The notes beneath the pieces are model-generated. The model was not told where the DNA came from, searched no databases, and saw nothing but the letters and a program-made list of their open reading frames with translations. Below, piece by piece: positions 1-64,000 of a DNA stretch of 64,000 nucleotides. Numbering within the stretch: the stretch's first letter is position 1; every line of letters begins with the position of its first letter. The DNA is from Asparagopsis taxiformis (taxonomy: Eukaryota > Rhodophyta > Florideophyceae > Bonnemaisoniales > Bonnemaisoniaceae), in the NCBI GenBank assembly GCA_030407315.1, contig JALQPE010001948.1, positions 124,001 through 188,000 of the forward strand. The letters are read 5' to 3'. Position numbers and translations under genes: made by a program.

Positions 1-27
1 CGGGATCTCCGCCCACTCGCTGAATCT

Positions 28-1152
28 TTATCCCTCGTCTTCGACATTGCCCACTTTCCCTTCTCCTATCCCTCCCACCAATTCCATCCCGATTCGCACA
101 CTGTGCGCCAATGAGTCGCCCTCCCCAGCTCCCTCCCTCATCCCCACAATCCATTCTGAACATCCACCCTTCGCCACACACCAAGCCCGCCCAAAATCGC
201 TCCCCACCAGCACTCCCTCGCCTTTCGCTGCTTCCCGCACGCCCTCAAACTCTCTCCACACTTTCCGCCGCTCCTCAGCACTCACAACCCCTTGCCCGAC
301 TCTATCCCACGGCCCCTTCACAACCGCCATTTTCCTCCGACCCCTTCCGCTCAATCCGAGTTCAAATTCCATGCTTGCATAGTCCACACGCCCGCCCCGT
401 CGCTCAGACATTGCTCCCCACAATTCATGTATCCCGTCCTTGATCGCAAATCCTGTCCCATTCGCCAAAGCCTCGTGCGCATCGACAGCCCGCACCCCTC
501 CGATACATACCAACCCCTCCACATGCTCTGCCTTCCATCCAGCAGAAACTTTTGACAGATAGCGCGCCCCCAGTCGACATCCCTGTCCGTGACCAACAAT
601 CACAGCCCGTGACATATTCGAAAGCAGTCCATTCATTCCATCCGCCCACCCAGATTGTACTAAAGTTTGCGTCGACAGACGCCAGTCGTATCCCGCTCCA
701 TACGTTTCATATCCCGCTTTTGATAGCTCGACACGCATGTTCCAGATCGGCCCTCGAGCTGGCAGCGGCAAACAATGGCCTTCGTGCGTGTATGGCGACG
801 GCGCACAGGTTGCCCGTGGATATTCTATGCTGTCCATGCGAGCAGATACATGTTGTTTGTCTCGCAGCGCTTGGTACGTGCGACGGTGTGACTGTGCAGT
901 TTGTGGAGTTAGATATATCGGTGTGCAGACAGAGTTTTGGCAACGCTGCAGAATGGTGCCGTGAATATCGGGAATGAATAGTAGCGCTTTGTTGTTGTCA
1001 GTGCAGATTGTCGATGACGATACCGTTGGAACAGGTGATTTGAGTGTGGTATGCGCACGGAATTGATCCAGAGTCATCGCCGGGTGCGGCTTCATCGAGC
1101 AGACGTGCGCAAAAAGCACCGCAGATACGATCGCAGGTAGAATCGCGTGCAT
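28..1152 (-). CDS. LCAT-like secreted protein, probable pseudoenzyme
   Basis: 374 aa read from the ATG at 1152, chosen because it opens with a signal peptide (MHAILPAIVSAVLF...); an upstream in-frame ATG at 1239 would add 29 hydrophilic residues. The protein resembles the lecithin:cholesterol acyltransferase / PDAT alpha/beta-hydrolase family: an early LLFIPDIHGT strand, then AGYDWRLS, matching the family's YDWR motif, then a nucleophile elbow. The elbow reads VIVGHGQG, with Gly189 (codon GGA) where the family has the catalytic Ser (GHSxG). If the alignment is right, the usual Ser-Asp-His acyl transfer cannot operate. The C-terminal third is rich in Gly, Glu and Arg. The reading frame is intact with no internal stop. 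It is alone on its strand here, with no operon-like partner. Family call is moderately sure; loss of activity is inference. Confidence 0.62.
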   Translation of the reverse strand: MHAILPAIVSAVLFAHVCSMKPHPAMTLDQFRAHTTLKSPVPTVSSSTICTDNNKALLFIPDIHGTILQRCQNSVCTPIYLTPQTAQSHRRTYQALRDKQHVSARMDSIEYPRATCAPSPYTHEGHCLPLPARGPIWNMRVELSKAGYETYGAGYDWRLSTQTLVQSGWADGMNGLLSNMSRAVIVGHGQGCRLGARYLSKVSAGWKAEHVEGLVCIGGVRAVDAHEALANGTGFAIKDGIHELWGAMSERRGGRVDYASMEFELGLSGRGRRKMAVVKGPWDRVGQGVVSAEERRKVWREFEGVREAAKGEGVLVGSDFGRAWCVAKGGCSEWIVGMREGAGEGDSLAHSVRIGMELVGGIGEGKVGNVEDEG

Positions 1153-1344
1153 GATTGTTCGGGAGCGATGTTCATTGTCAGGACGTGCCGCGGCATCGAT
1201 GGAGCATCCTGGCGTGCGGTGGTACCCTTGGTACTCCATGTCGTTGTTGTTGGGAGTAGAATACAGAGCGTTGGAATAAAATTGGAAATGTTTGAAATGT
1301 TTCAGGAAAAATTGAGATTAGAAATCGTTTGAGCGCGCTCGCCA

Positions 1345-1722
1345 TCAATTCATAATCTGACGTCCAGCAATCTGGAAGCATCGTGTCCGGCCTGCAACGG
1401 CAGACACCCGCCAGTTGTTATCACTTGTCTTCAGCACCACGCGCTCATAATGATAACCGTTCAACGAACAACCTTCGCAATTCACAAAAACTATGGCCAA
1501 AGTCTCAGACATCCTGTCTCCCAATTCATACTGATCAAACATCCACGCTTCCAAGCGCGTAGTATTTGTTGTCACGGTGAGTTGCGCTGGTGTACTGGAT
1601 GTGTATCCAACGTAACCAAGTTGTGAGACGGCATGTACTGCTTCCTGTCTAGACCTGTGAACATGCCGAAACAGGCGTAGACACGATATTGCAACGTGAA
1701 GACAGTTGTTCAACAAAACCAT
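1345..1722 (-). CDS. hypothetical protein or 3' exon of a small gene
   Basis: An ATG-started frame of 125 codons (ATG at 1722). From about residue 45 onward (AWMFDQYELGDRMSE, then VNCEGCSLNGYHYE, then NWRVSAVAGRTRCFQ) it has the mixed composition of real protein and no low complexity. I do not recognise a family. A second short frame opens with ATG at 2032 on the same strand and encodes a signal-peptide-like start (MRMVNYFCVATVFGFVIG) before stopping after about 37 codons. The two could be exons of one small secreted protein, but I found no donor/acceptor pair that joins them in phase. It could also be decayed sequence. Confidence 0.3.
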   Translation of the reverse strand: MVLLNNCLHVAISCLRLFRHVHRSRQEAVHAVSQLGYVGYTSSTPAQLTVTTNTTRLEAWMFDQYELGDRMSETLAIVFVNCEGCSLNGYHYERVVLKTSDNNWRVSAVAGRTRCFQIAGRQIMN

Positions 1723-3058
1723 AGGCTAGACGATCGTTCGCCTGGTAAGCTACACATGTACGATTTCATGTGCGCGCTCTCATCCTTCTACGTAGCCGGC
1801 TGCCGTAAGGTATACAGTTTCGTGCACAACGAAATTAGAACATACATCGGTCAGTTTGAGGTACTCCACACCAGCTCTCAGTCAATGCCAGGCGACTATC
1901 ATTACCGGAGAAACTGCTTCAATTTTCCGCACTCTTCATCTCTGCATTTGGCTTCCAATTCTCACAATGTTCGACAAAACCTATGACAAAGCCGAACACC
2001 GTCGCCACGCAGAAATAGTTTACCATCCGCATAATATCTACTCATAATCCAACCTACGTGCATTTGTCAGCCGTTAGAACAACATTGCAGTTTGAATTAT
2101 CCCACTCAAGGAAATCTAACTCTTGAGACGGCTCAACCACCGCTCACACGACACGTCATTCTTGGATACCGAACTATCTTGGTTGTCCCTATCCTCTGAC
2201 CACGTGCAACAACATCTAGGTGGTATTTCCACCATAATACTACTATGGTTAGAACCTGTCTATATTCGAAAATCCTAGCCTGTATCTATGTCACTGAATA
2301 TCTTTATGTAAAAGTCATAGCGGTATGCTAGACACTAGCATATCTAACGATATATGATGCTTCTCATTGCGAGGTGCACGTTCATCCTTGAAGCATACCA
2401 ATTTTTTTTGCTATGGTCGTCAATTGCAGACTGAAATAGCTGTGCGTAACGCTCGTCATATTGCGATTTCGGATATCATTCAACTGTTTGTTCCAGTTTA
2501 TAGCAGTTAAAGGCATGAGGAAAGCAAAACCCAGTATTTCCCGCTTGTCATGTTGCTGATACAAAAATAAAAACCCGTGGAGTGCCAATTTAGATCGCCG
2601 CTACAATTCTGAGGCAGAGCATGACTCGTCTTTGAAGCAGAACGAAGCGACAGATTTCTCACCATTTTCGTTGAGGAATATTCCGAGAAGGACCCTGCTT
2701 CCAATCCAATATATGTTCCGAAGACGAAGAAAATTTCTTCACAATGGAAGCAAGCCGTTGATGCAAGTTCGAAACCAACCTCCCTTGGTATTCCTGTCAT
2801 TCACTGATAAAATATATAGCGTTATCCCCATCATTTTGCCCTGAAAAAGCCACCTTGCTCCATGTATAAAGAGAACGATAAGACCTCTTCACTCTTCGAC
2901 AACCTAAAGCAACGTACCATCGATTAAATATATTCTAGGTCCAGTTCAGGAGAGCTGCAACCCGATACGCCCAAGTTTTCACCCGGTATCATCTATCCAG
3001 GAAATAACCGAGCAATCTTGGCCCCTAGATGAGGCTGTCCTAGGAAAATGTACGTTTC
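1723..3058. other. intergenic, no recognised gene
   Basis: AT-rich sequence between the small ORF and the beta-propeller gene. Apart from the short signal-like frame starting at 2032 (minus) I see no convincing coding. TATA-like strings occur on the plus strand near 2812-2820 and 2862-2868 but no plus-strand gene follows them. Confidence 0.5.
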
Positions 3059-4798
3059 CTACACAAGACCATCCACGTTTCGACCCTCAACTCTGGGGCC
3101 GTTTCTCATAAAGGAACCCCCTGACTGCATCAGACTATCTGCCAATTGCGGTTGATTATGTGACCCGAAAACCTTTGTCGCACTTCTCCTCTTCCGCACG
3201 TGCAGATACGTGATAATGGCGAGCACAATCAATAGGAAAGCAACACTACCTGCTACTAGTGCAAGAATTACCGGGAGAGATAATGGGTTCTGTGAAACAG
3301 AATTGCTCTCACCGCTGCCTATGTTGGGGGAAGGAGAAGGAACAATAGAGACTGGAACTTTGATGGGTACTTTCCATGATTCTGGAATCCCGAAAGACCC
3401 AACCGCAACGTGAAATTGATTTGTTTCTTCATTGCTCTCTTTCGACATATAATACAGAAAGGTACCGTTTTCACCCATTATTATACCAGACGCCTCGATC
3501 CAGCTTGAATCATTCGTGAGGTCTACCTGAACGGTACTGATAACTGATGCATCAACAGGGTCTATAGCAGTAATGAATGGCGCAAGTATACCTTTATCCG
3601 ATGCTTCTGCCTCGAATTTGCCGCCCGTATATCCACTGACCAAGAGAACACCGCTGTCTGGGTCAACCAGCGCTCCGGATGAATAGTCATGACTTCCGTC
3701 GAAGGACTGCACTCGTTTCGTGTATTCAAATGGTTCTACTTCGTCAATGTCGGATTCTGTAGAATTTATGTGAGAGGTATCAAAGTTTCGAACAACTCTC
3801 TTCACAAACATATCATAGCCGTTCCTCTCATCTAACCACGAAGACCCGACCACAAGCAATGTAGCCGGTAGCATTGGGTGTTTTCGAAAAGCAGACACTT
3901 GCTCTCGAGAAAATGACTTGAGAAGAAAGTCTCCAAGTGAGGTCACGTTTCTGCTCATCTTGTACAAATGAAAATTGCCAATGGCATACTGACCAATTTT
4001 CCGTTCCGTAACCACAGACACAAATATCGGACCATCGCTGTGTTCGGATACAACAATGTCTGTACCCTGATCTGAGAATTGAGTGCCAAACTGCAGACTA
4101 TGAATGACCCGGCCGGTCGCTGCAGAGAATGAGAAAAGGAATGCGTCGGTCGCACCACTACTCAAGGGTACATGGCCTGGAAAGAGAGTGCCGCTGGTAA
4201 AGCCTGTGGCGTATATGAGGTCATTATCGGTGGGATCTTGAACGAGGGCTGTGATGGATTCTGAAGCTTCTGTTCCCAGAATGAGCGGTTTTTCCCAGAC
4301 AGGAATCGGTCGGTTGCCAGATACATCGTATTTGATGAGGAAGGCGTCTGCTTGACCTTGATTGGTTACTGATGCGATGTCACCAAACGTTCTGCCGGCG
4401 GCAAATAGATTAACACCGCTACTGTCGAGGAGCATGGCCTGAAGGCGATCTTCCCTAGAAGAACCATCTCTAAACACCCATTGGACGTCAAGAGTGTGTG
4501 ATGAAACTTTGGCTATGAAGAAATCATCGCGGAGCAGGTTTTCAGAAAGCGGGAATTGTAAATCGCTCTGTTCGGTGCGGATAAGTGGAGAAGTATTGCC
4601 ACCTATGAAAATGGAGCCATTTGCAGAGAGGGCGATGTGAGTTGGTTGGTCGTTACTGGTTGAATTGCGGCCAATGTAGGCAAATGGGGAGAATTTGGCA
4701 AGTTGAACACGGGTTGATGCTACAGCTAGCGTTGTGAACAGAAGAGTGTTGAGAAGGAATGCAAGATATCTGTTTAGACGGCAGTTGATATTAGACAT
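3059..4798 (-). CDS. secreted beta-propeller (SBBP-type) single-pass membrane protein
   Basis: 579 aa from the ATG at 4798, which gives a signal peptide (MSNINCRLNRYLAFLLNTLL...AVAS). The ectodomain is made of recurring blade-like units with DAFL(I/F)KYD- or FIAKVS-type strands, GTEASE/GTQFSDQG turns and VxATGFT/FAAGRT segments. This is the pattern of SBBP (beta-propeller repeat) proteins that report on a signal for each blade. A hydrophobic helix near the C-terminus (LPVILALVAGSVAFLLIVLA) is followed by HVRKRR and a cytosolic tail of about 50 residues, giving type I topology. Several N-x-S/T sites fit a glycosylated surface protein. Likely role: cell-surface or wall binding; ligand unknown. 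The fold is well supported, the role is inference. Confidence 0.7.
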   Translation of the reverse strand: MSNINCRLNRYLAFLLNTLLFTTLAVASTRVQLAKFSPFAYIGRNSTSNDQPTHIALSANGSIFIGGNTSPLIRTEQSDLQFPLSENLLRDDFFIAKVSSHTLDVQWVFRDGSSREDRLQAMLLDSSGVNLFAAGRTFGDIASVTNQGQADAFLIKYDVSGNRPIPVWEKPLILGTEASESITALVQDPTDNDLIYATGFTSGTLFPGHVPLSSGATDAFLFSFSAATGRVIHSLQFGTQFSDQGTDIVVSEHSDGPIFVSVVTERKIGQYAIGNFHLYKMSRNVTSLGDFLLKSFSREQVSAFRKHPMLPATLLVVGSSWLDERNGYDMFVKRVVRNFDTSHINSTESDIDEVEPFEYTKRVQSFDGSHDYSSGALVDPDSGVLLVSGYTGGKFEAEASDKGILAPFITAIDPVDASVISTVQVDLTNDSSWIEASGIIMGENGTFLYYMSKESNEETNQFHVAVGSFGIPESWKVPIKVPVSIVPSPSPNIGSGESNSVSQNPLSLPVILALVAGSVAFLLIVLAIITYLHVRKRRSATKVFGSHNQPQLADSLMQSGGSFMRNGPRVEGRNVDGLV

Positions 4799-5460
4799 TG
4801 CGGATGCATAGCAGTGGGTAAAGTTTGGCGACAAGGGCAGGGTTGGGTGGGGAAGTCTACGGATTGTATAAGCTAACGTTTGTTGGGTTTTGATTGGCGG
4901 TTACAAATTTTTGTGCTTACAAATCAATTTTGAAATAGTTTGAAATAAATAGAAAATGTTGAGTGGCAAACGGGGTGTGGGAGGGTCGACGAATGGAGAC
5001 CACAAACAAGGACAATGGGTGTTCACCAAGCAAAGTAGGCGCGATTGCGAGTGTGTTTGATGATGGGCGGCGGAGGGCATTACGTCACGGTGGAGTCACG
5101 TCAGGGGTGCAATGGACGGGATATGGTGCGTCGCGGGGGAACGGGCGCGCGCAGCATATGGTCGGGCGGAGAAGACGGGGCTGTTGTGGCGTGGTGGGGT
5201 GGGGCGGTGCGGGGCGGTGCAGAGTGGGGCGGGGTGGGGCGGAGTGGAGTGGTCGGACGGATGATGACGTCGGCGTCAATAATACGGACTGGAACGGGCG
5301 GGGTGGGGCATGGCGTGGCGGGGCGTGGCGTGGCGTGGCGTGGCGCGGATGGAGGATGATGGACGCATTTGTCACGGTGTGACCTTCATGGATTGGTCAC
5401 GGATGCATATGTTGCGCAGCGTATCGATACAGTAACGTGCAGCCGTGAGGACGGACGGTC
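4799..5460. repeat. G-rich skewed pentameric low-complexity DNA
   Basis: Upstream of the beta-propeller gene the plus strand becomes strongly G-rich from about 5110. Between about 5305 and 5345 it is a near-tandem run of the unit TGGCG. Long open frames exist here only because of the skew (their translations are Trp/Gly/Arg runs), so no gene is called. Confidence 0.7.
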
Positions 5461-5474
5461 GTAGCACAGCGGCG

Positions 5475-5540
5475 CATAGCATAGCATAGCATAGCATAGC
5501 ATAGCATAGCATAGCACTGCAGTGCAGTGCAGTGCAGTGC
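5475..5540. repeat. back-to-back CATAG and TGCAG pentanucleotide arrays
   Basis: About eight perfect copies of CATAG (5475-5516) pass directly into about four and a half copies of TGCAG (5518-5540). Both units are 5 bp and meet without spacer. More degenerate GCTGTGC-like sequence follows to about 5610. Confidence 0.93.
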
Positions 5541-5819
5541 TATGTTGTGACTGCACTGCACAGCAAAGCACAACGCTGTGCTGTGCGGTGCGGCGCAGAG
5601 CTGCGCTGGCTGCACTTGGCCGTCATGCTTTCCATTCATTAATTGAAATATGACGCGGCTCCTGAAGAGCATTGGACACGATTGACGTGTCCGCAGTGGA
5701 AGACAACGGCTGCATTGCTTTGCATTGCTTGGCTTTGTGGTACGAATTTATCAATCTATTTGCGGACGCACCCACGCCGCGCCGCGCGCCAGTAGCGACG
5801 GACAGCACATTGCGCAACT

Positions 5820-5864
5820 GCTCGTGCCGTGCCGTGTCGTGCCGTGCCACGCCGTGACATGGCA
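5820..5864. repeat. degenerate GTGCC pentamer run
   Basis: Near-tandem copies of CGTGC/GTGCC with single-base changes, of the same 5-bp period as the neighbouring arrays. Confidence 0.7.
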
Positions 5865-6046
5865 GGGTTTATTGTCGAAACGAAAACCTTCAACGGTACT
5901 CTGCTGCACTGCGCCAAGAGCCACGACCCATTCGTTGTTCAATCACTCTGCGCGCCCCGCCCCAACGCCGCACACTAGCGCGCTCCCCAACTCGACAAAA
6001 TTTCTTTTATACAAAATACAACTCACGTAGTAAACTGCACAGCACT

Positions 6047-6865
6047 CTACAACCCTACCGATACGGCCACCCGCTTCTCTTCCCCTCGTCTCGTTAGCGT
6101 TTCCGCTGCCGCATGCGCAGCCGTCTTCAAATGACCCTGTAGATTGTACTTGCTCGCCAAACTAATGTCACAAACGTCGCACCGAAACGGCCGCAACTTT
6201 TCATGCACACGCTTCACATGACTCGTCATGTGCTCGCGCTTGCCAAATGCCTTTTTACATAGATGACACGAAAACGGTTTGTGCCGCAAGTGCACCGTGC
6301 TGCGATGCTTGCTCAGATCCTTGGCGAAGAAAAACGAGCTCGAGCAATTATTCGCCGTGCATCGGAACGGTCGTAGCCGCTGGTGCACGCACGCATCGTG
6401 CTTGGATCGGTCCGTGTTGCGGAGGAATGCCGAGTTGCACTTGGAGCACGGTAGAATGTTGCGCGTTTCGTGCGTACGAATTGCGTGCACCGCGTACAAA
6501 TGGTGCAAATAGCGCACCTTGAGCGAGAATGATTCGCCGCATTTCGCACACACATGGTGTCGACTGCCAGTGGTGGCGCTCGATCGGGGCCGTCCGTTAT
6601 GCGGAGGCTTCTTGTTGACACGATCCATCTCCTCCTCCACAGAACTGTTCGAGTGCGACGAGATGGGCGAAAACGGAATGGGCTCCGGTGCTGCTTCGGC
6701 CGCTGCATTGGCCAGATCCATCATGGCCGCTGCTGGGTGAGTCATGTACGACGACTTGCAATAAGTCGGCGCGGCGGCGCTCGGCCAGTCGAGGTTGTCG
6801 ATGGTGGCACCGGCTTGCACGAGGAAATCGAGAGCCATTTTGCCGGTGGCGCTGCTGCCGGTCAT
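6047..6865 (-). CDS. C2H2 zinc-finger protein, probable transcription factor
   Basis: 272 aa from the ATG at 6865; another in-frame ATG lies at 6838. The N-terminal 110 residues are Ala/Ser-rich and may be regulatory. The C-terminal half holds five C2H2 fingers in a row: C-x2-C with a paired H-H (CAKCGESF), C-x2-C-x12-H-x4-H (CSKCNSAF), C-x4-C-x12-H-x4-H (CTANNCSSSF), C-x2-C-x12-H-x4-H (CHLCKKAF) and C-x2-C-x12-H-x5-H (CDVCDISL). Fingers 3 to 5 are joined by short linkers of the R/K-PF-x-C kind, as in TFIIIA-like DNA-binding proteins. It probably binds DNA in the nucleus. It is the only convincing gene in the repeat-rich 4.8-11.8 kb stretch. Target genes cannot be read from the sequence. Confidence 0.85.
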   Translation of the reverse strand: MTGSSATGKMALDFLVQAGATIDNLDWPSAAAPTYCKSSYMTHPAAAMMDLANAAAEAAPEPIPFSPISSHSNSSVEEEMDRVNKKPPHNGRPRSSATTGSRHHVCAKCGESFSLKVRYLHHLYAVHAIRTHETRNILPCSKCNSAFLRNTDRSKHDACVHQRLRPFRCTANNCSSSFFFAKDLSKHRSTVHLRHKPFSCHLCKKAFGKREHMTSHVKRVHEKLRPFRCDVCDISLASKYNLQGHLKTAAHAAAETLTRRGEEKRVAVSVGL

Positions 6866-7299
6866 GATGGCGGTGTGCTGGGAGCGGCGATGATAGTCTA
6901 GAGTGTCGTAGCAGTGCAAATGGGTGCTGGGGGTGGGCTGGTGTAGGGGAAGTGAAGGTGGGGAGAGGAGCAGCGTTTAGGTGGTGCTGATATAGGAGAT
7001 TGGCGAGCGGCTGCCGGCAGAGCATGTCGGAATTGAAGTTTGCTGGCTGGTTGGCCCGAGTGCAGGAATCAAGTGAAATAGCAGACAGTATGGGAATCGG
7101 CTAGCACTGTGTCGTATCGCTGTGCAGTCAAAAGGGTACTACACATGGGGCGCGGTGCGGTGCGGTGCGGTGCTCTGCGCAGCGCTACGCTACGGCGCGA
7201 TGCGGTGTGGCCAACGGACGTGCTGGCTGGATTGGCCTGCTCTGACCGGCTGTGCTGCCGTCTGCAGCGCCGCGCCGCGCCGTGCAGTGCACACCAGCG

Positions 7300-7341
7300 T
7301 GCAATGCAATGCAATGCAGTGCAGAGCAGTGCAGTGTAGTG
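7300..7341. repeat. ATGCA/GTGCA pentamer run
   Basis: Four copies of an AATGC unit grading into GCAGT units with interspersed single-base variants. Confidence 0.8.
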
Positions 7342-10050
7342 CCGAGCACAGTGTGTTTTTTAAGCACGTGTAACAATAAACGCGTCATAACGGCGCATTT
7401 GGCGGGGCGGCGAGGAGAGGCGACCGTCATGTGTGCACATTGTTTGATAGTAGTCGGTCCTGCCGCCGTGCCACCTGGTCACGAGCCGCGCGCTGTATTA
7501 ACCTATGCATGCACGGAAGCGCGCTCGCCTCCGGTGCCAAAAAACAAAAACAAACACCGCACGGTGCGCTCCGCGTCACGTTTGCTGACAGTCACATGCG
7601 CTGCATCTGCACTCGCTGTGCATACTTCCAAAACCTCGTCTTGTACCCAATCATACGCCTACACTATTCACTTGTGATCGTGTCTGCCTTATTGTCACGC
7701 TTCGTTGTGCTGCGTGCGTGTCTCCTGCTACGCGCCCCGCTGCACAGCCGTGTGCTCTGATTAGTTGCCTCGTCCTGTTCCGTCCTGCCCGGCCTGTCAT
7801 GCTAGGGCTGCAATCCATCCGTCCGATGGATGGACGGATTTTCTCGCACACGTTGCAATTGATTGAAACGAGCAGGCCAGAGTTGTAGCCGACCACGCCA
7901 GGCCAACCCACCACAACGCACCATATCGTAGCGTAGCGCAGCGGCCCCCTCCTCACTGCACTACACTATACTGCACTGCACTGCACCGCGTGCTAATTTA
8001 ACATTCGATGATGTGCAAAGGTGTGGTGTAGAGCGGTGTGGTGCGATGCGATGCAGTGCAGTGCAGCTGGGGGGCAAAACAGCTGCACTCAATCAATTCG
8101 AACAGTTTTAGTGATTCATGTATTTTTGGCTGGGCCGCGCCCGAGGCACAGCGTCATTATAGTTTGACTCGCTCGGCTGGAATTTGATAGCGCCGACAAA
8201 AGCTGGTCCACCTCTGAGCATGCGACCCGTGCTGCCTCGCACGATACGCAAGGGCCTCGACCTGCGGACAGTGCCACACACAGCCTTGGCGACCTTTGAT
8301 GGTGTGTAATTGCAGCCGGCAGCGCGCGCGCATAAACACTCGCACGCACGGCCAGCACAGCAACCAATGGCACCGCAGTCCACCACAGATCACGCAAGGT
8401 GACTCGTATGGCCGCGCGCGCGACGCCGGGTGGGGCGGCCGCCGCAACGGCCCGATTCATGCTGCCATCGACGCTGCTTACGCGCCCCACAAAATGGGGG
8501 CGGCAGATGACAAGGTACGACATAAACTGTAAGTAAATGCATCACGGCACGCATCATATGATGTGAACGAGCGCAAGATCGGCCACCAACAAACCGACGT
8601 GTCACGCAACGCACCCTGTGGACTCCACCGTGTCTAGTCGCCGCGCGCGCGCGCGCCCCCGGCCGCCGTCAGTCAGTCTGTCATTCGATGAGGTAATCAA
8701 CGCATTGGAAGGCGAGACAGCGCACGTTTGATCTCCAGGCAACCAAAGTCGAGTACGTTATTGTCCAACGGCGCTGCCCGTCGCGCGCGCGCGCACCGTT
8801 ATCATACGCGCCGATTCGGTACGTCAGTGCTTGGCTGTACTGTGTGGAATCGTGACGCAACCGCGCGCGCCCATACGATGGAATGTGCGCCCCCCCGGGC
8901 GCGCGCGCCCACTGCCATGCGATGCGACGCGATGCGATGCGCCGCCCGCGCGCCAATGTGCTGGCGCGGCTCGCTGCACTCATGTGCGCCCGCTGGTTGG
9001 ATTGTGTGTCGTGTCGTGTCGAGTCGGCATGTGTGTTGGTGTGCGTGCGCGCGTCGGAAAGCGAGAAACGAAACATGCCACGAATCGAACGACTGACGCT
9101 GCGCGCAAGCCCACCCGACGACACCGCTGTACACTAGTGACCGCGACGCTGTGCGCCTGCCGCTGCCCGCACTGCACTGCCAAGCATCGCGTTTCAAACA
9201 CTACGTGCATTTGGGACGTAAACGTATATGTGTCCACGGCGCGCGCGCGCCGAGTCGTTGCGCTGCGGAGCACTCGCACACTTGTCGTCAAAGCCACAAC
9301 GATTCGAGCGCTGCGGTTGGTCAGTTGACTGGTTTGATCGGATCTACTGTCACGCTGCGATGAAACCGCCACCAACAACATAACTCACTGCGCGCACGCA
9401 GCTGTAAACAATGGACCGCTGATCTGTCGAGACGCTGCACAGAGGAGGACCAATGCATCAGCCCCGCTTGGTTACACGCGGGCGGGTGGGCGGACTTGGT
9501 CGTCACGCACACTATTTTTGTTTCTTGATTTATGCTTGTAATATTTACATTATAAAAACGTCTGGCAGTCCAAATTTACTACCTCAACGCCGCCCTATAC
9601 GATGCGGTGCACTGCATCGTTGCGTTGTGCCTGCTCTTCAAACCCCGAAAGATGTGTGCATACATATGTCGCTCGCATATGTTGCGCTCTTGTGTACCGC
9701 CAACAAGCGTACCATTGCTCATTGAAACATATACACCATGCGACAGCTCGACTCGTTTGCGCGCGACGCTCTCGTGATGCTCCAAGTTGTGTGCAAATTA
9801 TTGCGGCAGCACACCATAGATATCTACGTGTCTGGAGTTGAACTCGACAGACACGTAGTTGGTGTGGTGGGTGCGGAGCGCAGGGCGGCGCAGCGGCGCA
9901 GGGCGGCACTTGCACATCGAGCATAGACGCAATGTAATTTGCTGGCTTGTTTGTTTGCTTTCACTCACTCGCGTATGAATACACACACGATTGATTGCAC
10001 CGCGCAGATCCGACTTGTAGACGAGCGGTCGGCGGTTGTGGAAACGGTCG

Positions 10051-10080
10051 TGCAGTGCAGTGCAGTGCAGTGCAGTGCAG
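10051..10080. repeat. perfect (TGCAG)6 array
   Basis: Six exact tandem copies, followed by a one-base variant (TGTAG). The same unit is used at 5518-5540, 4.5 kb away. Confidence 0.95.
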
Positions 10081-11788
10081 TGTAGTGTTGCGTCTCCCGA
10101 GAGATGTTTTCGTTTCGTTACGATGCAGCTATACGCATCCAAGGGTAACATAGAACTGACACCAGGCCAGGCCAGGCCAAGCTAGAACAGGGTAGCGCTG
10201 GCCGGGCCGGAACAGGCCACGGTGGCCCACGCATCCACACACAAATCAATGTTTGTTTTCTACCCCTTGTACTGTATGAGGGGTGTACGTGACGTGACAG
10301 CACGTCAGAACAAAAGTGGAAGCAGCGCAGGCTGCGCAGCGCAGCTCGGCACAACACGCTCCTGTCGAGTCGTATTTAAACTTGTCAAAAATGCCGCACA
10401 GAGCAGCCCACTGCACTGCGTAGTACCTCATTCCTGACAAGGCAAGTATCCATACACTCGTCACCACTTGTACACAGATCACATTGGAAACGAAAAGCGC
10501 GCTGGTCTGGCAGCTTGACGCGGACGTGTCTCACGATCGAGTCTTCACTGCAGCGCTATGTTGCTGTCACGCACTTGCTGATGCTGCTCTCGTGGGTGTA
10601 GTACCACATCTCTACCTCATCGCGATTATTTGTTGTTTCCCTCAATTACGGCTTTTCTATGTAGGAAAACGCTCTCCAAACGTATTACCACCAACTCTCT
10701 GCACCACTCTCTCGTGACCTACACTGCGCTGCGCTGCGTTGCCCTGTCGTGCGCCTCGCCGCTTCCATGCCATGGAACGTAGCGTTGCTTCAAGTCGTCA
10801 CCGTACAATAAAGGCATGCGCTATTTCCTCATCAATCCGGTTCGAAATTGTCCCACTGTCATGTTACATATTCGCCGTCCGATCGGCCGACACTCGAGAG
10901 CGGTCACGACGGGCTGCTGCTGTCGGGGTCGGCGAGTCGAGACGAGACGGACGATGGTCGCCTCTACATTAGGCTCTGCTGTGCGGCTACAGTGCCATGT
11001 GCAGCACTTGCTGCCTTTGGCGTTGGCTTGTTTAAACACGTACTGTACCATCATCTGATTCACTTGGTTTAGAGGCACGCCAACCAACGTCTATGCCTCC
11101 GCTGCACCTACTCGCACCGCACCACTCCCAATAATTCAACAAGTCGCAATACGCTGCGCCCCACCACCGCGCACAGGTTTCCGCACACCTCGTATCAACC
11201 CCACCCTCCCATTTGATACCCATAGTACCATAGCGACTCCAATCAGCATGCAAGGCATCGCCATTGATTGTGCGCACACAACATATACGCTCTCATCGCT
11301 CACGTTTATGTCAACCAAGTCATAGACGAAATGCTTGTAAATTGACTGATTCAATATGCTTCAACACCGCTGTTTTGGTTGCCTTGCTGCGCGCCAATTA
11401 TTGCACTCGCTGCGCTGCGCCCTAACGTATGGACTTCCCAGCACAACGCAACAATGTCCCTCAAGTTACTACCTCTCCGCTGCACTACACCGCACTACAC
11501 ACCCGTCACACCCAAACCCAACCGTCCTGAAATAGTCTCAACCTGTCCATCTAGTCTCTTCCGCTCAACAACTCGCCGCTGTCCACCGCCGTCCTTGCCT
11601 ATTCTACCGACTGTAGGAATGTAATTAACTCGATGGATGCAATGCTGCCCACCAAACATTTGTCATGCTGCAGTGGAATGACTCACTTGTATTGCTATCA
11701 ATCCTCCAACCTATAAATATATATATGCCACACGACGACCGGCTGAGCTGCACAACAACTCCGTTTCAGCTAATATTAGTCGCACCAC

Positions 11789-13978
11789 CTACGCGTGATC
11801 CGAATCTACAGGGTTTTCGAGAACATCCTGAACACGTTTCTTGAACATAGAGGCGTACACACGGTCCGCGCTCGCCGTAGCATGATGAATCTTCACCCTC
11901 TTACTACCGTATCGTGATTGCAAATCAGCCAGATCAGCACCTTCGTCTTCTTGGTTCTCTTCACCCATAACGAAAATGTCGACGACAAACGCAAGAACAC
12001 AGTTGGACACCAGCAGCGTGTTGACAACAAAACTCAGTACGAAAAACCACTTTGTCCAATCACCATACACTGAAGCAGATGCCACCGCTTCCGTCAGGTC
12101 CGTCAAATAGCCTGCCAGCACAGCCAGGAACAGAGAGTACCATCCAGCCGCCATATCGTTGAAATTCAGTACCCAATAATTTCCATTGATGTATCCAAGA
12201 ACGAGCGGGTGTAGTCTGGGGTCGATACTCGGGTTGTTGGAAAACAACAGTCCACCAAAACATTCCACACCAGCCGCCGCAAACACGTAAATCGAAACAA
12301 ACAGGAATGTAAACAGCGGAATGGACGCAGGGATCAGCGTGGCGAACACTTTGATGATGCGATTGTACCGTGGCACATCTGCTAGAATCTCCAATAATCG
12401 CAAGCAACGTAGCATGATTAAGAAGCGCACGACCGTGTGCCCAATCTTCGACGACGGTATCAAGGTGTATATCGTGCTGAACATAAGCACCGATGACGAG
12501 ATGCAATCGAAGCGGTTCGCCGAAGTTTGCCAATAACGCTTCAAACCCTGGCACATTATCTTGGTAACAACATCCAACATGTATAGCACAGCGAGCACAG
12601 CTTCAATGGATACGAACAAAATCTCCTTTTTTGGCGTAACTGTTTTGCGAAGATCCGCAGTAGTCTCAAAGATTAGAACTGCGACATTGATAAGTAGGAT
12701 ACCATACATGACATAGTTATACGATTGCGAGCGCACATACCTACAAACGGCCTGCCACTGTTCACTCGAGTAGACCCTCGGCAAACAGCGTTCCATCAGC
12801 GTCATACTGTTAATTTCCAGCACAAACTTGAGCTGCATCACTTCCACAATGTCTTGAAATTCCTCCCTATCCAACTGTTCATTTGAATCATCATCAAGCG
12901 CTGTGAACACAAGCCCGACACGTTGTTCATCGACCTGGCTGCACATCTTATTCTTTCGCAGTTCGGCAAACAACAACTTTACATCTGGCAATGTACAACG
13001 GCCTGTCTCCTCCACGAGGACATCATATGCAATACTGATACTCTGTCGACGTGCTGCAAACTTTGACACGACGAGCTCCTCCATGTGATCTGTGTACGCA
13101 TTGTACACGACGGCGAGAAGAACGTTGAAGAGCAGGAAAACACCGAGAATGACGAAGAGGAGAACAATGGGCGCAAAGACATGAGATACATTGATGATTG
13201 CTGTGATCTGCGCGGGCCATCCGCCGGTAATAACGGCGGTGAATGTCGAGTACAGGCCGAGTCCCAGATCACCAAAGTACGGGTCGACAGACGGGACGTC
13301 GTGCAGCAACAGGGTGACTAGCCATCCTACAAAGGTGACGAATATGGCAAAGACGCTGAACACATTGAGAAAGGGCGGAATGACGGAGAATATTGCAAAG
13401 GTGCATTCGCGTACAGAGTCCCAGTATAGGAGAGGTAGCAATGCTCGAAAGTACGGGGCGAATCGGAAGGGTGGATAGCCGTGAAAGTAGGCGATGTAAG
13501 CGAAATCAAGCACGAGGGCACCGATGACAAAACTGATGAGTTTGGGTTTGGAATGGAATGGAGCTTTAGGTAGGTGCCTAAAGTCGAAGATGACGAAAAA
13601 GACTAGTATAGAGAGACAAATGGCATTGAGAAGCATTTGTGCATGGCCCGATATATATGGCACGCCGGAAAGATGGAAGTCTGCCTGGGGACGCGCCGGG
13701 GCTGTGCAAGCACGATTGGCGGAGCACCACGAGGGCATTTCTACAAATGAGAGGAATATTAGGATTAGAGCGGCAAGTTGACGGAGCGATGCCGAGTTTT
13801 CAAAGAAAAGATATGCGAGACGACCAGTTCGGTCGTTGGGAACGGAGTCACGGCTAGAAACCGGGGAACCACTCGCGGTCTTTTCGATAATCCATGCTGC
13901 GAGCTCATGACGGGTGAGCGCGACATAGTCGAAGATGGATTCGCGTCGACGAAGAAGAGGGGTGGCTTCGGTTGACAT
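11789..13978 (-). CDS. two-pore cation channel (TPC1-type) with EF-hand
   Basis: 729 aa from the ATG at 13978. Two six-helix ion-channel repeats are separated by a cytosolic linker, the TPC layout (half of a four-repeat Ca/Na channel). The first pore region (STFTAVITGGWP) leads into an S6 ending LLFNVLLAVVYNAY, very like plant TPC1. The linker has one canonical EF-hand loop at residues 362-373 (D-x-D-x-N-x-x-x-D-x-x-E). In the second repeat an S4 with spaced Arg (VRFLIMLRCLRLLEI) is the voltage sensor and NFNDMAAGWYSLF is the pore helix. An N-terminal acidic di-leucine (EATPLL) fits sorting to the vacuole membrane. Expected role: voltage- and Ca-regulated cation release from the vacuole. The filter residues differ from plant TPC1, so ion selectivity is open. 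Confidence 0.9.
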   Translation of the reverse strand: MSTEATPLLRRRESIFDYVALTRHELAAWIIEKTASGSPVSSRDSVPNDRTGRLAYLFFENSASLRQLAALILIFLSFVEMPSWCSANRACTAPARPQADFHLSGVPYISGHAQMLLNAICLSILVFFVIFDFRHLPKAPFHSKPKLISFVIGALVLDFAYIAYFHGYPPFRFAPYFRALLPLLYWDSVRECTFAIFSVIPPFLNVFSVFAIFVTFVGWLVTLLLHDVPSVDPYFGDLGLGLYSTFTAVITGGWPAQITAIINVSHVFAPIVLLFVILGVFLLFNVLLAVVYNAYTDHMEELVVSKFAARRQSISIAYDVLVEETGRCTLPDVKLLFAELRKNKMCSQVDEQRVGLVFTALDDDSNEQLDREEFQDIVEVMQLKFVLEINSMTLMERCLPRVYSSEQWQAVCRYVRSQSYNYVMYGILLINVAVLIFETTADLRKTVTPKKEILFVSIEAVLAVLYMLDVVTKIMCQGLKRYWQTSANRFDCISSSVLMFSTIYTLIPSSKIGHTVVRFLIMLRCLRLLEILADVPRYNRIIKVFATLIPASIPLFTFLFVSIYVFAAAGVECFGGLLFSNNPSIDPRLHPLVLGYINGNYWVLNFNDMAAGWYSLFLAVLAGYLTDLTEAVASASVYGDWTKWFFVLSFVVNTLLVSNCVLAFVVDIFVMGEENQEDEGADLADLQSRYGSKRVKIHHATASADRVYASMFKKRVQDVLENPVDSDHA

Positions 13979-14169
13979 TGTGGTTTGGGTATGAAAAGAC
14001 GAGGGACATACTATGAGAGTGGTTTGGGTTTAGATGTGACGATGGCTTTGATTGATGCGTTGGTATCAAATGTTGTGTTTGGCCAATGAATGTGAACTGA
14101 GCTCAGGATCGTGAAAGTTGAGATATCATTGCGTAACTGTAAGACTAATGCCGCAAATAGTGTAAAGTT

Positions 14170-15102
14170 TCACGAATGGAAGACTTGACCGCTGGTGTAA
14201 TCGACGTCCATTTCATCAGCGCGCACCCTGAAATCAATGAGCAATTGCAACACCCACTTTTCGCCCTGCAACACGCTCTCGGCAAAGTGCAGCAGTTCCT
14301 TTTGACTCTTATACAAAATGGCGGCACCCTTGGTCGGGATCACGGCAATGTCATCCTCCGGGAACACGGTGCGGCCGCCACGATCGGGCTGTTGTAAACA
14401 AATCAAAACGGTTAAATCTTTGCCGTCCACATGCGGCGCCACGCCCTCGCCTTGTTGATAATGAACGGTAGTAGCATCTCGGACGACTACGGTACGTCTG
14501 GACGGGCGAATCCAGGCGCCCTCTTCGAAGACAAACTGTTTGTCGTGCCATCCGAAAAGGGCGCGCACTCTGTCGAGCACGGGGCGGAGTTGTTCGGCCG
14601 CGGGGTCGATGGGGACGCGAAAGCCGGAGCGCATGTCGTCGGTCAATGCATCTGCGGCACTGTTAAATTCGGCTATGAGTTGTTGCGCCTCTTCCGACTG
14701 ACCGCTTTGACTAACTTGTTTGTTTACACGATAATTGAGATAGAGATCGGACTCGTCTGTGCGGCCGCGTTGTAGATCGATTATGGCGTCGCATTGTGAA
14801 GGGGTGATGAAGTTTGGCACGCGGATGAGCGGCGGGTCGATGCTTATGGGTGTGATTGGCGCGTTGTGGGTATTGTCGCGGTCGATTTGCACGCCCCAGG
14901 CTGCTAGTGATTTTTTAAGGGTCGCCGATTGGGGGGCTAGGGCCATGCGTGGACGACGCGGTGCACGGATGGTGCATGGTTTGGGCACGACGAGTGATGA
15001 TGGAGTCGTTATGAAGGTGGTTGGGTACATTGTATTGTGGGCGCGCCAAGGAGAGACAGTGTGTAGGTTGAGCAAGTTGTATCTATCGTCGGTAGATAAC
15101 AT
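14170..15102 (-). CDS. 2-oxoglutarate/Fe(II) dioxygenase, prolyl-4-hydroxylase-like
   Basis: 310 aa from the ATG at 15102. The first 70 residues are Ser/Thr/Arg/Pro-rich with few acids, which could be an organelle transit peptide; an internal ATG also exists after it. The C-terminal 200 residues carry the double-stranded beta-helix motifs in order: iron ligands His224-x-Asp226 (PHVDGKD), GGRTVFP, distal His272 (LLHFAES) and Lys282 for 2-oxoglutarate (GEKWV). The spacing matches prolyl-4-hydroxylase-type enzymes. It should use O2 and 2-oxoglutarate to hydroxylate a protein or small molecule; substrate unknown. All catalytic residues are present. Confidence 0.82.
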   Translation of the reverse strand: MLSTDDRYNLLNLHTVSPWRAHNTMYPTTFITTPSSLVVPKPCTIRAPRRPRMALAPQSATLKKSLAAWGVQIDRDNTHNAPITPISIDPPLIRVPNFITPSQCDAIIDLQRGRTDESDLYLNYRVNKQVSQSGQSEEAQQLIAEFNSAADALTDDMRSGFRVPIDPAAEQLRPVLDRVRALFGWHDKQFVFEEGAWIRPSRRTVVVRDATTVHYQQGEGVAPHVDGKDLTVLICLQQPDRGGRTVFPEDDIAVIPTKGAAILYKSQKELLHFAESVLQGEKWVLQLLIDFRVRADEMDVDYTSGQVFHS

Positions 15103-15919
15103 GTGGATACGTGTGGCTGTGAGAGGGCGCGCGCGTGTGGTTATGAGAATGGATCAGGGATCGAAATGTGGAGTGAATCAAAGATGCCACGTTTGTGGGT
15201 GATGTCATTGGCTGGATTTGAAATGGAATAAAGCACGTGTACCCAGCAAGGATCGGTGGTGGATGCAGCTCTAGGATGACATTTGATCTTATGCATAGCT
15301 CCCGAGTTTGAATTGTGTGCGCATGGAGGCGGATGACGCGTATGGTTGGTACAAATTCAAACGGGTGCGGTTTTTGTGCACGGGTGTCATTACAGTGGAG
15401 CAAAGATAAAATTACTCGTTTCTATTTTCGGTTTGTGGTGGTGAAGCGGCCCGAGAGGCCAGGCCCGTCGGGGCGGTTCGGTAACCCCAGCAATCCGCGT
15501 AGCGTCGCGACACGACCGATGATTTGGCTGTGACGGCCCGCGGACCGTGGCCGCGACCGTTTGTTCAAGCACGATTCCCAAATCTCCGGAAATGGCGGGC
15601 GGACTCTTGTGTTCCCAAACAAGCACGAGCGGCATCGACACGTGGATGTCTACTGTAATGATGCGCGTCAACGTGCTGACATGTAAGCACACGGAAGCAA
15701 CATTTCAACTAAAAACACGCACCGTCAAAAACCCTCAAACGAATAAAAACGCTTGCAACTTTATGGATGCACATGCCGCTCTACTGTAGTCTACCAACCG
15801 ATTGAGTGCTATCACTCTCCTTATACCGTCGTCTCTTCACCACCAACTGCTCACCTCTCTCAACCATCCTCCCCCTCTCGTCCACCCGTCCACCATCACC
15901 TAGACCCCCATTCTCCCCA
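15103..15919. other. intergenic / 5' region of the glycosyltransferase
   Basis: No gene seen. The last 120 bases before the ATG at 15920 are pyrimidine-rich and free of ATG, typical of a short 5' leader. A CG-rich block lies at about 15440-15560. Confidence 0.5.
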
Positions 15920-18217
15920 ATGGCTCGCGCCCAGGTCTGCCGCTTCTACGATGACGGCACCACCGCTGCCGCTGGTGCCGCCCATCGTCGTCCCGTCAAG
16001 CGTTTACCACAGTTTCAAACTTCCAACGGCTTAATCTTTCCATCCAAACCGCGTCGAAATACACCCGCTTCATATTTCCTTTACATGCCACGCTCCTCCG
16101 TCCTTCAACTCTTCTTCCTGCTAATCATCCTCTTCTTCCTCTTCGTCAAACCCCTCGCCAATTCTCAAGACCATGCCGACCCCGCCTCCAAATCCCTCGC
16201 TGATTCTCTCGGCGTCACCTCCGGCGTGGCAATGCTCAGCGCTATCACTCGCGCTTCCTCCGATGCTCCCGACACTTCCCTGCGTCTCAATGTGCCTCCC
16301 CATCTTGTTTCCGATGGCGTTTCCCTCGCCGCCGTTTGCATGGGTCGTCACCAAACCGTGAAGAAGACCGCCCCGGCGTGGTTGAAAGTCAAAGGTGTCG
16401 ATGAGATTGTCCTCGTCGATTGGAGTTCCGATCCGCCCCTCGAACCTATCATTCGAGACATTCCCGGCTCCGATCGCATTAAAGTCATTCGTGTCAATGG
16501 AGAGCCAAATTGGATCCTTTCCCGAGCATACAATCTTGCCGTCAATGCAACTCGATTCACTCACGTCATTCGCACTGATTGTGATTATCAGATCGGTGAG
16601 AATTTCGTTGCAGCCCACAGCCAATTGTCCGACCTTCCACCAGAGACCGATGACACCCTCAAAACTGTCAAACGTTTTTATGCTGGAAATTATAATTTGG
16701 CAAGGAATGAAAACGAGGTTCACCTCAACGGCGCAGTGTACATCCGCCGACAGGATTTCCTCGACATTGGCGGTTATGATGAGCGCATTCAAACATATGG
16801 TTGGGATGATGAGGATCTATACAAGAGATTGGATGAAACTGGAATGAAGAAGATGAATATTTCTTACGATCATGTCTCTCATGTGCAGCATGGCAATAGC
16901 GGCCGAGCTCAGACCGGCGTCAAGTTTGTCGCCGTCGAGATCGATCTCAACGCTTTGCTGCTAGAGAAACTTGAGCCGTGGCATAAAGGCGCTGAAGCAA
17001 CGACCAAGTATGCTGTTTCCGATACATCTCCGTCGGGCAATTCGATCACTGTTGAAGCAACCGCCAAGCCGAAAGCATTGCGCGACCTCGTTTCACAGGA
17101 AGACTTTGACAAGGCATGGGCCGAAGCATTGGGTAGACGTCTGCATGATAGTTATTTTGTCCCTTGGGATATTATTACTGCACTGTCGCCGAAGCATCAA
17201 GAAATGTTGCTCCGTCGACTGATGCAACGCACTGAAAATCGTGAAAAGGCAAAGCGTGCCGAATTGGACGCCGCCGGCAGAACGGGAGAGATGGTTGATG
17301 TGAATTCAATTCCGGTTCCCCGGCTTCTTATCTGTCACTGTATGCATGGACTTGGTAACCGTCTCCGTGCCCTCGGAAGTTGCATGTCCTTTGCAAAGGA
17401 GACAAGTCGCGAACTTGTTGTGGTCTGGTCTCCTGACAGTCATATTGAAGCCAGGTTCTCGGATATGTTCTCATCTCCGATGGTGGTCATTGAGAAAATG
17501 CCGGTGGAGTGGCCATTTGCGGAGGTCGAAAAGTGGGATGCTGTCTGGGCGCAGTTCAAGTTCCACAACTACATGGAAATGGAAGGAATGGGTGCGGTGA
17601 AGGGGGAACCAATTACTGACATACCGAATAAGCACATGTACTACAAGGGTGCCTATATTATGGAGGTCAGTAATTCAGATCTCACAAACTGGGATAAGGA
17701 TAATGAACAGATTCGGTCGCTCGAACCCATCCCTGAAGTCACACGTATGGTGGGTGATTTGCAACCTAAGGGTCTTGGCTCAGATAATGTAATTGGTCTA
17801 CATGTGCGCAACAGAACGCTGGAGAAGGACATCAAGAACGTCAACTTTGTGAAGGAGTACGGAGATGAAGCAACGAAGACGATGGATATGTGGCGACACA
17901 AGAGCGGCGTTCAGAATTTCATCAAGCAAATCGACTTGTTGTTGAAGGAGAAGCCGAATCTGAAGTTCTTTGTTGCAACTGACACGTTCCAAGTCATCAA
18001 TCAATTGGAAGATTTGTACGGATCGGATCGAGTCCTGGCGTTCAAACGCAATTGTGATGATCGTGACGGTGTATGCGTCAAGTTTGCACTCGCCGACATG
18101 TACGCATTGGCAAAGTGCAAAGCATTGTACGGATCAAATTGGAGTTCTTTCACTGAAGCTGCGGAAAGGATAGGTGGAATAACGGCGAAGTTGGCAGGTC
18201 AACATTTCAGCGTTTGA
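15920..18217 (+). CDS. two-domain Golgi glycosyltransferase (GT-A plus fucosyltransferase-like)
   Basis: 765 aa from the ATG at 15920; the frame is open upstream but without ATG. A hydrophobic segment at about residues 60-78 (LQLFFLLIILFFLFV) is a signal anchor, so the rest faces the Golgi lumen. Domain 1 (about 100-350) is a GT-A fold: VLVDWSSD, the metal motif D220-C-D222 and the acceptor region GGYDERIQTYGWDDEDLYKR, as in GT2/GT7 and chondroitin-type transferases. Domain 2 (about 465-765) starts HGLGNRLRALGS (His476), has GLHVRNRTLEKD near the donor site and SNWSSFTEAA near the end, as in fucosyltransferase-like GT-B enzymes. One chain may thus add two sugars in matrix-polysaccharide or glycan synthesis. 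Donors and acceptors are not readable. Both domains look intact. Confidence 0.75.
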   Translation: MARAQVCRFYDDGTTAAAGAAHRRPVKRLPQFQTSNGLIFPSKPRRNTPASYFLYMPRSSVLQLFFLLIILFFLFVKPLANSQDHADPASKSLADSLGVTSGVAMLSAITRASSDAPDTSLRLNVPPHLVSDGVSLAAVCMGRHQTVKKTAPAWLKVKGVDEIVLVDWSSDPPLEPIIRDIPGSDRIKVIRVNGEPNWILSRAYNLAVNATRFTHVIRTDCDYQIGENFVAAHSQLSDLPPETDDTLKTVKRFYAGNYNLARNENEVHLNGAVYIRRQDFLDIGGYDERIQTYGWDDEDLYKRLDETGMKKMNISYDHVSHVQHGNSGRAQTGVKFVAVEIDLNALLLEKLEPWHKGAEATTKYAVSDTSPSGNSITVEATAKPKALRDLVSQEDFDKAWAEALGRRLHDSYFVPWDIITALSPKHQEMLLRRLMQRTENREKAKRAELDAAGRTGEMVDVNSIPVPRLLICHCMHGLGNRLRALGSCMSFAKETSRELVVVWSPDSHIEARFSDMFSSPMVVIEKMPVEWPFAEVEKWDAVWAQFKFHNYMEMEGMGAVKGEPITDIPNKHMYYKGAYIMEVSNSDLTNWDKDNEQIRSLEPIPEVTRMVGDLQPKGLGSDNVIGLHVRNRTLEKDIKNVNFVKEYGDEATKTMDMWRHKSGVQNFIKQIDLLLKEKPNLKFFVATDTFQVINQLEDLYGSDRVLAFKRNCDDRDGVCVKFALADMYALAKCKALYGSNWSSFTEAAERIGGITAKLAGQHFSV

Positions 18218-18796
18218 TCAACCAGAGCGATTTTGTGACAGGAGAATTGACTGTTCCCGTTTCAAATCCAGCCACACGACAGCCGATAATAATTTGGGAC
18301 GCCGACGCCGCTGTCGCACGGCAAATTGCGGAGTACCTGCTTTCACATGTTAGAGCTAGGAGTCGTGCTTCGCCCCTAACTTCACTGCCTGTCGTTTTTT
18401 CGAAAGGTGACATTGGGATCACCTATTAACTGTAGGGGTAGTAAGCACCTGTAGGTCAGATTTTATCGCGACACCAAACGTTTTGGAAATATGCCAGCCT
18501 CTCACGTTGAGCATAGTCGCTCAGCTAGATCGAGCAAGTTTCCATTATGTTTTTGTATAATGAGATGAGAACCTTAAACAGATTTCTAGATTGGATCGTT
18601 TCCAGAGCCGACTGTTGCAAGCCGTGTGGTGCCGTCGTGTCGACCACGGATTCCCAGTTAGTATACAGATCAGTAGTTTGTGCTGCAGCATGAGTTCACT
18701 TTCTGGCGTAAGGTATGAAGCATTTCGTATTGTAGCTGATGACAGCAAGGTGTATCATTTGCAGGCTGGGTAATGTATAGTTTGTCTAGCATCTGG
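18218..18796. other. intergenic between convergent genes
   Basis: Separates the glycosyltransferase and the MSAP-type gene, which point toward each other. Nothing else recognised. Confidence 0.5.
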
Positions 18797-19651
18797 TTAC
18801 AATTCATCACTGCCAACATCTAAGTGGACTGCCGTGGCTGCTCCAATGGGGTCAGCGGCAACATCACTATTTTCTGCAGCCTGGGGAGCTCCACCAACAT
18901 CAATTGGAGCATCCGCTTCTTCCATGGCCAGCGTGTCATTGCTCTCCAATTCGCTTTCCGCTGCATTATCCTCATCATCATCTTCGTCGTCATCTGCATC
19001 CGCGTTGTCACCGCCCATGTTGCCAAGACCTTTCATTATCTCATCGCGAGAAAACATGCTCAAGTCTGGTTGTCCATCTTCTTTATTTAGCTGTTCAATC
19101 AAATTTTCCATGTCGAGCTCCTTCTTTTCCTTTGGCACAAACGGCGGTCCTGGCAGCCTATTGGGCGGGAGCGGGCGCAAGGGCCTATCGCAAGCGCCGG
19201 AAGCACCGGAGTGCTTGGCACAGAGCCAGGGTTCGATATCGCTTAATAATACTTTGCCCTTCTTACTGAAAACATAAAGCCGGTCGGCCAGCTCTGATTC
19301 CACGCCATCAAGGATGTCACTACAGGCGAGGGCGAGCGTAGCACATTCCACAGCACACTCCTGTACGCCCTGTTGCGGTATCAAGAGGAGACGGTCGTCG
19401 CGTTCCACCAGATCGATTTGACGGAGCCAGCGACCGGGTTGTGTGGAAGCGGTACAGAGGGATTCTACAATGTCAAGCGTGTTGATTTGTGTGTTTGAGG
19501 CAAGATCATTAACGAGTGCGACGGACTGTTTGGCTACGTGGGAACACGTTTCGCAAATTATGTAAGGTACATCAGTTGGTATAGCACGCTTAGCGGGTTC
19601 AGCTAATGTGTATAGAAGAATGAGAATGAGGGAGCGGGTAAGTGGAAACAT
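18797..19651 (-). CDS. ER-resident MSAP/canopy-family protein
   Basis: 284 aa from the ATG at 19651, giving a signal peptide (MFPLTRSLILILLYTLAEP). The mature part begins with a saposin-like Cys domain (YIICETCSHVAKQ ... ESLCTAS ... ECAVECATLALACSDIL ... EPWLCAKH), six or more Cys in the pattern of the TLR4-regulator/MIR-interacting MSAP (canopy) family. A conserved downstream module (PPFVPKEKKELDME ... FSRDEIM) follows, as in the plant members. An acidic tail (ADADDDEDDDED) precedes the last four residues SDEL, a KDEL-type ER retrieval signal. Likely role: folding or retention helper for secreted proteins in the ER lumen. Function beyond that is unknown. Confidence 0.8.
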   Translation of the reverse strand: MFPLTRSLILILLYTLAEPAKRAIPTDVPYIICETCSHVAKQSVALVNDLASNTQINTLDIVESLCTASTQPGRWLRQIDLVERDDRLLLIPQQGVQECAVECATLALACSDILDGVESELADRLYVFSKKGKVLLSDIEPWLCAKHSGASGACDRPLRPLPPNRLPGPPFVPKEKKELDMENLIEQLNKEDGQPDLSMFSRDEIMKGLGNMGGDNADADDDEDDDEDNAAESELESNDTLAMEEADAPIDVGGAPQAAENSDVAADPIGAATAVHLDVGSDEL

Positions 19652-21673
19652 GATGAGAATGTTTGTCGTGCCGTAGCGGGTGCAAGTTGAGGGTCGCGCG
19701 GTAAACAATGCGCGCGCGTGCGAGACGACGACAAGGATGAATGTTATCACGTGATGGTGTGGCGGGATAAAATTACAGTGGATGTTTGCTGTAATGGGGA
19801 TGTTTACAGCGCTATTGACGAATTGTCCAATAATGAGGTGCCATGGGGAAGGAAGGCACTCACTCTTACTAGCGAGTGTTACTTACATGTGATGCAAAGC
19901 GAAGCTGGTGTCGGCTGCAGTAGACATACAATTATTCGTTGCTACGCGGTACAGGACAGTAATTGTGTAATCTGTACATAGCGATACCAGTACGAAAGGA
20001 CGTCCGAACTGTTATTGCGAGAGAGATCAGCGTCTACGCAATGACAAGACATTGTTAGGGAAAGCTAAATTGGTGGCACGTGCACGACAGACATCAAACG
20101 AGCATCCAAATTGGATGATTCAATCTGCCGTGCAGACCAGAAGCGCGTATTGGTACAGACGGACTGGACTGTGCAACTGAGCTGACACTAAACGGCAACA
20201 GCACACTTCTTAGCTTTACATGCGGGATCGTATGCACCTAACGCGCCCCCTGATGATATCACTGTACGCGCACTTGCCGTACAACGGTACGAGGATTTGC
20301 TTTCCTGATTGGCTAGTCACTTGTATATCACTGACGTGGGCCAATCAACCTTTCAATCTATCGCCGTGCGACGTGACACACTTCTCATTACCAATCCTGA
20401 CGCGTGTTCAAGCACCAAAGTGGAGGCCGACTCCGACTCGACTCACCTCCAATCGTCTCCTCTCCACATCGCAAAGATGATGCGTGCAGCATTGCATTGC
20501 ACGGCAGTGTAGTCTGCCAACCACATCTGACAAACCGCCTATTTCTACCCTGCCCCGACGCTGTTTGTCATCCCAAACTGCCAAAACCCTCCAGAGCCCC
20601 ATTCCGAGCTACTTTCCGCAGCAGACAGCACCCCCTCCTCGAATTATACCCATTTATTCAGATACATGGCCATACTTTCTCATGCTTACCCGAACAAGAC
20701 CCGAAAATATTCCTTCCGTTTGCTTCGATTCCAGCCTCCGCTTGCTGACTTTCCAGTACAACGATGCTAATTAATTTTATTTGCCAATCACCGTAGTACC
20801 TCATCTCGACGAATCGTCAACATGTGAATGTCTTCCTCGTATCTACATCTCATTCAAATACGCGTATCAAGCCGTGCCGTTTCTATTCCACCTCCACAAA
20901 CTCTACTATGCTTGAGCCACTCGCTGCTCCAACTTACTAGGTGCAGCCCAAAAATCAGCCAGCTCAGCTCAAATTGAGATGAAAAACATGATTGACGTCA
21001 TATGACTCAAATTTCTGTCATTTCCCGTTTGATCTCCGCATTACCTGTTGCCGACATATCCCCTGTTAAGCCCGGAAAACGGCGCAGATAGCCCCCGCAT
21101 CGAGAAAATATCCAACTTCTCGTGTGCCGCGTGTATATGCCAAGAAAGGAATACACGCTACTGTAGCACCCTCTATTATTCCTTTCCAACAACTCTTTAT
21201 ATCAAGACTAGTTGTTTGCTCTCCACTTCCCAATAAAATTACGAAATACGTCAACTCAGTTGAAGAATCTTCATGACAGTACCACACAATAACTGCAAGT
21301 CGCGTGTACCGCGACAATTGTCAAGTCTACACCAAGCGAACTATAAATTTAGTTGAAGGTACACAGTGATAAAAGTCTCCAAGGACCACGTCATGATGGC
21401 CCTACATTTTAAAAGTATTGTGTACGGTGCTTCATATAGATTCTGACTAGACATCACAACGAGTAATCGACACACTTCCTACACGCTCGACGTTACACTT
21501 TCTCAAGCTCTCCGTTCTTGTCATGGAAACGGAACCGAATGATCATATCAATTGTATTGCCTCTAACATATAAACTAACCAGCCTGGTGCGATGGCGTTT
21601 TATTCTTTTCACACCCAACAAACCCAACAGACCTTGACCAACATATCATCCCATCCTCTGCCTACAAACCATC
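19652..21673. other. intergenic, no recognised gene
   Basis: Two kilobases without a supported gene. A TATA-like AACATATAAACT at about 21568-21579 precedes the glutaredoxin-like gene by about 100 bases and is a likely core promoter. Confidence 0.5.
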
Positions 21674-21991
21674 ATGCCAACCTACGGTCGATGTCTGTCC
21701 ACCATCTCCAGTGCCCCCGTGGTGCTTTGGTCTCTTTCGGACTGTCCCGACTCCAAATCCATCAAGAGACTGTTGAAGAGCTACAAGGTGTCACCTCTGG
21801 TGATTGAGCTGGACCAAGATTCACAAGGGCCGGATTTGAAGATTGACCTCAGTGTACTATCCGGACAAAACAAGCTTCCAAGCTTGTGGATTGATGGGCA
21901 CTATGTCGGAAATCATGTTGAAGTATGGTATCTCCATTCTCAAGGACAGCTTGCTCCGAAAATTCAAAAGGCGCTTAAGAGTGGCAAGTGA
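21674..21991 (+). CDS. glutaredoxin-like small protein, monothiol CPDS
   Basis: 105 aa from the ATG at 21674 (context CATCATGCC). Thioredoxin-fold pattern of glutaredoxins: APVVLWSLSDCPDSKS places Cys24 at the N-terminal active-site position with Pro after it, then the cis-proline strand NKLPSLWIDG and the GSH-binding end (YVGNHVEVWYLHSQGQL). The active site is C-P-D-S, so only one thiol, unlike the dithiol CPYC or the class II CGFS. Glutathione-dependent reduction by the monothiol mechanism, or a non-redox role, would be expected. No clear targeting peptide. A TATA-like site lies about 100 bases upstream. Confidence 0.75.
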   Translation: MPTYGRCLSTISSAPVVLWSLSDCPDSKSIKRLLKSYKVSPLVIELDQDSQGPDLKIDLSVLSGQNKLPSLWIDGHYVGNHVEVWYLHSQGQLAPKIQKALKSGK

Positions 21992-22873
21992 AAGGCGCAC
22001 TGGTCAATCAAACAACTTAACACAAAATAATTAGTCTGGAAGGAGACTGGACATTTCTACGTTTCACAGTGCGGCCGCCCATGTACCAGCATGACCATTG
22101 ACGCGAGCTTGGTAGCTTGCCAACGAAATGGTCGAACACTAACGAGTAACAGCAAGTCTTTTTGATTTGCTAGTATTAGAGGAATCCAAAGAAGTAATCG
22201 AGCCGATGTGTTATGGTTCCACATCGGGTCAAACTACAGACTTGAAGTATATGTAAACGAGTTTTTCATTTTTTTTCTGAGCGAAGAGATGTTTGCAAGG
22301 AAGATTAGAAGTCTTAATCTTCAAATTGGTACTTGCCCGTTCCACGCGCCTGGCCACAGCTATCACATCATTTCGGTGGAGCAGTAAGGCAGCAACAGCG
22401 TCCTGCGTGTTCACCAGACGCGAAGGGAGTCTAAAATTAAATGCTAGTCATGAGCGACACGCGCCCACCCAATACGATAATTTCCGTTAATCATAGCGTA
22501 ATTTGCTCCGAGCAAGCCATGCATGACACGAAAAATTGATTGAGTTATGAACGTCATGCCCTTTTGTAAGCTCAGCTCAGCTACGCGAAATTTTAAGCAC
22601 AGCCAAAAAATTGCAAGTCTCAACCTCTCCGACCGTCTGCGCGTTGAACATTTTCTGGCGTACAGCTGCCTCTGCAGACCGACCAACTATCACTGCAATG
22701 CTGTCGGTATCGGAATTGAAGACCCGCGGTGCAGTCCAATGCAGTTGCATCGGCATGCTTGATGCACTGCGTCAGTGCGCCAACTCTTGACTGTTGTGGT
22801 ATCTTTGCTATACAACGCACTGCTCAAAACTTGTTGTTCTGATCGTAATCAACGCGGTGACGTGACGTGAAGC
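21992..22873. other. intergenic, no recognised gene
   Basis: Nothing convincing. The region just 5' of the CBM48 gene at 22874 has no obvious TATA box. Confidence 0.45.
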
Positions 22874-23817
22874 ATGGCGCCGCCACCACCTCCACCACCA
22901 CCGCCGCCTGCACCAGCCTCATCTATAGCTGGTACGACAGCTACTGCACCGCCGCCGCCGCCTCCACCACCTCCACCACCCAGTGCATCGAGTGGCGGAA
23001 CGGCTGCGGTGTCAGCGCCAGCACCAGCACCGCCAGCGCCGCCTCCACCGTCGGCTGCAGTGCCGCTCAAGTCTATTGAGGAAATTAATTCGGATGCGGA
23101 GATCGTGCAGCCGGTGGAAGACGTTCCAGATGTTGTGGAAGTGGTGAAATCTGCACCGATGGAAGCGGGCGCTGCTGCGACTGGAGATGAAATTAATGAC
23201 GTGAATGACGATTCAGACGTTGTCGTTGTGGTAAGATGAATTTTTTTCGAGAGCACTCATTGATAAATACGTGTCTAGAGGTATTAACAAAGTTTGGTTG
23301 TATTGTGTCTACTTTTTGGATCGATGTGTAGACGGCAGCATCGGCGGACAATACAGAGATTCAGAAAGAGGACAAAGTGGAAGCATCAAATGGGGCCGAA
23401 AAAAGCGAACCGGTTTCAGAAGCGGAACAGGGGGCGATGCCAGCTGCAGTGGAAGCGCAGGAGAAAAACGAAGATGAGGTAATGGTGAAGACGGAGTTTG
23501 TATGGGCAGACGGTGCGGAAAATGATGTGAAACTGTCGGGAGCGTGGAACGGATGGATGCCAATTCAGATGTATCATGAAGGAGGTGGTATGTGGTCGGT
23601 TGTAACACCTGTTCCTGCTGGAAGACAAGAGTTTAAATTTGTAGTTGACGGGGTGTGGAAGCCATCTACTCGGCATCCGACGGTCGGAGAGACCGAGGCT
23701 GACATGAACAATATTCGGGTTGTACGCGGACCACCGGAGAGCGTGAAGAAGGAGGAGAAGAAAGATGGTGGGAATACGAATGCGAGCGCGAAGAAGACAT
23801 GCTGCATTGTTTGTTAA
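22874..23817 (+). CDS. CBM48 (AMPK glycogen-binding type) protein, polyPro N-terminus, CaaX-like end; one intron
   Basis: Two exons, 22874-23230 and 23332-23817, joined in phase 0 across a GT-AG intron of 101 bp (GTAAG donor, TGTAG acceptor), give 280 aa. Without splicing the first frame stops at 23239 and the second lacks an ATG. The N-terminus has two polyproline runs separated by an Ala/Ser linker, like profilin- or SH3-binding sequence. An acidic linker leads to a CBM48 domain at about 170-250: FVWADGAENDVKLSGAWNGW, then EFKFVVDGVWK, the glucan-binding fold of AMPK beta subunits and FLO6/PTST-like starch proteins. The last residues KKTCCIVC end in a possible CaaX box (CIVC) next to another Cys, so lipid anchoring is plausible. 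Likely a starch/glycogen-binding scaffold. AATAAA lies about 30 bases after the stop. Confidence 0.82.
23231..23331 (+). other. spliceosomal intron, 101 bp
   Basis: Begins GTAAG and ends TGTAG. Removing it joins two open frames in phase 0 and restores one protein carrying an acidic linker straight into the CBM48 domain. Confidence 0.85.
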
Positions 23818-23879
23818 AATGGGTGCAAGTGGCGATTTTACAAATGAATAAAGTTGTGATAATGATATACAGTAGCTAG

Positions 23880-24384
23880 CTACTTTTTGGAGAAGAAACC
23901 ACCGCCCTTCTTCTTCCTCGAAGCGGTCGAATCGATGCTCGCGGAGCTGGCGCGAGAGTCGCGACGAGTGGGTCGGGAGGAGCTCTTCGGACCGGGACCG
24001 TCAGATGCGCCGAGGTCGGGTTCGGGAAGCACGTAACGAACGTTGTTGAGACTTGTTTCGTCGATACCGATGGTCGGATGACGTTCAGAATGTTTCCATT
24101 CGCCGTCGACGATGAATTTGAATTCATGAGGTCCGGGAGGGACGGGCGTTACCACCGACCAAGTGCCAGCTCCTTCGTGGAACATCTGGATGGCTTTCCA
24201 ATCGTTCCAGTCGCCGGAGAGTTGCACATCGTCTTTAGCACCGTCTGCGAACACAAATTCAGTTTTGACGCCGTCGGAACCGCTCGGTTTTCTGCGGTGC
24301 GAAGGTGGTTAGTATGAGCGGGAGGGAGGGAGGGAAACACTATAGATGGGAAACTTACTGCTGTTTGCTTTGGCCGCGGAACAT
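23880..24384 (-). CDS. CBM48 (AMPK glycogen-binding type) small protein; one intron
   Basis: Exon 1 is 24384-24359 (26 bases, from ATG), exon 2 is 24291-23880. The 67-bp GT-AG intron starts GTAAGT and ends CGCAG, and splicing gives 145 aa starting MFRGQSKQQKPSG. The CBM48 domain (FVFADGAKDDVQLSGDWNDW ... EFKFIVDGEWK ... HPTIG) matches the neighbouring gene at 22874 closely. The tail is a Ser/Arg-rich low-complexity linker ending in a basic patch (SRKKKGGGFFSKK), so it may bind membranes or RNA instead of ending in a CaaX box. The gene lies tail-to-tail with its paralogue, 62 bases apart, as an inverted tandem duplicate. Likely role: binding alpha-glucan in the cytosol, where red algae keep floridean starch. 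Confidence 0.82.
24292..24358 (-). other. spliceosomal intron, 67 bp
   Basis: Donor GTAAGT, pyrimidine-rich tract, acceptor CGCAG on the minus strand. It interrupts the ninth codon. Confidence 0.85.
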
Positions 24385-25017
24385 TGTGATTGGTGGAAGG
24401 TTGGTTGAATGGTTGTTCGACTGCGCAGTGTTAATGAAGAAGCGGAGCGGGACGGAACGAAGCGGGTTGTTGAGATCTGGATTTGGTGGGAAATTGAATG
24501 GCGCTAGGTGGTCTATGGGTCGGTGTCAATAGTTTTGGCAACATGTGAAAGAGACTGTTTCGGGAATATTGCAAGACGCATTGTTGGCAAAACGGGATTG
24601 GTTGGTGGGTGTAATTGGGAATGAAGAGATGTAATTATACACTAATTTTCGTCGCACGTGACACTATAGAGATCTCGAGAATGGGTGGACAGATGGTCGC
24701 TTTTGGTGAGCAATAGTAACGGGCCCACACGTGGACATATGATAAGGGGATCGGCGTGCACGCACGCCAACGCGGCGTGCTCGAATTGAGGTAAGACGTG
24801 TGAATCGCGCATTGCTGTCGGCGCAACGTAAACGCATTTGGCCGTCCAACACGCTGTAAGCTGTCAAATCACATCAAATTGCTTTCCTATTTCTGGACTT
24901 GTTTGCCCTTTCCTGTCCCCTCCATCGATCTATGTCTGCCGTCACATGTCTTACTCCACCATATTCCCCTGTTGACTCCGACCCCACCCCCGACCTACTC
25001 CACCGACTCCCATCGTC
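24385..25017. other. intergenic between divergent genes
   Basis: Separates the minus-strand CBM48 gene from the Hint-domain gene and must hold both promoters. No clear TATA box on either side. The last 130 bases before the ATG at 25018 are pyrimidine-rich. Confidence 0.5.
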
Positions 25018-26673
25018 ATGCTTTCTTCCCTGACCTTTCTCTCCCTCCTCGCACTCGTTCTCGCTCAAGGCTTCTTCCCCTGCCATCCCGGTAGAGTGGT
25101 CAACCGCCAAGTCACATGTGAGCGCGTCGTGGTCCCACCCCGCCTCTGCAAACGATGCCCTTTGCGTCCAACCCTCCCCAATGGCCATTTTCAAAAATGT
25201 GATCGTATCTATGACACCGAGTCCGATGATTGTCATCAAGCCCTTGAAGAGTATCTGCAGTACAACGGCGACTGCGATCCCGTTCGAGCCGAGGCCATTC
25301 CCAAGTTGATTAATGAAGCTGACCCCGCTGCCACAAAGCTCGTCGACTACTTCCTCTACTCTATTTGTGAGCAGTGCTGTGATTGTGTGCCCATGGGTAC
25401 TGAAAAGTCAGACTTTATCCAATTGAGCACCGGTCATACCCAGAATAATCCTCGTGTGTGGCGTCCGGATAGGGGCAATTGTCCCGCACACGCCGTGTTT
25501 GATGTTTGCAAAGTTTTGCCCAATGCCGTGTACTTTACCAGCCCCGGAGGTCCGCAACAGCGCGGAGAGCAGGTCTGCCCCATGCTCAGAGAATGGTTGG
25601 ACAGTGATGAGTCTCAACAATGGCAGTTGAACCCGCAGACCAATATTCGGCCTGCAGTTGAAAAATTCCTCAATGGCCTTCTTCATGCAACCGATTGTGA
25701 AAATTTCTCCATCTGGGGCAGCTGCTATGACTTGGAAGACAAGCAGAGTCACCTCGACATTCCACCTGGTTTTGATGTTCCTGCTACGAATCCACCGCTT
25801 ACAACTACGACTACAACAACTACTACAACCACTACCACCACTACCACCACTACCACCACCACCACCACGACCACCACCACAACCACTACTACTACGAGCA
25901 CAACCACCACACCGCAAACTAACCCGCCAAGCACCATATCAATCACCGAGCAGCCACCCACAAGCACGCCGACACCGGACGTGATTCCAGGTCCAGTCGT
26001 GCCAACAAGCACCGCAAGCGCAGTTCCAATCACACCGGAGGAGGAAGACGCCTCCGAAACACCATCTGTGACGCCAACTGTAGAAGCAACCGGTGCATTG
26101 GGCGAAGCGGCAGCAGGCCAAGCCGCATCAGAGAACACGTGCTTCCCATCAAAAGCACGTGTTGAATTACAATCCGGTCAGCATATTGCTATGCATGAGT
26201 TGCAAATTGGCGATAAAGTACGTGTATCCAAGGACAAATTTTCCGAAGTGTTCCTATTTTCACACCGATCATCGACGTCTAGTGCACCATCATATGTCCG
26301 TTTGACTACGCGTGACGGAGACGAACTCGTCGTCACGCACGGTCATTTCATCTACGCCAATAGTCGACTTGTGCCAGCGGAACGGGTCCGCGTGGGTGAT
26401 GTCGTTCTTCGTGCCGACGGTGGCTGGGTCGAGGTGGCTGCCGTTGATGATGTGGTCGCTCGTGGACTGTATAATCCGCACACCGTCCATGGCGATATTG
26501 TTGTGGATGGATTTGTGGTTTCGACGTTTACAACAGCTGTTCCTAGAGGTGTTGCATCGGGTCTATTGGCGCCTTTGAAATTGTTGTATCGATTGGGATT
26601 GGTTACTGAGGATAGTGCGGGCACATTTTTGAAGGAGGGGTATCAAAGTTTTTGGCAGAAGCAGGAGTTGTGA
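25018..26673 (+). CDS. secreted protein with C-terminal Hedgehog-type Hint (Hog) autoprocessing domain
   Basis: 551 aa from the ATG at 25018, signal peptide MLSSLTFLSLLALVLA. Residues about 20-250 form a Cys-rich domain (CPLRPTLPNGHF, CEQCCDCVP, CPAHAVFDVCK) that I do not recognise and that is not a Hedge signalling domain. A mucin-like linker with a run of about 40 Thr (262-302) follows. The Hint domain starts at Cys375 (TCFPSKARVEL), with the T-x-x-H motif in VVTHGHFIYA and HGDIVVDGFVVSTFT near its end, as in Hedgehog C-terminal domains. It should cleave itself before Cys375 through a thioester and may add a sterol or release the N-terminal part to the cell surface. Hint proteins without Hedge domains are known in red algae, choanoflagellates and others. 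AATAAA occurs about 90 bases after the stop. Confidence 0.85.
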   Translation: MLSSLTFLSLLALVLAQGFFPCHPGRVVNRQVTCERVVVPPRLCKRCPLRPTLPNGHFQKCDRIYDTESDDCHQALEEYLQYNGDCDPVRAEAIPKLINEADPAATKLVDYFLYSICEQCCDCVPMGTEKSDFIQLSTGHTQNNPRVWRPDRGNCPAHAVFDVCKVLPNAVYFTSPGGPQQRGEQVCPMLREWLDSDESQQWQLNPQTNIRPAVEKFLNGLLHATDCENFSIWGSCYDLEDKQSHLDIPPGFDVPATNPPLTTTTTTTTTTTTTTTTTTTTTTTTTTTTTTTTSTTTTPQTNPPSTISITEQPPTSTPTPDVIPGPVVPTSTASAVPITPEEEDASETPSVTPTVEATGALGEAAAGQAASENTCFPSKARVELQSGQHIAMHELQIGDKVRVSKDKFSEVFLFSHRSSTSSAPSYVRLTTRDGDELVVTHGHFIYANSRLVPAERVRVGDVVLRADGGWVEVAAVDDVVARGLYNPHTVHGDIVVDGFVVSTFTTAVPRGVASGLLAPLKLLYRLGLVTEDSAGTFLKEGYQSFWQKQEL

Positions 26674-27327
26674 TGAAAACGGATTTGATTGTTATGTTAT
26701 GAAGTATGTAATTAAGTGTTTAAATTGTTCGCAACTATCTACACACGCACAAACGCTATGATGTCGAATAAATAAGTCTCTATCAATCGTTGCATCTCTT
26801 TCGTAGTTTGATCTATCGTACGGATATGGCGCGGCTATTCATAGCATGCGACGCATGATATGCCAACGAATGACACTGACATGACGTGGTAAAACACGAG
26901 TTTTCTGTAGACAGAACGTGGATAGCTATGCACGCACGTGGTGTTTATCAAAGACAACAGTTTGTATGGAGCTTTGTGGCATATGATTTATATCAACTGC
27001 GCTATTGAAACATTGTGCAGCAATAATGGTGACGGTGTAAAGTCATGATAACGCGGATGCACTTGGTTGTGATCTGGTGAAACGCTGGTATCTTTGCAAG
27101 CAAGAAGCGACGGGACGAGTGATACGTGGTAGGATGCAGCCCAGAGATATTCTTGGAAAAAATGACAAGTTTCCAATAATCAGGTGTAAATAATACAAAT
27201 TATTTTTACGAAATAATTCACACAAGCGAGTGGTTGAGATTGAGTCACCGTCGAGTCTGGATGCAACTCTTATTACGGACGGTACGACAACGACAGTATT
27301 ACATTCGAGCGTGTCGCAGAGTCACAA
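26674..27327. other. intergenic, no recognised gene
   Basis: Contains the polyadenylation signal of the Hint gene (about 26765) and the 5' region of the reductase gene. Confidence 0.5.
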
Positions 27328-28101
27328 ATGGCGCCCGACCAACAAGCCCTACAATGCTCTCGTAAGATTGCGGTAGTTACAGCGTCGACGGCGGGAATCG
27401 GACTGGCAGTCGCTTCCAAACTGGCCAGTGATGCATTCCACGTAGTAATCAGTTCGCGCACGCTGCAGTCGGTGCAAACGATTGTGGCATCATTGAAGGA
27501 GCGCTACGGAAGCGATGCTGCATCTGGTATTCAGTGTCATGCGGGGCGTGATGCTGATCGACGGCGATTATTGCAGCACGTTGAAGCACTTGAAGGTTCG
27601 TTGACAGCGCTTGTGCTCAACGCGGCTGCGTCAACTTCGTATGGACCTTTGTTACAGACGACGCTTCCACAATGGGAGAAGATGATGTCTCTCAATGTGA
27701 CGGCCAACTTTGAGCTTGTGAAACTGTTTGCTCCGCTGCTTGTCAAGGGATCTAGCATTGTTTTGATGACCTCTCTTGCCGCGTACACGCCCATGGCCAA
27801 TCTCGGAGCCTATTCCATAACCAAAACGGCGCTTGTTGCTCTGTGTAAAGTGCTATCAACAGAGATGGCGGGGCGCGGAATCCGAGTCAACGCAGTGGCG
27901 CCGGGACTGATTCAGACCAAGTTTTCGGAGAAAATATGGATGACAGATGATGGTGAGAGTAAGGTTTTTCCTATCCCCATGCGGCGGCTCGGAAAAGCGC
28001 ACGATGTATCTGGTGTAGTATCATTCCTCATCTCGAATGATGCTGCGTACATCAGCGGGGAAACCATTGTTGTAGCTGGTGGAGCGACAAGCCGGTTGTA
28101 A
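27328..28101 (+). CDS. peroxisomal DHRS4-like short-chain dehydrogenase/reductase
   Basis: 257 aa from the ATG at 27328. Classical SDR: cofactor motif TASTAGIG (18-25), which in this form is typical of DHRS4, then SSRT at the end of the second strand for NADP, LNAAA for the structural NNAG, and the catalytic triad Ser149, Tyr162, Lys166 (AYSITK). The part after the active site (RGIRVNAVAPGLIQTKFSE, YISGETIVVAGG) is also DHRS4-like. The protein ends SRL, a type 1 peroxisome targeting signal, as in animal DHRS4. Likely an NADPH-dependent carbonyl or retinoid-like ketone/aldehyde reductase in peroxisomes. Its last 81 bases also code, on the other strand, for the end of the ankyrin/RING protein. 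Confidence 0.88.
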   Translation: MAPDQQALQCSRKIAVVTASTAGIGLAVASKLASDAFHVVISSRTLQSVQTIVASLKERYGSDAASGIQCHAGRDADRRRLLQHVEALEGSLTALVLNAAASTSYGPLLQTTLPQWEKMMSLNVTANFELVKLFAPLLVKGSSIVLMTSLAAYTPMANLGAYSITKTALVALCKVLSTEMAGRGIRVNAVAPGLIQTKFSEKIWMTDDGESKVFPIPMRRLGKAHDVSGVVSFLISNDAAYISGETIVVAGGATSRL

Positions 28102-29202
28102 TTGTGCGTTGCACAGTGGGCACGATGCTCGCGTGCTTATCCATTCGCGGAGGCAATGCTCATGGAAGAGATGTTTACACGGAGTTGCAAGCACGGAATC
28201 GGAGCCTAGTTCATCACGACATATGACACAGATTTGTCCAGGTTGTGCAATTGCTTTTTCAAAAGCCTCCGTTCCTGTTGGCGTCTTAATATATTTAAAT
28301 CGATGCTTGTCACCCAATGCGGAATCACTTGCACTTGCGGTGTGCGCACGTAGCAGTACAGAACTATACGACTCTTCATCAGCACCATGGGCGCGTAGCA
28401 TCATGACAACGGGCACTAAACAACGCTGCTTAGCCAATGCAAGCGGGGTTCGTCCAAACATATCTCGGACGGAATGATCGACACCAGCTTGCAACAAGAT
28501 GCGCACAAGCGAGACGACATTGGAAAACGGGGCATGCATTGCGTGATGCAACAAAGTCTGTCCATGAACATCAACCACGGCCGCATCAAAACCTGTGGCC
28601 AACAAGGTGTGCACCACATCCACATCTCCAATAGAGCATGCCAATGCGGCAGTACCACTAGCATGCATCTTTTGCAAGACGCCGGGGTATTGCAACAGCC
28701 ACATCAACACGTCATGGGCACCGAAGCGCACGGCGAAACGAAGCGGATACACATCGGTTTGCATCTCATCTTGCCAGCCGTCCAGGGCGCCACGTTGCAC
28801 GAGCATGCGAACAATATCTATGACATTGTGGCCGTTGACGGATGCGAGCACGGCGTAATGCAGGGGCTCGAAACGACGCGCACTTTGCCAACGGACATCG
28901 GCTGCGGCGCGCAGAAGCAGGGAGACGGCGATGGTGTCGGCGTTGGCGCATGCTATGCAAAGAGCGGTCGGGAGGGTTGCGCGGGCTGCGCGCATATCGG
29001 GCGGCGCGTGGTGGGAGAGCAACACGTCGAGCGATTGATGGGCGCGGCGATGGGTGGCATAGGTGACGGGGGTGTGTCGGGCGCGGAGAAGCGGGGTGGT
29101 AATTTGATGCGGCTGCTGTTGGAGGAGCGATTGGAGACGATGAGCGTCATTGCGCTTGATGGATAGACGTAGATTGCGGGCGGCAAAGATGCGGTCGGCC
29201 AT
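28021..29202 (-). CDS. ankyrin-repeat RING-H2 protein, probable E3 ubiquitin ligase
   Basis: 393 aa from the ATG at 29202 (GGCCATGG context). About six ankyrin repeats fill residues 40-300; the clearest are TPLALAK, TLLHHAMHAP and LHYAVLAS helices joined by DVRDMFGRT-like turns. A RING-H2 finger follows near residues 325-370: CVIC, a third Cys, KHLFHEHC, and CPLC (C3H2C3). A tail of about 30 residues ends the protein. The layout fits a ubiquitin ligase whose ankyrins choose the substrate. The C-terminal codons overlap the 3' end of the DHRS4-like gene by 81 bases on the opposite strand. Its promoter lies next to the left end of the MULE, 225 bases upstream of the ATG. Confidence 0.85.
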   Translation of the reverse strand: MADRIFAARNLRLSIKRNDAHRLQSLLQQQPHQITTPLLRARHTPVTYATHRRAHQSLDVLLSHHAPPDMRAARATLPTALCIACANADTIAVSLLLRAAADVRWQSARRFEPLHYAVLASVNGHNVIDIVRMLVQRGALDGWQDEMQTDVYPLRFAVRFGAHDVLMWLLQYPGVLQKMHASGTAALACSIGDVDVVHTLLATGFDAAVVDVHGQTLLHHAMHAPFSNVVSLVRILLQAGVDHSVRDMFGRTPLALAKQRCLVPVVMMLRAHGADEESYSSVLLRAHTASASDSALGDKHRFKYIKTPTGTEAFEKAIAQPGQICVICRDELGSDSVLATPCKHLFHEHCLREWISTRASCPLCNAQLQPACRSTSYNNGFPADVRSIIRDEE

Positions 29203-29427
29203 GGTGCGTGTGGGGTGCGCGTTGCTGACGGGAGCGGGACGGGGCGAGTTTTGGTTTAGATATAATCTGGTGGCTGAGTTGGTTTTTTCATATATTTTTG
29301 ATATGATCATTTAATGGGGCAGGAACGAATGGGGTCACGCGACAGGAGCAACGTTTACGTTTCTTGGGGGCCGTTGCTTTGCCAGATCACTTGTCGCTCG
29401 TGTATGACTTGCATGAATGTTGGTTGC

Positions 29428-30014
29428 AACTAGAACTTAAACAACCGGCTGAGAGAGTTGAATGATTGAGTATTTGTCATACGGTTCCTCTGGGGTGCGT
29501 GACACAGTCACCGGGTGGGGCAGTGACGGTAAATACAATCGGGATTTGAACACTGTAATTAAACAGTTTAGTGAGCCCACTGTGCACCTGTGCATTCCGC
29601 AGCCTTGATCAAGCGCGCCGCCGCTGCTATGGTCTTCTGTTCCCATTGTTTCTGGTAACCTTACGCCCATCCGCTCCCAGAGTACGATCGGGTGTCTGTG
29701 TTGAGCTCTGCTGTTACGGCTGCCACAAGAAACCTCTGTCGTCATCACTTGTTGTTACGTATGCTACGATACGCTGCTGTGGCCGTCGCTTTTTACGGAG
29801 AATACGACTTGATCCTGTTTTCCTGCATTGTTTTTACGGCTGCTACACGTTACTGTTGTTGTATTGCATTGCTCTTGCGACTGCCTCGACACGCTGCTAT
29901 CGTATTCTTCGCTTAATACAGATGCTCCGACTCGTTGGTTTTTCAATTGATACGGCTACCAACAACTCGCCACTGCAGTTTCTATATTTGTTCCGATCAA
30001 CTCTCTCTCCTCAC
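29428..30014 (+). repeat. left terminal inverted repeat of the MULE
   Basis: About 585 bp, matched in reverse complement by 34503-33943 plus the end piece at 39782-39804. In the part I compared base by base and by translation I saw one substitution (near 29710) and a 2-bp CT length change near the inner end. Internal short repeats (TTACGGCTGC at about 29713 and 29834, ACGCTGCT several times) may be transposase binding sites. Confidence 0.9.
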
Positions 30015-30194
30015 GAAACTTAATTCACCTCTGCCCAACCGCTCTATCCAAACGCAACGTTACTGTGATATTAATTGCTTTTCCTGCTGCGTTATTCGAC
30101 TGTTTTAAACAGAGTTTCCGTACATGGCCCTCTGGAAGATATCAGTAGATATCTAAACTGTTCCGATTAGTGTAGAGGCTCTCTTTTCTGGAAG

Positions 30195-30938
30195 ATGAGC
30201 GGATGTATCAACTCTAAGTCTACAGCGAGCAGTGGATCGGAGGTGCTTGAAAATGCAAAAGTCGCATACCATGATATGTTTACGGGGGAGTTTCCACCAG
30301 TTGAAGATGTCATCTTCTATTTAGTGGAGTTCTATGGAGTACCAATATCTGATCTAGAAGTGAAAGTTCACGAAATGTGCAATGGAGCACACTACGTTGC
30401 GGATGAAAACTTGTTCTGGGGAATCTACAAATATGGCATTGAAGGCACAATGTCAGTCATCGACGCCAAACGGCTGTTCTCTGCAAAATGTACTAAGTGT
30501 TTGAAACAAAAACAGAGCATAAGCTTCCTCACAATAGAACTTTCCATCAGCGCACACTGCAATCAATGCAGATGAACTTCAATAGTGAGTGAAGTTCCCA
30601 AGAAAATATACTCTTGTATTGACTTGGATGGCGTGGAGAGTCCTGAGAGATCAGTACATGAATGGCACTCTGCCAATCATATTGCAGCTGTTCATTTGCA
30701 GTTTCCAGTTGAATGCGTATACTCGAGTTGGATTTCATGCTCATTATTCAACTTATCTACTGAGTTTCGGTCCGCTAACGAAAGAAATCGTACAGAAAGA
30801 AGCCTTTTATCATTGATAAAGTCCATAGAAAGCTATGAATATGTGATGGACAAAGTGAAAATTGTAGGACCAGCCGGGATGGCGGTCACTAAGAGAGTTC
30901 TAGAATCGCTTGCCTTGTCAGGGCGTGTTGAACCGTAA
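30195..30938 (+). pseudogene. MULE accessory ORF with one in-frame stop
   Basis: From the ATG at 30195 the frame runs 126 codons to a TGA at 30573-30575 and then stays open in the same frame to 30938, so a single base change would make one protein of 247 residues. The first part ends in two Cys pairs (KCTKC and HCNQC) that look like a zinc ribbon; the second part (KKIYSCIDLDGV, FPVECVYSSW) is not recognised. No splice sites that remove the TGA are obvious. It may be a broken gene, a readthrough gene, or a shorter real product. Mutator elements often carry a second gene of this kind with an unclear role in insertion. Confidence 0.5.
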
Positions 30939-31673
30939 CGCGCTCGTGAACTTGCGTTTCGCACGTCGCTCGGTCGCGGAGGCGATCGGGTGGTACAACG
31001 GCGGAACGCGCAGGGTCGATCGCAACACGGGATTCGCGGGCCGGCGCAAGCTGTGATCTCAGGGGGAGATCACCGAGTAAACTCGAGCTCAACACGATCC
31101 ACGCAGGGGTCGTAAATCCCTGGCCTAGCGGTAGGCGACGCAACGCGCGGTCTCGCGGTGCGACGCAATTCGACAGTCGGTAAACGCGGCGCGCGCGCAC
31201 GTATGTCGGCGATCGTGAGCAATCCGCACGCAACGTTGTAACGCAATCGGTCCTCGCGACGCGCTCAACGCTTAACTCGTAGCTGCGAAAGTGCTGACTG
31301 TTTATTGGTAGGGTGCGAAGCCATGCGACCACTAATAGCTAACTTATTTGGGACAGGCTGTCCTTGTGTGGCCGGCCGGCGGCCCGCACGCTCGCACGCA
31401 AAAAGGGAAATATTTTGGGAAAAAGACTTTCGTCATAAAAAACCCCAAAAAAGGGAAGTAAAGGGAAATTCGCGGAAATCGCTACACGTGGCGCGGCTCG
31501 CGGTTTCGTGGCAACGTACGCGCGCACGCGCTCGCTTTGACGCTCCGTGACACGTAATCAAGGCGCCACGCGTACGCTCGCTTACTAAACTAACTCAAAC
31601 GGATGCTTGCGGACTAACGTAAACGCGCGCGCTCGCATCGGTTCCATCGACCAACTTAAATTGCACCACAAAA
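30939..31673. other. CG-rich non-coding segment inside the MULE
   Basis: Sharp shift from AT-rich coding to CG-rich sequence full of CGCTCG, ACGCG and GCGCGC, returning to AT-rich at about 31650. No gene seen. It probably holds the transposase promoter, or is a separate insertion. Confidence 0.5.
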
Positions 31674-31802
31674 ATGACTTCGTCCAGGTGGAAATGCAGT
31701 CAATTAAGAAAGGGAGTAGGCAATGAATTTGCAAAGCAGGATGGTGGTAAGAAGAGGTTGAGAACTTCTAAGAAGGAGTACAGCTGTGGAGGGATCTGTT
31801 AA
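31674..31802 (+). other. possible N-terminal exon of the MULE transposase
   Basis: ATG at 31674 opens a 42-codon frame rich in Lys/Arg (MTSSRWKCSQLRKG ... KKEYSCGGIC) that stops at 31802, overlapping the start of the transposase frame. It looks like the beginning of a DNA-binding zinc domain continued in the next frame, so either a short intron or a frameshift separates them. Confidence 0.4.
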
Positions 31803-33546
31803 TATTTGCTATGGAAGGCAGAGGAAGCTTAAAGTGAGTATTTCCCATGTACTATGTCATGAAAAGCCACAGTCATCACTTTTGATGACAGATGATGTGC
31901 GGAAGGCAATTTTAAAGATGGTGGATACTGGACTTTCACCTTTTCAAATTGCAATGCAACTGCGATCAGAGTTTAATGAGCCATTCAAGTACATGACCAT
32001 TTACAATATGTGGAGTGAACACATTGGATCTAAATTTCGAACCAGCAGAGATCCAATGGAATCAGCATTATCGTTTGTCAATAATGCTGATAATGTCAAG
32101 CTCGTACTGCACCTTTCGAACCCTTTTGCACTTGGAGTAGTTACTTCAATAGGCAACCAAATTTGTACCGAAATGAACATTGCTGAAGTGTTCATTGATT
32201 CCACTTATAAGACGAACTCTATGAGGCTTGAATTGTTCGCGATCATTGGGTCTGTGTTGGGTTCCGGCTTTCCTATTGCCTATCTACTTTTAGAAGGAGG
32301 GAGTGGAAGTACACTCCGCTCCAGACAGCAGTCTATTTCGGCATTTCTCCAAGCCGTTATATCAAAGCTCCCTGACCTTTGTCCAACATTTTTCTTCACG
32401 GATAAAGACTGGGGACAAATTAACGCGATTAGAAACGTCTTTAATATGCGTCCATGTATTTTTTTGTGGCATATGAAGCGCGCGATTAATCGCAAGCTGA
32501 ACACCCTGCGCAGAAGTGGAGAGAGATTAATACAAGGGAAGGAAGATGAATTGCTCCGACTAGTTTCTAAACACTACAATTATCATCCTTTCATTACGCC
32601 TCATTACAATTTGGAGAATGCTCTTCAATCTGCAAGAAATGACTTGGATTCATTTTGGGAAGGAATGGAGGAGTCCCAAATGAATTCTTATCTACTAGAA
32701 AATTGGTATTCCGACGAAGGATTCTTGATGTGGGGGAGACGGAATATGGGAGAAATTTCTATTGCGAAGACGACAATGATGGTCGAGGCACATTGGTCTA
32801 GATTGAAACGTATTTACTTACTGCCGTATAATCGTCCAAGATGTGACTTTTTAGTCTATGTACTATGTGCGAAGGTTTTACCACGTTTGTCTGCCGATTT
32901 TGAGCTGCTTTGCTCTGGAAAAAAGAAACCGGCCTGGTGGACAAACTTTGTCGCAGAATGGAATCGATCTTCAGTACTGCTACCGTCTCATTCATACTCT
33001 ACCAACCGACTACAGTGGACTTGCACATGCGAGAGTTTCCTAATGAGCCCATTTTTGCTTTGCAAACATCTGACATTTGGATTATCATGCCCGCAGTATC
33101 GTGATGTTCTGCGGAGTAGATCCCCCCCGTTCCTTGTCATTCGAAGACTTGAGAACTGTTTCAGAGCTAGCATCACTAGAGAGGACAAAGACCGTCAATC
33201 ACCATCAGTGAGCGTAGATCAGCGGACACATCCTGTCAGTAGCTCTATGATTCTGGGCCCAATTCTACCTCCAGCCAACTTTCAGGACACGTCCTGTTCA
33301 ACCACCCCTGATGGACAAGATTTGACCCATTCCAACACTGTCACTGAATTAGAAGAGATCCTCTCTTGGGGAATTACCCACGTGCGGGAGTTAGCAAGTA
33401 ACTCCTTTGCAACCCAACAGATCAATCATCTGTACAACACTGTGCTGGCACGTTACAGGAAGTACTACAAAAGAGTTACTGCGAACTTAAATGCTCATAT
33501 CACACCTCGCACATTTGAACACCCAGACGTAGTCTTCCTGCCATGA
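31786..33546 (+). CDS. MULE transposase with SWIM zinc finger
   Basis: The frame is open from 31762; the first in-frame ATG is at 31885 and the true start may lie in an upstream exon at 31674. The N-terminal 100 residues hold a Cys/His region (ICYGRQRKL, VLCHEK) typical of MULE DNA-binding domains. The core is the DDE-type MULE domain: FIDSTYKTN (first Asp), LFAIIGSVLGSGFPIAYLL, FFFTDKDWGQINAI (second Asp) and LWHMKRAINRKL. Near the C-terminus a SWIM finger reads CTCESFLMSPFLLCKH (C-x-C-xn-C-x-H). The frame is intact from there to the stop. It cuts and pastes the element by acting on the terminal inverted repeats. Whether the protein is still active depends on the 5' end. Confidence 0.85.
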   Translation: MEGSVNICYGRQRKLKVSISHVLCHEKPQSSLLMTDDVRKAILKMVDTGLSPFQIAMQLRSEFNEPFKYMTIYNMWSEHIGSKFRTSRDPMESALSFVNNADNVKLVLHLSNPFALGVVTSIGNQICTEMNIAEVFIDSTYKTNSMRLELFAIIGSVLGSGFPIAYLLLEGGSGSTLRSRQQSISAFLQAVISKLPDLCPTFFFTDKDWGQINAIRNVFNMRPCIFLWHMKRAINRKLNTLRRSGERLIQGKEDELLRLVSKHYNYHPFITPHYNLENALQSARNDLDSFWEGMEESQMNSYLLENWYSDEGFLMWGRRNMGEISIAKTTMMVEAHWSRLKRIYLLPYNRPRCDFLVYVLCAKVLPRLSADFELLCSGKKKPAWWTNFVAEWNRSSVLLPSHSYSTNRLQWTCTCESFLMSPFLLCKHLTFGLSCPQYRDVLRSRSPPFLVIRRLENCFRASITREDKDRQSPSVSVDQRTHPVSSSMILGPILPPANFQDTSCSTTPDGQDLTHSNTVTELEEILSWGITHVRELASNSFATQQINHLYNTVLARYRKYYKRVTANLNAHITPRTFEHPDVVFLP

Positions 33547-33942
33547 GTCCAACCGATTAGCAGTTCTTGAAATTTGGAATAAAAAACCAGTGAATTCTCC
33601 ATGTATGTTTCGTGATGGGATCCTTCAACAGGTCTTCATAATAAACCAGAAGCCAGCTTTCAAGCACATAATACACTTCATACGCCATTGAAGCATGAAT
33701 AGAACCTACCTAGTTCCACAGTTTATAATAATGTTAGACCTCGTAAGAAGTTTCTCGAGAATACCCATATAATCCACACATGACATCCAAGAATCAAAAC
33801 ATTACATCACAACCCCTCTTTACATCATCAAAAATAAGCTACTGAAGCTCTGAAACTTTGACAGACAGATACCGGATGTTTCAAATGGCTCCTAGTGATT
33901 CATTTCCACCATAGAAGATTGCTCTCTATCTCATATCACGTG

Positions 33943-34503
33943 TGAGGAGAGAGTTGATCGGAACAAATATAGAAACTGCAGTGGCGAGTTGTTGGTAGCC
34001 GTATCAATTGAAAAACCAACGAGTCGGAGCATCTGTATTAAGCGAAGAATACGATAGCAGCGTGTCGAGGCAGTCGCAAGAGCAATGCAATACAACAACA
34101 GTAACGTGTAGCAGCCGTAAAAACAATGCAGGAAAACAGGATCAAGTCGTATTCTCCGTAAAAAGCGACGGCCACAGCAGCGTATCGTAGCATACGTAAC
34201 AACAAGTGATGACGACAGAGGTTTCTTGTGGCAGCCGTAACAGTAGAGCTCAACACAGACACCCGATCGTACTCTGGGAGCGGATGGGCGTAAGGTTACC
34301 AGAAACAATGGGAACAGAAGACCATAGCAGCGGCGGCGCGCTTGATCAAGGCTGCGGAATGCACAGGTGCACAGTGGGCTCACTAAACTGTTTAATTACA
34401 GTGTTCAAATCCCGATTGTATTTACCGTCACTGCCCCACCCGGTGACTGTGTCACGCACCCCAGAGGAACCGTATGACAAATACTCAATCATTCAACTCT
34501 CTC
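33943..34503 (-). repeat. right terminal inverted repeat of the MULE, interrupted
   Basis: Reverse complement of the left repeat, broken at 34503 by the copia element. The missing outer end continues at 39782-39804. Joining the two pieces across the insertion restores the same outer end as on the left. Confidence 0.9.
34499..34503. repeat. copia target-site duplication, left copy (CTCTC)
   Basis: Five bases CTCTC just before the left LTR, repeated just after the right LTR at 39777-39781. Confidence 0.9.
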
Positions 34504-34629
34504 TGTTGAATGTTCGTCGTTGGATGCTCATGCATTTTATTGTTTGATCGTCGTCCTTGAGACGGTTTAAATACTCTTGCTAGTGTACTGTAATTGGATA
34601 TGCTGTAATGTTGGGATGATCATCCGACA
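34504..34629 (-). repeat. copia 3' LTR (126 bp)
   Basis: Starts TGTTGAATG and ends CATCCGACA; same length and sequence as the copy at 39651-39776. On the minus strand it follows pol. No polypurine tract of usual quality precedes it. Confidence 0.95.
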
Positions 34630-37600
34630 ACGAGTCTTGCTGGGCACGGTGCGGAGAAGGTTTGATCATCCGACAGTCGCCGCGCGCCGTGTCCGGCGAG
34701 AGTCGGAGTTGTGAGATATTGTGGCGATATTGAGCCGGCTTTAACGCTTTTGTGAGCATGTCTGCTGCATTCTTTTGTGACGGTGTATATTCTAGTTTGA
34801 CTTGTTTGCGGTTAATGAGTTCTTTCAGGAAATGGTATTTGACGTCAAGGTGTTTTGATTTAGGCGTAGGGTGGTCCGTGTTTGCCGTTGTAATGGCACT
34901 CATGTTGTCCATGTAAATTGTGGTTGGATTGTTTTCAGGATGTCGGAGATCGGCCAGTAAGTTTCTGATGCATAGGACATGTTGTCCGGTGTGATAGCCA
35001 GCCACGTACTCGGCTGCCCATGTGCTGGGTGCGATGAATCGTTGGCGTTTTGATTGCCATGCTATAGGTGAGCCATTATAAGTTATATATGTTCCAGTTG
35101 TGGACCGTCTTGTGTCGGCACAGGCTGCGAAATCGCTGTCTGAATATGCCTCGAGGTTTGATGTGTGTTTTGAGGAGTAGGATATGCCTTGTTCTTTCGT
35201 GCCGCTTAGATATTGAAGGACTCGTATTGCAGCAGTCCAGTGAGATTGTTTTGGTTTGTGTGCAAAACGACCAAGGTAGCCGGTGATGAATGCAATATCT
35301 GGCCGAGTTGAGTCAGCCAAATACCGCAGACTGCCGATAAGGCCGTGATAGTTGTGTATCTTTGTGTCCAGGGGTTTGTCATTGTCTGTTTGGGATAGTA
35401 ATGTGGATGCCATTGGTGTTGATGCCGGTCTGCAGTTTTCCATACCGAACTTGTGAAGTATTTGTGATATATAGGCTGGCTGTGAGATAGTTATAGACTC
35501 GGGTGTGCGTACTACTTTCCATCCCAGTATGTGATCGACTGGGCCCAAGTCTTTAAGGAGATACTTGGTTTGAATATGTTGTTTAGCGTGGTCGCGTAGT
35601 TCGGAGTCATTGGAAATGACTAGGAAATCATCCACGGTGATGACGAAAAATACGAATTTGCGTGCGTCAGTTGTTGACGTTAATAAATACGTGCTACTGT
35701 CACTTGAGAGTCGAGTGAAGTTGGTCAGCTGAAGGTGTTTAGAGAGTCCTTGAGAGAATATGTGGCATGCCTGACGTGCGCCGTACATATTTCCAGTGAG
35801 TTTGCCAACGCAACCGGGATACTTTATGGTTCCATCGAAGCGCGGGGGCTGATGAATGTATATTGTCTGGGAGTCGTTGAATGATTCGTGGAGAAACGCT
35901 GCTTCTAAATCCCAATGGTGCGCGTCATATCCGTGTGCAGCGGCCAATGCGAGAGCGACGCGTATTGCATCACGATCTGCGACGGGGGAGGATATGGAAT
36001 CAGGGTCGTAATGTTCATGTGGTTTCTGGAGGTCGCCGCGAACGTTGCAGCGTGTTTTTCTGGATATGGGGTTGCCATTAGAATCTGTCTTAGTTTTTAG
36101 CACTGTTTTGTAGGGGAGAATTTTGGTTGTTGGTGGTATGGAGGAGCGTGGAACATATGTAATCGTGCCTCTATGTTCGAGGTTATCGAGTTCTGCGTTC
36201 CATGACTTTGCCCATTCCGCACTATCGGGCGCATTGCGGGCTTCAGAGAGTGTTTTGGGTGATGTAAACGTAGGGTGCGGAAGGAGTTGTGCTGTATGAT
36301 GTGCTTGGTATGTGTGTGGATGGGTTGGTATCGTTTTAGTCGGGTCGGTATGCGGATCATACAGCTTGAAGTCGTGAACCCTGCATCGTGACACTGTGCA
36401 GGTAGATTTGTCGTATACATAGTAGTGATTGGCATCATAACGACCTATGTATTGCAGTAATGTCGCTCTGGGTTGCAGTTTGGTGAGGGGCTGGCGGTTG
36501 TAGACGAAACCAGATTGGCCAAATGGGAGAAAATTTGAGACGTCGGGAATGGAATTAGTCCAGAGTGATATGGGAGTTTGGCCATGGGCTGAATGGGGGG
36601 CGTGATTGTGATGCTCAGTGGCGGCGCGTAGTGCATAATCCCAGAGGTGGTGTGGCAGTTTGGAGGAGTGGAGCATTGAGCGGACAGTTTCTAGAAGAGT
36701 TCGGTTGACTCTTTCGGCTAAGGAATTCTCTTGCGGTGTATAGGGTGTGGTGGGGTGCGTAGCGACATGATTTTGGTTGTAGAAGGTTTGGAGGTCTTTG
36801 GAGAAGTATTCGCGGCCATTGTCCATGGTGATGTCAGTTATGCGATATGGGGTAGTGTGGTGTATATGTGATATGAAGTCTTTGATGTATGCTGCCGCCA
36901 GATTTTTGCGTGGTGCAATGTGAACATGGAGGTATCGGCTGAATTCGTCTATGAACGTTGCAAAGTATAGGTTTTTGTCGAGGGATTCGACTCGAAATGG
37001 CCCGCATATGTCAGTGTGGATGTGGGAACACAGAGAGGCTATACGTGGTCTGGAATGGAAAGGGGCTGACACTTGTTTACCGACTGCGCATCCAGTGCAG
37101 GTAATTTTTGGCGGTGGTTCTTTCAAGGTATTGGGGAGGCCAGTGACAAGTCCTTTGATGGCTAGTTGATGGATGCGTGAGGGGTGTAAGTGGCCAAGAC
37201 GAAGGTGCCAATTATGATAGTCCTGGACAGTGCGTGTGTGTGGTTTTTGTAATACAATTGAAGGTGTGACTTGCTGTGTGGGCATTGGTTGAAGTGTCTT
37301 GTTAGTGTGTGTGGCAGGGGCGATGTTTTGTGTTCGTGGAAGAGACCGGGAAGGGGTGGGTTGGGAGGGTATCGAAAAGGGTTTAGTTGACGGGGATGGC
37401 GAGGGTGGGCTAGCAGTTGGTTTGGTGCGGTTTACCTGTATAGCGGTGGTAGGTTGTTGCGTATTTGTTCTGCGTGATGAGGGACTGGGGTTGAGGATGG
37501 TTCTTTGTGGAGGGGGTAGACGCTTGCTGGGAGGTTGACGGAAATTAGAAGGCGGGATATGGGAAACGCGATTTTTAGTGCGTGCGATATGGCGTGTTGC

Positions 37601-37957
37601 AGCGCGGAATGGTTTGGGCACGGTGGTGTGTGGCCTCTGGGATGTGTTCCGCGGTTGTGTAGGGGTTTGCCAGAGGTATCCGGCGGTCGAAGAGTGCGTA
37701 TGCCATGACATTGGGAGATAAAGTGGGTTGTGGGGGGTCTTTTGGTAGTATGTGAGTGGTCGCGTTTGCGCTTGATGCCACGAGTAGTAGTGAGGAAATA
37801 AAGCCCGTTTTGTCTTGTGGCTTTGGCTTGGGTGATCCCTGGGGGTGGAGGAGGTTGTGGCCTTGTTATGTATGCAGCTTGTTTTTGGAAAACAACATCG
37901 TGATTGGATGTGAGCTGGCCTACTGAAAGGAGGTTGTGAGGTGCGTTGGGGAGACAT
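34580..37957 (-). CDS. copia pol: integrase, reverse transcriptase, RNase H
   Basis: 1,125 codons from an ATG at 37957, but the first roughly 230 codons overlap the gag frame and are Ser/Thr/Pro-rich, so real pol probably begins by frameshift from gag-pro. Order of domains: integrase zinc motif (WHLRLGHLHP ... CTGCAVGK), integrase core with HTDICGPF, MDNGREYF and the Glu in AERVNRTLLE; reverse transcriptase with WDLEAAFLHE and the catalytic VDD (ITVDDFLV); RNase H with YSDSDFAA, YMDNMSAI and KHLDVKYHFL. All catalytic acids are present and there is no internal stop. The 3' end of the frame runs into the LTR. Pol lies at -1 relative to gag. Confidence 0.92.
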   Translation of the reverse strand: MSPQRTSQPPFSRPAHIQSRCCFPKTSCIHNKATTSSTPRDHPSQSHKTKRALFPHYYSWHQAQTRPLTYYQKTPHNPLYLPMSWHTHSSTAGYLWQTPTQPRNTSQRPHTTVPKPFRAATRHIARTKNRVSHIPPSNFRQPPSKRLPPPQRTILNPSPSSRRTNTQQPTTAIQVNRTKPTASPPSPSPSTKPFSIPSQPTPSRSLPRTQNIAPATHTNKTLQPMPTQQVTPSIVLQKPHTRTVQDYHNWHLRLGHLHPSRIHQLAIKGLVTGLPNTLKEPPPKITCTGCAVGKQVSAPFHSRPRIASLCSHIHTDICGPFRVESLDKNLYFATFIDEFSRYLHVHIAPRKNLAAAYIKDFISHIHHTTPYRITDITMDNGREYFSKDLQTFYNQNHVATHPTTPYTPQENSLAERVNRTLLETVRSMLHSSKLPHHLWDYALRAATEHHNHAPHSAHGQTPISLWTNSIPDVSNFLPFGQSGFVYNRQPLTKLQPRATLLQYIGRYDANHYYVYDKSTCTVSRCRVHDFKLYDPHTDPTKTIPTHPHTYQAHHTAQLLPHPTFTSPKTLSEARNAPDSAEWAKSWNAELDNLEHRGTITYVPRSSIPPTTKILPYKTVLKTKTDSNGNPISRKTRCNVRGDLQKPHEHYDPDSISSPVADRDAIRVALALAAAHGYDAHHWDLEAAFLHESFNDSQTIYIHQPPRFDGTIKYPGCVGKLTGNMYGARQACHIFSQGLSKHLQLTNFTRLSSDSSTYLLTSTTDARKFVFFVITVDDFLVISNDSELRDHAKQHIQTKYLLKDLGPVDHILGWKVVRTPESITISQPAYISQILHKFGMENCRPASTPMASTLLSQTDNDKPLDTKIHNYHGLIGSLRYLADSTRPDIAFITGYLGRFAHKPKQSHWTAAIRVLQYLSGTKEQGISYSSKHTSNLEAYSDSDFAACADTRRSTTGTYITYNGSPIAWQSKRQRFIAPSTWAAEYVAGYHTGQHVLCIRNLLADLRHPENNPTTIYMDNMSAITTANTDHPTPKSKHLDVKYHFLKELINRKQVKLEYTPSQKNAADMLTKALKPAQYRHNISQLRLSPDTARGDCRMIKPSPHRAQQDSLSDDHPNITAYPITVH

Positions 37958-39402
37958 ACTGCTTGAGGTATGTTGAATGTTGTGTCGTTGTTAACACGGA
38001 TGGTGGCTGGTCCTTGATGTGTTGTGAGCGTATGGTCGCCGTTGGCCGTTATGGAGGGATTGGTGTGTGGGGTCATAGTCGGTTGTGGGTGACGTAAATG
38101 CGTCGGTATAGCGCCAGAGTCCAGTAAGTATGAAGAAGTGGAGGAGCCATTTATTGTACTGTCTGTCATATTTTGTTCATGCTGGTAATCGGATGATATG
38201 TGGGTGCCGTCATCCTGTTGTGGTAGTGGTGACGCATGGGAGGACTGTGGTAATTGGTATATGGTCGGTGGTGTGTGAGGCGCGATGACGTAGTGGGGTT
38301 CGGTGCTGTGGATAGGTGAGTGCATATAGTGCGGAGTGTAGTGATCCATGTTTTGGGGAAGTGAGGCTACGGCATGTGCGTTGTGAGTTGCACGAGCCGT
38401 TTTGTTGCGCGCATTTTGTTTCTGAAGGAGATTTCGTCTGGTGTAGCAGGATAGAGTTGAATGGGTCGCGGTGCCGTGGAGGGTACACCATTGGCCGTGG
38501 TAGCCATGCGGGGCGGGAATATGTGTGGCAAGCGTGGGTCTTGGTTGTGTTGAGGTGTATTTCGGTTTGTGTTGTGCTCGGAGTGATGGGTACCACTGGT
38601 GGCGGGGGAGGGGGGTTGTGTTAGGTTGATAGGGCGGTTGGGACGGAGGGGGGTAATGGGGTGTGTGAGGGTTGATCGATTGGTATGTCGGTGAGGGAAT
38701 TTGGTGTGGTGATGAGGGAGTGTGGGGTGTGGGAGTAGCTTTTTCATGCTCTACAAGCATGTTATAGACGAGTTCCAGGGATGGACGTCTTCCGTCGTGA
38801 AAGTTGTGGAAGTTGGCCAGTTCTCTTAGTAGAGAGTACCATTCGGGGAGGTGATGCAAACCATTTAGGACGAATTGTATGGTTGTTTGGTCGTCATCAA
38901 TGTTTGGGAATGCGGAGTGTAACATGATGTCACGTAGCTCATTATGCTGATCGATGTAGTTTTGGATAGGAGTTCCAGGTTTGTGCTTTAGCTCGTTTGC
39001 TCGTCGCCGGAGGTTTGCTTCAGAATGTTGAGGAGGTATTATTGATAACTTGTCCTTGAGGTAGTGATAGAGGATAGTTGGGGGGCTGTTGAGGAGGGTG
39101 GGGCTGATGGTCTTGAGGATGTCTTGTGAGAGGTGTGGGAGTATGAGCAGCCTGGTGAGTGCGATCTTGTGATGGTGTTCGTGGAGAGCGATTGGATCGT
39201 CAGGGGTAGGCGGTTGTGGGCCATGAAGGTAGGGAAGGAGATTGTGGATAGTTGCTAAGCTGTCCACAGTGTGGATCCATTGTAAGAGGTTGTTGTGGGT
39301 GAGTGGGGGTATGTCGAAATGGGTGGGGGTGGGGAGGGAAAGGGATGGGAGTGTGGAGGGTGCGGTGAGAGGTTGATTGGGTGGAGAGGGTGGTTGTGTC
39401 AT
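37432..39402 (-). CDS. copia gag and protease
   Basis: 656 codons from the ATG at 39402, 248 bases inside the 5' LTR edge. Residues 1-240 match the copia capsid region (NNLLQWIHTVDSLA, RANELKHKPGTPIQNY). A zinc-knuckle variant is at Cys306, His309, His314, Cys319 (C-x2-H-x4-H-x4-C instead of the usual CCHC). The aspartic protease motif D428-S-G-A (LLDSGA) follows, then NLLSVGQLTSNHDVVF, the usual link to integrase. The frame ends at 37432 within the segment overlapped by pol. In most copia elements gag and pol are one frame; here protease is fused to gag and pol is in the -1 frame. Confidence 0.88.
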   Translation of the reverse strand: MTQPPSPPNQPLTAPSTLPSLSLPTPTHFDIPPLTHNNLLQWIHTVDSLATIHNLLPYLHGPQPPTPDDPIALHEHHHKIALTRLLILPHLSQDILKTISPTLLNSPPTILYHYLKDKLSIIPPQHSEANLRRRANELKHKPGTPIQNYIDQHNELRDIMLHSAFPNIDDDQTTIQFVLNGLHHLPEWYSLLRELANFHNFHDGRRPSLELVYNMLVEHEKATPTPHTPSSPHQIPSPTYQSINPHTPHYPPPSQPPYQPNTTPLPRHQWYPSLRAQHKPKYTSTQPRPTLATHIPAPHGYHGQWCTLHGTATHSTLSCYTRRNLLQKQNARNKTARATHNAHAVASLPQNMDHYTPHYMHSPIHSTEPHYVIAPHTPPTIYQLPQSSHASPLPQQDDGTHISSDYQHEQNMTDSTINGSSTSSYLLDSGAIPTHLRHPQPTMTPHTNPSITANGDHTLTTHQGPATIRVNNDTTFNIPQAVCLPNAPHNLLSVGQLTSNHDVVFQKQAAYITRPQPPPPPGITQAKATRQNGLYFLTTTRGIKRKRDHSHTTKRPPTTHFISQCHGIRTLRPPDTSGKPLHNRGTHPRGHTPPCPNHSALQHAISHALKIAFPISRLLISVNLPASVYPLHKEPSSTPVPHHAEQIRNNLPPLYR

Positions 39403-39628
39403 GGTGATGGAGGGAGAAGTTGAGCTTGGTGATAGTTCAAGGAGGGCTTGGGTGAGGAGGTTCTGAGGAAGGTGATCAAGTTCAAGTTGACGTTGGCGCA
39501 GTAGGTTGTAGCGCGTGCGGCGCTCAGCTCGTGGGTTGAATGTAGTTGGTGGCGGTATTGTGGCGATGTTGTTGTGGGGCTTGTTGATGGTGTCAGAGGT
39601 GTGGGAGGGTGGGATTGTGTTGTGGATC

Positions 39629-39650
39629 GGAAACGTCTGGGCTCATAACC
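39629..39650 (-). promoter_or_regulatory. copia primer-binding site for a half initiator tRNA-Met
   Basis: Directly inside the 5' LTR. On the plus strand the bases (GGAAACGTCTGGGCTCATAACC, split as GGAAACGTCTG / GGCTCATAACC) are tRNA-like: they resemble the D-stem/anticodon part of initiator tRNA-Met, including the CAT anticodon. The minus strand would therefore pair with a tRNA-iMet fragment cut in the anticodon loop, as in Drosophila copia, and not with the tRNA 3' end. Confidence 0.72.
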
Positions 39651-39776
39651 TGTTGAATGTTCGTCGTTGGATGCTCATGCATTTTATTGTTTGATCGTCG
39701 TCCTTGAGACGGTTTAAATACTCTTGCTAGTGTACTGTAATTGGATATGCTGTAATGTTGGGATGATCATCCGACA
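39651..39776 (-). repeat. copia 5' LTR (126 bp)
   Basis: Same sequence and length as 34504-34629, followed by the CTCTC duplication at 39777-39781. On the minus strand it leads into the primer site and gag. Confidence 0.95.
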
Positions 39777-39804
39777 CTCTCAGCCGGTTGTTTAAGTTCT
39801 AGTT
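39777..39804 (-). repeat. outer end of the MULE right inverted repeat plus CTCTC duplication
   Basis: 39777-39781 is the second copy of the copia target duplication. 39782-39804 is the reverse complement of 29428-29450, the outer tip of the left inverted repeat. Confidence 0.88.
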
Positions 39805-39888
39805 CAAGCACCCGCCGCGTGCGTGTGTGGGTGCCACCCGTTCGCCAGCATCCAAAGAACCAATGTTTCATCGCGATCACCTCCCGCC

Positions 39889-41376
39889 ATGACTCAATTC
39901 CATCCCCTAACTCTGCTAATTCTCCCGCTCCTCCTGCAATCCGCTCTCACGCACTACCACACCGCACATCCAACCGGTACATTCCCGACAACCCGTCGCC
40001 TCTTCGATAATACCGTCGCAATTCACGCCGCCCACATCCGTCGATTCGACGTCCCATGGCTACTACACCTCCCGATCCAAACCCGATCCCTGTCCTCCTC
40101 CGGCTTCCGCATCCTCTACTCTACCATTCGCGAACAGATGTCCGACGGCATCGGACACGCCATCACCGTGCTCAACGCCGAGGTCTCCATCGCTCTTCAG
40201 CTCGATCTCACCTACACCCATCGCCTCGCCAAATACCAAACCGTGGATCGAAACGACCCATTCATCATAGAGACACTCTTCGCGTCCGGTCGCGACGAAC
40301 TGCCACGACGTTTTCTCGATACCCATGTCTGCCATGTTCGCCGCATCTCCAATCGTGCGCCAATGTTCGGTTCCGACGCCTGTCCAATTTGCCACGCCAT
40401 TCGACAAGCGCCCGCGCTGCCCGTCACCCGCATCGTGCAAATCCCCGACCACCTGTTGTACGGCTGCACGACCTGCTATGCGCGACAAAGCGCGCTGATG
40501 CAATTTATGCGACATCATGCCAACAATCATTCCATATTTCAAATGTCGCCGCTTCGTTGCGATTCCATGCCTAAATCGCCCGATTTTCAACTCTCCTTGC
40601 CGTTCTTCTACTGGAAGTACTGGGATTTTCACGCCGATCCACGCGCGGGACGTATGACCGTCGTCCACAATCGATACCTCTCATTCGCGCCGTATCGCCG
40701 TAGATCGCGCGTGCAACTGGACGAACGCGAACTCTCCATCGCCATACACGCCCGGCGTGGAGACTTTTTCCATCAACGCAAGCGTCGTATGGTGCCGTGT
40801 TCGTCCTTTGCGCGCGTCGTGAGTAATGTCATGCACGTCGTTCGTCACACCGGCGGCGTGTTTGCAGATATGCCCGTTGCCGTTTATGTGTTTGCAGAGG
40901 GCAGACGCGTAGCCTATACTGGCGCGACGCATGACATTGCGCAAATGGATGACGTCTTCGTGGACGTCGAACAAATTCCAAGGGGTGCCGCGTGGTTTCT
41001 GCAGTTGCTCGTCCAGGACGACGTCGATGTGGCCGCCAATGCTACCCATACAGACGTGTGGACGGGTTGGCCGTTTATGAATGGTGTTAGGACAGAGTTT
41101 AGAATCTCGCGACCGTTGGATGTGTCCATACATGAAATGGCTTCGGCTGATGTATTCATCGGGAGTGAAAGTGATTTGTCGCAGTACGCTGTCAGGGTTA
41201 TTTCCAGAGCTGGGCTGCAACTGTTGCCGCATTATATGGGCAATGTGCCCGGATGTTGTACCGTGCGCTTTGATGTTGAAAGCGGTCACGTTGAAGACTT
41301 GGACTTGCTTAGACGCTATTGGTTTATGTATGTTACCGCTAATGAACAGAGCGCTTTGCGCGCTATGGACACTTGA
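39889..41376 (+). CDS. secreted fucosyltransferase-like glycosyltransferase
   Basis: 495 aa from the ATG at 39889, chosen because it opens with a signal peptide or anchor (MTQFHPLTLLILPLLLQSAL); the frame is open further upstream without ATG. The best family clue is IAIHARRGDFF (His287-Asp292), the H-x-R-R-G-D donor-site motif of GT-B fucosyltransferases such as the alpha-1,2/1,6 groups. Other landmarks are an N-terminal GIGHAITVLNAEVSIAL segment where the family has its first GT-B loop, and two Cys pairs (CPICHA, CTTC). Likely a Golgi enzyme adding sugar to glycans or wall polysaccharide. Its ATG is only 84 bases from the MULE right end; the next gene (sulfotransferase) starts 77 bases after its stop. 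AATAAA lies a few bases after the stop. Confidence 0.68.
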   Translation: MTQFHPLTLLILPLLLQSALTHYHTAHPTGTFPTTRRLFDNTVAIHAAHIRRFDVPWLLHLPIQTRSLSSSGFRILYSTIREQMSDGIGHAITVLNAEVSIALQLDLTYTHRLAKYQTVDRNDPFIIETLFASGRDELPRRFLDTHVCHVRRISNRAPMFGSDACPICHAIRQAPALPVTRIVQIPDHLLYGCTTCYARQSALMQFMRHHANNHSIFQMSPLRCDSMPKSPDFQLSLPFFYWKYWDFHADPRAGRMTVVHNRYLSFAPYRRRSRVQLDERELSIAIHARRGDFFHQRKRRMVPCSSFARVVSNVMHVVRHTGGVFADMPVAVYVFAEGRRVAYTGATHDIAQMDDVFVDVEQIPRGAAWFLQLLVQDDVDVAANATHTDVWTGWPFMNGVRTEFRISRPLDVSIHEMASADVFIGSESDLSQYAVRVISRAGLQLLPHYMGNVPGCCTVRFDVESGHVEDLDLLRRYWFMYVTANEQSALRAMDT

Positions 41377-41397
41377 ACCCAATAAAATTTATTCACA

Positions 41398-41412
41398 TAT
41401 GTATATATATGC
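41398..41412 (+). promoter_or_regulatory. TATA box of the sulfotransferase gene
   Basis: ATGTATATATATGC about 45 bases before the ATG at 41454, squeezed between the polyadenylation signal of the preceding gene and this start. The 77-base gap thus holds both a 3' end and a core promoter. Confidence 0.6.
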
Positions 41413-41453
41413 ACATTCCCGACCTGACACTTCTCCGCTGACTTTGGCCAGCT

Positions 41454-42509
41454 ATGCCTTTGTCACGTACGGCCGTTATAGCAAAGTCGCCACCTCTTCG
41501 AATATCACGCACTCAGATCTCAACCGCGATTTACATCACAGTACTCGTATCTGCGCTCTTCCCTTCTCAGTTGTCTCCAAACTTGCCACAACCCTTGAAT
41601 CCGCAACAAGACTACGAAACGCGGCTCGAAAAAGCCATTGCCAACGGCCGCCAACCGCCAACGCACAATTATCTTCGCTGGCTTCACATTCCGAAAACCG
41701 GCACGTCGTTTGCAAACACTCTTATTCGATGGGGTTGTACAAACCTGTCCGCAGCAACAATCGTGCGACCGCGAAAAGAAGTCCCTGAGGGACTCGTGCT
41801 TCCCGACGGTCCAAACCTTTCCTGGGACTGGCTATTCACGAATAAGTCAGGCCGTGATTGGATGCTGCACCATTGTAATCATCGTCTTGTGACACATCGA
41901 TCAGGCCGATACTACTTTTCGTTTATGGTCCACAAAGCGATTGAATCGTGGGAAAGAACGTACACAGCGTCTTTTTTTAGATTGCCGTTGCAAAGGACGT
42001 TTAGTAACTACGAACATCTCAGTCGCCATTACAACGCTTCCAGAGCACCGAGTATGTCATTAGAGCAGTTTTTGAACCGCAGTGAGTTTTGGTCCCAGCA
42101 AACGAAAATGGTACTCGGCTATTCTTACAAAGTGACTGATGTAATGTCCAAAGCAGATGCGTATGAAGCCGCGGAGATTGTTCGCTCACAGTTGGGCTTT
42201 GTGGGATTGACCGAGCATTTTCAATTGTCCATTCGCTTGTTCCACGCCAAATTTGGCGGTGTACCTCATCGCAATCAGTTTATCAACGTGCGTCCCGGAA
42301 TGTCGCGATATGCCGCGCCGCGCGCATTGGCAAGCGATTTTCGGTACGATGAGACGGTTTTTGCAGATTGGCGCGATGTACCTGACGATATACTTTATGA
42401 GGCCGCGAGGCGTCGTTTCTGGAGTGATGTTCGTCAATTTAAGCATCAGATTGAGTTGGACGCGCTTGGGCCGGTTGATATCGTACCTACCCGCAGAGTT
42501 GATTTATAA
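41454..42509 (+). CDS. carbohydrate sulfotransferase, type II membrane
   Basis: 351 aa from the ATG at 41454. A hydrophobic stretch near residues 24-36 (IYITVLVSALF) is a signal anchor. Residues 78-86 (HIPKTGTSF) are the 5'-phosphosulfate loop binding PAPS, and FRLPLQRTFSNYEHL is the 3'-phosphate site with its Arg and Ser. The remainder (SLEQFLNRSEFWSQQ ... FVGLTEHFQLSIRLF) is the usual ending of Golgi carbohydrate sulfotransferases. It would transfer sulfate from PAPS to hydroxyls of a galactan or similar polysaccharide, a central reaction in red-algal walls. It follows a fucosyltransferase-like gene head-to-tail with 77 bases between, so the pair may serve one pathway. Acceptor unknown. Confidence 0.85.
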   Translation: MPLSRTAVIAKSPPLRISRTQISTAIYITVLVSALFPSQLSPNLPQPLNPQQDYETRLEKAIANGRQPPTHNYLRWLHIPKTGTSFANTLIRWGCTNLSAATIVRPRKEVPEGLVLPDGPNLSWDWLFTNKSGRDWMLHHCNHRLVTHRSGRYYFSFMVHKAIESWERTYTASFFRLPLQRTFSNYEHLSRHYNASRAPSMSLEQFLNRSEFWSQQTKMVLGYSYKVTDVMSKADAYEAAEIVRSQLGFVGLTEHFQLSIRLFHAKFGGVPHRNQFINVRPGMSRYAAPRALASDFRYDETVFADWRDVPDDILYEAARRRFWSDVRQFKHQIELDALGPVDIVPTRRVDL

Positions 42510-42528
42510 ATGTACATGACGTCCTCGA

Positions 42529-44250
42529 CTATCGAATGCGCGTGATGAGGAATGCAGCACCCAACATTGCTGCATAACTCTCCCACCATCTCCTGGTTGG
42601 CACTGGATGCAACGGACCTGATATCATACGCTTTGCAATAATAGTACGAAACGCTTGTAGAAATTCCTCACCAAACTTTCCTCTATTCGACGCGCTCTCG
42701 CCCATGCCGGTACTGTTTTCTACAATCAGAATCGGAATGTTCAATTGGTCACCGGCGTTCCTTCGGCACGCCTCGCGAACGACTCTCAATCTATCATGTA
42801 CCCAGATCGTGTACGAAAGATCGCCAGGCGGTAATGACGCCCCATGTGTCAATACCACAATCATACGTTCTCTGGAGGTCATCCCGTACAATTTCTGCAA
42901 TCGACGCAAAGAATGTGTGAAACGTCGCTCGTCAAATTCATCCAATCGATCTACTACAAGAACAACGTCTGCATGATCCCGCTGAAGGGTATCGATTATA
43001 TCACGCATCACTCCATGTTGTGTGGAGTGTATGGCTCCAGATTCATCCAGAGCGTCCATTCCATCTTCCAGAGAAGGTAGCTCAACAAATTTCATCATGT
43101 GACCGTCCAACTTAGCAAACACTCTGTCAACTGCATTAGATCCAAAAGGCATATCAATCTCAATAGGAAAGTGTGGCCAATGTAATGCAGCCAGATATTT
43201 GTACTTCCACATCGCTTCGCGTTGTGATGGAGTCCAATCAGATTCTGGTTTCGAATAGGTTAGCGCGTGAGAATGCAACATTGATGAACGGCCCATCAAC
43301 GTATCAATCGTCGCTGATTTGCCTCCACCTTGCGAACCGGCGACGACGACACAGCAATCTTGATCAATGATTGATATCATTTCGCGAACGATCTCATCGC
43401 CGTTCCACGATTCACTCAGCACCCTTTTCGTCCACGTTGGTACACTCTTGTCGCCGCCACGTCTACTTTTCTGACTAGCATCAGCTGATACGTCCGATTT
43501 GTTCGCATCATGCGATTCTCCTGTTGTATCCCAACGGGTTGTCGCATTGTCATCCCCATCGATTGCACCGTTCGTTCCATCTCGCTCCACAACGACATCA
43601 TCTGTACCAGTGTCACGTTGGACCTCACGCGACGTTTTACTCGCTTCTGCATCAGCTGAGGACGTGTCGGCATCATTTCCAATAGAATCGCCATCCTCAT
43701 CGGTCCACCCTCCGACCTCCATCCAGCCCTGCATATCAACCACCCTTGCGACAGCTGCTACAGTCGCAAGAACTTTCGGCCAAGCCCTTCCCTTGAAAAA
43801 GTCGATTTCATCGGGAAGATCCTCCTCCGGTACACCGTGTCGTCTGGCAGCGGCAACAAATGTTAGAAACCTGCGATAAAATCTGGGACTTGCAGTTTCG
43901 CCAGTTGCCTCGCACATTGCAATACCATCTATAAGGTTAGAAACATCATGTCCTCGTGCAGCCAGCCAGCGACTTATGGTTGCTTCATCTTCCGGGAGTG
44001 TTACAGGGCCTAGAATGATGCCGGGTCGCAATATTCGCACGGCTTTGAGATGAGAAATAGCAGATGTCACGGTATCCAACGGGTGTGCCGGAGAAGAGAG
44101 TATTTCGCTTGAGCTTCCTATAGCTCGTAGTTGAGTTTCTAGGGTGTATGTGTCTGGGCCAGCATGACTTTTTGGATCATGAACAAGTGCTTTGCGAAGT
44201 TTCTCGTGGTGTTGTCCATCCTCTGCAGTGTTTTCAACTTGGAGCTCCAT
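42529..44250 (-). CDS. TOC-type chloroplast import GTPase with calponin-homology-like N-terminus
   Basis: 573 aa from the ATG at 44250. The C-terminal half is a paraseptin-type GTPase of the Toc34/Toc159 family: P-loop G305-SQGGGKS (to Ser312) with the following TIDTLMG, then HADVVLVVDRLDEFDERR, and VVLTHGASLPPG-x2-SY with PILIVENS near the end, all close to plant Toc receptors. A short hydrophobic segment at the C-terminus (YAAMLGAAFLI) followed by TRIR is a tail anchor, as in Toc34. Residues about 85-175 (LIDGIAMCEATGE, FLTFVAAARRHGVPEEDL, GRAWPKVLATVAAVAR) look like the C-terminal two thirds of a CH domain, and an acidic linker (EDGDSIGND) joins the halves. Likely an outer-envelope preprotein receptor. 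The GTPase call is strong, the CH part tentative. Confidence 0.82.
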   Translation of the reverse strand: MELQVENTAEDGQHHEKLRKALVHDPKSHAGPDTYTLETQLRAIGSSSEILSSPAHPLDTVTSAISHLKAVRILRPGIILGPVTLPEDEATISRWLAARGHDVSNLIDGIAMCEATGETASPRFYRRFLTFVAAARRHGVPEEDLPDEIDFFKGRAWPKVLATVAAVARVVDMQGWMEVGGWTDEDGDSIGNDADTSSADAEASKTSREVQRDTGTDDVVVERDGTNGAIDGDDNATTRWDTTGESHDANKSDVSADASQKSRRGGDKSVPTWTKRVLSESWNGDEIVREMISIIDQDCCVVVAGSQGGGKSATIDTLMGRSSMLHSHALTYSKPESDWTPSQREAMWKYKYLAALHWPHFPIEIDMPFGSNAVDRVFAKLDGHMMKFVELPSLEDGMDALDESGAIHSTQHGVMRDIIDTLQRDHADVVLVVDRLDEFDERRFTHSLRRLQKLYGMTSRERMIVVLTHGASLPPGDLSYTIWVHDRLRVVREACRRNAGDQLNIPILIVENSTGMGESASNRGKFGEEFLQAFRTIIAKRMISGPLHPVPTRRWWESYAAMLGAAFLITRIR

Positions 44251-44538
44251 GATACATCTGGCTGTTCAGATTACCCTTAGTGGTGCGTTAGGTTTGAATA
44301 GCAAATCGAGAATGAGAACTGCATTTTGGATGCATAAGCTATGGCTAAGTTTGGTGATAATTGGTTGGCAAGAGATGAGGGATCAAGTGAGCATGAGATG
44401 CCAATCTACAAGCAAAATATGCAAAAGTTTCAACACATTTTTAAATCTTGATGGAGGGAAACCCTAATTGTCTAGCGTCGATTTTGAAGCCCAATCCCGT
44501 ATCCGAATCTCTATATAAAGCTGCACAGTTTGCCGGCG
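44251..44538. other. 5' region of the TOC-type GTPase gene
   Basis: No gene seen. A good TATA box (TATATAAAG, about 44512-44520) points to the plus strand, away from this gene, and no plus-strand gene follows it. Confidence 0.5.
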
Positions 44539-44886
44539 TTATTCACTTTGAAAGGTACATCGAATAACAAAAAGCACGGCGGCCGCATTCGCCACGGAGG
44601 TATCTCGGCCTCGGCCATGGGTTCCATCTGCAATCGGATCGCCAAGAACAATTAAGACTCTTAGGAAGCCCTTTGTCGTCATTTCGAGACGCTTTGAGCG
44701 CCAATTAGAGTCGAACATGTCGGGTACTTGTACCACACCGCGCAATAGGTAGATAGATACACAGCAGCTGTTAACATACGAGGTAGACTCATCGCTTTGC
44801 GTCGCAACAACGGTCTCGGAAAGACGGCAAGTCGTTTTGCCCAGCCTGTAGTCATTTACACCACCAACCACGAAAGCACAAGACAT
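44539..44886 (-). CDS. hypothetical small ORF downstream of the eIF5-mimic gene
   Basis: 115 codons from an ATG at 44886, 30 bases after the stop of the gene at 44917 and on the same strand. Composition is protein-like (YLLRGVVQVPDMF, KRLEMTTKGFLRVLIVLGD) but I recognise no family. It could be an independent small gene or simply an open stretch in a 3' untranslated region. Confidence 0.25.
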   Translation of the reverse strand: MSCAFVVGGVNDYRLGKTTCRLSETVVATQSDESTSYVNSCCVSIYLLRGVVQVPDMFDSNWRSKRLEMTTKGFLRVLIVLGDPIADGTHGRGRDTSVANAAAVLFVIRCTFQSE

Positions 44887-44916
44887 TTACAAGTTGTATC
44901 CTAGATCACTGCATGC

Positions 44917-46179
44917 CTATTCATCCTCGCTCTCTTCATCAGCCGTCTCGAGCCATTTCACGAATGGTACCATCTGCTCTCTAATAATGTTACTCGAAGC
45001 TGCACTACCTTTCTCCAGTCTCATTCCGCGGCGGAACCATCTAAGAATGGCCTCCTCGCTGAGCACGTCCTTCCTGTAGAGTAGATTGATAACATCGCAG
45101 AACACCGCAATCTTCAACAGTTCCATGTCCGCAGAAACGTAAGCCTGTACTTGCACAATTAGTTCAATTTGCATAGCACCCGACATGCACACCTGCTCCA
45201 GCAACGGAGCGCCCTTTTGCGTAGCAACCAAGAGCGCGGTACGATTCTGCTGTGTCTTTCTCGACAAATTAACAGACGACACAACACCAGACCATGCCGC
45301 GTGTACAGATTCCGCCTCTGTGAGACCCGTATCCTTACAAGTCGTCTTCACAAACTGCAGTAGTTCCGTCAACGGTACATTGCCCGCCGCAAGACGCTCC
45401 GCGATCCCATCACGCAGCGTACGAATCTTATCAGTCTTCACACGACGCTCATTCTGCTCCACAAGCTTGTCAAGTCCGAGAGCTGCGAAATGCTGCGAGA
45501 GCGCGTCGGCTGACCTTGATCCGGACGGCATCATGTTGACCATGGTACCCGTATCAATCCCGGCAGACTTGAGCAGCACCATCAGCTTGTCGACCGACTG
45601 GTTGTTCTGGTGCAGATACGATGTAATAATGGCAGTCATGAAGTCCAGCGCGATTCCCGAGGAGATTGCACTCTGACTGGAAAGGCTTTTCAGCACACCC
45701 GGGGATAGCATCTGGCGCTCGAGCATGCTTGCAATTGCAACGGCAAGATTGGCACGAGGCTTTTCTTCGAACACAGCAAGACAAGATAGGATCTTGGTCA
45801 GGACACTGTCGTATCGTGCGCGGAGGAATGGCTTACGCCGCATAAGCTGATGCATGATATCCACAACGGCCAGCACAGCTTCGACACTCTCTGCGGCAAA
45901 AACGCAGTGCTCTGTTGGGGGCGGGTTGGTGCGGACTGCACCACCTGGTTCGACGATGTTTCCCGCAAGCATCACCTCACAGAAGACCTCTCCGTATCGG
46001 CTGTAATCAAATTCATCATTGGAAAGTGCAGGGATTGTTGCACTGGATATGGAGTGAGTTTCGAGTTCTTCAAACAGACGTGAGCGGAAAGTGTCGGGGT
46101 CGAGTTTGGTTTGGATATTTCGTTTGCGCGTTTTCGGAACTCCAGTTCCCAAAGTTGGCTTGAGCTCCTTCGACGCCAT
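44917..46179 (-). CDS. eIF5-mimic protein (BZW/5MP family) with W2 domain
   Basis: 420 aa from the ATG at 46179. Start TRKRNIQTKLDPDTFRSRLFEEL followed by DYSRYGEVFCEVMLAG matches the N-terminal MIF4G-like repeats of BZW1/2. The C-terminal 140 residues are a W2 domain, with acidic/aromatic boxes at the very end (RWFRRGM, FVKWLETADEESEDE) that bind eIF2beta and eIF3. The family competes with eIF5 and tightens start-codon choice. Length matches the usual 410-420. It is divergent from the CBM48-TPR gene, 629 bases apart. Confidence 0.88.
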   Translation of the reverse strand: MASKELKPTLGTGVPKTRKRNIQTKLDPDTFRSRLFEELETHSISSATIPALSNDEFDYSRYGEVFCEVMLAGNIVEPGGAVRTNPPPTEHCVFAAESVEAVLAVVDIMHQLMRRKPFLRARYDSVLTKILSCLAVFEEKPRANLAVAIASMLERQMLSPGVLKSLSSQSAISSGIALDFMTAIITSYLHQNNQSVDKLMVLLKSAGIDTGTMVNMMPSGSRSADALSQHFAALGLDKLVEQNERRVKTDKIRTLRDGIAERLAAGNVPLTELLQFVKTTCKDTGLTEAESVHAAWSGVVSSVNLSRKTQQNRTALLVATQKGAPLLEQVCMSGAMQIELIVQVQAYVSADMELLKIAVFCDVINLLYRKDVLSEEAILRWFRRGMRLEKGSAASSNIIREQMVPFVKWLETADEESEDE

Positions 46180-46808
46180 GTTTATTACGGTTTGTCAGAT
46201 CGAGACAACTAGATAGATAGAATGGAGCAGATGTAGGGGGCGATTACGATGATTGAGGCTGTGGCGTCCAGGTCGATGGAAGCTGGCTTCGCCCTCGGAT
46301 ACGACTGGACACGTGTCTTTTTTTTTCTTATGATAGGTATGTATTTGCGAATATTGAATTAAAATAACCCTTCTGTAATTAATTTATAGGGGAATGCGGC
46401 GGGTGGATGCACCCAAATTTGATAGCTCAGTTGAGATTTCAAACTTTATATATGTGCAAGTCATTCGAAAACAAAATCAAATTGTGAAACGGTCAGAAGC
46501 AAAAAAGCGTTCGCGTGGATGTAGTGGATCATCTCAAGTTCCCGCCAACATGCGATGCGCTCACTTTAAACTTAGTCGCGCCAGCGCGTGGCATGCGATC
46601 GGCTCAATTTCGTCGTTCACTGGCGCTCCACACATTCCAACTACAAGCAATCACATCATGGAAATTCGTAACCAGTAACTGCCTTGTCACTACCTAGAAT
46701 TCTCCCACACCATCCCCAATCATCCGCATTATTACTACTAATACCACGCACAGTCTACCTTCCGCTACCATTTGCCCGCCACCGAACCTTGCTCCACCTT
46801 CACCAACC
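46180..46808. other. intergenic between divergent genes
   Basis: Shared upstream region of the eIF5-mimic and CBM48-TPR genes. A run of T (46318-46327) and AT-rich DNA around 46340-46390; no TATA box I would call. Confidence 0.5.
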
Positions 46809-49319
46809 ATGGCAGCAACTCGCTCTAGAGCTGTGCTGCAGCTCCGACATTCAGTAGCCCCACGAGTGCTCGACAACACCCAGCCGATGTCATCATTAAT
46901 CTCTACCGACCGTTTCTCCGTCCGCGTGTCCTCTGATACTCATTCCCCATCCCCTGACGCCCCGATTCTCACTGCGTTTATCTGGCGCGACCCTGGTGCA
47001 CGTGTCTGTCTTGCCGGATCCTTCGATGACTGGCGCAAGCATGACATGACATTCATACCCGGTCTATCTCACCATATCCTTGTTGCAGAACTTCCGCCAG
47101 GGAAATACTTCTATCGCTTTGTCGTCGATGGCCGCTGGCGCATTGCCGAAAATGATCCCGACCTTCGTGAGGATCCTTTCGGGGAACTCTCACACTTTCT
47201 AGTCATCTCGCCTGAAACAATTGCCGCCGCCAAGCCGAAACGTTTTTCTACGGCTGTTGTTGCTCGCGGAGACCACAGTGTGAACGCTGACAAAATCCTA
47301 GCAGAAGGGGAGAGTGATACTGAGAGCGAGTCTGAGACCTCACTTGAAGACGAAGAAGAAGCCCCATTGCCTAGGATGCGTGGTGATGCCAATTACATCG
47401 AGGATTATGATGACGATGAGTGCGGGGAATTGGATCTTCAAGCAGATGTGTTTGAAGCGATGAAGGACGTCGCAGAGTCCAATCCCGCAGATGCCCCCGC
47501 ATCTCAAAGCGCTTCCTCGTATACCGACAGAAACACAAAGAAAGCAAATCGTCCGCGTCGCAAGGTTCTGCGAAAAGTTTGGGCAATGCTTTTCGGTGAC
47601 ACTGAGGAAGAGAATATCGACCCTGAAGAAGAGCGTTCGGATAACCTTTACCCTACCCACAACCAGAAAAAACACGGCCTCGTAAACCAGGAAGAGGGAA
47701 AGAGGGGTCTAATGGTATGGTTTCCGAATGAAAGAAATTTTCCAGCAAAGGGTAAAGGTCGTAAAGTGGGCCCATCAGAATCCAAGGAAGTGATTGATGT
47801 CGGTGAAAAAGCCATGAAGTTACATCAAGTAGAAGACAATGCCAACAACAGGCAAATGCTCGGAAAGACCTTGTTTGCACAGGGCAAATATGATGCTGCG
47901 CTGGCTTTGTTCTCTCTCTCTGTCAAGCTGCGAGAAGACAATGGTCTTAAGAATTCTAAAACGTGTGCTATTGCACACACAGATGTGGCAAGTGCCTTCA
48001 TTCACCTGGATGATTTCAAAAATGCCGAGAAGCATTTACGCATGGCGCTCGCGATTTATGAAAAGGGAACTTTCTCAGGTGGACGTGCACAGCTTGGGGA
48101 TGTCCATTGTTTCCTTGGGGTCATTGGTGACATGAAGGGTGATCTGCGTGTGGCAGAGCTTGCTTATAGAAATGCCATTGACCTCTACGAGAAAAGCAAG
48201 GCTACAGACGAAAACCCCAATTACGCCACAGCAATCGATAATCTCAATGCGAATCGTCAACGCCAAAAGATAGCGCTCCACCACCCTCCGCAGCAGAAAT
48301 TACCTGAACAGCAAATGGTTCCGCCTCCACCGCCAAGGCAAGATGATAGGCAGCTTCGCTCTCAAAAGCCTGTGCAATCACCAGGGCTGCCACCCCCGGC
48401 CAGGCATACACCAACAGTTGATGCCAGCGTATCATCCTCTCGCATAGAACCAGGTGCGGCCCCAACAGTTACAAGGCAGGTGCCAGAACACGTTCCAAGG
48501 CCATTGGAGCCATCCAGACCGGCTCCACCAGTATCGCCAAATGACAGGGAAGAACAGACACCTCTACTACAGAGATCAGTGCCTCCTATCAACAATGACA
48601 ACATCCCAGGTTTGCCCCCGAATAGGTCGAACCGGGTGAGCAAGAGGAGGAGTGGGCGTCCGAAGACGTGGAAGGATCTGGCGGATACCGCAAGGGCATC
48701 AATGCCGGAGTCACCCCCAATAGAAAATATAGAAAGTCCAGAGGAAGAGGAGGGAGAACCTGCAGCGGGTACGTACGAGGAAATGAGTCGGCAATGGCAC
48801 AAGGACGCTCGTAATTTTCTGTTGAAGGGTTCTTACAAGGAAGCGATTGACTTGTACACACTTGCAATATACACGCGCAAGCGACACGGGCCGTGGAGAA
48901 CGAGAGAAAATGCTGAGACGATTGTGGAGTACGCACGGGCATTATTCGCTACGAAGGAACTGGAAGAAGCTATCAAGATGCTGAAGGACGCTATTGCGAT
49001 TCTGGAGAACATGAAAAAGAAAGAGGATCAATTTTTCCTGGGGGAGATTTGGGGCAACTTGGGATGCGCGCTTGATCGGTTGGGTAATCATCAACGAGAG
49101 GCACTGACTGCTCATACAACAGGAATGGTTGCGTACGGAAGGGCTGGAATGTCAACTGAGGACAGCAAGTGGCTGAAAGCGTGGAAGAACTTGTGTCTGA
49201 ATCTGAGTATGAAGGGCCACGTGAATAAGACGCCGGATGAAATTTGGAAGTTGATCGACTTGCAGATTCGTGGTGTTGCTCCCATGATGAAGATTGCGTC
49301 AAACAGCGTCGTCAGTTGA
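46809..49319 (+). CDS. CBM48 protein with two TPR blocks
   Basis: 836 aa from the ATG at 46809 (ACCATGG). A CBM48/AMPK-beta-type domain lies at residues 55-140 (AFIWRDPGARVCLAGSFDDW ... FYRFVVDGRWRIAEND). A long acidic disordered region follows (SETSLEDEEEAPL). A first TPR block (about 330-480) has helix pairs such as GKTLFAQGKYDAALALFSLS and ALAIYEKGTF; a Pro-rich linker; then a second TPR block near 650-810 (GSYKEAIDLYTLAI, LFATKELEEAIKML). The N-terminal first 25 residues could target an organelle but are not clear. It is a plausible alpha-glucan-tethered scaffold that gathers partner proteins through TPRs. This is the third CBM48 gene in the window. Confidence 0.82.
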   Translation: MAATRSRAVLQLRHSVAPRVLDNTQPMSSLISTDRFSVRVSSDTHSPSPDAPILTAFIWRDPGARVCLAGSFDDWRKHDMTFIPGLSHHILVAELPPGKYFYRFVVDGRWRIAENDPDLREDPFGELSHFLVISPETIAAAKPKRFSTAVVARGDHSVNADKILAEGESDTESESETSLEDEEEAPLPRMRGDANYIEDYDDDECGELDLQADVFEAMKDVAESNPADAPASQSASSYTDRNTKKANRPRRKVLRKVWAMLFGDTEEENIDPEEERSDNLYPTHNQKKHGLVNQEEGKRGLMVWFPNERNFPAKGKGRKVGPSESKEVIDVGEKAMKLHQVEDNANNRQMLGKTLFAQGKYDAALALFSLSVKLREDNGLKNSKTCAIAHTDVASAFIHLDDFKNAEKHLRMALAIYEKGTFSGGRAQLGDVHCFLGVIGDMKGDLRVAELAYRNAIDLYEKSKATDENPNYATAIDNLNANRQRQKIALHHPPQQKLPEQQMVPPPPPRQDDRQLRSQKPVQSPGLPPPARHTPTVDASVSSSRIEPGAAPTVTRQVPEHVPRPLEPSRPAPPVSPNDREEQTPLLQRSVPPINNDNIPGLPPNRSNRVSKRRSGRPKTWKDLADTARASMPESPPIENIESPEEEEGEPAAGTYEEMSRQWHKDARNFLLKGSYKEAIDLYTLAIYTRKRHGPWRTRENAETIVEYARALFATKELEEAIKMLKDAIAILENMKKKEDQFFLGEIWGNLGCALDRLGNHQREALTAHTTGMVAYGRAGMSTEDSKWLKAWKNLCLNLSMKGHVNKTPDEIWKLIDLQIRGVAPMMKIASNSVVS

Positions 49320-50007
49320 TGTGATGACTGAACGCGTTGTTTCGTTGATGATGCAAGGTTGGTAATTTATTGAGAAACAGTGCTACCAGATGGCAATGTG
49401 GTAGCATAGAGAAGAGCATATATTTGGGTGAGGCTGTCGAATCACGGGCCTTTCGTAGTAGTCGAATGTTGACGGGAAGTTCTAATATGAACAGAGACGA
49501 AGCGAGTAGAATTGATATAATGCAAAGGCGAAATGGCTTTGTTAGCTTGACCCTCACCAGTGACATTTGAAGTATAATCGATGATACGTTGATCTACTAA
49601 ATTTTATTGCGCAGAACAGAGATGTAGGCCACTGCTGGCTTGTGATCTACACTTTCATTCATTGTAGAATAGCGGAAATAGCGTAGGCATCCTACCGCTC
49701 CAAGGCAGTTAGCGCAGCTGTGACATCGGAGATGCAGTTGGAAAATGATACCGGCTGGAAACGAAGATGCGGTCCTACTTGCAATCACGCCGAAACATGC
49801 AGGCTCTGGAATTCTCTGCCAACCTGTTGGTTTTGATCATGATAGAAGCTCTCAGAACGCTCTGTCGTTTGTTGCCAGCACTTTGATGACTGAAGATTCT
49901 AGATCTAACTGGATAACAAACCATGACACACAAATTTACCTGGAGTGATTTTCCAAGCCCAACACAACACCGATAACACAAGAGCAAGAAAATTCCCAGA
50001 TTAACTT
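49320..50007. other. intergenic, no recognised gene
   Basis: Lies between convergent genes. Nothing beyond short open frames. Confidence 0.5.
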
Positions 50008-51201
50008 CTACTCCAAGCGTATCGAGAATACTTTCTGAGCACTGTTTCCATCCCGCCCAGTTGCGGAAACTTTGATTTCAAATGTCCGGCCAAAGATTGG
50101 TGATGGCCAAGCGTTGTATTCATTCTGCATATTGTCATCTCCCCAAAATGCATAAGGAACTTCAAGTTCATTACGAATGAAATTTCCGTCCAAGTAAAAG
50201 CCCACAGACTGAACGGCACCTTGAACCCATGCGACAAAAGAGATACGCTCATTACGACTGGACAGTTTCACAGCGGAAAAGTGTGAATCTAACATTGCCA
50301 GTTTCTCGCCATTGGGTGCTCGTATCAATATAAGCTTGTTCACCTTCACCATTCTATCCTCCTGTCCTCCCTGAACTGGAGACGGAACGCCGGGCGGAGG
50401 CAAAGCTTCTCTTTGAGGAGAAGAGTCAAACCAGGAAGTTTCTATCGCTGGCGGTCGGCGGTTATGAGCAAACTGGGCTGGCACCAGGTCTGCTTTTTCG
50501 TAGCCAAAACACGGCTCTCGACGGCACATCCCCAGTCTGTTTGTCGAAGCCGGGCAAGTGCTGTTGCTCGTGAGATTTTCGCCTGGAATAAAGCGCGGTT
50601 GGTAGCTGCTCGTCATCCTGCCGCCACGAATGACTATTGACGAACAACTATAATAGTCACCGTAATTGGAATCCATGTGCAACGTGCCACCGTACCACGC
50701 CCACCCAAGAATGTAATCACCGTCTGGATACGAGGTTGGAATTTCTACCCTAGTTGCATAAGCCATGGACGCATCGTCAGTGCCACAATTTCGATCGGTG
50801 CACTTGTGGAGGTCTGACTCGAAGCAGGCGTACCGAAAGGTGAGCTGATTGTGCGCGGTTGCATTCATTCTGAGATTGTTAGGCACGAGACTGAATCGGA
50901 CGAAACCGCCTATATGATTGTTCCTGGACCACACCATCGAGACGATCTGTCCTCGTTTGTACACCGTGGGTTGCTGTTGAGAGTTGTATTGGTAGCTTGA
51001 CGTGGCGAAACAGGGCCCCGGACAATTGTCATCAGGGGCGTGGGGCGGACCTCCCATTCGACATTCGGGCTTGCTGAACGACTTGAAGTCGCCTCTGGGT
51101 TTGAGCAAGAAGCTGTGCGCGGAAGACGGGGAATGGGTGTACGTGAAAAGCACGAAGAAAATGGTGAGAGAGGGGATGAGTGGGATGGAATTTGTCGGCA
51201 T
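50008..51201 (-). CDS. secreted LPMO-like protein A (two-domain)
   Basis: 397 aa from the ATG at 51201. An in-frame ATG at 51267 exists, but the TATA box at 51299-51308 would leave it without a leader, and the signal peptide (SIPLIPSLTIFFVLFTYTHS) is at the start only from 51201. Cleavage SSA|HSFLL makes His29 the N-terminus. The core has CRMGGPPHAPDDNCPGPC, a second conserved His (NNHIGGFVRFSLVP), CGTDDASMAY, YPDGDYILGWAWYGGT, and GDYYSCSSIVIRGG with conserved Cys. A second domain of about 100 residues (GFYLDGNFIRNELEVPYAFWG) is Ig-like and shared with gene B. N-terminal His plus second His matches the copper histidine brace of lytic polysaccharide monooxygenases; the named AA family cannot be assigned. 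First of four tandem copies. Confidence 0.68.
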   Translation of the reverse strand: MPTNSIPLIPSLTIFFVLFTYTHSPSSAHSFLLKPRGDFKSFSKPECRMGGPPHAPDDNCPGPCFATSSYQYNSQQQPTVYKRGQIVSMVWSRNNHIGGFVRFSLVPNNLRMNATAHNQLTFRYACFESDLHKCTDRNCGTDDASMAYATRVEIPTSYPDGDYILGWAWYGGTLHMDSNYGDYYSCSSIVIRGGRMTSSYQPRFIPGENLTSNSTCPASTNRLGMCRREPCFGYEKADLVPAQFAHNRRPPAIETSWFDSSPQREALPPPGVPSPVQGGQEDRMVKVNKLILIRAPNGEKLAMLDSHFSAVKLSSRNERISFVAWVQGAVQSVGFYLDGNFIRNELEVPYAFWGDDNMQNEYNAWPSPIFGRTFEIKVSATGRDGNSAQKVFSIRLE

Positions 51202-51298
51202 TGTTATGTTTTGGTGGTTATGCGGATGCCAGTGGTTGACAGATTGGTGAGGTTTGGTTTGTGACATGAGAGTCGGTTGGGATATCGAATGTTGGCTG

Positions 51299-51308
51299 CT
51301 TTATAACT
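51299..51308 (-). promoter_or_regulatory. TATA box of LPMO-like gene A
   Basis: Minus-strand TTATAAAG. It is about 100 bases before the ATG at 51201 and only about 32 before the upstream ATG at 51267. Confidence 0.55.
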
Positions 51309-52780
51309 GGCTTCTGTTGCATGATTGTCAATGCCACAGAGAATGCACGACATCATGATGCGAAATACCAGTTTGATTCTTCACGCGCGCAGTTTTGAGG
51401 TAGGTTGTGCGTCGCAATGAGTTCTTCCAGTTTTGTTTTGAGGTGTAGGGATGGTTGTGATAGCATTTGGGAACCGCAGCTGTTTGATGGGAACTGTTCT
51501 GTCATGTTTGGCAACACAGATTCACGACACACCGCCCCACTATTTCGCGGGTGGAGAAGAAGTAGAAAGATGGGAGATAAGCTGTTGGTGACCACCAGTT
51601 TTTGGTAGGACTGTTGGTTGGTATGGCGCGGAAAGTCACCTAAGACGGCAAGCACTGGAGGAAATGTGCAATTTAACGATTTGAATGATTGGTATCAGCG
51701 CAACTGCAAGGGAATATGTTCTGATCGCACTGAACACAAAGTTGGTGTTGGGTGGGAACATGCGGGAAAGTCTCGACTCACGCTTTTCATGATTGAAGTA
51801 TTGCTTCGAACCGGATGGGTAACGATGCTGGAGGTCGCGTTGGTATCGCTTGATGATGCATAGGCCAGAAAATAATTTTTCATTTTCATAGGTCTTATTC
51901 TCTTCATAATGGGCAGCACTCTGAAACATTTTACATCTCTCTGACGGACATGAATGATAGCCGCTGCAAGGAGATAAACCTCACCTCTGAACTAGTGTTG
52001 GCAAAGCAGCCTCTGCTATGGATTCAGAAACGGTTCAAGTGGTCCTTACTCAAAACACGTGATATCCAACATGAAAGTGGTGCATGTAGCATGTCCGAGT
52101 TATTTGAGTGGAACAATTTAATGGGCATCGAGACTTGGCAAAAGTTGGTCGTAATTTAGCGATGCACGACCACACTCGAGACAGGAGTTGTGAGGCAAGT
52201 TGCATGATTTCCATCTTGTTTCCAGGGCAAGGACACACGTTCTTCATCGCCACACGTATCATGTGTACATTGAAAGCGTTTGTGACTCAACCCTTATCTA
52301 GTCTCGCGTACTATTAAATTACAGTGGTTGTCCTTGTCGGTACATACTGACGTGGAACGAACGTTACATTAGTTGTATAGCCCGATGTATCCTTCATACC
52401 TTCACGTCTATTTCAACGAGTTGACAGCACTTTGTTTGATCGAAGATAGCTTGGAAGGTAGACTGCCGCGGATCTTATTCGTGGTTAGGAAGCTATGAAC
52501 TAGACAACTGGTTATGAAGCGTTTTTATATTCCTCATTTTACCAAGTTTTTAAAAATTAAAAAATGCACTAAATTGAAACATTTCCTGGGAGATCGTGAT
52601 CGCTGCCAAATTAGAAACAAACGTCTATCGCGTGAAGTGACGCGTTCAACCTCATATACAACCTCTAATTCGTTTTCCGCCACCCTTGTTCTATCCAAAC
52701 TGACGTTGCGCTTACTTTCAGCCATGCTTGCAATCTCCATCTCCCCCCAGATGCTACCGATAGCCAACCGGTAGCGTACA
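51309..52780. other. intergenic between LPMO-like genes A and B
   Basis: The largest gap in the cluster, about 1.5 kb. No gene or gene fragment recognised, on either strand. Confidence 0.5.
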
Positions 52781-53968
52781 TTACAAGTTTCTGCGCCTTC
52801 TCAGATACATCCAGAACACTTTGTAATGTTTAGTCCCATTATCGCCAGAAGCTTCCGCACGAATACTAATCCATCTGTCGAAAATTGGGTTTGGCCATGC
52901 GTTATAATCGCCATTGATATCACCCCAGAACGAGTATGGTACATATCTCTCCGTGCGAATCCACCTGTCATTCAGATAGAAACTAACAGATGCCACGGGT
53001 CCTTTTGTGAGCGCCACAAACGTGATAGGCTCGTCCTTGCGTATATGAACCGTTCTGAACGATGCAGTAATTGGAGCGCCAGTTTCTGCATTGATCATAA
53101 CCATACCTGTGACACGCACCGGCCTTCTCCTAGCTGCACCTTGTCCTGGCGATGGTGACGGAGACATGGACGGCATAGGAGTGGGTGATATAGAGCTTTC
53201 ATTGAACCATTCGGATAGAATTGGAGCTGGATGTCTGTTTTTCGCAAATTCAAACGGCACCATTTGCCTTTCTTTCTTACCCAAACAAGGCTCGCGACGA
53301 CAATCTCCCAGTCGATTGGTCGCAGCCAGACATCTGGACGCACCACCGAGACGTTCACCAGGGATAAACCTCGGCGAAAAACTGGTCGTGAACGGGCCTC
53401 CTCGAATACGAACGGGCGAACAACTATAATAATCGCCAAAAATCGAATTGCTCTGCACAGTGCCACCATACCAAGTCCAGCCAAGAACGTACTCACCATC
53501 GGGATAAGTCGTAGGAATCTGAACCATCGTCCTATACGCACTTGCATTTCTATCCGAGCCGCACGGCCTGCCTGCACATCGATGCTTGTCGGACACATAA
53601 CAGGCGTATCGAAAGGCCATGACGGCATGCGCGGTACGATTCATGCGTTGATTGCGCGGCACAAGACTGAAACGCACAAAGCCGCCGCGATGATTGTTCT
53701 TGGCCCAAACCATCGACACGTTCTGGGCGCGCGCATAGACGGACGGCTGCTGACGACGGTCGAGCTGCCAGCTATCTGGGGCGATGCACGGGCCGGGGCA
53801 GTTGTCGTTGGGCGCGTGCGGGGGGCCGCCGAGACGACATTCGCCCTTGTTGAACGACTTGAAGTCGCCCTTGGGGCTGAGCAGGAAGCTGTGCGCGGCG
53901 ACGCGGGGCGGCGACGAGCAGAACAGGAGGCAGCAGAGGACGAGTAGTTGGGCTTTGAGATGCGTCAT
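52781..53968 (-). CDS. secreted LPMO-like protein B (two-domain)
   Basis: 395 aa from the ATG at 53968. Signal peptide MTHLKAQLLVLCCLLFCSS with cleavage VAA|HSFLL, so mature residue 1 is His26. Core motifs in order: CRLGGPPHAPNDNCPGPC, KNNHRGGFVRFSLVP (second His), CYVSDKHRCAGRPCG, YPDGEYVLGWTWYGGT, GDYYSCSPVRIRGG, and CLAATNRLGDCRREPC. After a Pro/Ser linker the C-terminal domain (SFYLNDRWIRTERYVPYSFWG) is the same extra module as in gene A. Expected substrate: a wall polysaccharide bound on the outside of the cell. Copper binding is inferred from the two His only. Confidence 0.7.
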   Translation of the reverse strand: MTHLKAQLLVLCCLLFCSSPPRVAAHSFLLSPKGDFKSFNKGECRLGGPPHAPNDNCPGPCIAPDSWQLDRRQQPSVYARAQNVSMVWAKNNHRGGFVRFSLVPRNQRMNRTAHAVMAFRYACYVSDKHRCAGRPCGSDRNASAYRTMVQIPTTYPDGEYVLGWTWYGGTVQSNSIFGDYYSCSPVRIRGGPFTTSFSPRFIPGERLGGASRCLAATNRLGDCRREPCLGKKERQMVPFEFAKNRHPAPILSEWFNESSISPTPMPSMSPSPSPGQGAARRRPVRVTGMVMINAETGAPITASFRTVHIRKDEPITFVALTKGPVASVSFYLNDRWIRTERYVPYSFWGDINGDYNAWPNPIFDRWISIRAEASGDNGTKHYKVFWMYLRRRRNL

Positions 53969-54024
53969 TGCGCGTTTGGATTATGGTGCTTTATGGTGAC
54001 GGTGGGCTCATCGCGTCGGGCGCG

Positions 54025-54032
54025 TTCTTATA
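54025..54032 (-). promoter_or_regulatory. TATA-like box of LPMO-like gene B
   Basis: Minus-strand TATAAGAA about 60 bases upstream of the ATG at 53968. Confidence 0.55.
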
Positions 54033-54385
54033 CATGGGTGGTGGTTGATGACGGGTCGAGATTGCAGATGTGGTCGCGGTCGGGATGGAAGTTTCATGTC
54101 GGTGCGTGCGACGATTGCGTTGTATGGAGTTGGAAACTGGAGTGGTTTTCGTATTGCGTGGCGTAATAGTATATGCGATTAAAAGCGTTCAATTCCCAAA
54201 CTTGTTTTGCTAGAAACAATCACGTCGCGTAGTGTTTGTGCGCTGGCACTTGTCATATACCACTAATAACGAGCTAACTACCAGTTACATAGCGCGCTCA
54301 GTGGAATGTAATCTCCGCCCAAACTCAACAATACAATTTACGCACTTGCCCATCTCTACACACACCATCTTGTCTACACTACTAC

Positions 54386-55153
54386 TCAATTCAACCAATA
54401 GTCACGAATCGCCGCTGGCTTCTGACCATCCCGAAACTCGTCCGGAACGCGCTCCGTCTCATAGTGCGTATCACACGGCTCCTCACGACACACCCCCAAT
54501 CTTCCAACCGCCGACGAGCATGTCTCCTTATCAATACCCTCACCGGGAATAAACCTCGGCTGATAACTCTTCGTCTTCTTCCCACCCCGAACGATAATCC
54601 TCGCGCAACTATAATAATCACCAAACCCGTACTCATTATACGTCGTGGCACCGTACCACGCCCAGCCGAGGATATACTCACCATCCGGATGCGTCGTCGG
54701 AATTTCGACCATAGCCTTGTACGCCATGCCGTTCAAATCGGTGCCGCAGCGGTCCTCGCGACATGTGTGCATCCCTGAATCATAGCACGCGTATCGGAAC
54801 GCGAGTCGTTGGTGCGCTCCCTTGCTCATTCGGTGCTTGATCGGCACCAGACTCAAACGGACAAAACCGCCCGTGTGCTGATTGCGCGCCCAGACCATCG
54901 GGATTTCCTCGCCGCGTCGCACGACCATCGGCTCGCCGGTGCGGTCCACCCACCAGTCGCCAGACGTGTCGTAGCACGGGCCCGGGCATTTGTTGTCGTT
55001 CTGGAAGGACGGCCCGCCGATGCGGCACACGGCGATCCATTCGGGGTTGCGGTCCGCGATGGGGCGCAGGAGATAGCTGTGCGCGTGCACATGGGGGAGA
55101 AGGTGCGCCAGGGCGAGAAGCACGAGTGTGAGTGTGGTGGCTGTGGTGGTCAT
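54386..55153 (-). CDS. secreted LPMO-like protein C (one-domain)
   Basis: 255 aa from the ATG at 55153. Signal peptide MTTTATTLTLVLLALAHLL with cleavage VHA|HSYLL, mature His25. It keeps the core only: CRIGGPSFQNDNKCPGPC, ARNQHTGGFVRLSLVP with the second His, CREDRCGTDLNGMAY, HPDGEYILGWAWYGAT, GDYYSCARIIVRGG and the Cys-rich end CREEPC. It lacks the C-terminal Ig-like domain of A and B. The brace His positions are kept. It is the third of four copies on the same strand, and the two one-domain genes (C and D) are adjacent. Confidence 0.7.
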   Translation of the reverse strand: MTTTATTLTLVLLALAHLLPHVHAHSYLLRPIADRNPEWIAVCRIGGPSFQNDNKCPGPCYDTSGDWWVDRTGEPMVVRRGEEIPMVWARNQHTGGFVRLSLVPIKHRMSKGAHQRLAFRYACYDSGMHTCREDRCGTDLNGMAYKAMVEIPTTHPDGEYILGWAWYGATTYNEYGFGDYYSCARIIVRGGKKTKSYQPRFIPGEGIDKETCSSAVGRLGVCREEPCDTHYETERVPDEFRDGQKPAAIRDYWLN

Positions 55154-55217
55154 TTTGGAATGGGAGCGATGTGTCGGAGTAGGGGTGGGTTTGGGAAGGG
55201 GTGGGGTGGGGTGGGGG

Positions 55218-55225
55218 TTTTTATA
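55218..55225 (-). promoter_or_regulatory. TATA box of LPMO-like gene C
   Basis: Minus-strand TATAAAAA about 65-70 bases upstream of the ATG at 55153. Confidence 0.6.
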
Positions 55226-55979
55226 GGGAAGATATTTGTGATGGGCGGGAAAGAGATGACTTGTTAGACGAATTGAAGTTGTGCGTTGGAATGATGTGTT
55301 TGTATGAAAATAGATGGTGGGATGTTTGGATTTGACGAGTGTTGTAGGGACATGATGTACGAAACGTGTCGAATGGCGAGTTGTTACGCGGATCGAGGCC
55401 CGGATTGTGTTTGTCAGATGGTGTCATCGAAGAGGACTGGACGGTGCTTAGGGAAAGCTCAACGTGGCTCTTGTGTACCGCATGACGTGCAGGAAGGGGA
55501 ATTGAGCGATATTAGACTTGGCAATGCGCAGGGAGCAATGCTATGACATGTGTCGCTCAAAATTGGATGGCAAAGGGATGGTATACATGAGTGAGATACG
55601 TTTCCCCGAGCATGATGTTTGGATTTGACACGGGCTACTCCGACGCGCCCCGAGTCATGTGTCACATCAAGTGTCAGGAAGATGGTATATCAAATTAAAT
55701 CAGTAACTTAATTGACGCAATGGTATTTTAATTGCATCGTGCTGCAACTACGTCATCAAATAGCACGAGACGTATCGCGCTTCAATTCAATTGCGCGGTG
55801 GAAAAGTGCAACGTGGCCGAACATCTTCTCGTTTGATCGATCTTTCCAATTGCTTGCTTCCAAGATGCATCCGTCCTCCGACACCTCGTTATGATCCGTC
55901 TGCACTCCCCCTTCGTTTCTAATCTACGCATCTGCCATATGTAAAGACTATGCACAATGTCAATGTTTATCAACCAAAC
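55226..55979. other. intergenic between LPMO-like genes C and D
   Basis: No gene recognised. Confidence 0.5.
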
Positions 55980-56741
55980 CTACTCAAACCAAGAAGCCTG
56001 TAGAGGCGCTTTCTGTCGTCCATTTCTAAACTCCGCCGGCACACGACTCTTGAGCTCAATCTTGCCGCGACACGGTTCGCTGGGGCACACACCCAATCGG
56101 TCCGTACCCGACATACACGAGCCGCGACCATCATCCGTGACAAATTTGGGCTGAAAAGTGTTTGTCTTCGGCCCGCCACGAATCACAATATTAGCGCAAG
56201 TATAATAATCACCAAATCCAAATCGATTCCCAATCGTACCGCCGTACCACGCATATCCCAGCAAATATTCCCCATCCGGATACGTAGTCGGAATCTGCAC
56301 CTCGGTACGATACGCCATCCCGCGTTTATCCGTGCCGCATCGACGTAATCGACATTTGTGCTCGCCCGATGTGAAGCACGTATAATGAAACGCCATTTGC
56401 GCATGCGTTGCCTTGCTCATGCGTTTGTCGTGCGGCACGATTGTAAATCGTACAAATCCACCTTTATGTCCATTCTTGGCCCACACTAATGTCGCTTTCT
56501 CCCCGCGACGATACACCATCGGTGGTACGCGTATCTGGTTGTTTGAAAACACCGACGGGTTGAGACACGGCCCTGGACATCTGCCTCGGTGCCCGAACGA
56601 AGGCCCGCCAATGCGACAGAAGCCTGTCCAGGTCGGCGTGAGGTACCCAGTCGGACGCAGTAGGTAGCTGTGCGCTTCCGCGCGGCGTAACGCCACGATG
56701 AACAGGGCGAGGGTTAGCATGCGTTGCAATGTTACAATCAT
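55980..56741 (-). CDS. secreted LPMO-like protein D (one-domain)
   Basis: 253 aa from the ATG at 56741. Signal peptide MIVTLQRMLTLALFIVALRR with cleavage AEA|HSYLL, mature His24. Core motifs: CRIGGPSFGHRGRCPGPC, AKNGHKGGFVRFTIVP (second His), CFTSGEHKCRLRRCGTD, YPDGEYLLGYAWYGGT, GDYYTCANIVIRGG, ending in the same CPSEPC region. One-domain like C, and closest to it. The conserved Cys pattern suggests at least three disulfides. The most upstream member of the array, with the clearest TATA box. Confidence 0.7.
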   Translation of the reverse strand: MIVTLQRMLTLALFIVALRRAEAHSYLLRPTGYLTPTWTGFCRIGGPSFGHRGRCPGPCLNPSVFSNNQIRVPPMVYRRGEKATLVWAKNGHKGGFVRFTIVPHDKRMSKATHAQMAFHYTCFTSGEHKCRLRRCGTDKRGMAYRTEVQIPTTYPDGEYLLGYAWYGGTIGNRFGFGDYYTCANIVIRGGPKTNTFQPKFVTDDGRGSCMSGTDRLGVCPSEPCRGKIELKSRVPAEFRNGRQKAPLQASWFE

Positions 56742-56815
56742 TTTGGATGCTTTCGGTGGGTGAGTGACGGTACGCTTCTGGTGCAGATGAGGATGGGAAT
56801 AATGGATGTGCGCGT

Positions 56816-56824
56816 TTTATATAG
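56816..56824 (-). promoter_or_regulatory. TATA box of LPMO-like gene D
   Basis: Minus-strand TATATAAAA about 75 bases upstream of the ATG at 56741. Confidence 0.68.
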
Positions 56825-57681
56825 TACGATTTATAGAGTTATTGTGGTGTGATGATTGTGACACGCACCGTTAATGACATGGACTCGTGTCGAGTCGAGG
56901 CGTGGTGGACATACTCTGAGTACGCTCTCTAGCTAGTGGTTGATACGCAGGTGTGGTCGGCATGTGTCGAGACAAGACGCTTGAGTGGGCGCCTCATTTT
57001 TTCCGATCGATATCGATGCGATGCAATTGGATTGTGGGAATACACATTGGATATGTAGTAGCGTGCCATGTGATGCCTATTGACAAGCCGCTGATACGAC
57101 TGACGAAATGTAATTGCATGGATGGCATGTGGAAGTGTGTACGTCATGATTTGTTTGTTTAGTGAGAGCAACCACGTGTTGAACAAGGCAAGCCATTACA
57201 TTATGATGGTTGGTGCATGGTAGAGACGACGATACGGCTAGGTCTATGACCGCGTGGGAGACAATCACTAGTTGCACCAGTGATCTGATGTCGGAGCAAG
57301 AGGTGCAGATTGTTCGACTTGTAGTCATGTGCGTTTTCAAATATTTTCAAGAGCGTTGCGAATAGTTTTACGTTGGCGCAACACGTAAACCGCGTACGCG
57401 GCAGCTAAATTTAGTATGATCAGTGAACACGGTCGATCAATACGAGGCAGACATTGATGTCTCTCCCTCGTTTGCCCACTCGAGACGATGATGAATCGTC
57501 GCGTCATTGCACACAACGAGACTCATGCTAGTCCATTTCTAAATTTACGCTGCTACCATCGCCATCGATCTATCGTTCGACTCGTGTGCGGCTGCAGCCT
57601 TCTCCAACACTTCTACCTCGCCAATCACCTACTTCCGCGTGCTTTATGTTTGCACGCCCAGCCGAAACAATTATCCCCTCG
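56825..57681. other. intergenic, no recognised gene
   Basis: Between LPMO-like gene D and the FkbM-type methyltransferase. Nothing recognised on either strand. Confidence 0.5.
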
Positions 57682-58443
57682 TCAATGGTCCGATATATTC
57701 ATCACCAAGTTGTACTCGGCAGCCATGCAGTTGTTCAACACCCTCCGATATGACATTGCCGGAAATTTCTGTCTCACATAACTCAAAATAGCGCCACAAT
57801 CGTTGGCGCTGAAATACAGAGGCGTCGAAACATTATATTCCTGACATTCAACCTGGAGACGTCTCACAGCAACACCTGGCAAGTTTTCAAATACGTCCTT
57901 CACGATAGCAAAATCACTTCCCTGCGCATCAATTTTCAGCAGATTGATGCTGTCCACATTCATTTCGCGCAAAACAGAACTCAGCCGACGCACTGTCACC
58001 CGAGTCGCTCGCAATTTGTTCGAATGCATGCATTTAAACAGCCGTGATCGCTGGAAAATAACGTCGCCACATCGCGACCGAATACGATCACTTTGCAAAA
58101 CACGGTCGTACGCCTCGTTGCGCACGTTGATCGAACTGCAGCCAGGCTCCTCGTCGTTGACATAAAATGTTGCAAATCCATCGAAATCCGATATCACATA
58201 CGGATATCGCAACAATGAGTCGGATATATATCGTGTATCCGTCGGATCAAATGTAATTAATTTCGACGCCGTCGACGTTATTGTTTTCCCATTCGTACCT
58301 ATGTCAATATCGACTTGGACTCGCTCCACAGTTGCCGACCGTACCTGCATTGGTAGAAGCAAGTAGCATAGTGCCGCGATACTCGTCACAAGCGCCAGTG
58401 ACAGAAATGGCGAAGTTTGTCGTTTGGCAAGAACCGCAACCAT
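57682..58443 (-). CDS. FkbM-type (Methyltransf_21) methyltransferase, membrane-anchored
   Basis: 253 aa from the ATG at 58443. A signal anchor (FLSLALVTSIAALCYLLLP) precedes the catalytic part. The strongest motif is INLLKIDAQGSDFAIVKDV (about residue 168), the FkbM pattern LLKID-x-(E/Q)-G where the acid/amide after ID helps bind the methyl donor. Earlier CSSINV and a Cys-rich stretch match the middle of the family. It would methylate hydroxyls of a sugar or glycan from S-adenosylmethionine in the Golgi. Given the polysaccharide genes nearby, methylation of a wall polymer is a reasonable guess, not shown. Confidence 0.72.
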   Translation of the reverse strand: MVAVLAKRQTSPFLSLALVTSIAALCYLLLPMQVRSATVERVQVDIDIGTNGKTITSTASKLITFDPTDTRYISDSLLRYPYVISDFDGFATFYVNDEEPGCSSINVRNEAYDRVLQSDRIRSRCGDVIFQRSRLFKCMHSNKLRATRVTVRRLSSVLREMNVDSINLLKIDAQGSDFAIVKDVFENLPGVAVRRLQVECQEYNVSTPLYFSANDCGAILSYVRQKFPAMSYRRVLNNCMAAEYNLVMNISDH

Positions 58444-61400
58444 GTTTCATGCCGGTGAAAAACATTGCAATGCATGTTCGCTTGCATAATTATCCACAAC
58501 TCAATTCATACTGGTCTACATTTTTGAGTTGTGATAACGTGCAATGAACGGCCGGACGAGTTTTTTCGTTGAGCTTATATGCGGAAAGATGACCGAGTTC
58601 AAGTGATGTGAGATACACGTTTTCAAACTCTCAGCTTCCACACAAAAATTTACGGAAATCCTTGGAAAACATTTCTAAACGTTTCCAGCAACGACATGCA
58701 ACATGCGCTTGTCCAGCACAGCAGCGCCAGCGCAACCAACTGTACGCGTGTTCGCGCTGTCGCAAGCACAACAATCTGGATGCACAAGTACAAGATGGAG
58801 AAAAAAAAATGCGTCTGCTTCGGAGTTGTGCAAAAATGGAAGCAGCCGCATTTTCTCCAGAATAAGTATCTCGGTATCTACAAACAGCTTGTCTACTGAT
58901 GATTGATGCAGAGGAAGAGACATACTGATGAGTTTGGTGAGCGCCAAACTACCACATAATTGCTTGGGGTCTGTGCTGTCCCGCGCAGTTGAGTTATCTA
59001 CTTACATCCATATAGCTGATGGTACGCAATGACAGTTAGCATGGATGGACGGCGCGACCCTTCATTCGAATTGAGCACGTTGAAAAAGCAAACTGCATTT
59101 CATCCTTTTTAACAACTTTTCACCAAGCCATCGCACAATTGCACTTGCAGTTTGTACGCCAATGATACACTATATCACTGTATGCCAACCAATGCGCTTA
59201 ATAATGAAACGTAGTTAACAAGATGCAGTGGCTGAAAGAGTCCAACTCAAGCGCGAGGTGGACTCATAGAAGAAATGAAAACATCAAGGGTGTAGCGTAA
59301 GCAGCTGCCACCAAATTACATCCGCACACCCATCTTTTGTAAAGCTCTTTTTTCCAGTGCACTCATTGGCGCTGCCATGCCAAACCACTGCGCAGCCCCT
59401 TCTCAATGGCCAACACGGTGCAAGTTGTTGGTCTTACAACAGCTGATGTAATGGGTAGAAATTGAGCCCATTTCGTCACCAATGTCCAAAACAAGTACCG
59501 CAGTCCGCACTGACAACCGATATGCTCCAAGCGCAGTTGAATGCTCGCTCACCGTTTGGTCAGAGGCAACAAAAGTCTTGCGTCGCTACCGGTGCCAGAC
59601 TTGTGTGCACACCAACTCATACAATTGTGTACAGCTGTATTGCCATGTGCTGGATGTGTGTGCATTCCAATGCTTGACACTATGATTGCCGTTGCTCTAC
59701 CATTCAGGTTGGGTTATGGTCCCCCTCCTTCGCCCTTGCTCTACTCTTTGCCGTTGAATGAAGTGCAGACTGCTCTGTTGTGTTGATATCGTTACAGTTT
59801 TATTACAGCGCGTCAGATCGACAGAGGATGCACGAGTAAGCAGTCTGGCGGACGTTTGACCGCAAGGACATGTCCGTTGTAAAGTCCTGCAGTGTGTGTG
59901 TTGATTATTGCGTTGCTGGCATTATTGTTCACGAGTGAAATGATGTGTGTCCATGCAATGCGGGAGATATCAACTAGGAAAGAATAGGAAGGAATGGGAC
60001 ATGACGAGGACCAATAAGGTTGTTATATACGCACAGATATTATGTGATTGAAAGAGGATATTTTGGTTGCTGTGTGGAGAAACAGACCAGGCTGGAAAAT
60101 TGCGGTTGGAAAGAGCTGAGAGTGAGGAAAACGAAGGAATGATGCACAAGAAAGTCGACAAGTACTTGGATGCAGCTCGCCATAACAGAGCAACACGAGA
60201 ACAAGTAATATGTTTGGTGTCAGAGTAAGCATTGAAAGTGGATAGTTTGTTCGATATTGAAGAGAGGTAAAGCAAGAGGAAAACATTTTGCAGTGTTTGC
60301 TTGCTGCGTTGTACAACAAGGCAGCGTTTTGGGTTGCATACATCAAGACAAGGCAAGGGGATGCGAGGCGAGACGGGGTAGGGTGGGGCGGGGCGTGGCG
60401 ATGATTGCATCTCGCGATGAAGTGCGTTGTAAAACCAAATCCAACGATGCAAACACATCACAAAATATCGACATATGAAATACGACCAATGAGCGGCGGC
60501 ATGCGATGAAACTTGTCACATTTGCGTGGCGTGTAGTCCACAACTTGGTCCAGCATTTTTTCTACGGTTTGCGTCAAATGTGAATTTTGTTGAGAAATAA
60601 TTTGAGTTTCTCGAGCCCCCTAGTTACAGTTGAATTAGCCACGGGTGTCAACGAGTGCACGTTTCCCGCCGCCTGAAGCACGTTGTTGATAAATTAACTA
60701 ATTTAAATCAGTGCGGCTATATTTCCAACCTTACTAGCTGTTCCACTGACAAACGGCATAGCGATATGTTGGTAACTCTAACAGGCACCTGTGCCGGTCT
60801 TTCATCATCCTAGTCATCTGAGCTCACAGCGTGGGCGACTCGTGTTGCTGCAATGTATCGATGGCAAGTGGGAGAACGGTAGGTTTCGTAACCCAGCACG
60901 GCAATGCGTGGTTAGCGCTGGCGGCGGGAGGGCAGGCGAGTGGGCCAGGGCGGGGCAGAGTAGCCCGACTGACTGGCCCATGAGTCATGGTTTATGAACT
61001 GCGTATAAGCAACGTGTAGCTTATATTGATAGAGTGATTATTTGAACACCGGCCCAATGATAGGGCAGCAAAGGCGGGCCGCGGAATCGCGCAGTTGACG
61101 TCAGTGAGAGGTTGAGTGCAATGGCGGGGCGGGCCCGAGTAGCATCGATTGGACTCGTCACATGCCGTGCATCTTCCCTTCGCATTGGGCATGTCGCGCG
61201 AGAGAGCCAGCGAGCGATGAGGTCAAGTCGAGTCGAAGAGAGAGATGACGAAGCGAGCTGGTTTGTGTGGAGGAGAAATGAGCGAGTGCAGGTGCGTGTT
61301 GCATGCAGTTTGGCTTTCCTCGGGCACTAGCGTAACGGCTAAATGGTATGTGGCATACAGCTTGAAAATTGTTTTTTGAGCTTGCGTGCTACAGTGCGAG

Positions 61401-62389
61401 CTGCTCGGGTATGATGTTTGACGTCAATTCACTGCATGCAACAATTCACACAATTCAGCGGGTGTCGGTGTGTGATGGAGAGGTGCTTGTCGCGAACGAT
61501 GTGGAGATCGGAAGCGATTTGAATAAAAGCGATGCGATGGGAATCGAGTCGATCCGATCGGATGGGATGGGATCGGGGTGGGTGGGTGGGGCGGACGATG
61601 ATGGGATGGGTAGATTGGTTGTGTGGGTGGCTGCATTTGGATGGGGCATGCGGAAGGAAGGAGCAAGTGGATAGGCGGCCCTTTACGGTGCAGCCAAGAC
61701 AGGGCAATGGATCGCGAGATCGGGGCAATGGGAGATGAATTTGGGCGGCGGCGGAAGTAAGAGCGCGCAAGCGGGCACCTGCGTTGAGAAAAGTGACGTA
61801 CAAACAGACAGCGTGTCCGATATGGGATTTAGGTCGGGGCGTGAATTTGTTGGCACGCTGGCAAACCATTGAATTTGCACGACTTGGTGCACATGCCCAC
61901 GTGACGCGCCGCAGCGCTCCAGCCATAGATCACCATTCATTCGGGCACTGTCGGTTGGACGCGTCCGATACGTCATTGCAATTGCGCTGATTTGGCGGAA
62001 ACAATAGACACGTTTGCAGCCGAAAATATCCAAATAGAATCAGCCAATGCAATCAAAACGCACAACCAACAGTTGGGAGGCGGTTGTTCTGCAGCCACAA
62101 CGTGGGATTCACTGCGGCAGTCCGCCCGCCCGCCCGCCCACTGTCTCGACTGTCGCGTCGCGCAACAGCACGCCAGGCTGGCCTGCTTTGGTGACGGCAC
62201 CGGTGCTGACAATGTCAGTAGCCGGAGGGCACTTTCACCGACACTCGTGCAATCTACACGCGCTACCCTTCCACCACGTCCTCGCTCGCACACTGTATAT
62301 GTACCAGTCGGCGCACAGCAGCAACTCCAGCTCGCCCGCGCATCTCTCAACTCGATGCATAGCGTCCGTTGCCTTGTCTACCCACCACC
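58444..62389. other. long gene-poor stretch
   Basis: About 3.9 kb with no supported gene. G-rich low-complexity patches occur at about 60370-60400 and 61560-61620, with GTGGGTGGG/GGGCGTGGCG-like units similar to those at 5.1-5.4 kb. The remainder has only short, shadow-like open frames. Confidence 0.55.
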
Positions 62390-62773
62390 ATGACGCAGCA
62401 ACCGCCGCATCCCACCCGTCCGCCACCCAAGTCGTCAGTGGTGCTCGACGTGCCGTGCTTCAACTGCGGCCGTCTGGGCATCTTCCCCGGTCAAATGATC
62501 GGCGACGCGTACAACAACACCTTTTGCAGCCCCGATTGCGGCTGGTCGTATCTACTGCGCCCCATTGAGAACGCGCGCCTCGCGCAGGCCGCCGCCGGCA
62601 TGTCGGCCAATGCGCCCACGCGCAAACGAAGCGTCAAGAAAAGGCCCACGCCGCCCAAGAAGGAGGGCATTCGTAGACCGCCAAAAGCTCCGCAACCGGT
62701 CGACACGCTCTGTTCGAGTAATGCCATGTTTGATTATTCGGACATGATGTTTCAAATGGACGCCGCTGACTAG
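62390..62773 (+). CDS. small FCS-type zinc-finger protein
   Basis: 127 aa from the ATG at 62390 (CCACCATGA). Near residues 22-50 it reads VPCFNCGRLGIFPGQ ... TFCSPDCGWSYL: a C-x2-C followed by C-x3-C with the FCS triplet, as in FCS/MYM-type and plant FLZ-type zinc fingers, which bind protein partners. The rest is Pro/Arg/Lys-rich and disordered (RKRSVKKRPTPPKK), with an acidic Met-rich end (DYSDMMFQMDAAD). No catalytic domain. Possibly an adaptor or small DNA-binding factor. AATAAA lies at about 62943. Confidence 0.6.
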   Translation: MTQQPPHPTRPPPKSSVVLDVPCFNCGRLGIFPGQMIGDAYNNTFCSPDCGWSYLLRPIENARLAQAAAGMSANAPTRKRSVKKRPTPPKKEGIRRPPKAPQPVDTLCSSNAMFDYSDMMFQMDAAD

Positions 62774-62950
62774 CTTACTATTAACTGCTGTGGCCGCTCA
62801 GCTCTATAATGCTAGCACCGACGCACCCACTTGTACCTACCTACCTGTATTAACATTTGGTTGTTGACTGGCGCCAAAACTCTCCGCGAGGGCGCACCCG
62901 TTTTACTGCCGTGGCTCTATTTAGCGGCCGCGACTAACCGTGAATAAACT

Positions 62951-63475
62951 TTATAAATTTGCGTTGGCTATACTAGTCGAGTTTGTAATGAGCGTTGCGA
63001 CTTGCGCGCGCAAGCGGGAGGGATGAGATGCGAGTGCAGCCAAGAGTGTAAATGAAAAAAAAATTCCATAACTGTTTGTGCAAAGCAACGTGTCTTGACA
63101 TGCGTCAGCAGCAACAACAGCAATATTGAATTGAGTTGGTTTGGCATCACAGCACGTCAGCATCATGCTGTTGTAGATACCATTTATGTAACGGCAATCG
63201 ATGCACACGCAAAGCTCCGCCCCACTCGCGCACACGCACTCGTTATGTTTTGCACGCATACATGCCTCATCTATTTTCAACCCGCATGGAACGCCGATAT
63301 TACAGTGACTGAAACACGATTGACAATCCTCTCCCACAAACGCCCCAAATATAGAACTGCTTATCTTCCGTTGCGACCAAACCGCATCGTCGTTGTGCAA
63401 ACCCGCCGCTGACGTCATATCGCAATGAGTGCATACCGCAAGCATAGCGTAGCGCTGCTTTCCAGTGCTGGACAC
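62951..63475 (-). CDS. doubtful Cys-rich hypothetical protein
   Basis: A frame of up to 174 codons with no ATG at its opening; the first in-frame ATG gives about 164 residues. It has some 19 Cys, several in pairs (CQSCFSHC, CVCIDCRY, LTCCDA), and a hydrophobic end (IFFSFTLLAALASHPSR), which could be a GPI-type or membrane signal. Composition is more protein-like than the neighbouring frames, yet it lacks a signal peptide at the start and any recognised domain. An upstream exon beyond 63475 might supply one. Confidence 0.3.
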   Translation of the reverse strand: MSSTGKQRYAMLAVCTHCDMTSAAGLHNDDAVWSQRKISSSIFGAFVGEDCQSCFSHCNIGVPCGLKIDEACMRAKHNECVCASGAELCVCIDCRYINGIYNSMMLTCCDAKPTQFNIAVVAADACQDTLLCTNSYGIFFSFTLLAALASHPSRLRAQVATLITNSTSIANANL

Positions 63476-64000
63476 CTTCGCTCAACCAAACGATTCTTCG
63501 CGCTAACAATAGTCGTCACCATGTGCTCGCCCTCCCGACCTTCCATTCATGCACGGTACACATGAAATTCAAGACGGACGGATGTCCATGATGACACCGG
63601 AAAGCGATGCCCTCCGTCGGGCCTCGTAACGCATCTCTAACAGCAGACGTGTCTGCCTGCTGTGAATTGCGCCGTGAGGTGGCTGCTGTAATGCGAGTGG
63701 AACAACACGTGTAATCAGCGCAATCGCACCCTCTTCAAGCTGTAATCACCATCACTTGTGTCATTCAAATTACGTATTCCATCCGTGCACCATGCTGCAT
63801 CATCCACTTCATCTTGGCTCCCCCCCCCCTCTTCTAAATTCGCCTCATCTATGTTACTGGCACTGGTGCTTTTCGATCAAATCGCTCTGCAAATGTAACT
63901 TTCTTGTAGTCCATCCCATACCACTCAAATTTACACACTTATAGTTCAACGATCAAATCCCGTTTGTAATCTTATCAATGGTTGCTTTTTTCCTTCACCG
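63476..64000. other. window end, no recognised gene
   Basis: Only short open frames. A C-run (63820-63829) is the only notable feature. Confidence 0.45.

What the first reader, a model, noticed from the sequence alone, without database searches (positions are those of the whole stretch)
50008..56741. Tandem array of four LPMO-like secreted copper-site candidates
Four same-strand genes each have a signal peptide whose predicted cut leaves His as the first residue (SSA|H, VAA|H, VHA|H, AEA|H), a second conserved His in an x-H-x-GGFVR strand, and a conserved GDYYSC/GDYYTC element near the third strand. This is the histidine-brace pattern of lytic polysaccharide monooxygenases, but the remaining motifs (CR-x-GGP...CPGPC, YPDG-Y-LGW-WYGG) do not fit the AA9/AA10/AA11/AA13/AA15 patterns that I know. 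It may be a distinct red-algal LPMO group.
Basis: partly seen in the sequence, partly recalled or inferred. Interest (0 to 1): 0.85.

Follow-up and report, generated by a model that had tools for sequence, protein, structure and literature searches.

The report
New LPMO-like enzyme family, red alga
Four neighbouring genes in a red-algal genome encode secreted proteins that look like a previously unnamed branch of the copper enzymes (LPMOs) that cut tough sugar polymers, and the same genome holds a dozen or so more.

The parts
50008..51267 (-). Gene 1: secreted two-domain protein, 419 aa; His1 codon 51115-51117, second His 50914-50916, axial-Tyr candidate 50653-50655. An alternative start at Met23 would give a shorter signal peptide (by eye)
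   Evidence: ORF; alignment; coordinates; dN/dS against gene 2 of 0.11
50008..50370 (-). C-terminal Ig-like module of gene 1 (residues about 300-419)
   Evidence: alignment A8; found by the module of gene 2 at E 6.1e-21
52781..53968 (-). Gene 2: secreted two-domain protein, 395 aa; His1 codon 53891-53893, second His 53690-53692, axial-Tyr candidate 53429-53431
   Evidence: two-domain model (pLDDT 90.0, pTM 0.70)
52781..53131 (-). C-terminal Ig-like module of gene 2
54386..55153 (-). Gene 3: secreted single-domain protein, 255 aa; His1 codon 55079-55081, second His 54875-54877, axial-Tyr candidate 54614-54616
   Evidence: model (pLDDT 93.4, pTM 0.91); LPMO fold
55980..56741 (-). Gene 4: secreted single-domain protein, 253 aa; His1 codon 56670-56672, second His 56466-56468, axial-Tyr candidate 56205-56207

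Best explanation
The four genes are an old tandem array of paralogs of a so far unnamed LPMO family. Signal-peptide cleavage exposes His1 (inferred). Its amino group and side chain, with the second conserved His at mature position 68/69, form a copper histidine brace on an Ig-like sandwich, and the first Tyr of GDYY sits at the axial position (fold from prediction, Tyr from alignment to AA11, second His from conservation, copper inferred). The reduced copper would use H2O2 or O2 to oxidise C-H bonds of an extracellular polysaccharide. In a photosynthetic alga the likely target is its own wall (cellulose, xylan/mannan or galactan fibres) during growth, cell fusion or spore release, or the wall of an invader. 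Genes 1 and 2 carry an Ig-like module of a type that accompanies cellulases and related enzymes, and a related module sits on a PF03067 LPMO of the same genome. Supported by computation: secretion signal, fold, conservation of the three candidate ligands, purifying selection. Inferred: copper, redox activity, substrate, biological role.
Against: No coordinates were available, so His-His geometry is unmeasured. Profile-profile comparison with the genome's own PF03067 LPMOs is weak and setting-dependent: E 3.6e-6, probability 87.5, but E 0.0012 and probability 19.7 with first-sequence columns, against 0.013 for the best of 30 column shuffles and 0.89 reversed; and it places the second His one column before their invariant His117 in every setting that aligned the region (5 of 6), while the global alignment pairs His1 with a Lys. 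The second His meets the corresponding His of an AA11 (7p3u) only in a stretch without statistical support (-0.3 and -2.0 bits). Identity to solved LPMOs is 9-19% in the rows, and Foldseek TM-scores are low (0.31-0.41 by query for the nine matches). Published LPMO-like copper proteins keep the brace yet lack polysaccharide activity (PMC13353379, passages). Some paralogs have Trp, not Tyr, at the axial column (4 of 27 genome rows). No expression or activity data.
Confidence: 0.75

Rival explanations
1. LPMO-fold copper-binding proteins without polysaccharide activity (like X325/Bim1 or TrsA-like oxidases): they bind or buffer copper, or make H2O2, at the cell surface.
For: Such brace proteins exist in fungi (PMC13353379, passages). 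The axial position varies in some paralogs.
Against: The axial Tyr is kept in 104 of 108 covered set-1 rows and 59 of 59 set-2 rows. Some relatives are fused to chitin-binding (CBM18-type) or ricin-B modules, and two window genes to an Ig-like module of a type seen on cellulases, which suits a carbohydrate enzyme. By eye, genes 3 and 4 have no hydrophobic C-terminal tail for a GPI anchor.
Confidence: 0.17
2. A divergent branch of a listed family (AA11 or AA9) rather than a new one.
For: AA11 is the best structural and sequence-profile match. 12 of 111 members touch the Pfam AA9 model at E<=0.01, best 1.4e-4.
Against: No window protein reaches the AA9 cut-off of 27.8 bits (best 15.2; relative P0091 at E 1.7e-4 has 22.0). 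The significant AA11 sequence match covers only part of the domain, from about mature residue 120 on, and structural identity to AA11 is 15-19%.
Confidence: 0.2
3. Already registered in CAZy under a recent number (AA18 or later) or described in a paper not held here.
For: Two 2026 papers name AA families up to AA18; the passages seen do not describe it.
Against: One of them cites Santos et al. 2025 for the range, which I recall as the cupin enzyme CelOCE. Nothing on LPMOs of this kind in red algae was seen in the listings (open-licence papers only).
Confidence: 0.12
4. A generic Ig-like sandwich protein whose N-terminal His is coincidental.
For: Ig-like folds are common; antibody and receptor chains appear further down Foldseek's list.
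Against: LPMOs fill all 50 rows of the re-aligned list, aligned from residue 1, and both His are kept across divergent relatives.
Confidence: 0.03

Closest known systems
AA11 LPMOs (AoAA11 4mah/4mai, AfAA11B 9exj/9hdg, 7p3u)
   Different: 15-19% identity; the listed AA11 structures are from Aspergillus or otherwise called fungal (7p3u titled chitin-active), while the named members of this group are mainly red-algal
AA10/AA15-type PF03067 LPMOs, including those in the same genome (loci L009-L016)
   Same: Secreted, His1, an invariant second His and P-[EQ]-E-[FY]-x-x-C; one (L011) has a related C-terminal Ig-like module
   Different: PF03067 is not listed for the window proteins; N-terminus H[GA]..xxPxQRG versus HS[FY]LLxP; the second His columns are offset by one in hhalign
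AA9 LPMOs (PF03443)
   Different: Below the Pfam cut-off; no genome match at E<=0.1 (in which no control genome rang either, so that search shows little)
TrsA/Egh16-like, X325 and other LPMO-like brace proteins
   Same: Secreted, His brace, Ig-like fold (passages)
   Different: Not compared directly here

Membership tests
LPMO superfamily (general) | Ig-like/fibronectin-like beta sandwich of LPMO type | tested here: met
   Model pLDDT 93.4; all 50 listed structural neighbours are LPMOs. A predicted, not a solved, structure
LPMO superfamily (general) | Signal peptide followed directly by His as residue 1 | tested here: met
   All four; 90 of 91 family rows. Cleavage site by the -3/-1 rule by eye; no predictor available
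LPMO superfamily (general) | Second His close to His1 forming a T-shaped Cu site | tested here: inconclusive
   His conserved, but hhalign puts it one column off the His of PF03067 LPMOs, and it meets the AA11 His only in an unsupported stretch; distance not measurable without coordinates
LPMO superfamily (general) | Oxidative cleavage of a polysaccharide | not testable with these tools
   Needs protein and assay
AA9 | Passes Pfam PF03443 gathering score | tested here: not met
   Best 15.2 bits against 27.8 for the window proteins
AA10/AA15 | Passes Pfam PF03067 gathering score | tested here: not met
   Not listed for any window protein at E<=10; the genome's own PF03067 proteins score 38-53 bits
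AA11 | Groups with AA11 by sequence | tested here: inconclusive
X325/Bim1-like | Extra Asp copper ligand and GPI anchor | tested here: inconclusive
   By eye no hydrophobic C-terminal tail on genes 3 and 4; Asp ligand not testable without coordinates
AA18 or newer | CAZy assignment | not testable with these tools
   CAZy not on hand; AA18 only named in the passages seen

The most novel reading that the evidence does not exclude
A new LPMO family expanded in red algae whose members oxidatively cleave the alga's own sulfated galactans or galactan-embedded fibres, i.e. an endogenous oxidative wall-loosening system that outnumbers the alga's GH16 hydrolases, working beside PF03067 LPMOs one of which has a related accessory module.
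Probability: 0.25. Interest if true: 0.85.

Novelty: new variant of a known kind. Interest (0 to 1): 0.62.

Why it matters
[quoted passage not shown] A family of about 18 LPMO-like loci in one alga would make oxidative self-remodelling of a wall directly testable, add a family to the small set of LPMOs, and offer candidate enzymes for seaweed polysaccharides.

Tried and rejected
Viral origin or spread: a scan of viral contigs with A3 found 30 pattern matches, none a relative by tblastn; the two named viral structure matches at the top (ranks 1 and 4) are a fusolin-like and a chitin-binding type-4 protein, families known to be LPMO-like (recalled). Chitin synthase in the genome as a hint to chitin: one PF03142 match with a stop in the frame, and the profile also rings in four of 14 control genomes, E. 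coli among them, so it says nothing. A search for the C-terminal module alone returned one protein, P0003, already a family member, so no new fusion. The one-to-one BLAST of gene 2's module with L011's gave E 3e-6, but gene 1's gave only E 0.014 at an unrelated place; the profile comparison (E 2.6e-9) is what I rely on. His90, conserved in set 1 (113 of 119), is Phe in 58 of 59 set-2 rows, so I rejected it as a general copper ligand. AA14, AA16 and AA17 are not in the VIA-align list, which does not exclude them; an AA16 LPMO-like protein (7ze9) is among Foldseek's nine. Signal-strapping (PMC12537917; abstract, outline and passages) describes bacterial proteins of other kinds, and TrsA (PMC12377627, passages) a fungal one.

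Full report
OBSERVATION. Four ORFs lie on the minus strand at 50008-51267, 52781-53968, 54386-55153 and 55980-56741. Each starts with a hydrophobic signal peptide with Ala at -1 and Ser, Val, Val or Ala at -3, followed by His-Ser-[Phe/Tyr]-Leu-Leu.

GENOME. The window is G000:C1824:124001-188000 in a 141.5 Mb, 3156-contig assembly. Contig C469 carries 11 of the 13 phycobilisome-domain matches found in the genome, and of the 10 family members listed with an organism name, nine are red algae (Gracilariopsis, Gracilaria, Agarophyton, Pyropia; lineages of Gracilariopsis chorda and Pyropia vietnamensis looked up). A red alga is the natural reading; the species is not known. A six-frame search with gene 3 found 27 matches. 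After setting aside identical, near-identical and partial copies I count about 18 loci by my own reading, one of them with three stops (C826:11346-12086). 25 of the 27 matches have no stop inside.

FAMILY. A profile of the four found 122 proteins at E<=0.001, 120 listed. The one named member outside red algae is a chytrid, Borealophlyctis nickersoniae (P0118). A second profile, from seven distant members, found 64 (only the 7992 candidates sharing most words were scored); 59 were new (P0121-P0179), none with an organism name. Five of the 64, two of them seed members of that profile, are listed with a CBM18-type (PF00187) or ricin-B model. Conservation was counted with an HMM of the 231 mature columns of gene 3. 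Set 1 (P0001-P0120, 123 domain rows): His1 94 H, 29 gaps; second His 119 H, 4 gaps; Tyr156 104 Y, 2 F, 1 N, 1 D, 15 gaps. Set 2 (59 rows): His1 56 H, 3 gaps; second His 59 H; Tyr156 59 Y. Genome (27 rows): His1 24 H, 3 gaps; second His 24 H, 1 Y, 1 A, 1 gap, these last three in the copy with three stops (C826:11346), in C2018 (one stop) and in the partial match on C587; Tyr156 23 Y, 4 W. Of the seven rows printed for a missing His1 or Tyr156, four (P0057, P0081, P0087, P0092) look by eye like gene models that run off the true reading frame.

SEQUENCE LINK TO LPMOs. Against PDB sequences gene 3 alone reaches only E 0.35 (7p3u, AA11). The 50-row profile has 11 hits at E<=10, of which nine are AA11 (three) or AA9-type (six) LPMOs, 9exj best at 0.0011; the other two are the Ig-like modules of 3pdd and an afadin chain at E 9.9. 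The 111-row profile has six: 9exj 1.8e-4, 4mah 8.5e-4, 7p3u 5.8e-3, 3pdd 0.039, 8b7p (AA9) 0.041 and a coiled-coil protein at E 5. In these alignments the first Tyr of GDYY falls on the Tyr of the AA11 Y-M-N-C-A motif; that this Tyr is the axial copper ligand (Tyr140 of AoAA11) is recalled. The second His meets a His of 7p3u only in a stretch scoring -0.3 and -2.0 bits, which is no support by itself.

THE SAME GENOME'S OTHER LPMOs. PF03067 (LPMO_10) gives 8 matches over cut-off. Six of them, in six loci, read signal peptide, H[GA]..xxPxQRG, an invariant His117 (L009 mature numbering) and P-[EQ]-E-[FY]-x-x-C; five of those rescored at 42.6-53 bits. They are another family. Profile-profile comparison with the window family is weak but above controls (E 3.6e-6; E 0.0012 against 0.89 reversed and 0.013 for the best of 30 shuffles). 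It lines up the same strand but puts the window family's second His one column before His117 in the five of six settings that aligned the region; the global alignment pairs Tyr156 with the F/Y of that E-[FY] motif but not His1 with His1. One of these proteins, L011, ends in a module related to the C-terminal module of genes 1 and 2 (hhalign E 2.6e-9, 68 columns; gene 2 and L011 both touch Pfam Big_7 below cut-off). AA15 in Rhodophyta is published (PMC5823890, passages).

EVOLUTION. A FastTree tree of 126 tips (rows covering fewer than 180 of 231 columns dropped, identical rows merged, 9 of the 59 set-2 proteins kept) puts genes 3 and 4 with P0001, and genes 1 and 2 with P0002, P0003 and other genome copies; the smallest clade with all four has 34 tips, support 0.826; supports of the inner clades were not printed. 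The array thus looks older than a recent duplication: dS between genes 1 and 2 is 2.8 and between 3 and 4 is 1.35, near saturation, with dN/dS 0.11 and 0.29; three of the ten pairs tried had no computable dS. P0002 and P0003 are both listed with a longest contig of 6078 bases, which suggests, but does not show, a similar pair in another alga.

FUNCTION. Fold, exposed His1, a second conserved His and an axial aromatic residue together fit an LPMO. Accessory modules of some relatives (CBM18-type, ricin-B) suit carbohydrate surfaces. The genome has four GH16 domain matches on three contigs (searched without regard to introns) against about 18 loci of this family, so oxidation could be a main way of wall loosening; this is inference. 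Substrate is open: cellulose, xylan, mannan, galactan or an invader's chitin.

NOVELTY. No Pfam or NCBIfam model passes its cut-off on the window proteins; of 111 members, 12 touch AA9 at E<=0.01, best 1.4e-4. Nothing on this family was seen in nine searches of open-licence papers (listings, with passages read in PMC5823890, PMC13353379, PMC13431639, PMC12537917, PMC12377627 and PMC9771727). CAZy and subscription papers were not searched. I therefore call it a new family of a known kind, not a new kind.

Noticed in passing
window 34580-39402 (-): Two overlapping long ORFs look by eye like gag and pol of a Ty1/copia-type retroelement, with strong GC skew over 36-40 kb. Described only.
   Followed up: no
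window 31786-33546 (+): ORF of 586 aa that by eye resembles a MULE-type transposase with a SWIM-like zinc finger; not searched.
   Followed up: no
window 25018-26673 (+): Secreted-looking protein with a long Thr stretch and a C-terminal Hint module (PF01079, E 5.3e-25); an ORF next to the PF03067 LPMO in L010 also ends in a Hint-like sequence by eye.
   Followed up: partly
window 57682-58443 (-): FkbM-type methyltransferase domain (PF05050, E 1.9e-8) beside the array; a possible sugar methylase.
   Followed up: no
window 41454-42509 (+): ORF with HIPKTGTSF, by eye like a carbohydrate sulfotransferase, but no Pfam family at E<=0.001.
   Followed up: no
L011:1084-2319 (-), genome C2351: A PF03067 LPMO whose C-terminal Ig-like module is related to that of window genes 1 and 2.
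   Followed up: yes
G000 C2689:57610-58287, C779:18129-18842: Paralogs with CTNACPD in place of CPGPC and DWYSC in place of DYYSC, i.e. Trp at the axial column; a natural test of axial-ligand changes.
   Followed up: partly
G000 C826:11346-12086 (L032): A copy with three stops in the frame whose second-His column reads Tyr: a likely decayed copy.
   Followed up: partly
G000 C2071, C2300, C2965, C2966: Four contigs carry an identical family member, perhaps a recent segmental duplication or an assembly duplicate.
   Followed up: no
P0121-P0179: A second large clade of the family, most on unnamed contigs of 1-2 kb, three of the new ones listed with a chitin-binding module; organism unknown.
   Followed up: partly
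P0118 (Borealophlyctis nickersoniae): The chytrid member touches both AA9 (E 0.0017) and DUF7492 (E 0.0032), so DUF7492 may be a further LPMO-like family.
   Followed up: no
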